The notes under the pieces were generated by a model. The model made no database searches. It worked only from the letters and a program-made list of their open reading frames with translations, and was not told where the DNA came from. The position numbers and the translations under genes are program-made. A stretch of DNA of 38,897 bases from a virus: positions 1 to 38,897 of the IMG/VR virus record IMGVR_UViG_3300007960_003557; one strand, written 5' to 3'. Shown here one piece after another: positions 1 to 38,897 of the stretch. Positions within the stretch are counted from its first letter, which is position 1, and every line of letters starts with the position of its first letter.

Positions 1-98
1 CATCCTTGCGGGTAGTGATTGAGTGCTTGCTGTAGCGGCAAGTCTTACGTCCCTGTACTCGTCTCAGTCAGGTATTGTACACACGAAATTAGCCTGTG

Positions 99-521
99 TT
101 AGCTGTTACTACTTAATTTGTTTAAAATGTGTGAGCCATGGACACGGACTTGAATATGCCCGTTATAGTATTCTTCTTTTTCTAAGACTTGGTGTCTAAA
201 CTGTTCTCTTGCTTCTATATAACTGCATTCTGCCTTGCTGTAACAATAAAATAGTATTTCTCTTTTAAAATTTTCTGTGCCTAAGTTCTTTATATCTTCA
301 TTGAGTTCATCGTTTGAGCCATAATATTCACGCCAGTCGCTTTCCTTAGATCCGCGACGTCTGTTCTTTCTGCCTTTAAGTGGTGGTTTACTAGTTTTGA
401 ATCGTGCAAGTTTTTTCCCGATGTATTTACGTCCGTTCGTTAAATTTGTAATCAAATAAACAAACCCTACGCAGTCCTCTGGAAGTGCTTCTATTTCTTG
501 TGATTCGAATAACCATGTCAT
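99..521 (-). CDS. GIY-YIG family nuclease (Seg-like homing endonuclease candidate)
   Basis: A 140-residue protein with an N-terminal GIY-YIG-like core. VYLI (residues 21-24) stands where GIY is usual, and KYIGKK (32-37) is the YIG half. A basic linker rich in Lys/Arg follows (about 38-58), and a helical segment with E/R residues (about 94-112) could supply the catalytic Arg and Glu. The family makes DNA nicks or double-strand breaks, and in T4-like phages such free-standing Seg-type enzymes promote spread of their own gene. The ATG overlaps the TGA of the upstream gene by four bases (ATGA), so it is the last visible gene of the radical SAM cassette. It has no clear separate DNA-binding domain. 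It could be a mobile passenger or a nuclease used by the cassette; the family call is fairly safe, the role is inference. Confidence 0.7.
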   Translation of the reverse strand: MTWLFESQEIEALPEDCVGFVYLITNLTNGRKYIGKKLARFKTSKPPLKGRKNRRRGSKESDWREYYGSNDELNEDIKNLGTENFKREILFYCYSKAECSYIEAREQFRHQVLEKEEYYNGHIQVRVHGSHILNKLSSNS

Positions 522-832
522 AAAGGTTTAAATTTTGTAGTACTTAATTCATAATTGTTATTAGTGCAAAAATTCTGTTTACATGTTGTTGGTTGATCAA
601 GTAAATTGAACGTTTTGTCGTTGAGATTACCTAAAAAATCATTTTCACACTCACCACCAAAAACATTTCCATCTGCATGTACATAAAGTGTTGAGTATCC
701 AGCTTCGCAGGACCATCCTTCAAATTTATGAAGTTGAGAATTTACTAACTTTGGGGCAAATATCTTTACAACTTCGCCATCATTGAAGTATGCACTACAA
801 GTATAATCTCTGTCAGGTTCTAATTTAGTCAT
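518..832 (-). CDS. Cys-rich SPASM/twitch-like half-protein paired with a radical SAM core
   Basis: A 104-residue protein with five cysteines at 12, 42, 62, 84 and 89. The stretch from C42 to C62 contains AGYSTLYVHADGNVFGG, the beta-hairpin pattern typical of the auxiliary iron-sulfur (SPASM/twitch) region that follows a radical SAM barrel. C84-x4-C89 would complete the ligand set. It has no CxxxCxxC motif of its own. It overlaps the upstream radical SAM core gene by eight bases in the +1 frame, so the two together (207 + 104 residues) resemble one ordinary radical SAM/SPASM enzyme split in two. Inferred role: auxiliary cluster and substrate-binding subunit acting with that core. Alternatives are a recent frameshift in a once-fused gene or a sequencing indel. 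Confidence 0.6.
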   Translation of the reverse strand: MTKLEPDRDYTCSAYFNDGEVVKIFAPKLVNSQLHKFEGWSCEAGYSTLYVHADGNVFGGECENDFLGNLNDKTFNLLDQPTTCKQNFCTNNNYELSTTKFKPL

Positions 833-1448
833 ATTCTTTTATTTTAAAAGTTGGATAGTCTCTAGTACGTCTTGACAAGTCTATGTTTTTAGTTTCAAAA
901 TAGTTTATTCCTCGCCTTCTGCAACGGTCAATAAATCTTGCTACAGACTTCTCGGCCCACGGCTCACACATAATGTTTACTAGAAAATATTTTTCTTTCT
1001 GCTTTCTTGCAAATTTTGATAATTGTTCAGCAATACTAAAAAATCGTTCATCATCAAAAAATTCAGTATGTGTGGAAAGTGTAATTGAATCAATAAATGA
1101 AAACAATTTTAAATAATGCGTCAATCCAGCACTACCATTCGAGGCTAACATTAATTTTCTGAGATAACTTCTGTAATTCTCATGTAACCATTGTACAAAA
1201 GGTAAAAAATCTTTATTCATTACAGGTTCGCCGCCACTGAATATTATTTCGTATGGCAAATTCCTGTGTTTAGTTTTTTCAAATAGTTGCATCCATTGCG
1301 ATTTAAGTTGCTCCAAACTAGGCATGTCGCCATCGAGATTATGTCGTATATCGCCACAGTACATGCAGTCGTAGTTACATCTTAACTGTATAGTCCAGGT
1401 AATATAAAATTTTTCTTCTGAAGGTTCTATTCGAACTAGTTCGGGCAT
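825..1448 (-). CDS. Radical SAM core protein (short, lacks auxiliary domain)
   Basis: A 207-residue protein. Residues 24-31 carry the CxxxCxxC motif (C24, C28, C31; NYDCMYC) that binds the [4Fe-4S] cluster, and GGEP at 72-75 is the SAM-binding motif of this superfamily. It is short for a radical SAM enzyme and ends where a C-terminal auxiliary domain would begin. The next gene, overlapping by eight bases, encodes such a domain. Such enzymes cleave SAM to a 5'-deoxyadenosyl radical that abstracts a hydrogen from a substrate. The core resembles the QueE/PqqE-type layout (short barrel, GGEP), but the substrate cannot be read. The start is an ATG 9 bases after the SDR stop codon. Confidence 0.8.
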   Translation of the reverse strand: MPELVRIEPSEEKFYITWTIQLRCNYDCMYCGDIRHNLDGDMPSLEQLKSQWMQLFEKTKHRNLPYEIIFSGGEPVMNKDFLPFVQWLHENYRSYLRKLMLASNGSAGLTHYLKLFSFIDSITLSTHTEFFDDERFFSIAEQLSKFARKQKEKYFLVNIMCEPWAEKSVARFIDRCRRRGINYFETKNIDLSRRTRDYPTFKIKEYD

Positions 1449-1457
1449 AATTTACAG

Positions 1458-2039
1458 TTACTTATAATCTAAATTACAATAAAGTATAATTTCTTCTATA
1501 CAAGTATTGTCATGTACGGATAGTGCGTACTGTATAAAATTGCTAACATCATCTAATCGTATTCCGTTGCCTGTCCAATTTGGCCTGCTACGACTTAGTT
1601 CTGTGTCTAGTCTATCAAACGTAATAAGTGTAGTACCAAATGGTACAATGTTTTGTTTAAATGCCTGAGTACCTTGCTTACTGGCATGTGCTAGTGCGGC
1701 CTTGCTTACCCTATATGTTTCCCAGCGTGGCTCAGGTACAACAATACTCTGCTCGCCAATACTGCCTATGTTAAAGATGTACCCTGTCTTGTTATGTTCT
1801 TTCCATACGTCGTACATACGCAAGTATAAGTTTGTTTGACCAAAGTTAGCCCAAGACTCTTGCGGTGGTCCATCAAATGCATTGTTTACAACTACATCAT
1901 AGTTTAAACTGCGAACAGCAATATCGTTAATATCTTTTGTAATATCAAACCCTGTGTTTCTGCTAACACTGTCTGCCCCAAACTTTTCTACTAGGTGTAG
2001 CCCTAATCCTCTGTTACCGCCTGTTACTAACATTTTCAT
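1458..2039 (-). CDS. Short-chain dehydrogenase/reductase (SDR)
   Basis: A 193-residue classical SDR, compact for the family (usually about 250). TGGNRGLG at residues 6-13 is the nucleotide-binding TGxxxGxG motif, NNA at 52-54 stabilises the central sheet, S93 (in IGSIG) and Y109-x3-K113 form the catalytic set. It should therefore oxidise or reduce a hydroxyl/carbonyl group with NAD(P)(H). Its ATG overlaps the TGA of the upstream radical SAM/SPASM gene by four bases. The position inside a run of radical SAM enzymes suggests it acts on the same small molecule, sugar or modified side chain. The substrate-binding loop after YxxxK is short, so the substrate may be unusual; this last point is inference. 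Confidence 0.85.
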   Translation of the reverse strand: MKMLVTGGNRGLGLHLVEKFGADSVSRNTGFDITKDINDIAVRSLNYDVVVNNAFDGPPQESWANFGQTNLYLRMYDVWKEHNKTGYIFNIGSIGEQSIVVPEPRWETYRVSKAALAHASKQGTQAFKQNIVPFGTTLITFDRLDTELSRSRPNWTGNGIRLDDVSNFIQYALSVHDNTCIEEIILYCNLDYK

Positions 2040-3145
2040 CTACGATTGCCTCCTTGGTCCCATACTTTTGTTAAACGTTTACCGCAGGTCATTGCACATT
2101 CAAATAATCGTTTACCTGTAAAACTGTTGTGCAGGTCCTGCCAAAACTGATTGCGGAAAATGTCCGCTAAACTATTGTTTTTAATAGATAAATTATCTAA
2201 TCCATACTGCTCTAAATACTCTCTAACTTGATTAGGCGTTCCACTAAGTGCATTTGCTCTCGGCAGTGCATCTGTATCGTGAAATCTCAAATCATACAAA
2301 TTATGATTAAAGAAATTACAAGGCAGTACAACACCCTCAGCGTTAACTGCTACCTTGTTGCCTACTTCAGCATCGCACTGTATCTCTGTCTGCTGAAAAT
2401 ATTCTTTAATGTCGGGGTATTCTGTTTTTAATTTAGTCAATCCCATCATACTGCGGTTTCTGTACTGTTCTTCAGAAGGCAGTTCTAAGTGGTATGCTAA
2501 ATCGTCCTTGCTATTATACACAGGCCATGTGTCAAGTTCAACCAAGTTTTTGTGATCAAAGAATCTTCCTGTGTTACGTACTAATATGTTAAAGAAGCCG
2601 TAGTCCTCTGCTAACTCTCTTGCTATAGAAACTTGATGTTCGTTGTGTTTAAACACAATATAGTTCCACTGCGCACGACCACCGCGATCAATAAACGCTC
2701 TAGCATTACGCATAACTTTATCATAATCTACATTTCTACGATACAGTCCTAGTGTATCTCCTACACCATCTATGCCAAAGTCTATTTGTCCGTAGCCGGC
2801 CATTATGTCTGCTACTTCTTGCCAGTAGTCCTCGTCGTGTACACCACCATTGGTATGAAAGTACAACCACAGTGTTGGACTCTTACTTCTGAAAGTTCTT
2901 AATATGTCTAAGAACTTAGGATGCATAATAGGGTCACCGTAACTGCCACAAAAGAATACTTGACGTAGACGTTCGCATAAGTCTTGGGGGAATGCACGAT
3001 CTAATACATCAGCATCTAAGTGTAATAATGGCATGTGTGGATTCTTACCATAACCACAGAGATTACGTGGACATTGCGGACAAGCCGCATTGCAATATGT
3101 GGTTATTTCAATTTGATATTCGTCTACTGTGTTGTATGTTAACAT
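2036..3145 (-). CDS. Radical SAM protein with SPASM-like C-terminus
   Basis: A 369-residue radical SAM enzyme. C18, C22 and C25 (TYCNAACPQC) form the CxxxCxxC cluster motif very near the N-terminus, with C30 close by. The region FFCGSYGDP (64-72) sits where the glycine-rich SAM motif is expected. C-terminal cysteines C257, C276, C350 and C354, with the hairpin NAEGVVLPC (268-276), look like a SPASM/twitch auxiliary cluster. Family members with SPASM domains modify peptides or proteins (for example RiPP and sulfatase maturases) or small molecules. The start ATG overlaps the stop of the upstream B12-type enzyme (TAATG). No precursor peptide gene is visible nearby, so the substrate is unknown. 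Confidence 0.85.
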   Translation of the reverse strand: MLTYNTVDEYQIEITTYCNAACPQCPRNLCGYGKNPHMPLLHLDADVLDRAFPQDLCERLRQVFFCGSYGDPIMHPKFLDILRTFRSKSPTLWLYFHTNGGVHDEDYWQEVADIMAGYGQIDFGIDGVGDTLGLYRRNVDYDKVMRNARAFIDRGGRAQWNYIVFKHNEHQVSIARELAEDYGFFNILVRNTGRFFDHKNLVELDTWPVYNSKDDLAYHLELPSEEQYRNRSMMGLTKLKTEYPDIKEYFQQTEIQCDAEVGNKVAVNAEGVVLPCNFFNHNLYDLRFHDTDALPRANALSGTPNQVREYLEQYGLDNLSIKNNSLADIFRNQFWQDLHNSFTGKRLFECAMTCGKRLTKVWDQGGNRR

Positions 3146-4593
3146 TATCGGCCTTTAAGGCTAGCCAAGATACTTAAAAACTCGTCATGCACTCTTGGTT
3201 GATTATAGTTTAATTTTTTACTAGCGTAATGTAGTTCTAGTCTACGGCGTATACGTTCTTCATATGTATTGGTAGGATTTGCTGGAGTAGTCCATTGTGC
3301 CTTACCGTAAACTTCTGTATCATTTTCGCCATCAATGATTGGCAACGTATGTCTAAATTTAGTGTCTAAAGGACTGCCCGGGAGAATTCCTGTAGTGAAT
3401 CCCCATCGTATTAATTTTATTACTTTGGCTAGTCCGTACTTTTGATATTTTTCTAAATAGATTAAGTTTGTTTTGTGGTCCTCGATGGTCTCTGTAGGAT
3501 ATCCGACTTGCATTAGAAAAGTATTTTTAATTCCATACTTACCACAGGCATATAAATGAAAGTCTATATCTTCATTTGTAAACCTTTTGCCCATATGATA
3601 ACGCACAGGCTCACTAAACGATTCAATGCCTACAACAATATCAGTGCCACCTGCTTGACTCATTGCTCGATAATCATCTTCAGTAAATTGATTTGCTGGC
3701 CTGCAGATAAAGTCTCCTCTGAATGTTAAATCTTTGAGGCTTGGATATTTTTTCTGCGCATCAACAAGTAGATAATTTAACTTTTTAAATTCAGTTAAAC
3801 TTCCATTGATTAGATTGTCAGTAAACTCAATGTGCATCGAATTGTACTCTAAATGGTGCTCTAGTATTTCGGCAAAAATATGTTCTGCTGTTCTAAATCT
3901 AAACTTATCCCAAATATGTTTAACATCGCAGAACGTGCAGTCCCTAACACAACCTCTACTACCTGTTATGTATGTGCCAATTACACCTGTATGTTGGTAG
4001 TGCTGTGGTAATATCTTATCATAACAGGCAAATGGGATAGTACTTAAATTTGAAACTTGATGTTTTAAATTAGTATTCCTCCAACTGTCGGGATTAAGAA
4101 TAAATTCTTTAAAACTTTCTTCTGCTTCACCAAGAATATAAGCATCAATTACGTTACGCTCTAATGCAACTTTATAAAATGGCTGTCTATTATTGTCAGT
4201 ATCTAAAAAGTCTGTGCCATGCCCGCCAATAATAATTTTACTGTCAGGATATACTTGCCGCAGTATAGGTAATACCATGTGCGCACTGCGTAATGTTTCG
4301 TAGGTAAAAAGACTTACGGCAACAATACCAAACTGTTGTTTTGGTAACTGTGATGTAACTAAGTCTTTGAATCCTTGTATTAATTTAGGATCACATTCGT
4401 TAGAAAAATATCCTACATAATTCTGAAACTCGCGCCATTGAGCCAATGTTGAGGCCTGGATAGTCTGCAGATTCAAGTCAGCAACTTCGTAGTCTATACC
4501 AACACTCTTGCAGATACCAGCAAGTCCAGCAATAACTGCTGGTGCTCTTTCTGCATCCTGTCTTGGCAAATTAACTAGTAATACTGTATCCAC
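3145..4593 (-). CDS. B12-binding-domain-type radical SAM protein, copy B
   Basis: A 482-residue protein laid out like the cobalamin-domain radical SAM enzymes (BchE/methyltransferase type). The N-terminal Rossmann-like domain (about 1-165) contains IIIGGHGTDF near 120-129. It is followed by a radical SAM core with C215, C219 and C222 (GCVRDCTFC). The classical DxHxxG cobalamin ligand motif is not seen, so B12 binding is uncertain. The family commonly methylates unreactive carbons or rearranges rings. It starts with GTG, 23 bases inside the end of the preceding small gene; AGAAAG lies just upstream. It is paralogous to the gene at 5637-7136 (shared SRGCVR-CxFCD core and GxPTET segment). Confidence 0.85.
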   Translation of the reverse strand: MDTVLLVNLPRQDAERAPAVIAGLAGICKSVGIDYEVADLNLQTIQASTLAQWREFQNYVGYFSNECDPKLIQGFKDLVTSQLPKQQFGIVAVSLFTYETLRSAHMVLPILRQVYPDSKIIIGGHGTDFLDTDNNRQPFYKVALERNVIDAYILGEAEESFKEFILNPDSWRNTNLKHQVSNLSTIPFACYDKILPQHYQHTGVIGTYITGSRGCVRDCTFCDVKHIWDKFRFRTAEHIFAEILEHHLEYNSMHIEFTDNLINGSLTEFKKLNYLLVDAQKKYPSLKDLTFRGDFICRPANQFTEDDYRAMSQAGGTDIVVGIESFSEPVRYHMGKRFTNEDIDFHLYACGKYGIKNTFLMQVGYPTETIEDHKTNLIYLEKYQKYGLAKVIKLIRWGFTTGILPGSPLDTKFRHTLPIIDGENDTEVYGKAQWTTPANPTNTYEERIRRRLELHYASKKLNYNQPRVHDEFLSILASLKGR

Positions 4594-5104
4594 GGCTTTC
4601 TAATAGTTGTTGAACTTCTGGTATAGCTGTACTTTCTTGATCGTACCCAAGAAATTTTTGTTCTGCTTCTGGGTCTGGATGTGTGCTGGCATATTGAAGA
4701 TCTAATTTTTTCATGTAATCGTAATACCAGGTAAAATAGTTTTTAGAAAACTTGTATATTAAACTGCCTACCTGATATAAACTGTCTGCATTTGGACGGT
4801 CTGCAGATTCAGTACATTCTGTAGTACATAATAAATGATGTACCAGTATGTCGTCAACCCAAATCTTTGTAATCTTCAGCCATTTGTCGGCAACAATCAT
4901 ACCGTCAACAACAATAGTATCGTGTACTGTTTTATTTTTGTAATGTATTACAACTTCGGTGTCAGTTTGATTATCTATAGAGTATTCTAATATTGTATGT
5001 TGTCCTAGAATCTGAGATGTGACTTGTTCACCGTTTATATCAACTCCAACACGTGGACCCATGCCACCAACTAGTCCGCACTCTATTTCAAATGCAATCT
5101 TCAT
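4571..5104 (-). CDS. Small beta-rich protein, copy B (partner of B12-type radical SAM)
   Basis: A 177-residue protein of unknown function. The first 95 or so residues are beta-rich with no signal peptide or membrane segment. They align with the neighbouring 178-residue gene: both share HY..KT..D, then a DG.I..DK block and an I..I..D.I block. This fold pattern resembles calcium-dependent carbohydrate-binding beta-sandwiches, but that is a resemblance only. The C-terminal half (about 96-177) differs from its paralogue and is rich in aromatic and charged residues. ATGA overlap with the upstream paralogue and a 23-base overlap with the downstream enzyme show tight coupling. It may recognise or present the substrate of the radical SAM enzyme next to it. 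Confidence 0.6.
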   Translation of the reverse strand: MKIAFEIECGLVGGMGPRVGVDINGEQVTSQILGQHTILEYSIDNQTDTEVVIHYKNKTVHDTIVVDGMIVADKWLKITKIWVDDILVHHLLCTTECTESADRPNADSLYQVGSLIYKFSKNYFTWYYDYMKKLDLQYASTHPDPEAEQKFLGYDQESTAIPEVQQLLESRGYSITS

Positions 5105-5637
5105 AAGTCTGGCATGTCCTTGAAAAAGTTTTTAGCATCCTCTAATATTTGTTGACTGCTTTTAAATATTGTATTGTCTAACTGTGGTCCTTGTTTACGC
5201 TCTCGTATTACCCATTCAGTAAATGGAGCAAAGAATCTATAACGCCAAGTGCCATTATGTCCAAGATATAGATTAGGACATATACTTTCTGGTAGTTCCT
5301 GCATGTCCTCTACATAACTTAAACTGTACACGGGCCAAAACTCCCCTTTGTGTAGTTCTCTATCAGTTAATGCTATACCGTCAATGGTTATTGTGTCTAT
5401 GTTTACAAACTTGTCTACTAGAATACTACCATCCTTGTCTAGTACGTGATCCTGATCTGTTTTACCATAGTGTACAATCTTTAATTCGTGCTCGCCATCG
5501 TTCAAATCAAACTGTCTTGAAAACTTTTCAACAGCAGGACCTTCGTATAGAACAACATAGTCGTCTATTAATATCTTTATGTTAGGCATTCCCAACTCAC
5601 TGCCTATGGTAAATCCGATATCTAAACTGATCTGCAC
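5101..5637 (-). CDS. Small beta-rich protein, copy A (partner of B12-type radical SAM)
   Basis: A 178-residue protein, paralogous in its N-terminal half to the next gene. It has GMPNIKILIDD near residues 16-26, GEHELKIVHYGKT about 48-60, then a DKDGSILVDK block, all with alternating hydrophobic residues typical of a beta-sandwich. The C-terminal part holds GEFWPVYSLSY and HNGTWRYRF, aromatic-rich motifs that could form a ligand surface. It uses a GTG start that overlaps the TAG of the upstream enzyme (TAGTG). No enzyme motif is recognised. Order is enzyme A, small A, small B, enzyme B, so one small protein may serve each enzyme. Function unknown; carbohydrate or substrate binding is a guess from the fold pattern. 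Confidence 0.6.
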   Translation of the reverse strand: MQISLDIGFTIGSELGMPNIKILIDDYVVLYEGPAVEKFSRQFDLNDGEHELKIVHYGKTDQDHVLDKDGSILVDKFVNIDTITIDGIALTDRELHKGEFWPVYSLSYVEDMQELPESICPNLYLGHNGTWRYRFFAPFTEWVIRERKQGPQLDNTIFKSSQQILEDAKNFFKDMPDL

Positions 5638-7136
5638 TAATGTATAACTCCTGCTAGTCTGTTCAGTCTGGTTGTGTAGTTGTCCATTAACAGTTTAAGT
5701 TGATCATCACCCTTCCAGAATGTATAGCCTAATTTTGTAGCATACTCTTGTGCTTCGATCCTGCGCATGATACGTTCTTTGTATGTTAACGATGGATTAG
5801 TTTCGCAACGCCAGTCTGGGCCATGGGGTCTGTTACCGTCGATGCCTACAATGTTTAGTTTAGAGTATTCTGTCCATATAGGCGAGCCTTCTTCGATAGT
5901 AAGCGTAGTACCTAAGTTAACACCAATGACAGTACCGTCTGCAACATAAGGCTGATAACGTTTTAACATTGCCAGTGTTTCGTCAAAATCTTCCCTAGTT
6001 TCTGTAGGGAAGCCCACAATTAATAACAGATATACAGTAACACCATAACGACTAAACATACGCATGTTGTAATCTAGATCTGCGTTATCAAATCCTTTGC
6101 GCATATCCAGTTTAACACGATCGCTACCAGACTCTACACCAATTACCATACACTCTGCACCAGCGGCGCCCATTAGCATAAAATCTTCTTCGGGCATCAT
6201 GCGCTCACTGCGCACAATATAATGACTGCTATACTTAAAGTGTCTTTCTGGTAAGTTATTTTCTTTATAATAGTTTACCAGATTCTGATTAAACAGTTTA
6301 AAGTCTTTTACACTACCATTGCAGAGTGCGTCATGAAAGAAAAAGTCTTTTACTTTATATTGTTCGTAGTAGTGTATAAGCTCATCGCTTAGTCGTGTAC
6401 CGTTTTTGTATCTAAATTTTCCGTGCCATGTGGGTATGTCACAGAATACACAATTTCTAACACAACCTCTACTAGTTTCTGCTGGCAGTACACCTTGTTC
6501 ATACCCACTATGATACCTAGTAATGTCAAAATCACTGAAGTCCATAAAACTATGCGAGTTCACATCACTGCGATCAGCCATAGTGTCTGTGTCTATCCCG
6601 GGTACATCAAACCGTCCGTCGATTATAGCAGGAATAGTTGTTTCTGCTTCGCCACGTATCCAGTGTGCAATCAATCCTTTGTCTTTCATTTCGTGAGCAA
6701 ATACCGGCTTGCTACTGTAACTGCCATTTTCTTCTTTGGTCATACCTTGACCGCCAATAATTACAGGTATGTCGCTTTGTGTTTTCCACAGTGTTAGAAA
6801 GTCTCTAGTAAAGCGTTGTGCTTGCCATGTGAATACACTTATAAAAATATACTTAGGATTAAGTTGTTTTATTTGATCAGCCCAACCCTGCATCCATTCT
6901 GTGTAGGCCGTTTGCTGTTCTACGTCTAGTTCTTTTAAATGATTAAAGAAATAATCATCTATTGTGGAATATAGTTTTTCTGAATAACGACTTCTAAATT
7001 GGTCGTGAAAATCCAGGTTAATATCCAGTATACGACTGTCAAGTCCTTTACTTTTTATTATACCTTTTATAATAGCCGGAGCCGCACTTGGTCTTAGTGC
7101 CGCTACTCGGGGAACAGTGAGTATTACAGCAAACAT
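5637..7136 (-). CDS. B12-binding-domain-type radical SAM protein, copy A
   Basis: A 499-residue enzyme. The N-terminal Rossmann-like region (about 1-180) includes PVIIGGQGMT (124-133) and no DxHxxG motif. The radical SAM core has C225, C229 and C232 (GCVRNCVFC). A later GFPTET segment matches copy B. It should use SAM and a [4Fe-4S] cluster for radical chemistry; a role for cobalamin is plausible but unproven. Its ATG overlaps the stop of gp46 (TAATG), so this accessory cassette is translated directly behind the recombination nuclease genes. The length agrees with stand-alone members of this group, and nothing looks truncated. Confidence 0.85.
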   Translation of the reverse strand: MFAVILTVPRVAALRPSAAPAIIKGIIKSKGLDSRILDINLDFHDQFRSRYSEKLYSTIDDYFFNHLKELDVEQQTAYTEWMQGWADQIKQLNPKYIFISVFTWQAQRFTRDFLTLWKTQSDIPVIIGGQGMTKEENGSYSSKPVFAHEMKDKGLIAHWIRGEAETTIPAIIDGRFDVPGIDTDTMADRSDVNSHSFMDFSDFDITRYHSGYEQGVLPAETSRGCVRNCVFCDIPTWHGKFRYKNGTRLSDELIHYYEQYKVKDFFFHDALCNGSVKDFKLFNQNLVNYYKENNLPERHFKYSSHYIVRSERMMPEEDFMLMGAAGAECMVIGVESGSDRVKLDMRKGFDNADLDYNMRMFSRYGVTVYLLLIVGFPTETREDFDETLAMLKRYQPYVADGTVIGVNLGTTLTIEEGSPIWTEYSKLNIVGIDGNRPHGPDWRCETNPSLTYKERIMRRIEAQEYATKLGYTFWKGDDQLKLLMDNYTTRLNRLAGVIH

Positions 7137-8905
7137 TATCCCATCTCAACATCATTACTATACGTGGTAAATCCGTTTTCTTTTACAACATTTAATACAT
7201 TGTTCACACGTCCTGCTAGTTCATCCTTGTGCGATACTAACCAAACACTACGATGCCCTTCACGTGCCATCTTTTTAAGTATTGCTAAACTGTTTTCAAC
7301 ACCGCTTGAATCCATACCAGTGTCAATAACTTCATCAATAAACAACAAGTTGATCTGTTGATATAAACTTTCCCATACATCACGGAATGCCCAACTTAAA
7401 CTTAATATAAGTCTGTTACGCTCACCCCTGCTCAAGTTATCAAAGTCAAGTTCTCTGCCCAGCTCTTCAATGGTAACTGTTAGATCATTATTAAACTTAA
7501 CTGTATGTGGCAAACCAATTCTATCTAAATATTGACTTAGACGCACATTCAAATAGGTTAAGTTTTGATCAATAATACGTTTACGTATAAAACTATCCTT
7601 GTTAGTTAACAGTTTTAACAAGAAGTCTTGGTGCTCACGTACATTAACTAACTCGTTAATATTGTTATACTCTATTTCCTGTACTGCCTGTGTTTCCATT
7701 TCAGTTATCTGTTCTGCATATGGATCTGTTTCTGCTAACTTTGCTTCAAGTTGATTAGTTAAGTTTTCGATTGTGTTTTTGTGGCCGATTGCGTCTTCTT
7801 TTGAATCATAGAACACATGGGGGATGGGTCCTGGGTCTCCAAGTTCCGCAAGTTGATCAACTTGAATTTGTACTTTTTCTTGACTTTCATGATACTGTGT
7901 TTCCGTTTCCTTTAGTATTTCTCGTTTCTTATCTAGTACTTCCTGATGTTTCTCATCGTGTATCTCTTGCCCACATGCATAACACTCATGTCGTTCTAGT
8001 TTTTCTATTTCTGATTTTAAACTGTTAATATGCTTTTCTAATCTAGCGGACTCCTGCTCACTAGATATCCGCCACTTGTTTACTTCTTTGATTTCATTGG
8101 ATATTTTGCTGTGTGTACTTAGTGCATCATGTGCCGCAAGTTCTGCTTCAATGTCTATACCGTCTAAACTTTCTAATGCCTTGGACAGTTTATCTATATC
8201 TTCTTGTTTTTTAGACTGCCATAGTGTTTGTCTACGCCTTGTTGCTTCGATCTGTTCCTGTACACGCTCGTTAGCTTCCTGTACAGCCTTAATACGATAC
8301 TCTTCTTCTGTGATTGCGTTTTTAGTTTCTTTTAATTGTTCTTTTAGTGCGTCTGCTTTTTCGCTGAGCATAGTGATACCCAGTAACTGCTCAATAATAG
8401 TACGCTGATCGTTTGCTCTGAGACTTAAGAAAGGTTCTGTATATGTATTTAGTGCTACAATATGCTTGAACATTTCGTGACTCATGTTCAACATACGTTC
8501 TATTTCTGCTTGTGTTTCTCTTGAATCGCCCTGCGACTCATCTGTGATCTCTTGCTCCTGTCCACCAATGTAAAATGCTACAGTGTTTGGCTTACGCCCA
8601 CGTTCAATTTTATAATCAACGCCAGCATTTTCAAATTCAATAGTGACTAACATATTCTTACCGTTAGTCTTGTTAATTAAATTGTCCTTGCGTATCTTTG
8701 TCAGTGCTTCGCCATACAGAGCATAACTTAATGCATTGATAATAGTAGTCTTACCTGTACCATTACGTGCGCCAGTGTCATCTCCACCCAAATCTAAGTT
8801 CTGTCCTAGTACTAGTGTTAAGTCACGACGATTAAAATGTACGGCTTGGGTAGCATTACCCACGCTCATAAAGTTTTTTACTGTTAGAGTTTTTACCTTA
8901 AACAT
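7136..8905 (-). CDS. gp46: Recombination endonuclease subunit gp46 (Rad50/SbcC-like ATPase)
   Basis: A 589-residue SMC-type ATPase. It shows a Walker A loop GARNGTGKT (45-53), long coiled-coil arms on both sides of a zinc-hook CYAC (C308, C311), the ABC signature LSRGER (491-496) and Walker B LLFIDE (520-525). With gp47 it forms the nuclease that resects DNA ends for recombination-dependent replication and takes part in host DNA breakdown. The ATG lies 12 bases after the gp47 stop. The length is close to T4 gp46. The gene's stop codon overlaps the start of the first radical SAM gene, which is an unusual neighbour for gp46. Confidence 0.95.
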   Translation of the reverse strand: MFKVKTLTVKNFMSVGNATQAVHFNRRDLTLVLGQNLDLGGDDTGARNGTGKTTIINALSYALYGEALTKIRKDNLINKTNGKNMLVTIEFENAGVDYKIERGRKPNTVAFYIGGQEQEITDESQGDSRETQAEIERMLNMSHEMFKHIVALNTYTEPFLSLRANDQRTIIEQLLGITMLSEKADALKEQLKETKNAITEEEYRIKAVQEANERVQEQIEATRRRQTLWQSKKQEDIDKLSKALESLDGIDIEAELAAHDALSTHSKISNEIKEVNKWRISSEQESARLEKHINSLKSEIEKLERHECYACGQEIHDEKHQEVLDKKREILKETETQYHESQEKVQIQVDQLAELGDPGPIPHVFYDSKEDAIGHKNTIENLTNQLEAKLAETDPYAEQITEMETQAVQEIEYNNINELVNVREHQDFLLKLLTNKDSFIRKRIIDQNLTYLNVRLSQYLDRIGLPHTVKFNNDLTVTIEELGRELDFDNLSRGERNRLILSLSWAFRDVWESLYQQINLLFIDEVIDTGMDSSGVENSLAILKKMAREGHRSVWLVSHKDELAGRVNNVLNVVKENGFTTYSNDVEMG

Positions 8906-8917
8906 ATTGTTATTGTA

Positions 8918-9937
8918 CTATAGATTCCTGTAAATGTCTAACAGCATTGTTGGGCTATACTGATCGCTGTTGATGCTACTCAATTGGTTGGTAACAATAG
9001 TATCTACGCTTTCAAATTTAATATTGCCCTGTGTATCAAACGAAATATCCTCACCTATGTGCTTTTGTGGGATAAGCGTGATCTCACGTAATTTGTAAGT
9101 AGTCGCAAACGTTTCTTTAATAAACGTTGCTTCTTCATAACTGATCTCTACATCCAAATCAACACGCACATGCATATTGGGCTGTAGTCTTGCTTCTGTA
9201 TGCTGTAACAGGTCGCTTAATTGGTACACACGATACTTGGGCTGATCATCCCAACTAAAGAATTCTGGATCCTTGCCCCACTCTAACACCATCATACCAC
9301 GCTGATCATCTGCGGCGTCAGCATAGTTGTGCGGAAAACAGTTGCCAATATAGTTTATGTTGCGCTGTACCTGTCGTTTGTGGAAGTGTCCTGTAAACAC
9401 ATTCTCAATACCACCAAACGCTTCTGCTTTAATTTCACCGTGATCTGGCATCTGCACCATAGCGTTCATAAAGAAGTTGGGCAACTCAAAGTGTCCAAAC
9501 ATATACTTGCCTGAATACTTAGGAACACGTTTATAATCTTCGCCAACCATCCAAGGAGCAAATATGACATCGCCCTCTTGACGCCAGTCATTACATATTT
9601 GTACATTGGGCAAGTGTCTAGCCCATTCTACACTCTGCACATCACGCTTGTCTCTGTAGTACAGATCGTGATTGCCTGGAATAAAGAACACAGTATCAAA
9701 GTTATTGTTCAAGTGTTCTAATGCTCGAAGGCTGTAGTTTAGAGTAACAATATTAATACTGGCACGATTGTTATGCCAGTCACCTAAGAAGATACAGGTC
9801 TCGCAACCTTCTTCTTTTGCTTTGGCAGTAAACCATTTAATAAAATTTAAACAGTCTTCGTTATGTTGTGTGCTGTTACTCTTTAGTCCAAAGTGGATAT
9901 CCGTGCATACGGCCGCTTTTCTAAATAGATTAGTCAT
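8918..9937 (-). CDS. gp47: Recombination endonuclease subunit gp47 (Mre11/SbcD-like)
   Basis: About 339 residues of calcineurin-like phosphoesterase. Metal-ligand motifs are in the usual order: DIH (13-15), GDWH (52-55), GNHD (88-91) and GHFH (183-186). It is the nuclease partner of gp46. An in-frame TTG lies directly before the ATG at 9937; the ATG is the better start because the DIH motif is then at the normal distance from the N-terminus. There is no clear Shine-Dalgarno sequence upstream, and the best promoter would start transcription close to this ATG, so the message may be nearly leaderless. The first gene of the gp47-gp46-radical SAM transcript. Confidence 0.93.
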   Translation of the reverse strand: MTNLFRKAAVCTDIHFGLKSNSTQHNEDCLNFIKWFTAKAKEEGCETCIFLGDWHNNRASINIVTLNYSLRALEHLNNNFDTVFFIPGNHDLYYRDKRDVQSVEWARHLPNVQICNDWRQEGDVIFAPWMVGEDYKRVPKYSGKYMFGHFELPNFFMNAMVQMPDHGEIKAEAFGGIENVFTGHFHKRQVQRNINYIGNCFPHNYADAADDQRGMMVLEWGKDPEFFSWDDQPKYRVYQLSDLLQHTEARLQPNMHVRVDLDVEISYEEATFIKETFATTYKLREITLIPQKHIGEDISFDTQGNIKFESVDTIVTNQLSSINSDQYSPTMLLDIYRNL

Positions 9938-9943
9938 CAAGTA

Positions 9944-9972
9944 AGTTTAACAGATTAAATTGTATTTGCCAA
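9944..9972 (-). promoter_or_regulatory. Sigma70-like promoter for gp47-gp46 and downstream cassette
   Basis: On the minus strand, TTGGCA (9967-9972) is followed after exactly 17 bases by TAAACT (9944-9949), with TG one base before it (TGTTAAACT, an extended -10). The same layout, TTGCTT-N17-TGT-adjacent TAAATT, precedes gp55. The -35 box sits inside the hairpin behind gp55. The predicted start is near 9937. Inferred from pattern only. Confidence 0.45.
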
Positions 9973-9986
9973 CAGTATTGGCAAAT
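9964..9986. terminator. Perfect 9-bp hairpin between gp55 and gp47
   Basis: ATTTGCCAA (9964-9972), loop CAGTA, then TTGGCAAAT (9978-9986) form a perfect inverted repeat immediately at the gp55 stop codon. On the minus strand it is followed by an AT-rich stretch (ACAATTTAAT) rather than a clean T run, so it may be a weak terminator, an RNA-stabilising hairpin, or an operator over the -35 box of the gp47 promoter. Confidence 0.5.
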
Positions 9987-10903
9987 TATTCTCCACCACC
10001 CTCATCGTACGTGCCGGAACTACCTCCGCCTGTACCGGTCCAACTGTTAAGTCCTTGACGAGTATAACTTGGAGTTAGATCATTCATTTCTAATATATCA
10101 TCACGTAAGTTTTGATTACGCTTTTCAATATTCAACACTCTAGTAAAACTATTAGTAATAGCGGCAGTATAGTAAGCAAATGGGTTTTGCGATTTGGATT
10201 CGTCAAACTGTAGTCCAATTTGGCTTAACTGTAATAATGCTTGACTACGCATTTCATCATTATATGTATAGCCACGCCAGTTACTACGTGTAGCGTAACG
10301 TTCACACAGTTTCATAAACATATGAGCTAGTTTGTTAGTCATGGCACCGTGTTCTTTGGAAAACTCTCCTGTATCCAAATCACCACGCCAGTGACTTTTA
10401 CCTACTAGGTATGGCTCACCTTCTTCTGTTACCTTAAAATGCTGGAATGGAGGGAAATTACAACGAATGTGTTTCTTAGCCGCAGGACTATCATCAGTTA
10501 TATCATCATCATCGTCATCACTGCTGTCATCATCGTCGACAAATAATTCTTTAATTACTTTCTTTTTCTTCTTACCACCACCGGGATCCATTGGGATATG
10601 ATCAAATGTCATTACTCTAAACACAACATCTGTTGCCGGAACATCTCTAGTGTTTACGCTGAAATCATCTAGTTTTAATTTAACATCACTGGACTCTTGT
10701 GCAACGTCGTATGCGGCACGCCCTAAACGCTCTGCACGTAACTTACGCCCTTCTGCAATGTTTTTCTTGTTAATCTTTTCTACACTGGCAACAATAATGT
10801 CAAAGTCGCCATCTTCTGGAGTGGTAAAACTACAATATGTCTTTTTACTTTTGTGTATCTCCTTTAAGATGTCTCTGTTGTTGAGGTAATTGTGTTTTCT
10901 CAT
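9986..10903 (-). CDS. gp55: Late-transcription sigma factor gp55-like
   Basis: A 305-residue protein. The C-terminal third (about 188-270) has the gp55-type sigma region 2: TYNDEM (213-218), a helix, then NPFAYYTAAITNSFTRVLN and a basic segment, matching the NPFAYFTQ-type motif of T4-like gp55. gp55 directs host RNA polymerase to TATAAATA-type late promoters. The protein is much longer than T4 gp55 (about 185): the extra N-terminal part includes a Lys run (111-115) and an Asp-rich run (123-138). The tail (about 282-305) is Gly/Ser-rich and shows no obvious hydrophobic sliding-clamp-binding end. AGGA lies 6 bases before the ATG. It is transcribed away from the late genes it should activate. 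Confidence 0.8.
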   Translation of the reverse strand: MRKHNYLNNRDILKEIHKSKKTYCSFTTPEDGDFDIIVASVEKINKKNIAEGRKLRAERLGRAAYDVAQESSDVKLKLDDFSVNTRDVPATDVVFRVMTFDHIPMDPGGGKKKKKVIKELFVDDDDSSDDDDDDITDDSPAAKKHIRCNFPPFQHFKVTEEGEPYLVGKSHWRGDLDTGEFSKEHGAMTNKLAHMFMKLCERYATRSNWRGYTYNDEMRSQALLQLSQIGLQFDESKSQNPFAYYTAAITNSFTRVLNIEKRNQNLRDDILEMNDLTPSYTRQGLNSWTGTGGGSSGTYDEGGGE

Positions 10904-10926
10904 GGTAATCCTTTATATATGCACAT

Positions 10927-10955
10927 AATTTAACAAATAAATAACTAAAAAGCAA
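10927..10955 (-). promoter_or_regulatory. Sigma70-like promoter for gp55
   Basis: Minus-strand TTGCTT (10950-10955), 17-base spacer, TAAATT (10927-10932), with TG one base upstream of the -10 (TGTTAAATT). The predicted start near 10920 leaves a leader of about 17 bases holding AAAGGA. It has the same spacing and extended -10 as the gp47 promoter. Its spacer contains the plus-strand late promoter at 10936-10943. Confidence 0.5.
10936..10943 (+). promoter_or_regulatory. T4-type late promoter AATAAATA before the tail block
   Basis: AATAAATA fits the NATAAATA late element recognised by gp55-type sigma factors. It lies 29 bases before the ATG of the first late gene, with an AGAGGA ribosome-binding site between (10955-10960). 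It overlaps the opposite-strand gp55 promoter. Confidence 0.6.
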
Positions 10956-10972
10956 GAGGAAATTTTAAAAAG

Positions 10973-11929
10973 ATGCCTGTTATTACACCATTTTCACAAC
11001 CAGCTATAGGTAGCGGGGGCTTCAGCTCCGGAGCACCTAATAATCAGAATGGACCACAAGGTGGTATGGATTTTGGCAACAAAGTTAATAACAATGGGTC
11101 CACAGCAAAAACTGTAAACCTATTAGACCCATCAAACAGCAATCCGTTGCCAACATCTGGGTTAGCCAAAGGTGGCACACAAGCACAGCCTGAATTTATG
11201 AAGAACATGTTCAATACAAACGGTGGTGCAGGTGCAGATACAGGACAAGTAAGTTTTGCAGATACATCCGACGATTGGCGAGTGCGAATTAGCGTCAATC
11301 CAGGATCGGGGGTGCTCTATAGAGCTCCTAACCCTGGAATACTCACTCCTTTACTAGCAACAGACGGAGTTATATTTCCATTCGTACCAAGTATAACAGT
11401 AAATCATTCTGCCAAGTACGGCAGTAGATCAGTAACACATACCAATTACACAAATTATTTTTACGAATCTAGCGAAGTACAAAATCTGCAGGTCACTGGT
11501 GATTTTGCTGTACAAAATAAATCAGATGCAGATTATTTTATGGCAGTTATATACTTCTTTAGAGCCGCTACTAAAATGTTCTATGGTAACAGTGGGCAGT
11601 ACCAGGGATCACCACCACCAATTTTATATCTAAATGGTTTTGGTAAACACTATTTCCCTAATGTGCCTTGCGTATTAACATACTTTAATCACCAGTTGCC
11701 TAACGATGTAGATTATGTTGAAACTAGCAGTAGTGTGGATACTAACCAACAACAAAATTCAAACCAACTTGGCAATCAGTTGAATATGATATCTGTAACA
11801 AAAAATAGAGTACCAACTAGCAGTACAATAACACTACAATTACAACCAGTGTACAGTAGAAAGCGTCAAACAGAATTCGATCATGAAGCATTTGCACGTG
11901 GCGCACAGATTGATAAAGGATTTATGTAA
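10973..11929 (+). CDS. Baseplate tail-tube cap/initiator (gp48/gp54-like)
   Basis: A 318-residue protein. The first 95 residues are Gly/Asn/Pro-rich and probably disordered. From about residue 100 (DWRVRISV) a beta-rich domain begins, with ILYLNGFGKHYFPNVP near 221-236, in the style of the tube-like proteins that cap the hub and start tube growth in T4 (gp48, gp54). It is the first gene of the baseplate block, directly behind a late promoter, and its TAA overlaps the next ATG. The family call rests on fold pattern and position before gp53; I cannot tell gp48 from gp54. Confidence 0.55.
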   Translation: MPVITPFSQPAIGSGGFSSGAPNNQNGPQGGMDFGNKVNNNGSTAKTVNLLDPSNSNPLPTSGLAKGGTQAQPEFMKNMFNTNGGAGADTGQVSFADTSDDWRVRISVNPGSGVLYRAPNPGILTPLLATDGVIFPFVPSITVNHSAKYGSRSVTHTNYTNYFYESSEVQNLQVTGDFAVQNKSDADYFMAVIYFFRAATKMFYGNSGQYQGSPPPILYLNGFGKHYFPNVPCVLTYFNHQLPNDVDYVETSSSVDTNQQQNSNQLGNQLNMISVTKNRVPTSSTITLQLQPVYSRKRQTEFDHEAFARGAQIDKGFM

Positions 11930-12234
11930 TGGCAAAAACACGATATTCAACTAGTAGTCCGTATGCACAAACAGAAACATTTGGTGGTTTCCTAGATGTT
12001 ATGGTTGATCGTCCTATCACAGCTAAAGAGGACGATGTACTATACGAAATAGATAAAGTATATGAGTTTAGGCCAGACGTACTTGCACATCATTTATACG
12101 ATGATAGTAGGCTCTGGTGGGTATTTGCACAACGTAATCCTAATGTGCTTAAAGATCCTTTATTTGACTTTAGAGCAGGTAAAGCAATTTACATTCCTAG
12201 AAAAGAAACACTGCAAGCTGACCTAGGAGTTTAG
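11929..12234 (+). CDS. gp53: Baseplate wedge protein gp53-like
   Basis: A 101-residue protein. It has the gp53-family hallmark LYDDSRLWWVFAQRN (about 56-70), then a DPLFDFRAGKAIYIP segment that ends in a LysM-like strand pattern. T4 gp53 is nearly twice as long; short forms occur in marine T4-like phages. gp53 joins adjacent wedges around the hub at the last step of baseplate assembly. The ATG overlaps the TAA of the upstream gene by one base. It lies next to the hub genes, as expected. Confidence 0.85.
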   Translation: MAKTRYSTSSPYAQTETFGGFLDVMVDRPITAKEDDVLYEIDKVYEFRPDVLAHHLYDDSRLWWVFAQRNPNVLKDPLFDFRAGKAIYIPRKETLQADLGV

Positions 12235-12237
12235 TAA

Positions 12238-15200
12238 ATGGCTAACACCCCAGAAAGTCCATTTGACAAAATTAACAAATTACTGCAACAGCAGAATTTT
12301 CTTAATGAGCAACAATCTAAGGAAATGCAGACTGCTATTAATACAGCAGTACAAGACTTTCCAAACAAACTAGCCGCCGCACAATCTGAATTAAACAAAA
12401 ACACTGGCACAATAATGGCCAAGTTTAATGAAGGGTCAGCAAAGATTAATTCTGAAATAGCAAATGCTGGTAAAAATTTAAGCATTTCTCCTTCGCAGGC
12501 TGCACAGTTTCAAAGCCAACTGAACACGGGTATCGCCGGAATACAAGCACAGTCAACACAACTTAGCAATTTTAAAATACCAAATGTAGCAGGAGCAACA
12601 GGACAAGCACAAAGTTTACTAGCCGGCAGTGCTGGAGATACACAAAATGCTATCAGTAATGTAAACTTTGGTCAAATGAATCAGGCCATTGCGCAAGGCA
12701 CACAAGCGTTGGGTGCGTCATTACAAAATGCGGACATACAAAATGCAATAAATTCTGCAAAAGGGCAACTAGCTACCGGTGCCGCTAATCTGCCAGACTT
12801 GGCTTCCCAACTAAGTGGAACACTACAATCAGCTGGTATAGGCAATAGTCCTTTTCCTGTTAATGGGTTAAGCGCAGATCAGCTAGGTAGATTGACACAG
12901 GATTTAGGTGGACAACTTGAAGGTGTAGCAGGAGCATTAGGCGATCAGCTTGGTCCACTGTCGGGACAACTACAAGAACTAGGATCCCAATTAGAAAACG
13001 GATTTAAAACAGCAGGGATATCTGTAGGGTCTGGAGCCAGTACTACTGCAGGTGCCGAACAGCGAGCACTTAGTAAAACCAAAGTTAATTTAACATCACA
13101 GCCCAACCAGGGCATGAACAAGTTACATAACTTTGAAATATATACCTATAGATTTACACTTTATTTGTTAACCAAAGAAGAATTAGATTCAGTATATCTC
13201 AATCCAAGACTTTTTAATCCAAAACATGTACTAATAAGTAGCGGTGGTAGTTATTCACGAGCAATGGGAACAGACTCAACTGGTCGTGCCAGGTTACCTG
13301 ACTTTGAAGAAGATTTCTTCATTGAAGATCTAGACATGCAAACAATCGTTGGGTTGAACAGTAAATCAAAGTCTAGTAATGCTGTAGATATAAATTTTAC
13401 AATTTATGAACCATATGGGGTCACATTATTAGATAGACTTTTGAGTGTATGCGAGACCGTGGCAAAATGCCCTAATTACATTCAACAGCCGTATCTATTA
13501 GAAATAGATTTTCTAGCTAATCCGACCGGCGACATTGGAAAAGTTGAAAGTGTTTTGATAGATAGAAAACGCATACCTTTAAAAATAATGGAAATGGCGA
13601 TCAAACCTGACCTTGGAGGTACAGAATATAGATGTAGAGCTATTCCTTTTAATCATTCAGGTCTGTTAAATACCGTGGCATCAGTGCCGGCTACACTGGG
13701 AGTTGTTGCTGGAACGGTAGGTGAATTTTTCAGTGATGAACCAGTCCCAGCTGATGCTACCGAAAAGAACGAAGAAAGAGCAGATGCAGATCTCAAAGAA
13801 TTCTTAAAAAAACAGCCATTTGGCGGAGCAGGTTTTAGTAAGCGAGCCAAGGAACAAAAAAGACAAGAGTTTTTACAACAGTATGTAACAAAGATTGACA
13901 GTTTTCCTGTTGCTTACAATAATTATTTTAAAGCTATAAGCGGTGACGGGCAAGGTAAAACATTTAAATACCCGCCTGCTTTAATTGCATTTAAGATTGA
14001 TGACGAGATAAAAAATTCAAAAATTGTGTTTGAGGAAGAAACAGATTCTCGCACAACAAAGATGACTGACCTAGATCAAGATCTACGCAGTACTACCAAA
14101 GGTGCTGTGTTAAGTTACGGTAAGACAAAACAGGAGTTTCCTGTCAGTGCTGGCACAAACGTACTTCAATTGATTGATAAAGTTATAATGAAATCAAGTT
14201 ACATAGTTAACCAGGCCAAGAATAGTAAACAGGCAATTGAAGCATTTGAACAGGCTAAAAAAGACGGTGACAAAAAAGCTGTACGTGCGGCAGAAGCTAA
14301 AGCCAAAGAATACAAGTACCTTGACTGGTTTAAGGTTATCCCTCATGTGTCTCTATTAGAATTTGATGAATCACGTAATGCCTATGCAGTAAAGGTTACA
14401 TATCACATTAAAAAATATAAAACAGCAAACCAGCACCATCCAGATTTTGCGTTAACACGTATTACGAAAGATAAAATTGTTAGATCGTATGACTATCTGT
14501 ACACTGGAAATAGCAAAGACATTATTGACTTGTCTATAGATTTTGACAGCACTTACTATACACAGATCACCGCATTTCACGGGTCTAAACAGAGAGCAGG
14601 TTCTAAACTAAGTTCTAAGACTGGGTCAGATAACGACCCTACCCTATTAGATAATCAGAGTGCTGATGCACCCGACGGTGATGCTAATAGAGGAGCAGAT
14701 TTACCAACAACATATCAATCTCGATCAGCTAACAGTTCTAATGCCGGACAACTTAATAGACAAGATTCAGCGGTGTCTCAATCAGTTAACGATCTAGCAT
14801 CCAGTATCTATACCTCACAACGTGGTGATATGCTTAATCTCAGAGTTGGTATAATTGGTGATCCAGATTTTATTAAACAAGATGATCTCTATATCAACCC
14901 CGAAAGCAGTGAGTATCAAGGATTTGTTGGCAGTTCCGATAACTCCCCAATTAACTCTGAGTTTGGTACAATAAGTTTTGATTCACAGCAGGTATATGTA
15001 CAACTTATGTTTAAGAGTGCTGTAGATATCGACGACGAACTGGGTATCACAAATAAAGGACTAAAGTCGGGTGGTGGCAAAGCTGTAAAGTTATCTAATG
15101 GTCGCGAATTAAACGGAACGTTTAATGGTGTGTATAAAGTTCTCACAGTTACTAATAAATTTAACTCAGGAGAATTTACACAAGTCCTTGACATTATCAA

Positions 15201-15672
15201 AATGCCAAACGAGATGCTAGAGTCAACAGAAGTGGAGCCAGACAACAATGCTGTTACAATAACAGATGATGGACAAACTGCTAAGAAAGGTCTGTTGGCA
15301 GACGATATTGCCGCTCAAACCTCAGCAAATAATGACGGTGGAGCACCTGCAACTACCAGCGACGAAACTGCTGAGCAACAAGGAATATTCCAACAGGATA
15401 TTGATCGTCTTGCACCAGCATTAAATTCTCCTCCTGAATCAGGTGACACACCAGTTGAAGGAATTGGTGTAGCAGAAGGACGTAGTGTAGCATTTAATCA
15501 AACAGCAGAACAGCGAAGAAGTATAATAGAGGCTAATAGACAGATAACTACTGCTAGACCTGATAACATTAATAATACAGCATTTGTACAAAATATAGGT
15601 TCGCAAGCACCATCGGGTAAAAATAAAGGTATATTTGCTGGTGACATTCCATCAACTGAGAATTTAGGATAA
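12238..15672 (+). CDS. Large baseplate hub-like structural protein
   Basis: A 1144-residue protein. Residues 1-270 are Gln/Ala/Asn/Ser-rich, with many repeated short helical pieces (GQLEG, SQLS, LQNA) and low complexity. A folded core starts near 290 (NFEIYTYRFTLYLLTKEEL) and runs to about 480 with features of hub proteins. A charged segment (about 500-560) and more beta-rich sequence follow, with a final Gln/Asp-rich tail (about 1020-1144). The place between gp53 and gp5 fits the gp27 hub ring that carries gp5, but the protein is about three times longer than T4 gp27 and no signature proves the match. Stop and start are spaced by only a few bases on both sides. Structural role fairly sure; gp27 equivalence tentative. 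Confidence 0.55.
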   Translation: MANTPESPFDKINKLLQQQNFLNEQQSKEMQTAINTAVQDFPNKLAAAQSELNKNTGTIMAKFNEGSAKINSEIANAGKNLSISPSQAAQFQSQLNTGIAGIQAQSTQLSNFKIPNVAGATGQAQSLLAGSAGDTQNAISNVNFGQMNQAIAQGTQALGASLQNADIQNAINSAKGQLATGAANLPDLASQLSGTLQSAGIGNSPFPVNGLSADQLGRLTQDLGGQLEGVAGALGDQLGPLSGQLQELGSQLENGFKTAGISVGSGASTTAGAEQRALSKTKVNLTSQPNQGMNKLHNFEIYTYRFTLYLLTKEELDSVYLNPRLFNPKHVLISSGGSYSRAMGTDSTGRARLPDFEEDFFIEDLDMQTIVGLNSKSKSSNAVDINFTIYEPYGVTLLDRLLSVCETVAKCPNYIQQPYLLEIDFLANPTGDIGKVESVLIDRKRIPLKIMEMAIKPDLGGTEYRCRAIPFNHSGLLNTVASVPATLGVVAGTVGEFFSDEPVPADATEKNEERADADLKEFLKKQPFGGAGFSKRAKEQKRQEFLQQYVTKIDSFPVAYNNYFKAISGDGQGKTFKYPPALIAFKIDDEIKNSKIVFEEETDSRTTKMTDLDQDLRSTTKGAVLSYGKTKQEFPVSAGTNVLQLIDKVIMKSSYIVNQAKNSKQAIEAFEQAKKDGDKKAVRAAEAKAKEYKYLDWFKVIPHVSLLEFDESRNAYAVKVTYHIKKYKTANQHHPDFALTRITKDKIVRSYDYLYTGNSKDIIDLSIDFDSTYYTQITAFHGSKQRAGSKLSSKTGSDNDPTLLDNQSADAPDGDANRGADLPTTYQSRSANSSNAGQLNRQDSAVSQSVNDLASSIYTSQRGDMLNLRVGIIGDPDFIKQDDLYINPESSEYQGFVGSSDNSPINSEFGTISFDSQQVYVQLMFKSAVDIDDELGITNKGLKSGGGKAVKLSNGRELNGTFNGVYKVLTVTNKFNSGEFTQVLDIIKMPNEMLESTEVEPDNNAVTITDDGQTAKKGLLADDIAAQTSANNDGGAPATTSDETAEQQGIFQQDIDRLAPALNSPPESGDTPVEGIGVAEGRSVAFNQTAEQRRSIIEANRQITTARPDNINNTAFVQNIGSQAPSGKNKGIFAGDIPSTENLG

Positions 15673-15675
15673 TAA

Positions 15676-17244
15676 ATGGCAGATTTTTTTGATCCAAGAC
15701 GAGTAGATAAAGCATTTGACAAAGATGCGACTCCGGGTATTAAACTTGATAGTGGACCTTACATTGGCATTATCAAAAATAATGCAGACTCGGCACGTCT
15801 TGGTAGATTAAAAGTTTATATTCCCGACCTAGGCGGTGACGAAACAGATAGGTTAAGCTGGTGGACTGTAACGTATGCTAGTCCTTTCTATGGTGCTACT
15901 ACAGGAACAAACAGTGCGGCAGATGCAAACTTTGGTACAGAGCGACATACATACGGTTTCTGGGCAGTACCACCAGATCTAGATAATCAAGTATTATGTA
16001 CATTTGTTGGTGGCGACCCTAGTAGGGGTTTTTGGTTTGCTTGTATACCAAATAGCGCAAGTAAGCAAATGATTCCAGGCATAAGTCGCGGAAGAGATTT
16101 TAACGACGGTGCACGAGGACAATATGTTTATCCTATTACACACAGCACCGAAAGAGAATTAACCAAACGTAATGTGTATCTTCCTAATAGCGAAATTAAT
16201 CTTAATAACGTAGAAAAAGATACTCGCCCAGATTACTTAACAATGCCAAGAGTGGTGCACCCATTCCAAGCGGAAACAGTTATTCAGCAGGGACTAGAGA
16301 CTGACAAGATTAGAGGTACAGTAACCAGTAACAGTCAACGAGAAACACCAAGTTTTGTATTTGGCATGAGTACACCTGGCCGTGCAGTTAATGATTTACA
16401 AGATAGATTTAAGACTAAACAGGCCATTGATGCTGAGTTAAACAAAACTGACACAACAATTTCAAGTAACCAATATACTGCACGTAAAGGTGGACACACA
16501 TTTATTATGGATGATGGTGATGTCTACGGAGATAGTAACTTAGTAAGGTTACGCACAGCAGGCGGTCATACTATTTTAATGCATGACACAGAAAATATCA
16601 TTTATATCACTAACAAGCAAGGCAACAGTTGGATAGAACTTACACCCAATGGTGCTATAAATGTATATGGTTCTAAATCATTTAGTCTACGCAGTGAAGC
16701 CAACGTTAACATACATTCGGATGCTAATGTAAACATACACGCAGGCGATAGTATTAACTGTTATGCAGGAAACAATATTGAGACAGAAACAACAATCAAG
16801 CGAGAACGTGTTAAAGAACTCTATAATATAGACACAGGTAACTACGGATTGTTAGTTGGCAACGAAAGTAATATTAAGACACTCACTGGTCATATTACAA
16901 CTACAGATACACTTAGAATTAAGTCGGGTGCGACCAGCGGGTGGAATGTAGCGTCTGGTGAAATGTGGCTAACAGGCGGTACAGACATACACTTGAACAC
17001 TGGCGGAAAAACTATTCCTGATCCTAAGCAACCTATTAGTAACGCTCCAATGGAACAGTATCAAAAGCAGGATGTATATTTTAACGCAGAACTAAGTCGT
17101 TGGATAATTGATGATAGAACTGATGTTGAATTTGAAAGTATAGCACCATTTACCCCGACTCACGAGCCATGGTCAAGAGAAACAGGACCACGTAAACTCA
17201 ATGATGGCACACTGATTGATAGTCAGCCGCAGAAGGACGACTAA
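15676..17244 (+). CDS. gp5: Baseplate central spike gp5-like, without lysozyme domain
   Basis: A 522-residue protein. Residues about 25-130 form a gp5/VgrG-type OB domain (GIIKNNADSARLGRLKVYIP, then a WAVPP and FVGGDPSRGFW segment). Residues about 270-400 are a VgrG-like beta-helix: GGHTFIMDDGD, GGHTILMHD, then short repeats ANVNIHSDANVNIHAGDS. This trimer forms the membrane-piercing needle. The lysozyme domain that T4 gp5 carries between these two parts is absent; the next gene looks like a separate muralytic enzyme. Its stop overlaps the next start (TAATG). Confidence 0.85.
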   Translation: MADFFDPRRVDKAFDKDATPGIKLDSGPYIGIIKNNADSARLGRLKVYIPDLGGDETDRLSWWTVTYASPFYGATTGTNSAADANFGTERHTYGFWAVPPDLDNQVLCTFVGGDPSRGFWFACIPNSASKQMIPGISRGRDFNDGARGQYVYPITHSTERELTKRNVYLPNSEINLNNVEKDTRPDYLTMPRVVHPFQAETVIQQGLETDKIRGTVTSNSQRETPSFVFGMSTPGRAVNDLQDRFKTKQAIDAELNKTDTTISSNQYTARKGGHTFIMDDGDVYGDSNLVRLRTAGGHTILMHDTENIIYITNKQGNSWIELTPNGAINVYGSKSFSLRSEANVNIHSDANVNIHAGDSINCYAGNNIETETTIKRERVKELYNIDTGNYGLLVGNESNIKTLTGHITTTDTLRIKSGATSGWNVASGEMWLTGGTDIHLNTGGKTIPDPKQPISNAPMEQYQKQDVYFNAELSRWIIDDRTDVEFESIAPFTPTHEPWSRETGPRKLNDGTLIDSQPQKDD

Positions 17245-18218
17245 TGGCTGATTTAGGAATAACAACTGCTAACAACTTTTTATTACGTAGTGATCAGCAG
17301 GCACCAAGACAACGCTTGAGATTACTAGACGCTCCTAGTGGTGTAGCCTTGCCAAGGATAACAACCAATATACCTGGACTCCCCAAGAGTTTAGTTAAAG
17401 CGTTAATGGTACAACTTGCACACTTAGAAACAGGCAATGATCCAACGTATGAACAGAACGACCGTTACGGAAAATATGCTGTACATAAGAACACATTAAT
17501 AAACTACGGATATCTATCTGCCAATGGCAGTTCGTGGGAAGGACTTGCAGGAACTACTACTAGTTCTAACTTTAAATCTAGTCCGGGGCTCCAAGACAGA
17601 ATTATGGAACGGTTCTTGCAAGAACAGTATAAAACCTGTATTAAAGTAGGAGCGATAAAAGACAATGATACTCCTACAGTAGTAGCTGGTGTGCTTGCTG
17701 TGGCTTATCAGTTCCAAGATTTTACATTTAGTTCGCAACAATATACTTTAAATTATCTCATTAATACAACAGGCAATCTGACTTCATACCTTGGTAACAT
17801 TTTAACCTATCAGAATTTCAGTAACTTAGCCTATAGGTATTACGAAGAAAGTGGTATTGCTAGTATCACAACACAACTATTGCAGGATAACAGAATTACA
17901 AATAATAGTAATCTTAACGAAAAGAAATTATTTTCTATACTTGAAGATATTAACAATTCAAGTGTAGCAACTGTAAACTTAGTTGGAACCGCATTGTTAT
18001 CAAATATCGAAGGACAATCCAAACAGCGAGCATTAACTAGTGCATCTCAAAGTATTACTAATTTAGACAACAAACTTGTAAACATATATACAAATCTGCC
18101 AGCTATAAAAGCCAAGGAATGGCGAGAAACAGCAAAAATGAACGACACTCTGGGTAGACCAGGTGCATTGTTTTATAACTCTGGCAGGTATGCTGTTGAC
18201 ACACTAAACGCAGGGTAA
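17244..18218 (+). CDS. Probable tail-associated muralytic enzyme (lysozyme/transglycosylase-like)
   Basis: A 324-residue protein. Residues about 50-150 read as a soluble lysozyme/transglycosylase-like domain: LAHLETGNDP supplies a candidate catalytic Glu, followed by DRYGKYAVHKNTLINYGYL, the (G)RYQF...L...GY pattern of phage lytic domains, and SSWEG. Later helices (TPTVVAGVLAVAYQFQ) complete the bundle. The C-terminal half is Asn/Ser-rich and helical. It directly follows gp5 by a one-base overlap, and gp5 here lacks its lysozyme domain, so this protein may cut peptidoglycan during infection as a separate hub component. The catalytic assignment is inferred; a purely structural role is possible. 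Confidence 0.5.
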   Translation: MADLGITTANNFLLRSDQQAPRQRLRLLDAPSGVALPRITTNIPGLPKSLVKALMVQLAHLETGNDPTYEQNDRYGKYAVHKNTLINYGYLSANGSSWEGLAGTTTSSNFKSSPGLQDRIMERFLQEQYKTCIKVGAIKDNDTPTVVAGVLAVAYQFQDFTFSSQQYTLNYLINTTGNLTSYLGNILTYQNFSNLAYRYYEESGIASITTQLLQDNRITNNSNLNEKKLFSILEDINNSSVATVNLVGTALLSNIEGQSKQRALTSASQSITNLDNKLVNIYTNLPAIKAKEWRETAKMNDTLGRPGALFYNSGRYAVDTLNAG

Positions 18219-18226
18219 ATACAGTT

Positions 18227-18607
18227 ATGGCAAATGGAAGATATAGAGGCCTAAGTACAATAGGTCAAAACAAAAAGTTTCGTTTAATAGATTACGAATT
18301 AGTTAAACGTGACCTAATAAATCACTTTAGTATTAACAAAGGCGAAAAGCTAATGAATCCAGAATTCGGAAGTTTAATTTGGAAAATGCTCTATGAGCCA
18401 CTAAGTGAAGATACTAAAGCCGTTATACTAGCAGATGTACAAACCATTGTAAATTACGACCCAAGACTCAGAGTAGATAGTGTATTACTTGACGAGTTTG
18501 AACACGGACTACAAGTACAAATTGACCTTACATTCCTGCCAGGAAACTTCGTTGATAGTCTTAGATTAGAGTTCAATTCAGAAACTAATAATCTTTCTGT
18601 TTTATAA
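18227..18607 (+). CDS. gp25: Baseplate wedge protein gp25
   Basis: A 126-residue protein matching the gp25/TssE family in length and pattern. It has LVKRDLINHFSINKGEKLMN near 22-41, then PEFGSLIWKMLYEPL (42-56), and a beta-hairpin at the end (LQVQIDLTFLP). gp25 sits at the wedge-hub border and helps start the sheath. It lies 8 bases after the previous stop, with GCAGGG as a possible ribosome-binding site. The order gp25-gp6 is the usual wedge order. Confidence 0.93.
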   Translation: MANGRYRGLSTIGQNKKFRLIDYELVKRDLINHFSINKGEKLMNPEFGSLIWKMLYEPLSEDTKAVILADVQTIVNYDPRLRVDSVLLDEFEHGLQVQIDLTFLPGNFVDSLRLEFNSETNNLSVL

Positions 18608-18627
18608 TAATAGCCGTTTTTAAATGC

Positions 18628-18635
18628 CATAAATA
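18628..18635 (+). promoter_or_regulatory. T4-type late promoter CATAAATA before gp6
   Basis: CATAAATA followed by CTGAATATA in the 51-base gap between gp25 and gp6, 23 bases before the gp6 ATG. The element inside the gp8-like gene (35887-35894) shares ATAAATACTGAA and the same 23-base distance to an ATG, which supports both. Confidence 0.75.
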
Positions 18636-18658
18636 CTGAATATAGGTATTGATTACAT

Positions 18659-21600
18659 ATGGCTACTACTACACGACAGACCAGTTTATTGGCCCAAGAA
18701 GACTGGACTAAAATATATCAAACATTCAGAGAAGCTGATTTCCAGAGCTTTGACTTTGAAACACTACGCAAGAGCATGATTGAATACTTGCGTACTTACT
18801 ATCCTGAAGATTTTAACGACTTTACAGAATCAAGTGAATACATTGCACTCATTGACTTGATTGCGTTCTTAGGACAGAGTTTAGCATTTAGAACAGACTT
18901 AAATGCACGTGAAAACTTTTTAGACACAGCAGAACGTCGTGACAGTATATTAAAATTAGCCAAACTGATTAGTTACAATCCTAAGCGTAACATACCTGCA
19001 TCAGGATTTCTAAAATTCCAAAGCATACAAACATCAGAAATAGTTTTTGATGGGTCGGGAAACAATTTACAAAATACTTTAGTATCTTGGAATGATATCA
19101 CAAACGAAAATTGGTTAGAACAATTTACAGCAATTTTAAATGCTTCGTTAGTAAACGAACAGGCAATTGGCAAACCAGGTAGTACTAAAACAATTAATGG
19201 TGTAACGACGTCAGAATACACTGTGAAGTTAGTTAACAACGTCATTCCTACACAACCATTTACATCAAGTGTTGGCGGTATATCTACTCCGTTTGAAGTA
19301 GTAAGTGCAACCACATTAGATAAAGAATATATCTACGAAAAATCGCCAAGTCCTACTGGGCTCTTTAATATATTATATAAAAATGATAACCAGGGCAATG
19401 GATCAAATAATACAGGATATTTTTTATATTTTAAACAAGGCGAACTTAAAAAGTTAGATTTTAACATTAAAGACAGTTTGCCTAATCGTATTGTAAATGT
19501 TAATTTTAATAATATTAATAATAATGATGTTTGGTTAAGCAAGTTATCAGCGGCTGGTATTGTTGATTCTGAATGGACACAGGTACCAGCAGTCAATGGT
19601 GTAAACGTTATTTACAATTCCGAATCTGACAGAAACTTATATAGTGTTAGTACCAGAGCCAATGATCAAATTGATTTAGTATTTGGCGATGGAGCGTTTG
19701 CAAACATTCCGGTGGGTAACTTTAGATTGTTCTATAGAGTGTCAAACAATTTAACATACAAAATTACTCCTGAGGAAATGTCAAGTGTTACTATTACTAT
19801 TCCATATAGAAGCAGAACAGGACGCCCTGAAACACTAACAGTCAGAGCGGCACTACAGTACACCGTTACTAACGCAAGTGCAAGAGAAACTCTTGAGGAT
19901 ATACGAACAAAGGCTCCTCAGCAGTATTACACACAGAACCGTATGATCACCGGCGAAGACTACAATGTCTTGCCATATACCACATTTAATAATGTTGTAA
20001 AAGCAAAAGCTGTTAACAGAACCAGCTCTGGTGTAAGTAGATATCTTGACGTAATTGACACAACTGGAAAATATTCTAGTACAAATATAATTGCACAAGA
20101 TGGTATAATTTATAATTCAGATTCTACTGCAAACACAGTGTTTCAGTTTACTAGTAGTAGTGAAGTAAATGCTATTGTTAGGGACACACTACAAAGTCTG
20201 ATCTCAGCTACAGAATCAAAACATTTATATTATAAAACTGCATCAAGACAAACACCCACTGCAACTTGGACAAAGTCATCAACCAATGGCGGACGTAGTA
20301 CCGGAACTTTTACATCGTCAAACTATGTGTATCTTACACAGGGCGCATTAGTAAAATTTACAGCGCCAAGTGGACAGTACTTTGATGCACAAAATCAGTT
20401 ACAGACAGGAACTCCAGTAACAGAATATCAACGAACAACAATGTGGGCAAGCATCATAAGTTACCCAACCCCTGGTATTGGATCGGCTATATTGAGCGTG
20501 GACGTTCCGTCTACAAGTATAGTATCTGCTGTGATACCGGTGTTTAAGTCGTCTTGGACTACAACATTAATTACACAAATTGTTAATAATATTCTTAGTT
20601 ATAAAACATTTGGTTTACGTTATGATGTAAGTGACACTGAATGGAGAATTGTTGAAGAAGTAAACTTAGGATCCGGTGATTTTAGTTTAACTAAAGCCGG
20701 CGACACAACTGGTACAGGACTTGATAACAGTTGGTTCCTAAAATTAAGTTACGCAAATGGCCAATATACAACAGCCAGCAGAGGTATAAAGTATTTTTTC
20801 CAGAGTACTAAAGAAACAAGATTCTATTATGATCCAAACTTAAAAGTGTATGATAGTAGAACAGCTACCTCTATTAGAGACGCTATTAAAGTTCTAAGAA
20901 TAAACACACTCCCTGACAGTGCAGAAAGTCTGTTCTATAGCCAAACTTGGAGAATTAATAACAGAATAGTAGAGTCTGATGGATTTGAAGATAATAGAAA
21001 AATACTAATTACTTTTCCTGACGACAATCTTGATGGTGTGCCTGACAACCCAGATTTGTTTACAACTTTAGTTGAGCCAGACACTAACCCTGCAACTAAG
21101 TTTGTCTACTTTGTTCAATCAATCGACGAAAATAATTTTGTTAGATACGACCCTGTTCTAAGATCTAACATTGTAGGTTTATACGCTACTGAGACAGATA
21201 TATTAAACAAAATTGACTTATATTCATCAGGAACTATTTTTTACGCATACACCGAAGATAAGTTCTACGAAACAAACGGAACAGCGTTAACAGTGTTAAC
21301 TAATCACGTTGCATTTAATGGAAGAGAAAATTTAATATTCCAGTACTCGCACAATGCCCCAAACAGCAGAAGAATAGATCCAAGTCCAAATAATATAATT
21401 GACCTATTTTTACTCACTGCTGACTACAGTGATCAGTACGTGTCGTATATTACAGACTCAAGTAATACAGTAGACGAGCCTGTTGCGCCATCAAGCAATG
21501 AGCTGTATACAGAATTTGGAACTATTGAAAATTATAAGAGTATCAGTGACAGTATCATTTACAATACAGCTACATTCAAACCATTATTTGGTACTAAAGC

Positions 21601-21946
21601 TGATCCGGCACTGAGAGCAACATTTAAGGTAGTGAAAAACCCTGCAATTAATATCAGCGATAATGAAATTAAAAGCCAAGTTATTGCAACCATTAACAAC
21701 TATTTTGATATTGATAATTGGGAGTTTGGTGAAAGTTTTTACTTCAGCGAACTTAGTGCATATCTGCACAGCGAATTAACACCAAACATTAGTAGTATTA
21801 TTATTGTTCCAACCGCAAATAAAAATAGCTTTGGAAATTTATATCAGATTAATGCTGAACCAAACGAAATTTTGATTAGTGCGGCAACTGTGGATGATGT
21901 ACAAATAATTTCTGCTATCACAGCAGGACAACTTAATAGAACATAG
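18659..21946 (+). CDS. gp6: Baseplate wedge protein gp6 (J-like)
   Basis: A 1095-residue protein, longer than T4 gp6 (about 660). The N-terminal part has the gp6 hallmark FLGQSLAFRTDLNARENFLD (about 76-95), followed by AERRDSILKLAKLISYNP. Beta-rich middle regions and a C-terminal segment with FGESFYFSELSAYLHSEL (about 1022-1039) match the end of baseplate J-type proteins. gp6 dimers form the ring that holds the baseplate together and signals sheath contraction. A late promoter lies just upstream. The extra length falls in the middle, probably as inserted beta domains. Confidence 0.9.
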   Translation: MATTTRQTSLLAQEDWTKIYQTFREADFQSFDFETLRKSMIEYLRTYYPEDFNDFTESSEYIALIDLIAFLGQSLAFRTDLNARENFLDTAERRDSILKLAKLISYNPKRNIPASGFLKFQSIQTSEIVFDGSGNNLQNTLVSWNDITNENWLEQFTAILNASLVNEQAIGKPGSTKTINGVTTSEYTVKLVNNVIPTQPFTSSVGGISTPFEVVSATTLDKEYIYEKSPSPTGLFNILYKNDNQGNGSNNTGYFLYFKQGELKKLDFNIKDSLPNRIVNVNFNNINNNDVWLSKLSAAGIVDSEWTQVPAVNGVNVIYNSESDRNLYSVSTRANDQIDLVFGDGAFANIPVGNFRLFYRVSNNLTYKITPEEMSSVTITIPYRSRTGRPETLTVRAALQYTVTNASARETLEDIRTKAPQQYYTQNRMITGEDYNVLPYTTFNNVVKAKAVNRTSSGVSRYLDVIDTTGKYSSTNIIAQDGIIYNSDSTANTVFQFTSSSEVNAIVRDTLQSLISATESKHLYYKTASRQTPTATWTKSSTNGGRSTGTFTSSNYVYLTQGALVKFTAPSGQYFDAQNQLQTGTPVTEYQRTTMWASIISYPTPGIGSAILSVDVPSTSIVSAVIPVFKSSWTTTLITQIVNNILSYKTFGLRYDVSDTEWRIVEEVNLGSGDFSLTKAGDTTGTGLDNSWFLKLSYANGQYTTASRGIKYFFQSTKETRFYYDPNLKVYDSRTATSIRDAIKVLRINTLPDSAESLFYSQTWRINNRIVESDGFEDNRKILITFPDDNLDGVPDNPDLFTTLVEPDTNPATKFVYFVQSIDENNFVRYDPVLRSNIVGLYATETDILNKIDLYSSGTIFYAYTEDKFYETNGTALTVLTNHVAFNGRENLIFQYSHNAPNSRRIDPSPNNIIDLFLLTADYSDQYVSYITDSSNTVDEPVAPSSNELYTEFGTIENYKSISDSIIYNTATFKPLFGTKADPALRATFKVVKNPAINISDNEIKSQVIATINNYFDIDNWEFGESFYFSELSAYLHSELTPNISSIIIVPTANKNSFGNLYQINAEPNEILISAATVDDVQIISAITAGQLNRT

Positions 21947-21956
21947 GTGACATGTA

Positions 21957-24900
21957 ATGGCTGTAATTAAGACTCATAGTTTTCTACCTAGCATTTTTCA
22001 GACTGATACTAATAAAAAGTTTTTAAATGCTACACTTGATCAATTAGTTAGTGAACCAAACTTAATAAGAGTTGACGGGTACATTGGTAGAAAATTAGCA
22101 CCTTCATATAAGTCGACGGACAGTTATGTCAGCGAGCCATCAACAGATAGACAAAATTATCAATTGGAGCCTGGTGTTGTAATTCAAAACTCAGTAACAA
22201 AACAAATATCTTTTGCAACTACTTATCAGGATACACTTAACAGAATTGGCTATCATGGCGGATTAACAAACAATCACAATAGATTGTTTGATAACGAATT
22301 TTATTCTTACGATCCAAAAGTAGATCTTGACAAGTTTATAAATTTTAGTCAGTACTACTGGTTACCACAAGGTCCAGACAGCGTATTGGTCAGCTCAAGC
22401 AATGTGCCTAGAGAAAAGACTTATACAGTTACATACAATACTACTAATAACGAATATATTTTTACTGATAATAATAATATTCCAAATCCCAAAATAACAC
22501 TAGCTAGAGGTGGAACTTATAAGTTTATCATTGACGAACAAAATAACAATTTTTGGTTACAGACTAAGCCGGGTATCAGTGGTACAGATCCCGACAGACC
22601 TAACCTAACAACAAGAACAATTCTTGGCGTTAACAACAACGGTGAAGATCAAGGTACAGTAACATTTAAAGTGCCACTAGAAGATGCACAGGTTAGATTT
22701 ACTGGAATGACCATTAGTGGTAACGCTGATTATGCAACTAATTTAGCCTTCAGTCAGGTAATCGGAGCAAAGCCACAAGACTTAATTGATTTATACGGTG
22801 GCATTGATGGACCGGTGCGCTATCTTGATGGGACTACTGTAGCGTTTATTAATCTTGCTTATATTGATGACCAGTTCTGGGTAAACACCCAACGTACAGT
22901 TGATGGCGTAGCATATTTTGATCAAAGCAACCTTGTAACAATGGCAGAGCGTACCAGTATCTATACCATTAGCCTACAGCCTGACTCCAATGGCGACGAT
23001 CGTATTTTGCTATTTCCGGTTACTACTGTAGCCGATGAAACAAAGATCCGCGTTGTAGGCGGCGAAGCAAATGCCGCAAAAGAATACTATAAAAGACTTA
23101 ATGTATTCAACGAAGTACCACCTATTACGGCTAACCTTCCAGTACTATACTATCAAAGTGGCAGTGATCCAGATGCTGTTGGATTTATTAGAATCATTGA
23201 CACAGAAAGCCATACAATTGACCCTGATATAGAGATATTAGGAAAAATTAATTATACAAGTCCAAACGGTATAGTGTTTACTAACGGGCTAAAAATTAGA
23301 TTTGATACTAGTGTAGTGTCAGCATATCAAAATAAGGATTATTATATAGAAGGAGTTGGAACTGCTATTAGACTAATTGACGCTGATCAGCTAATAGCAC
23401 AAGAAGACATTAACAAGAGTTTTATTGTTGACGGCGGAACAGGATATGCGATTGGCGACAAACTTGCGGTTGTTGGCGGCACTTACACAGAACAAGCTAA
23501 GGTTTACGTTGATACCATTGACGCTAATGTTGCTACTGCGTCAGGAACAATAAATTCGTTTACTGGGGCACTCACTGAGATAGAAGTAGTTAATGGTGGG
23601 TCAGGGTACTTGAGTGCACCAGATGTTACTATCAGTCCGGCACCTTTTGGTGGAACAAATGCAACTGCTTCTGCTACAGTTACTAATGGAGTTGTAACTG
23701 CTATTACAATCACTAGTGGTGGTAGTGGATATGATACTATACCATCTATTACCATTGACGATCCTGAATCAGGGCCAATTACAGGTTTTAGCGTATATCG
23801 TAGAGGAAAGTATTCTGTATTACCTACTAACAGTGTTGAGGTTACAGGTGGCACAGGATCGGGTGCTAGATTGGAGATTTATCTCCAACCAATGGATGCA
23901 AACTATGTAACTATCAATAGATCTAGTTTAGACAGCAACCCATGGAGTAGATCAAATCGTTGGTTCCATTTGGATGTGTTGTCTAGAACAGCAATTTATA
24001 ATTCTACTGATGTTGTTTTTAACCAGACTCAACGAGCACAACGACCAATTATAGAATTTAAAGCAGATTATCAATTATACAATTCTGGTGCAGTTGCGAA
24101 AAAACATGTTGACCAACTTGACACTACTATTACAAATGCATTTACTCAAGTAAATGGTATTGTATGTATTGATACTGAAAAGTTAACTGTTGGTAGTTTA
24201 ACTTTGTTTGACGGCGATAGAATAATTTTTGCGAACGATGTTAATAATAATGTAAGAAATAAGATATACGATTTTAGTATTGAATTAGCAAGTGAGAGTC
24301 CTTCTGATTTATATAAAGCATATCTAGTAGAAGCCACAGATGCAATAGTCGAGCAAAGAAACACAGTGTTAGTTTTGTCTGGCACTAATGGAGGGAAACA
24401 GTGGCATTATAACGGCACATCCTGGACTACTTCACAGATTAAGTCACAATCATTTCAAGAGCCATTATATGATCTAATAGATACTAGTGGAGTTAGTTTT
24501 TCGGATACAACAACATACAACGGAAGTGTTTTTTCTGGGTCAAAACTGTTTGCATATCGCAGAGGCACAGGAAGTAACGATGCTATATTAGGGTTTCCGT
24601 TAAGTTATAAAAACTTTGCCAACCTAGGTGATATTCAATTTGACAACAATTTTGATAGCGAAACTTTTACATATTTGTTAAGCAGTGGAGATATAGAAAC
24701 CAAAAAGCACAACAGTGGTTATCTACAAAAAAATATTTCAGTGACTGAAGTAGCACGTGAAAATATTTGGGCCATTAATAAAAACTTTAGTAGACAATAT
24801 CAGGTTTACAATTTTACCTATACTGGTGAATCAAATTTATTTCCAATTGATGCTTTACCGGACACCAGTCTCAATCAACCAAACATTAAAGTTTTTGTTA

Positions 24901-27900
24901 ATAACCAAACAATAGATTCAACAAATTTTGCCACAACACAGGTTGTTGATAGATATGCTATTTTAGTAAATTCAGAAATACTTACTGTTGGCGATGCAAT
25001 TTTTGTTGCTGTGTTTAATCAAAATGCTGTACAAAATAGTGCGTACTACGAAGTACCTAAGAACCTAGATATAAACAGTCTTAATAAGAATTTGTCTACA
25101 TTAACCTTAGGACAAATGCGTAACCATTTGATTACATTAAAAAATAATGCATTAAATGTAGTAGGTAGTGTTCCTGGCAACAGTAACCTAAGGGACATAA
25201 CTTATAGTAACAATGGTGGAAGTATATTACAGCATAGTTCGCCAGCTATCTATAGTAACTTATTTTTAAATCACCCAACAATGAACTTTGTTGATGCTAT
25301 TAGCTTGGCTAATAGAGAATATACAAAATTTAAAGATAAGTTCTTAGAATTGTCTGCAAATCTTGAAATAGATCTTAATGATATTTCAGGAAGTGTTGAT
25401 GCTATTATTAATAAGATTCATGAAGTAAAGAATGAAAGTTTCCCTTGGTACTACAGTGACATGGTCCCGCATGGAACAACAGACAGAGTTGAGCTTCCAC
25501 CCTATGAGATATATGATCCAGAGTTACTAACGTACGAGATAACTAGAATATTCGATGATACAACTCCTAGTAACAAGGCTGTATTTGTTTATCTGACTAG
25601 AAGAGCAAACAATGTAACTACTAAAGTGTTGTTAGTTAAAGACAGAGACTACACATTTAATAAAGATCGTCCTGCTATTACTTTTACTAGTAGTTTTAGA
25701 TTACTTTTTAATGACAAGATTAATATTGTTGAATACAATAACACCGACGGAAGCTGGGTACCAGAAACTCCAACTAAGATGGGTATGTTCCCTAAATTCT
25801 ACCCAGAGAAATATACAGATAACACACTACGTACTCCGGTTCCTGTAATACAAGGTCATGACGGAAGTTTGACTCCTGCATTCAACGACTTTAGAGATGA
25901 TTTGTTAATTGAACTTGAGCGTAGAATTTACAACAACATTAAAGTTAACTACGATATTAACACATTTAATTTACATGATTATATTCCTGGTAAATTTAGA
26001 CCTACTGATTATACAAGACAAGAATTTAACCAGATAATAAGTCAAAAATTCTTAGCATGGGTAGGCACAAATAGACTAGATTTTTCTACTAACACACATT
26101 TCAAGTCAAGCGACCCGTTCACTTACAATTACAAAAACTTTACTGATATTATCAATGGTGAAAGTTTGCCAGGAACATGGCGATCGGTCTTTAGACATTT
26201 TTACGATACAGATCGTCCGCACACACATCCTTGGGAAATGTTAGGTTTTAGTCAAAAGCCAAGCTACTGGGAAGATCGATATGGTCCTGCACCATATACA
26301 GGTGGTAACAATGTATTATGGAGTGACCTGAGTCTTGGTTATATTCACGACGGTGAACGTGCTGGTTTTGACTTACGCTATCAACGACCAAATTTATCAC
26401 AATTTATCCCTGTTGACGAAGCAGGAAATCTACGTTCACCTAACGAAACACTAGTTACTGATTTTGATAGTGCTCAAGCTAATAGCAGTTATGCAGTTGG
26501 AGACATAGGTCCAGCAGAATTAGCTTGGAGACGTAGTAGTGAGTATCCATTTGCTGTTCATTTAGCATTAGCTCTTGCTAAACCAGGTCGATATTTTGGA
26601 CTCCAATTGAACACAAAGAATTACAAACGTAATTCTTGGACATCTCAATTTGAGATAAATCTTAAAGGACAACATTTAACTCCACAGGAAGTAATGGTTC
26701 ATGGTTATACTGATTCTGCTGGAACAGTTGAAAGAACAGCAGGATATATTAACTGGATTAGAGATTATGTTAAGAACTTAGGTGTAGGAGATGCATCAGG
26801 AACTATCAAGACAAACCTTAAACTATTGGATGTTAGACTAGTTTACAAAGTAGCCGGCTTCACTGATAAAAAGTTTATTGAACTGTTAGCAGAGCAGAAT
26901 AGTCCTACAAGCGTCACCGACAGTGTCCTCATCCCAGATGAAAATTATCGTTTAGAATTACACTCCGGCGCACCAGTTAGCAGAATTTCGTATAGTGCTG
27001 TAATTGTTGAGAAGAGTCCAAACGGATATTCAGTGAGCGGATACGATTTAACAAATCCATATTTTTCAATCATCCCAAGTGAGCCTAACAACAATTCTTA
27101 TGTTGTAACATCAGGCACACAACGAGGAGTGATTTATAGAGACTTTAAAAAATCACGATTTACGATTCCATACGGTTTTGAATTTAACACTAAACAACAG
27201 GTTGTTGATTTCCTAGTAGGTTATCAGAGATTTTTAATAGCACAAGGATTTATTTTTAAAGATAGAGACGTTGACCTACAAGAGCAAAAAGATTGGATAT
27301 TAAGTGTAAAAGAATTTTTACATTGGTCCGGACAAGGATGGCGTAATGGTAATATAATTGTATTAAGTCCAGTGTCATCAACTCTAAGAGTATATAACCA
27401 AAGTGCAGTAGTTGGTCACGTTGTTAATGATTCAACTCATAATCGTGTGTTAGACTTAAACTTTAAAGCAATTACTAAAAATAATTTTACAGTAAACAGA
27501 GAAAGTAGTCTGTTTACATTTACCTCAAATTCGCAACAAACAGTTGGATTTGCTGAATTTGGGATGATACAATACGAGCATCTTCTGATATTAGACAATG
27601 TTACAGACTTCAACGATGTTATCTATGTTCCTGAGTTAGGCAATAGACAGTATAGAATAAAATTAAGTGGAAGTAAAACTGGCTCATGGAATGGAAGCCT
27701 TGAATTGCCAGGATTTATATATAGTAGTGATAAGATTGATAGTTGGCAGGCCGGTATTGACTACCTTAAAGGTACTATTGTTCAATACAAAGAAAAATAT
27801 TATACTGCACTTAAAAACATTGTTGCCGCTTCAACGTTCCAAACTACCAGTTGGAAACAAATTGCTAAAGAAGAATTACGGTCTGGTATAATCAATAACT

Positions 27901-30900
27901 TTGCTACTAACGCACAGCAAGGTATAAACTATTACGATATACACAATCAGCCAGTTAACGAAGGAATACAATTATTCAGTAATGGGTTGATTGGATTTAG
28001 GGATAGAGATTATTTTACAAATCTTGGTCTCAGTACTACTACCCAGGCAAAGTTTTATCAAGGACTTATTAAGAATAAAGGTACGTTGAATGCTCTTAAT
28101 GCACTCGAAGGAGCAGTATTTGGCAATTTGTCTAGTGACATTGACTGGTACGAAAACTGGGCTGTTAGAGTTGGCGAGTACGGAGCGTTAGATTCTAATT
28201 ACTTTACAGAAGTAGAGTTAGACGAATCACTTTTTGATAGTAATCCAAGCTCACTTCAATTAATAGGCAATGGGGTCACAGAACAAGATGACATTATTGG
28301 TTATTCTGAACACGACATCTACAAGTCTTACGGCGTATATGATCCAAACTTCTTACGCACAGAAACATTAGATGTGCCCAACCCACTAAAACCTTTGCCG
28401 GTGGCTGGATTCGCCAATCTTGATGATGTTGATCGTACTTTATTTGATTTAAACAATTACGAAGATCTTTCATCGGTGGTTAACGAGATTCGCACAGGCT
28501 ATAAAATCTGGGTAGCAAGAGATTTTACAGAGAACTGGAATGTATACCGTGCAAGTATAATTCGTGGAATTCTTTTTGCGATGCGTCATCAAGTTGACGA
28601 TCAAGTTGAAGTTATACATAACAGAGATCACGGCCTTACAGTAGGTGATCTGGTTGTTATTAAAAATTTCGACACAAGATTTGACGGTGTATACAAAGTT
28701 AATACCGTTATAGATACAACACGTTTTACTATAACCTTAACACAAAATCTACAAAGTCTTGTTGATGAACAAGCAGTTGCAGGAACAGGTACGTTGTATG
28801 TGTTTACAACATTAAGAGTAGATATTCCAAGCCAGATACAAACAGTCTATCCGGTACAGGGATGGGTAGAGGGTGATAAAATATGGGTTGAAAATTTAGA
28901 TGCCAACGGTAACTGGGGAGTTTACAATAAAAACAGCCCATGGGTAAACAATGACAAATTGCAATTAGAACGTAGTAAGTTGTACGGCGATGATGACTTT
29001 GGTAGTGTAGTTGACCTTGATCCTGATTCAGGACAAGTTTTATATGTTGGTTCGCCGGGTTCGGTATTGGGTCGTGGGCAAGCCGCAAGCTTCTTAAGAT
29101 CTAGTACTAACACCTGGAGCTTTGCAACATCATTTTCTGCTAGTGCGAATGACAGAGTTAATAGTTTTGGTAAATCCATTGCTAATGCCGATGGAATACT
29201 AGCAGTAGGTGCTCCTGACAGTGTAAGTGGAACAGGTGCTGTTTTTATATACCGTAACGGCGAGCATCAACAAATAATTACACACCCCACAGGTGCCTCT
29301 ACTTATAAATTTGGGGAATCGGTGGCGTTGAGTAGGGATGGACTTTATCTTTATGTTAGCGAGCCTGGAAATGCTACAGTATATTGCTACGCAATTCAGA
29401 GCAGAGAAGTAGAATCAGAAACTATAACAGGTGACGGATTTACGGACACATTTACTCTTGGCTTCAGTTCCGACAATGCGATTGATTTGTTGGTTATACC
29501 AGTGTTAAAGACCGATAACGAAAAATTACCTACTATAGACTATACAGTTAGCGGCAACGATATAATTTTTGACGCAGGCGCTATTCCTGCTCTTCTTGAG
29601 AACATAAGCATTGTTAAGCGTCAGTTCTATTATAAACTAATTGGTTCTGTTACAGGACCTGCAGGCATCAACTTTGGTGTTTCAATTTCAACTAATCGTT
29701 ATGGTGATGTTCTAACAGTTGGTGCAAATGAGCGACAGGTTGATAGTGTTGAAAAAGAAGGTTCTGCTTATGTATACCATAGAACTATAACAGAATTTAC
29801 AACAGATGGTATTAGTTCAACTTATACAGCACCAGACAGCTTTAATACCAACTACTATAGAGTAACTCTCAATGGTACAGAAATGGTTGACGGCACGGAT
29901 TACTATACTGTGTCTCCTGCAAGTATACAGTTTGGCGAGTTTTCTGTTCCAACTATAGGACAAAAACTTAGATTTGAAACCAACCAGTTTGAGTTGGATC
30001 AAACAATAACAGCTTATAATCAAGGACTAATTGGGCAGAGATTTGGACAGAAAGTAGAACTCTGCGGATCAGGATGTAATTTATATATTACTAGCCCAGA
30101 ATACTTTACCAATACTTACACAAGAGGTGCTGTCTATAGATATCTCAATGTAGGCAGAATTTTTGGAGAAGTTGTAGGCGAATATAAAGTAGGTACTACT
30201 GTAACTACTCCTACAGTTACTCCGGGCCATGGAATGATTATTAATGATAGGTATGTACAATTTAGTTCATCATCACTTGCGCATGTAGTTGCACAAATTA
30301 ATGATGCAGATATTCCTGGTATAACAGCCGAGATTGTAGCCAACGGATCTACTAGCCAACTTAAAATAACCAGCGATGTAGTTGTGGCAAATGAAAAACT
30401 TGCAATTAAAACTGCAAGTGGTAGCACAGCAATAACTGATTTAGGATTAGATCTTTACAAGTTTGCGCAAATTATTACACACCCAAACAACGAAGGCGAA
30501 AAATTTGCAACTGGATTTGCACTATCGCAAGGTGTTGGTAAACTTGTCGTAGGCAGCGACGGTGGTGATGTTACTGTTGACACAACTTTTGATAAGTCAA
30601 AAACAGAAACCACATTTGACTCTGGTAGCACAACTTATGTTCTGTTAGTTGAAGATAGTGGTGCAGTTTATGTATACGATTTAATGGATAATCCGTATGC
30701 TACTCCTAATAATCCTTCATTATTTGCATACTCACAAAAATTAACTGGTACAGATTTACAAACTGGTTATAACTTTGGTTCTGACATAGCAATAGTTAAT
30801 AATATGATGGTAGTAGGTGCGGCCAGCGATTTTAATTTAGTAACTGGTGGCGGCAGTGCTTATTCATATTACAATGAGAGTAGTAAATCTGGATGGGAAC

Positions 30901-33900
30901 TACTTAGATATAAAGAGCCAAGGGTAGCTATTGATGCTATAAACTCTGCGTTTATATACAATAAGAGATCACAGACTATTTTTAATTATTTTGATATTTT
31001 AGATCCTGCTAAAGGGAAAATCTTAGGTATAGTAGATCAAGAATTGGATTATATAGAAGATTACGACCCTGCAAGTTATAGTACAGGTACCAGTGCTAAC
31101 ATAATTCTCAACACCAGCTTCTACTGGAGTGATCAACATGTTGGCAAAATATGGTGGGATACCAGTAAAGCAAGTTTTATAGATTATGAGCAAGGAACAT
31201 TAGCATATAGAGAAAAGAATTGGGGTGCATTATTCCCGGGAAGTAGTGTTAACATTTACGAGTGGGTGGAAAGCGAATTTTTACCAAGTCAATATGTTGA
31301 AGCAGGTGGTGACGGAATACCTAAGCACGAAGATGACACAGCATACACTATCGTTAACTCTGTTGATCCAGCATCTGGAATAATTGTACAAAAATACTAC
31401 TATTGGGTCAGTGGACGAACCAGTGTTGATGTTAATAAATCTTTAAGAACTCTTAGCACTAGCACTCTTGAAAAATACATTTCAAATCCTAAGGACCAGG
31501 GAATAGTATATCTGGCAGCTTTAGCACCTAATAGTGTGTCGGTGTTCAATGTTGCAAGTCGACTCTCGGCTAAAGATACAGTACTTCATATTGATACTAG
31601 TGTTCTTAGTAGTGATAACTTAATACACAATGAATATAGTTTAATACAACAAAATAATCCAACATCTATTGTGCCTACTAAGGTAATTAATAAACTAAAA
31701 GATAGTTTGATTGGAGCCGATGTAAGTGGTAGAGTAGTACCTGACCCAACTTTAAACCCACAAAATCAAATTGGTATATTAACAAGACCAAGACAAAGTT
31801 TATTTGTGAACAGGGTAGCGGCAGTAAAAGTCTTTGTTACAAAGTTAAATTCAATCTTGAAGAATCATCCTGTACTACTAATTAATAGTACTAAGAATTT
31901 GTATACTGAAGAGGCAAAACCAACAGAGTATGATGCTGAAGTTAACTCATTTACTGAAATATCTTATTTAGATACCACTGAGTTTGCAGATGGATACAAA
32001 CTATTAATACCTGTTGATACTCGCTATGACGGAAAATGGTCATTATATACATTCAACGGTGAAACTCGAGAGTTTGAACTTACTAAGGTACAGTCTTTTA
32101 AAACAGAGCTTTTATGGACACCAACTGATTGGTACGATAGTAGTTATGTTGATGGACACGATATTAACTATACCGTTAACACATATGGCGAAATACAAGC
32201 ATTAACATTAGCTGAAGATTATTATGTTAAAGTAAATGACGACGGGTCTGGGCGATGGTTAATCTATAGAATTAACGCCGATGCTACAAGAACATTGATA
32301 GCCGCACAGTCAGCAACAGTATCAGTTTCAACATCATTGTATGATCCTACAGTAGGAGGTACAGGATTTGATGCTTCTGTATTTGATGTTGTTGCTTTTG
32401 ATCCACAGTCTAATGTAGAATTGAGCGATATTTTTAATGCTGTATTTGACGAATTATTGACTGATAGTCTAGCTGTTGAGTTTAACAATTTGTTCTTCTC
32501 AATGGTTAATTATGTATTTGAAGAACAACAGGCACCAGACTGGATCTTTAAGACCAGTTTTATTGATGTTGTACACAATTTGAGAACACTTGATCAGATA
32601 CCAAACTACGTTAAAGATAACACAAGTTTCTACGAAGATTATATTAACGAAATTAAGCCATACAAAACTAAGGTAAGAGATTTCCAACCAACCTATACTA
32701 AGTTAGATGAAGCAACTGGAACATGGACAGATTTTGATGTCCCAGCAAGATATTTCTCAGCTGATGAGTCCTATAGATCGCCAAACATTCAAATTAGTTC
32801 CGAATCTACATATTTTGACGCAGATCTATATAAGCCTTACCGCGACAACTACAAATTAACTGTTGGCGAAATAATTGTTGGCAACGCTGGCGTTCGTTAT
32901 ACATTACCGCCAAACATTGCAATTACAGGCGGTGGTGGTAGTGGTGCTGAAGCAGTATCAACAGTTAATCCAGCTACTGGTACAATAACCAGTATTACAG
33001 TAACTAAAACAGGGTCAGGCTACACATCAACACCAACAGTTATTGTAAATGGTTTAGGAGAAGGCGGAACAGCATATCCGATAATGCGTAATGACGGAAC
33101 ACATCCTCATATGCTGGTTAGGTCTATAGATAGTACTATTAAATTTGATAGAATAACCTATTCAAGTAATGTAACACAATGGCAGGCTAATACAGCATAC
33201 GAAAATACTATCGTTGTTGATGGAAACAATGCTAATTGTTATGATTTAAATAGAATTGAGTATGATAGTTATATTGGAGTTGGGTCAGAGGATATAGATG
33301 TAACAGATCTATTCTTCAAGCCCGACGGTACAAAGATGTACGTCACTGGTAATAATACCGACACGGTATATGAATACAATTTAAGTACACCGTGGGAGAT
33401 TGACACAGCAAGTAATATTGCGATCGCTAATGTTTATACACAGGACTCTAGTGTACAAGGTGTTTATTTTAGAAGCGACGGCGAGCGTATGTATACCATT
33501 GGTATTAATACTGACAGTGTATACGAATATAGACTAGCTACACCATGGAGCGTAAACACAGCCGCTAATATTTCAGTTAAGAGTATTGTGAGTGAAGAGG
33601 CAAGTGCTCGCGCAGTTGAGTTCAACAACGACGGTTCCAAGATGTACATCTTGGGTACGTTAAGTGATACAGTATTTGAATATGATTTGACTGTACCTTG
33701 GTTAGTATCGTCGGCTTCTTATAGCTCTCGTAGCTTATATGTTGGCAGTGAAGAAAACATTCCAACAGGTATGCGATTTAGACAAGATGGTAAAGAACTC
33801 TATATTGTTGGACAACAATACAATAAGATATGGAGTTACGTTTTAACAACCCCGTTTGATGTAAGCACTGCAACAGTACATAATTCATCAGACTTAGAAA

Positions 33901-35876
33901 CAACTCAACCAACAGGATTGTATCTTAGAGCAGATGGTACCAGATTATATATTGCAGATCCTGTTAGTGACTGGGTACAGCAGTATAACTTTAACAGCGA
34001 CGGTATTATCCCAATCAATGGTAATTTATATATTACCAATGGTAACATTATATTCTACAATAACACAGCATACCTAGCAACAAATGCTAACGTAAGTTCG
34101 CAGACTGTTTTTGACTTTACACGTTATACCGAACTTAACAGTGGCAATGTATTATTAAATGCCGCCGACAGAATCACCAGTTATTATGTCCCTGGATACG
34201 GACGCCCAGCAAAAGATCTTGATCAGTTAATGTTCGGTACAGGTTATCCAGGTACTAGGGTTGAAGGTAAAGTATTCTCAGCTAATAGTTTTACACTTAC
34301 AAGTAATATAATTGGATTTAGTTATACTGGACATAAGATTACTAGTGCCAACACACAGCAAGTTGACTTTATTGAGCGTGGATTTAATTTAAATGATCCA
34401 ATTAAGATTGAAGGTTTGTACGACAACTTTAACTTTGAAAACAATGCCACATTTAGAGTTGTAAGTTTAGCACGTGATGAAATGATGTTATCAGGACAGC
34501 CAATTGAGAGTGTTGTTACATTATTCTTAGGTAATAACATTACAGTTAACGCTGGTGACTATATCACACAAGCAAATAGTGTTGGTAATGCTCGGGTACT
34601 TCATAATTACACTAATCAGCCAAACATCGCTGTTATACACGAAACACAAGGCTTTACTAAACTTGACAGCAATGTTATTAGCATCAATGGTGTAACAACT
34701 ACAGCTAATGTTAGAGATGTTCTAAGCACAGGCACTGCTAATGTTAAGATTAGTAACTTGTATATTGACAATCTATTAGACAGTAACATTGTAAGTTTCT
34801 ACACAGATACAGCAATTGGTACAAGACCAGAAGATATTAACATTGTTGGTGGTTTCTACTTAGATGGTTATAACAGTCACGCACCAGAAGAACTTGTTCC
34901 TGGTAGAATGTTTGATGCACTTGAAATGCGTGTGTTTACAAACACAGCATCAAACACTGCAAGTTATGGCTTTAGAGTGTTTGAACCAATGAGCGGTGAT
35001 AGACAGTATTATAGAATCAGTGCTAACAGTACAACAACGCTTAGTGCTAACTTGGCCGTAGGTGATGTAAACTTGTTTGTTGACGATGCAAGTGTACTGC
35101 CAGATCCAGGTGCCGCAGTTGGTATCCCAGGTGAAGTATTCATTAACGGTGAACTTATTCACTACTATCAGAAATACGATGCCGCTAAGATACTAACAGC
35201 AAGTGTATGGACAGCAAATACAGAATTTGCTACAGATAGTTTAATTACGTTTGACAGCAATGTGTTCTTGGTATTAGGCAATGTATATGCTAACAGCACA
35301 AGTTATATTGACACAACAAACATTAAACAAGTTTACGTTAACTCACTATCACAACTACGTCGTGGTGTTGATGGAACAGGTTCGCCAGAACTACACACAG
35401 CAAATACTCGCGTAGTTGATAGTTCATTGGCACAGGTACTACCAAATATTGTACCAACAACCACAACAACATTAACAGGCGAAAAGACTGTAACAGCTAA
35501 CGTAACATGGCGTGTTGGATTAAGCAAAACTATCAGTGCAAATATTGGTGACTATATGACAATGACCAGCCCTGCGGCTAATGTAAGAATACTGGACACA
35601 GTTGCTAATGCTAACGTAGTAGCAGTACACTTTGTCAGTGGTAACTTAACAATCGGAAGCACTGCTAACGTACTAATTAACGGCACTGCAACACAGGCTA
35701 ATGTTGCAACAATGCAGATATTAGGTGCGGTTGAAAGCGATGGAAATGTCAGTGTTACTGGCAAGACAATTAAACAGGACTACTTATGGAAAGCATATGG
35801 CACTGGTGATACACTAGAGTCTAGCACTACAGAATGGGCTACTTGGATTAAAGATGAGAGGAGTTATACTCCATGA
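21957..35876 (+). CDS. Giant modular baseplate/tail structural protein (gp7 position), 4639 residues
   Basis: This single frame fills 13.9 kb. The N-terminus (about 1-145; LPSIFQTDTNKKFLNATLDQ, GYIGRKLAPSYKS) is of the kind seen in large wedge proteins of marine T4-like phages. Next come a cupredoxin-like domain without copper ligands (about 165-245; ITLARGGTYKFIID), GGSGY repeats (about 490-610 and 3635-3710), a carbohydrate-binding-like W/Y module (about 1928-1972), a seven-blade FG-GAP propeller (about 2345-2975), a second five-repeat propeller (about 3755-4020) and a C-terminal duplicated module. No signal peptide or enzyme motif is seen. AGGTGA precedes the ATG by 6 bases. Position after gp6 suggests the gp7 place, but a fibre-like or host-glycan-binding job is likely for the propeller part. 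Confidence 0.75.
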   Translation: MAVIKTHSFLPSIFQTDTNKKFLNATLDQLVSEPNLIRVDGYIGRKLAPSYKSTDSYVSEPSTDRQNYQLEPGVVIQNSVTKQISFATTYQDTLNRIGYHGGLTNNHNRLFDNEFYSYDPKVDLDKFINFSQYYWLPQGPDSVLVSSSNVPREKTYTVTYNTTNNEYIFTDNNNIPNPKITLARGGTYKFIIDEQNNNFWLQTKPGISGTDPDRPNLTTRTILGVNNNGEDQGTVTFKVPLEDAQVRFTGMTISGNADYATNLAFSQVIGAKPQDLIDLYGGIDGPVRYLDGTTVAFINLAYIDDQFWVNTQRTVDGVAYFDQSNLVTMAERTSIYTISLQPDSNGDDRILLFPVTTVADETKIRVVGGEANAAKEYYKRLNVFNEVPPITANLPVLYYQSGSDPDAVGFIRIIDTESHTIDPDIEILGKINYTSPNGIVFTNGLKIRFDTSVVSAYQNKDYYIEGVGTAIRLIDADQLIAQEDINKSFIVDGGTGYAIGDKLAVVGGTYTEQAKVYVDTIDANVATASGTINSFTGALTEIEVVNGGSGYLSAPDVTISPAPFGGTNATASATVTNGVVTAITITSGGSGYDTIPSITIDDPESGPITGFSVYRRGKYSVLPTNSVEVTGGTGSGARLEIYLQPMDANYVTINRSSLDSNPWSRSNRWFHLDVLSRTAIYNSTDVVFNQTQRAQRPIIEFKADYQLYNSGAVAKKHVDQLDTTITNAFTQVNGIVCIDTEKLTVGSLTLFDGDRIIFANDVNNNVRNKIYDFSIELASESPSDLYKAYLVEATDAIVEQRNTVLVLSGTNGGKQWHYNGTSWTTSQIKSQSFQEPLYDLIDTSGVSFSDTTTYNGSVFSGSKLFAYRRGTGSNDAILGFPLSYKNFANLGDIQFDNNFDSETFTYLLSSGDIETKKHNSGYLQKNISVTEVARENIWAINKNFSRQYQVYNFTYTGESNLFPIDALPDTSLNQPNIKVFVNNQTIDSTNFATTQVVDRYAILVNSEILTVGDAIFVAVFNQNAVQNSAYYEVPKNLDINSLNKNLSTLTLGQMRNHLITLKNNALNVVGSVPGNSNLRDITYSNNGGSILQHSSPAIYSNLFLNHPTMNFVDAISLANREYTKFKDKFLELSANLEIDLNDISGSVDAIINKIHEVKNESFPWYYSDMVPHGTTDRVELPPYEIYDPELLTYEITRIFDDTTPSNKAVFVYLTRRANNVTTKVLLVKDRDYTFNKDRPAITFTSSFRLLFNDKINIVEYNNTDGSWVPETPTKMGMFPKFYPEKYTDNTLRTPVPVIQGHDGSLTPAFNDFRDDLLIELERRIYNNIKVNYDINTFNLHDYIPGKFRPTDYTRQEFNQIISQKFLAWVGTNRLDFSTNTHFKSSDPFTYNYKNFTDIINGESLPGTWRSVFRHFYDTDRPHTHPWEMLGFSQKPSYWEDRYGPAPYTGGNNVLWSDLSLGYIHDGERAGFDLRYQRPNLSQFIPVDEAGNLRSPNETLVTDFDSAQANSSYAVGDIGPAELAWRRSSEYPFAVHLALALAKPGRYFGLQLNTKNYKRNSWTSQFEINLKGQHLTPQEVMVHGYTDSAGTVERTAGYINWIRDYVKNLGVGDASGTIKTNLKLLDVRLVYKVAGFTDKKFIELLAEQNSPTSVTDSVLIPDENYRLELHSGAPVSRISYSAVIVEKSPNGYSVSGYDLTNPYFSIIPSEPNNNSYVVTSGTQRGVIYRDFKKSRFTIPYGFEFNTKQQVVDFLVGYQRFLIAQGFIFKDRDVDLQEQKDWILSVKEFLHWSGQGWRNGNIIVLSPVSSTLRVYNQSAVVGHVVNDSTHNRVLDLNFKAITKNNFTVNRESSLFTFTSNSQQTVGFAEFGMIQYEHLLILDNVTDFNDVIYVPELGNRQYRIKLSGSKTGSWNGSLELPGFIYSSDKIDSWQAGIDYLKGTIVQYKEKYYTALKNIVAASTFQTTSWKQIAKEELRSGIINNFATNAQQGINYYDIHNQPVNEGIQLFSNGLIGFRDRDYFTNLGLSTTTQAKFYQGLIKNKGTLNALNALEGAVFGNLSSDIDWYENWAVRVGEYGALDSNYFTEVELDESLFDSNPSSLQLIGNGVTEQDDIIGYSEHDIYKSYGVYDPNFLRTETLDVPNPLKPLPVAGFANLDDVDRTLFDLNNYEDLSSVVNEIRTGYKIWVARDFTENWNVYRASIIRGILFAMRHQVDDQVEVIHNRDHGLTVGDLVVIKNFDTRFDGVYKVNTVIDTTRFTITLTQNLQSLVDEQAVAGTGTLYVFTTLRVDIPSQIQTVYPVQGWVEGDKIWVENLDANGNWGVYNKNSPWVNNDKLQLERSKLYGDDDFGSVVDLDPDSGQVLYVGSPGSVLGRGQAASFLRSSTNTWSFATSFSASANDRVNSFGKSIANADGILAVGAPDSVSGTGAVFIYRNGEHQQIITHPTGASTYKFGESVALSRDGLYLYVSEPGNATVYCYAIQSREVESETITGDGFTDTFTLGFSSDNAIDLLVIPVLKTDNEKLPTIDYTVSGNDIIFDAGAIPALLENISIVKRQFYYKLIGSVTGPAGINFGVSISTNRYGDVLTVGANERQVDSVEKEGSAYVYHRTITEFTTDGISSTYTAPDSFNTNYYRVTLNGTEMVDGTDYYTVSPASIQFGEFSVPTIGQKLRFETNQFELDQTITAYNQGLIGQRFGQKVELCGSGCNLYITSPEYFTNTYTRGAVYRYLNVGRIFGEVVGEYKVGTTVTTPTVTPGHGMIINDRYVQFSSSSLAHVVAQINDADIPGITAEIVANGSTSQLKITSDVVVANEKLAIKTASGSTAITDLGLDLYKFAQIITHPNNEGEKFATGFALSQGVGKLVVGSDGGDVTVDTTFDKSKTETTFDSGSTTYVLLVEDSGAVYVYDLMDNPYATPNNPSLFAYSQKLTGTDLQTGYNFGSDIAIVNNMMVVGAASDFNLVTGGGSAYSYYNESSKSGWELLRYKEPRVAIDAINSAFIYNKRSQTIFNYFDILDPAKGKILGIVDQELDYIEDYDPASYSTGTSANIILNTSFYWSDQHVGKIWWDTSKASFIDYEQGTLAYREKNWGALFPGSSVNIYEWVESEFLPSQYVEAGGDGIPKHEDDTAYTIVNSVDPASGIIVQKYYYWVSGRTSVDVNKSLRTLSTSTLEKYISNPKDQGIVYLAALAPNSVSVFNVASRLSAKDTVLHIDTSVLSSDNLIHNEYSLIQQNNPTSIVPTKVINKLKDSLIGADVSGRVVPDPTLNPQNQIGILTRPRQSLFVNRVAAVKVFVTKLNSILKNHPVLLINSTKNLYTEEAKPTEYDAEVNSFTEISYLDTTEFADGYKLLIPVDTRYDGKWSLYTFNGETREFELTKVQSFKTELLWTPTDWYDSSYVDGHDINYTVNTYGEIQALTLAEDYYVKVNDDGSGRWLIYRINADATRTLIAAQSATVSVSTSLYDPTVGGTGFDASVFDVVAFDPQSNVELSDIFNAVFDELLTDSLAVEFNNLFFSMVNYVFEEQQAPDWIFKTSFIDVVHNLRTLDQIPNYVKDNTSFYEDYINEIKPYKTKVRDFQPTYTKLDEATGTWTDFDVPARYFSADESYRSPNIQISSESTYFDADLYKPYRDNYKLTVGEIIVGNAGVRYTLPPNIAITGGGGSGAEAVSTVNPATGTITSITVTKTGSGYTSTPTVIVNGLGEGGTAYPIMRNDGTHPHMLVRSIDSTIKFDRITYSSNVTQWQANTAYENTIVVDGNNANCYDLNRIEYDSYIGVGSEDIDVTDLFFKPDGTKMYVTGNNTDTVYEYNLSTPWEIDTASNIAIANVYTQDSSVQGVYFRSDGERMYTIGINTDSVYEYRLATPWSVNTAANISVKSIVSEEASARAVEFNNDGSKMYILGTLSDTVFEYDLTVPWLVSSASYSSRSLYVGSEENIPTGMRFRQDGKELYIVGQQYNKIWSYVLTTPFDVSTATVHNSSDLETTQPTGLYLRADGTRLYIADPVSDWVQQYNFNSDGIIPINGNLYITNGNIIFYNNTAYLATNANVSSQTVFDFTRYTELNSGNVLLNAADRITSYYVPGYGRPAKDLDQLMFGTGYPGTRVEGKVFSANSFTLTSNIIGFSYTGHKITSANTQQVDFIERGFNLNDPIKIEGLYDNFNFENNATFRVVSLARDEMMLSGQPIESVVTLFLGNNITVNAGDYITQANSVGNARVLHNYTNQPNIAVIHETQGFTKLDSNVISINGVTTTANVRDVLSTGTANVKISNLYIDNLLDSNIVSFYTDTAIGTRPEDINIVGGFYLDGYNSHAPEELVPGRMFDALEMRVFTNTASNTASYGFRVFEPMSGDRQYYRISANSTTTLSANLAVGDVNLFVDDASVLPDPGAAVGIPGEVFINGELIHYYQKYDAAKILTASVWTANTEFATDSLITFDSNVFLVLGNVYANSTSYIDTTNIKQVYVNSLSQLRRGVDGTGSPELHTANTRVVDSSLAQVLPNIVPTTTTTLTGEKTVTANVTWRVGLSKTISANIGDYMTMTSPAANVRILDTVANANVVAVHFVSGNLTIGSTANVLINGTATQANVATMQILGAVESDGNVSVTGKTIKQDYLWKAYGTGDTLESSTTEWATWIKDERSYTP
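23434..23760 (+). repeat. GGxGY beta repeats in the giant protein
   Basis: Three units ending or starting with GGTGY, GGSGY and GGSGY, each followed by hydrophobic strands and a P-x-[VI]-T-I type segment. A fourth unit of the same kind recurs about 3,100 residues later (GSGYTSTPTVIV, near 33015). The pattern is common in phage and surface beta-solenoid-like proteins. Confidence 0.6.
27738..27870 (+). other. Carbohydrate-binding-like (CBM5/12-type) module in the giant protein
   Basis: Residues about 1928-1971 read SWQAGIDYLKGTIVQYKEKY and then YTALKN...TTSWKQI. This is the W-x-A-x-x-x-Y..G..V.y..k.Y.A pattern of chitin-binding-type modules. Related W/Y patterns occur near 33179 and 35206. Ligand unknown. 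Confidence 0.45.
28984..30886 (+). repeat. Seven FG-GAP-like blades forming an integrin-type propeller
   Basis: Seven F-[GA]-x-x-[IVF] blade starts occur near nt 28993 (FGSVVDL), 29167 (FGKSIAN), 29311 (FGESVAL), 29671 (FGVSIST), 30039 (FGQKVEL), 30504 (FATGFAL) and 30774 (FGSDIAI). Each is followed by a hydrophobic [LV].VG..-type strand and, in most blades, an [AS].[VA]Y.Y strand. Uneven spacing shows domains inserted between blades 3-4, 4-5 and 5-6. Confidence 0.7.
33265..34010 (+). repeat. Second propeller: five tandem repeats of about 51 residues
   Basis: Five DG-x-x-[ML]-Y repeats begin at nt 33324, 33477, 33630, 33786 and 33933, a period of 51, 51, 52 and 49 codons. Each unit has F..DG.kMY..G, then [TS]D.V[YF]EY.L..PW.[VI]..A. 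The pattern resembles YVTN/WD-type beta-propeller blades. Confidence 0.75.
34554..34715 (+). repeat. C-terminal module copy 1 (ING-T-ANV type)
   Basis: GDYITQANSVGNARVL followed by AVIHETQGFT, SNVISINGVTTTANV. A second copy lies 993 bases (331 codons) downstream at 35547-35706 (GDYMTMTSPAANVRIL, VAVHFVSGNLT, ANVLINGTATQANV). Duplicated module at the end of the giant protein. Confidence 0.6.
35547..35706 (+). repeat. C-terminal module copy 2 (ING-T-ANV type)
   Basis: Second copy of the module at 34554-34715, in the same order of motifs (GDY, NVRIL, VAVH, ING, ANV). Between the copies lies a segment with PGEVFINGELIHYY, a pattern often seen in phage tail proteins. Confidence 0.6.
35856..35863 (+). 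promoter_or_regulatory. Strong ribosome-binding site that sets the long start of the gp8-like gene
   Basis: GAGAGGAG ends 9 bases before the ATG at 35873, which overlaps the stop of the giant gene (ATGA). This supports the long start for messages that read through from upstream. Confidence 0.6.
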
Positions 35877-36580
35877 TAAATTCCCAGATAAATACTGAAG
35901 ATACGGAAAATACTAATATGCAAACTCTACCTGAACAATCAGATCTTGAGCGTAAACCCGACGAACAAAGCGGTTTACATGTACAAGGTCATATTAAAAT
36001 CTTTGACCCAGAGTCTGGGGAAGTATTCATTGACAAGCGCAATGCTATTCACTATGAAAACATTAGTGAAGCAATAGCATACAGCCTTGCCAATAAAGGA
36101 CAAAGTTACATTTACGAAATGCACTTTGGTAATGGTGGTACAAGTGTCGACCCAACTGGGGTAATTAACTACTTGCCATCAAATACCAATACCAGCAACA
36201 GTAACTTGTACAATCCAACCTTTGCTAAAATTGTAGACAATACCAGCACACTAAATGCTGATTCTACACGTAACAAAATGGAAGTTAGACATACACCAGG
36301 TAGAGTGTATACAGATATACTAGTTAGTTGCTTACTCGATTATGGTGAGCCAACAGGACAAAGCGCATTTGATAACTCAACATCCCTTGATGATACATAT
36401 ACTTTTGATGAGCTTGGGCTTAAAGCACGTAGTACAGATGGTACAAGTGGACTAGCAACAACCGGCAAGTTATTAACACATGTTGTATTTCATCCTGTAC
36501 AAAAATCATTAAACAGATTAATTCAGATTGATTATACAGTTAGAATACAAACATTAACTAACTTAACTAGCCAATTGTAA
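35873..36580 (+). CDS. Baseplate wedge candidate (gp8-like)
   Basis: A 235-residue protein. A polar N-terminus is followed by HVQGHIKIFDPESGEVFIDK (about 32-51), then a helical NISEAIAYSLANKGQ segment and a beta-rich rest ending in RLIQIDYTVRIQTL. Proteins of this sort lie after the gp6/gp7 block in marine T4-like phages and are commonly treated as wedge proteins; gp8 equivalence is from position and is not proven by motif. The ATG at 35873 has a good ribosome-binding site and overlaps the giant gene's stop. A late promoter inside the 5' end (35887-35894) would instead give a message whose first in-frame ATG is 35918, removing 15 residues, so two forms are possible. Confidence 0.55.
   Translation: MINSQINTEDTENTNMQTLPEQSDLERKPDEQSGLHVQGHIKIFDPESGEVFIDKRNAIHYENISEAIAYSLANKGQSYIYEMHFGNGGTSVDPTGVINYLPSNTNTSNSNLYNPTFAKIVDNTSTLNADSTRNKMEVRHTPGRVYTDILVSCLLDYGEPTGQSAFDNSTSLDDTYTFDELGLKARSTDGTSGLATTGKLLTHVVFHPVQKSLNRLIQIDYTVRIQTLTNLTSQL
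35887..35894 (+). promoter_or_regulatory. T4-type late promoter GATAAATA inside the gp8-like gene start
   Basis: GATAAATA followed by CTGAAGATA, nearly identical to the gp6 promoter region (ATAAATACTGAA shared). It lies 23 bases before an in-frame ATG at 35918, the same distance as at gp6. Probably drives the gp8-like, fibre and adhesin genes. Confidence 0.65.
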
Positions 36581-36592
36581 GGGTAAAGGGTC

Positions 36593-37714
36593 ATGTCATA
36601 TAACGTAAGCAAAACAGATGGAACAACAATATTAGTATTAGACGGTACTAAGAACACTACCGACACTAGTCTAGTTTTGTTTGGTCGCTTAGTACAGAAT
36701 TACGGTGATCAAACAAACGAAAACTTTGTTCACCTATTAGAAAATTTTGCTTTAAGCACTAGCCCAGCTAATCCAATCACTGGACAACTTTGGTATGATA
36801 CCAGTGTGGATAATATTAAAAGTTATGATGGCACAGACTGGATCACTGTAGGTACAAATATTGCAGGTAATGTAGATGTTGCTGGTAACTTAACTGTTGG
36901 TGGCGGCGGTAATTTAGAAATTAAAGAATTAGACGGGTTAGTACATATTACTAACACAAACAATAATGGCAATGTTGCGTTCTTTGCTAATGTAGGCGGA
37001 ACATATACCAATGTTTTAAACATCAATGGAAGTACTGGACTTATTGATGTGTTTGCTAATGCATCAAGCAACATGGGCATTACTACAAAAGTTTATGTAG
37101 ACAGCACAGATGCTAAAAATAGATATGACGCTGATGTAGCAATGACAGCTAATGTTGTCGCTATCCATGCAAATCTTACAGCAAGAGTAAACGCAGAAAC
37201 ACAGCTTACAGCAGACATCACAGCGGCCAACGTTGAAATAGACACAACACAGGCTAACATTGGATCATATCAGACATTTTCAAACGCAAGAGCAGATACA
37301 ACCAGTGCTAATTTAGGCACAGTAGTAGGTACAACTATCCCTAACTTAGACGCTAATGTTGGTAGTTTCCAAACATACGCAAACGCAAGTATTAGCACAA
37401 TAAATTCTAATGTTGACACAACTAACACCACTGTCAGCACTCTTAGTGGTAGACTTGACAGTGTTAACCTAGCACAAACTGCCGCACTTACAGCAAATAT
37501 TAACATAAAAGCAGATATTGAGTCTCCAACATTTACAGGAACACCGGTTGCACCAACACCAGCTTTTGGTGCTAACACAACACAAATTGCTACTGCACAA
37601 TATGTAATGACACGTAGCGTATTTTGGGATGGTAGTAGAAAGTTTGTTTCGACTAGCGATCCAACTGATAGCGATGGCGAAGACGGTGACATTTGGTTTA
37701 AGTATACCCCATAA
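36593..37714 (+). CDS. Tail-fibre/tail structural protein
   Basis: A 373-residue protein. The N-terminal domain (about 25-85) has LFGRLVQNYGDQTNENFVHL and NPITGQLWYDTS, a pattern I know from tail-fibre-like proteins of T4-like marine phages. The middle (about 180-300) is Ala/Asn/Thr-rich with repeated pieces (TTSANLG, LDANVGSFQTYANA, INSNVDTT), likely a trimeric fibrous shaft. The C-terminal part has SPTFTGTPVAPTP, then TTQIATAQYV, the classical phage fibre motif, and ends in DGDIWFKYTP. It probably links the baseplate to the host-binding tip. AAGGG lies upstream of the ATG. Its TAA overlaps the next ATG. Confidence 0.75.
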   Translation: MSYNVSKTDGTTILVLDGTKNTTDTSLVLFGRLVQNYGDQTNENFVHLLENFALSTSPANPITGQLWYDTSVDNIKSYDGTDWITVGTNIAGNVDVAGNLTVGGGGNLEIKELDGLVHITNTNNNGNVAFFANVGGTYTNVLNINGSTGLIDVFANASSNMGITTKVYVDSTDAKNRYDADVAMTANVVAIHANLTARVNAETQLTADITAANVEIDTTQANIGSYQTFSNARADTTSANLGTVVGTTIPNLDANVGSFQTYANASISTINSNVDTTNTTVSTLSGRLDSVNLAQTAALTANINIKADIESPTFTGTPVAPTPAFGANTTQIATAQYVMTRSVFWDGSRKFVSTSDPTDSDGEDGDIWFKYTP

Positions 37715-38897
37715 TGACAACTAAAAAAATTGTAAAAGAATTCACATTTAAGAAAAACAGTAACTATGCGTCTGGTGTAGTACCTCGTACGTTATTTGGA
37801 ACCTGGCCTAGTTTTTTAAACACTTATGGAGTATGGCCAAACTACGGTAACGGTGTAGAAAATCACATATTAAATTTTACGTGGACTCCTGTTAAAGGTG
37901 GTGTGTATACTTTTACTGCGACATGTGATAACAGTTTTCGTTGGGAGATATCAAATGCTCGTGTATATGTAGGACCTCTTCAACAAGAATATACTCGAAA
38001 TGGTTATGCACTTCGCTCACCTTTTCGACCAGTTGGGTATTGGCCTGGTGTATTGGGTGGACTAGCACAACCTAAAGAACATTTTGCCCAAATACTTAGC
38101 GGTAATAGTTGGCAAACAGTTTATAGCACTGTCCCTAAAACAAATTATGGCGGCGATTCTAGTTCAATTGCCCAATTCCGCTCGGGACAACAATTAGTGA
38201 CATCAGAGTTTCTTTCTAATAACGGTAATATGGGTCCTGTTCAAATGCGATTCCATGTTAGAAACGATGGAGGTCCGGCAGCATTAGCGGCAACAATTAC
38301 TAATAGTGACGGCGTAGTTGAATGGAGTACTCGTGATGTTTACCAAAACGATGCTACGGGTCGATATGTTAACGGAAGTTTTCCTTTTTCGTGTACAATG
38401 AATGTGCATGGATGGGGCGGAGGAGGAGGCCACGGCGGCACAGATAACCAGTCTGGTGGTGATGGCGCCAATGGTAGTTATAATACAAAAAGTATAAACA
38501 TTGAACGTGGTGATAACGTCGAAGTGATTGTAGGTCGAGGCGGCACAGTAGGTATTGGCGGAATAGTACCACCAATTGGCCGTGGCGGCGATAGTAGAAT
38601 TAACGTAGGTAGCGACGGTATCAAGTCGTTTAGTGGCGGCAATGGCGGCCAAGGAATATTAGCAGGATCCGGTGGCGGTGGTGGCGGAGCCAGTATTATA
38701 TTGGTAAACGGTGAAGTTCAATTTGTAGCCGGCGGTGGTGGCGGTGGTGGCGGAGCCGGCATTGCTTGGCCAATTGGTGGAGGGAATCTACACCCAGGAC
38801 GTCGTGTACCAAACTGGGAAGGTAAAATTCCAACTTACGATCCTTGGAGTGATGCTAATCCAAATGATCAAGCATCGGGTGCTTCGACCGACTATCG
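37714..38897 (+). CDS. Glycine-rich adhesin-like tail protein, 3' end outside window
   Basis: An open frame of at least 394 residues that starts with an ATG overlapping the previous stop (TAATG) and runs off the window without a stop. The first 140 residues are beta-rich with many aromatics (LNFTWTPVKGGVYTFTATC). From about residue 232 it becomes strongly glycine-rich (GWGGGGGHGG, GGGGGGAS, GGGGGGGGAGIAW), separated by short beta segments. Gly-rich distal tail proteins, such as T4-like gp38 adhesins with a polyglycine-II core, recognise the host surface. Position at the end of the fibre genes supports a receptor-binding role. The exact family is unknown. Confidence 0.7.
   Translation, partial: MTTKKIVKEFTFKKNSNYASGVVPRTLFGTWPSFLNTYGVWPNYGNGVENHILNFTWTPVKGGVYTFTATCDNSFRWEISNARVYVGPLQQEYTRNGYALRSPFRPVGYWPGVLGGLAQPKEHFAQILSGNSWQTVYSTVPKTNYGGDSSSIAQFRSGQQLVTSEFLSNNGNMGPVQMRFHVRNDGGPAALAATITNSDGVVEWSTRDVYQNDATGRYVNGSFPFSCTMNVHGWGGGGGHGGTDNQSGGDGANGSYNTKSINIERGDNVEVIVGRGGTVGIGGIVPPIGRGGDSRINVGSDGIKSFSGGNGGQGILAGSGGGGGGASIILVNGEVQFVAGGGGGGGGAGIAWPIGGGNLHPGRRVPNWEGKIPTYDPWSDANPNDQASGASTDY

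Follow-up and report, generated by a model that had tools for sequence, protein, structure and literature searches.

Two viral modules of a radical SAM enzyme and a small putative recognition protein

Why would a virus encode two homologous radical SAM enzymes in one block, each with a small protein at its side, and what would the small proteins do? The question is raised by four genes of the uncultured virus IMGVR_UViG_3300007960_003557, a water-dwelling virus infecting bacteria, from which a stretch of 38,897 nt (hereafter the window) was analysed. The block runs from position 7136 to 3145 on the minus strand and comprises RB (5637..7136, 499 aa), SB (5101..5637, 178 aa, GTG start), SA (4571..5104, 177 aa) and RA (3145..4593, 482 aa, GTG start), where RB and RA are the large enzymes (R) and SB and SA the small proteins (S). 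Neighbouring genes share overlaps of 1, 4 and 23 nt; all four are part of a near-gapless gene run extending from gp46 through SegE. The first-pass annotation had correctly recognized the R-S-S-R order on one strand, with all four genes in place, and had proposed a mirrored duplication as its origin. The best reading of the locus is instead that of two independent and ancient two-gene modules, RB-SB and SA-RA, lying side by side.

Enzyme family and origin of the mirrored order

RB and RA are 30% identical over 483 columns (E 3e-54), which bears out the earlier placement of both large genes in one family of radical SAM proteins of the B12-binding-domain type. Both possess the CxxxCxxC motif (GCVRNCVFC and GCVRDCTFC, respectively), and C225, C229 and C232 are invariant across 42 R homologues. 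They belong to the radical SAM superfamily, scoring 55.3 (RB) and 49 (RA) bits against Pfam PF04055, for which the cut-off is 29.5 (E-values of 1e-14 and 1e-12), while their scores against the B12-binding domain PF02310 (19.3 and 15.2 bits) stay below the curated cut-off of 32.1. The AlphaFold2 model of RB (pLDDT 93, pTM 0.90) was matched by Foldseek to the folds of TsrM, MgmA, AprD4 and OxsB. A putative N-terminal B12-binding-type domain followed by a radical SAM barrel with CxxxCxxC would link R to the cobalamin-dependent (class B-like) enzymes TsrM, MgmA, OxsB, TokK and CysS and to the PhpK and RiPP C-methyltransferase models, and the RB model matches PDB entries of such enzymes with E-values of 1e-12 to 1e-19, although profile matches are weak. 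Unlike these enzymes, R proteins are phage-borne, have a dedicated S partner and conserved motifs of their own (F.D.L.NG and ERI.RR), and fall far under every NCBIfam cut-off; RB reaches 90 bits against 600 for PhpK, 74 against 282 for the RiPP C-methyltransferase and 17 against 500 for AprD4 (NF033070). Among the structures listed, AprD4 gives the top TM-scores to RB (0.66/0.72). This radical SAM diol dehydratase of apramycin biosynthesis acts on the aminosugar paromamine together with a separate NADPH reductase partner, AprD3 (PMC5461906). The two systems thus share a radical SAM enzyme and a separate partner, and AprD4 has a sugar substrate; however, RB is only 14% identical to AprD4 and AprD3 is a reductase, not a beta-sandwich like S.

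A local mirrored duplication, in which one R-S pair was copied with its order inverted and then diverged into specific pairs, would account for the homology and adjacency of RA with RB and of SA with SB. Yet the two enzymes fall into two deep clades of the R tree, one in which S follows R (RB) and one in which S precedes R (RA); S-position labels change 6 times on this tree versus 37 times when shuffled, and sisterhood of RA and RB is rejected by the AU test (p-AU 0.003). Module order also differs among phages whereas the order inside each module is fixed: RB-SB is followed by SA-RA in the window, SA-RA precedes RB-SB in loci L020, L030 and L031, and SA-RA stands alone in L076. Barring long-branch effects misleading both tree tests, in-place duplication yielding sister copies is refuted, and we regard a local duplication as highly improbable. 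The mirror layout arises because an S-first module adjoins an R-first module. Both enzymes evolve under purifying selection, with dN/dS values of 0.04-0.06 for RB and 0.07 for RA (one comparison), dS being saturated for most pairs.

A small partner for each enzyme

The modules recur with great regularity in other viruses. RB is immediately followed by an SB-type gene in 73/73 uncut loci, and RA is immediately preceded by an SA-type gene in 10/10; the genes of a pair usually overlap. Among 190 R open reading frames, 141 have an adjacent S and three are R-S fusions encoded as a single frame (L150 and L152, 666 aa; L177, 664 aa), whose sequences are divergent, so that the fusion is not an assembly error. 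The S tree mirrors the R tree (Mantel r of 0.75 overall, 0.88 and 0.91 within clades; 0/2000 permutations). Obligate adjacency, co-phylogeny and natural fusion together uphold the earlier suggestion of one small protein per enzyme acting as paired partners, SB being the cognate partner of RB and SA that of RA. It is therefore very probable that S has a dedicated partner or subunit role, and we infer physical contact within the two pairs of the window.

S is missing beside nearly all R proteins encoded on chromosomes and beside some fifteen viral ones, so it is dispensable for the core chemistry. Conversely, S proteins are found beside other enzymes, namely twitch radical SAM proteins (L016, L142, L147, L153 and L176), a SPASM radical SAM protein (L149) and enzymes of 345/353 aa (L059-L065, L069), as would be expected of a common recognition domain. 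The 345/353-aa enzymes of L059-L065 appear PLP-aminotransferase-like by motif; they have no match in Pfam or PHROGs, and this assignment consequently stays a lead.

These distributions also bear on whether S could be a chaperone or stability factor assisting folding, or cluster or cobalamin loading, of an Fe-S enzyme rather than a recognition subunit. Adjacency, co-inheritance and fusion suit any obligate subunit, and other Fe-S enzymes are accompanied by S as well; but S also lies between the 345/353-aa proteins (L059-L065, L069), in which no radical SAM or Fe-S domain is detectable, chromosomal R proteins do without it, and its fold is that of ligand-binding modules. A chaperone role thus seems quite unlikely.

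Fold and putative function of the small proteins

Relatedness of SA and SB, another element of the first-pass annotation, is weak by BLASTP alone (39% over 36 aa, E 0.002) but was settled by non-circular profile tests. An HMM built from SA-type sequences only retrieved SB at 6.7e-17, and one built from SB-type sequences only retrieved SA at 4.6e-8, neither matching anything else among the 67 open reading frames of the window besides the query's own type; the real SA sequence scored 25.0 bits, against at most 16.6 for 2000 shuffled versions of it. According to the SB model and the alignment, S is a conserved, folded beta-sandwich of 150-200 aa without a variable core peptide.

The confident AlphaFold2 model of SB (pLDDT 90), the single model used for this comparison, has two CBM60 structures as its best PDB matches in Foldseek (2xhh and 2xfd; probability 1.00, TMt 0.68/0.64, with modest E-values of 1e-3). 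Of 48 S members, three match CBM60 (PF16841), which groups Ca-dependent xylan-binding modules, with a best E of 0.005, and no other Pfam family is matched more than once; none of the 48 reaches the Pfam gathering score and SB itself has no match. The S profile searched against the PDB gave chance-level matches only. Aligned by hhalign to seven CBM60 domains, S scored 32.5 (probability 63%) against a maximum of 17.2 over 60 column shuffles; the phylum of the L084 genome supplied these domains, since CBM60 genes were found in 0/61 genomes from the phylum of L081. The ND...D-R site motif of the seven domains is half kept in S, with D75-K76, a DK pair reminiscent of DRN, aligned to D-R and K59 standing at ND, where GK or NK is found. 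K59 is, with P18, invariant in S, and its replacement of ND suggests that Ca-dependent sugar binding may be lost. S further differs from CBM60 in being stand-alone or fused to a radical SAM enzyme and in an extra C-terminal segment.

A small protein beside a radical SAM gene is the classic layout of RiPP loci, and S could accordingly be the substrate itself, R modifying one of its residues by protein C-methylation or RiPP-like maturation to give the active product. The weak matches of R to RiPP C-methyltransferase and PhpK-type models, the presence of MgmA, a protein glutamine methylase, among the closest folds of RB, and the invariant K59 and P18 would fit. Such a role is nevertheless unlikely: S is a fully folded, conserved domain and not a precursor with leader and variable core, in the fusions the enzyme would have to modify itself, and S adjoins several enzyme types. 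RiPP recognition elements (RREs) occur both fused and stand-alone. Their likeness to S is one of logic, a small common domain serving several types of tailoring enzymes, as outlined in a general reference (PMC7470986). S differs from them in its beta-sandwich fold, in the lack of any match to RRE-type families among the 48 members and in that no precursor peptide was found, although a short unannotated one may lie elsewhere.

Known roles of phage radical SAM enzymes include 7-deazaguanine and thymidine hypermodification pathways. By analogy, the cassette could serve to hypermodify nucleotides or the bases of phage DNA, in which case S would bind either DNA or an intermediate of nucleotide type, and genes resembling GTP cyclohydrolase I or PTPS/QueD do occur near some S-first modules (L078, L112, L113). 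However, no base-modification gene was recognized beside the RB/RA lineage, weak negative evidence given that the window is a fragment, and the S fold matches sugar-binding modules, not nucleic-acid binders. We deem this explanation distinctly improbable.

We thus return to S as a substrate-recognition element, which it probably is. Each S would be a dedicated accessory subunit of the neighbouring R, its single CBM60-like beta-sandwich recognizing or holding the substrate while R performs radical SAM chemistry, possibly cobalamin-assisted, on an unactivated carbon. That the substrate is a sugar or glycan can be proposed tentatively, at somewhat less than even confidence; candidates would be a polysaccharide on the surface of the host or virion and a sugar precursor. 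Glycan genes near the modules are thin, with one PHROG glycosyltransferase match. There is an even chance that SA and SB serve two different substrates or positions. For the locus as a whole, the balance tips slightly towards two R-S modules in which S is the substrate-recognition subunit, perhaps acting on sugars or glycans.

Cassette context, distribution and significance

RB-SB and SA-RA are probably units of a larger phage radical tailoring cassette, all on the minus strand. RA adjoins, in an overlapping run, a radical SAM/SPASM enzyme (2036..3145) whose partner is an SDR-type reductase (1458..2039), the two being a single open reading frame in other phages (L008-L010, L068, L136, L156). 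In L141, an SDR gene directly follows R; in the window, the SDR pairs with the SPASM enzyme instead. A short radical SAM core of 207 aa (825..1448) and a SPASM-like C-terminal half of 104 aa (518..832) form a split radical SAM/SPASM enzyme; the latter product aligns with positions 192-252 of the 278 of NF038073 (STM4011-family radical SAM, E 7e-7), and homologues of the two halves are adjacent in other loci too. The far end of the cassette is occupied by a SegE-like GIY-YIG endonuclease gene (99..521; PF19835, E 4e-37), at the same position in most related loci. Directly upstream of the cassette lies the gene of a putative gp46-like recombination subunit (7136..8905, minus strand), so named by analogy with T4-like genomes; in the majority of related loci its neighbour is RB or SA. 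Ferredoxin and SufE/SufT genes are present near some R-S pairs. Radical SAM gene cassettes are also acquired in variable regions by T4-like aquatic phages, as in the host-recognition clusters of pelagimyophages; the relevant account of those clusters names no partner protein or module structure (PMC7029224), and the window cassette lies between gp46 and segE.

The R family is carried by several hundred uncultured viral contigs (350 relatives confirmed by tblastn in one scan), most of those examined encoding the dedicated partner S. None of 50,697 phage records matched S, nor did any of 291 genomes from the phylum of a Bdellovibrionota metagenome-assembled genome (without a positive control there), and scans that used SD (L016) or the L081 S protein as a single query yielded nothing new. 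No description of the S family was found and no library searched names it; the R-S pairing, recurring in many uncultured viruses, thus appears undescribed.

A bolder proposal, possible although we would not expect it, is that S is a virus-enriched, CBM60-like general recognition element recruiting B12-type, twitch and SPASM radical SAM proteins and other enzymes to a single class of substrates, sugars or glycans, as a glycan counterpart of the RRE. If true, S would be a marker for viral radical glycan-tailoring pathways. The S family in any case offers a handle for finding such R-S modules, the natural fusions are constructs immediately suited to structural work and assays, and from the common S partner one would predict a single substrate class for different radical enzymes. 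Should this substrate be a surface glycan, phages would alter sugars by radical chemistry, with bearing on host recognition and superinfection exclusion.

Two radical SAM modules of different internal order

The four genes lie on the minus strand and are transcribed in the order RB (7136-5637), SB (5637-5101), SA (5104-4571) and RA (4593-3145), in agreement with the positions claimed by the first-pass annotation, and overlap by 1, 4 and 23 nt. RB and RA, two large radical SAM (rSAM) enzymes of the B12-binding-domain type (family R), proved homologous, as proposed, by pairwise alignment (30% identity over 483 columns, E 3e-54); they match Pfam Radical_SAM at 1e-14 and 1e-12, respectively, and carry the rSAM CxxxCxxC motif as GCVRNCVFC and GCVRDCTFC. 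Their small partners SB and SA (family S) align weakly in BLASTP (E 0.002), and their claimed homology is established by profiles: one built from SA relatives only retrieved SB at 7e-17 and one built from SB relatives only retrieved SA at 5e-8, each with the other small protein as its sole further match among the ORFs of the window.

The R-S-S-R order had been read as a mirrored duplication, a reading that the phylogeny does not bear out. In the R tree, built from 73 non-redundant proteins, RA falls in a 26-row clade with S upstream (SH-aLRT 95) and RB apart from it on the side with S downstream; gene order changes 6 times on this tree versus 37 times with shuffled labels, and a forced sister relationship of the RA and RB lineages is rejected (p-AU 0.003). 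As a quick-type tree with some long branches, it gives deep placements that are moderately sure; the deeper position of the SA clade in the S tree is uncertain. Among related loci in other, mostly viral contigs, the order RB-SB.SA-RA of the window recurs in L001-L004, L020, L030 and L031 have SA-RA.RB-SB, and L076 has SA-RA without RB-SB. Inverted duplication of one R-S pair is thus ruled out by the clade split, the rejected sisterhood and the variable module order, and for these reasons the mirror is the meeting of two old modules differing in internal order.

Enzyme-partner pairing and predicted folds

SB directly follows RB in all 73 loci with an uncut contig, and SA comes before RA in each of 10; a few of the loci share a contig. 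A wider scan for R yielded 350 viral relatives, with 79 loci retained; S directly adjoins R for 141 of 190 R ORFs and lies within the same ORF in three, the fusions measuring 666 aa in L150/L152 (S at 508-652) and 664 aa in L177 (S at 504-654). The S tree is congruent with the R tree (Mantel r 0.75 overall, 0.88 and 0.91 within the two clades; 0 of 2000 permutations). Adjacency, fusions and congruence sustain the earlier suggestion of one small protein per enzyme: RB-SB and SA-RA are real, conserved, paired modules, whose mechanism we infer.

A reduced protein of 134-137 aa, possibly a degenerate S, precedes R at the usual place of S in L062, L141 and L178 and gives no match to the S profile. 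About 15 viral R proteins are without S, as are nearly all R genes on chromosomes, most of which come from Bdellovibrionia MAGs; several of these R genes adjoin other rSAM genes. Three MAGs carry S-R pairs on short contigs (7.7-18 kb), which may be viral. In L155, L164, L165, L167, L168 and L170, R (586-600 aa) carries an additional C-terminal segment and is not accompanied by S. At L077 (6531-9949), an S-R pair is surrounded by genes for ferredoxin, SufE and a SufT-like FeS-assembly protein, fitting Fe-S supply to the radical enzyme.

No match to SB or SA was found in 50,697 phage records, where the sole match of RB is partial (30%) and comes from one Streptomyces phage (two records). In our search of the open-access literature, we found neither the S family nor R-S pairs described.

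The RB model (pLDDT 93, pTM 0.90) matches TsrM, MgmA, AprD4, OxsB, CysS and TokK, with the highest TM-scores among these for AprD4, a diol dehydratase whose substrate is paromamine and whose reductase partner is AprD3 (PMC5461906). R reaches none of the NCBIfam cut-offs. SB is predicted to form a beta-sandwich followed by C-terminal helices (pLDDT 90), and its two best PDB matches, 2xhh and 2xfd, are CBM60 carbohydrate-binding modules (prob 1.00, target-based TM-scores of 0.68 and 0.64, E 1e-3). Sequence profiles give independent, if weak, agreement: CBM60 alone among Pfam families is touched by more than one member in a set of 48 diverse S proteins, and profile alignment of S with 7 CBM60 domains scored 32.5 versus a maximum of 17.2 in 60 column-shuffled controls. 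Invariant K59 of S is aligned near the CBM60 'ND' and D75-K76 on its 'DR', which leaves the CBM60 site only half kept. S is not classed as a CBM60 member; it may work like a binding module.

The cassette and its possible substrates

The window is a 38,897-base fragment of an uncultured T4-like phage, whose gp6-like baseplate protein is closest, among cultured phages, to those of the jumbo phages Salicola SCTP-2 and the Pseudomonas PA5oct group (35-39% identity). A single 4639-aa ORF occupies 21957-35876 (+) in the baseplate/tail region. Lying between gp46 and a SegE-like GIY-YIG gene, as it usually does in 70-odd IMG/VR relatives, the almost gapless cassette contains RB, SB, SA, RA, a SPASM-type rSAM, a reductase gene (SDR), a short rSAM core and a SPASM-like half of 104 aa. 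At L005, the ORF before RB (7600-8001) starts cupin-like, and its end repeats the final ~17 residues of gp46 (...VIKENGFTNYSNDVEMG), as though the cassette had moved to a new site and brought the gp46 3' end along. Between gp47 and gp46 lies a further variable spot, present in L030 (753-4069) and in other loci; its genes encode an additional SPASM-rSAM, an SDR, an Asp/Arg-hydroxylase-like protein and proteins in which a 'TEKT.KP'-like motif is repeated. A pelagimyophage survey places rSAM gene cassettes within host-recognition clusters (PMC7029224).

S also adjoins twitch rSAMs (L016, L142, L147, L153, L176) and a SPASM rSAM (L149), and in L059-L065 and L069 it is flanked by two related 345/353-aa enzymes with aminotransferase-like motifs (L062 10020-12554), which replace the SPASM-rSAM and SDR. 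The latter two genes (1458-3145, minus strand, in the window) form a single fused ORF of 568-600 aa in six loci (L008-L010, L068, L136, L156). At 518-1448 (-), one rSAM/SPASM enzyme appears to be divided between two overlapping genes, the first for an rSAM core (207 aa) and the second for a protein of 104 aa that resembles STM4011-family rSAMs in their C-terminal part; this pair is also present in L001-L003, L030/L031, L034 and L044/L045/L057. Given S beside several enzyme types and the SPASM-rSAM/SDR fusions, the cassette resembles a collection of two-part enzymes.

By analogy with the RRE domains of RiPP pathways (PMC7470986), an S common to different catalysts points to a common substrate class. 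That S is itself the substrate seems unlikely, and DNA or nucleotides would be a still more improbable choice; we rank both below sugars or glycans, which, because S has the fold of a sugar-binding module, are tentatively the most likely substrate.
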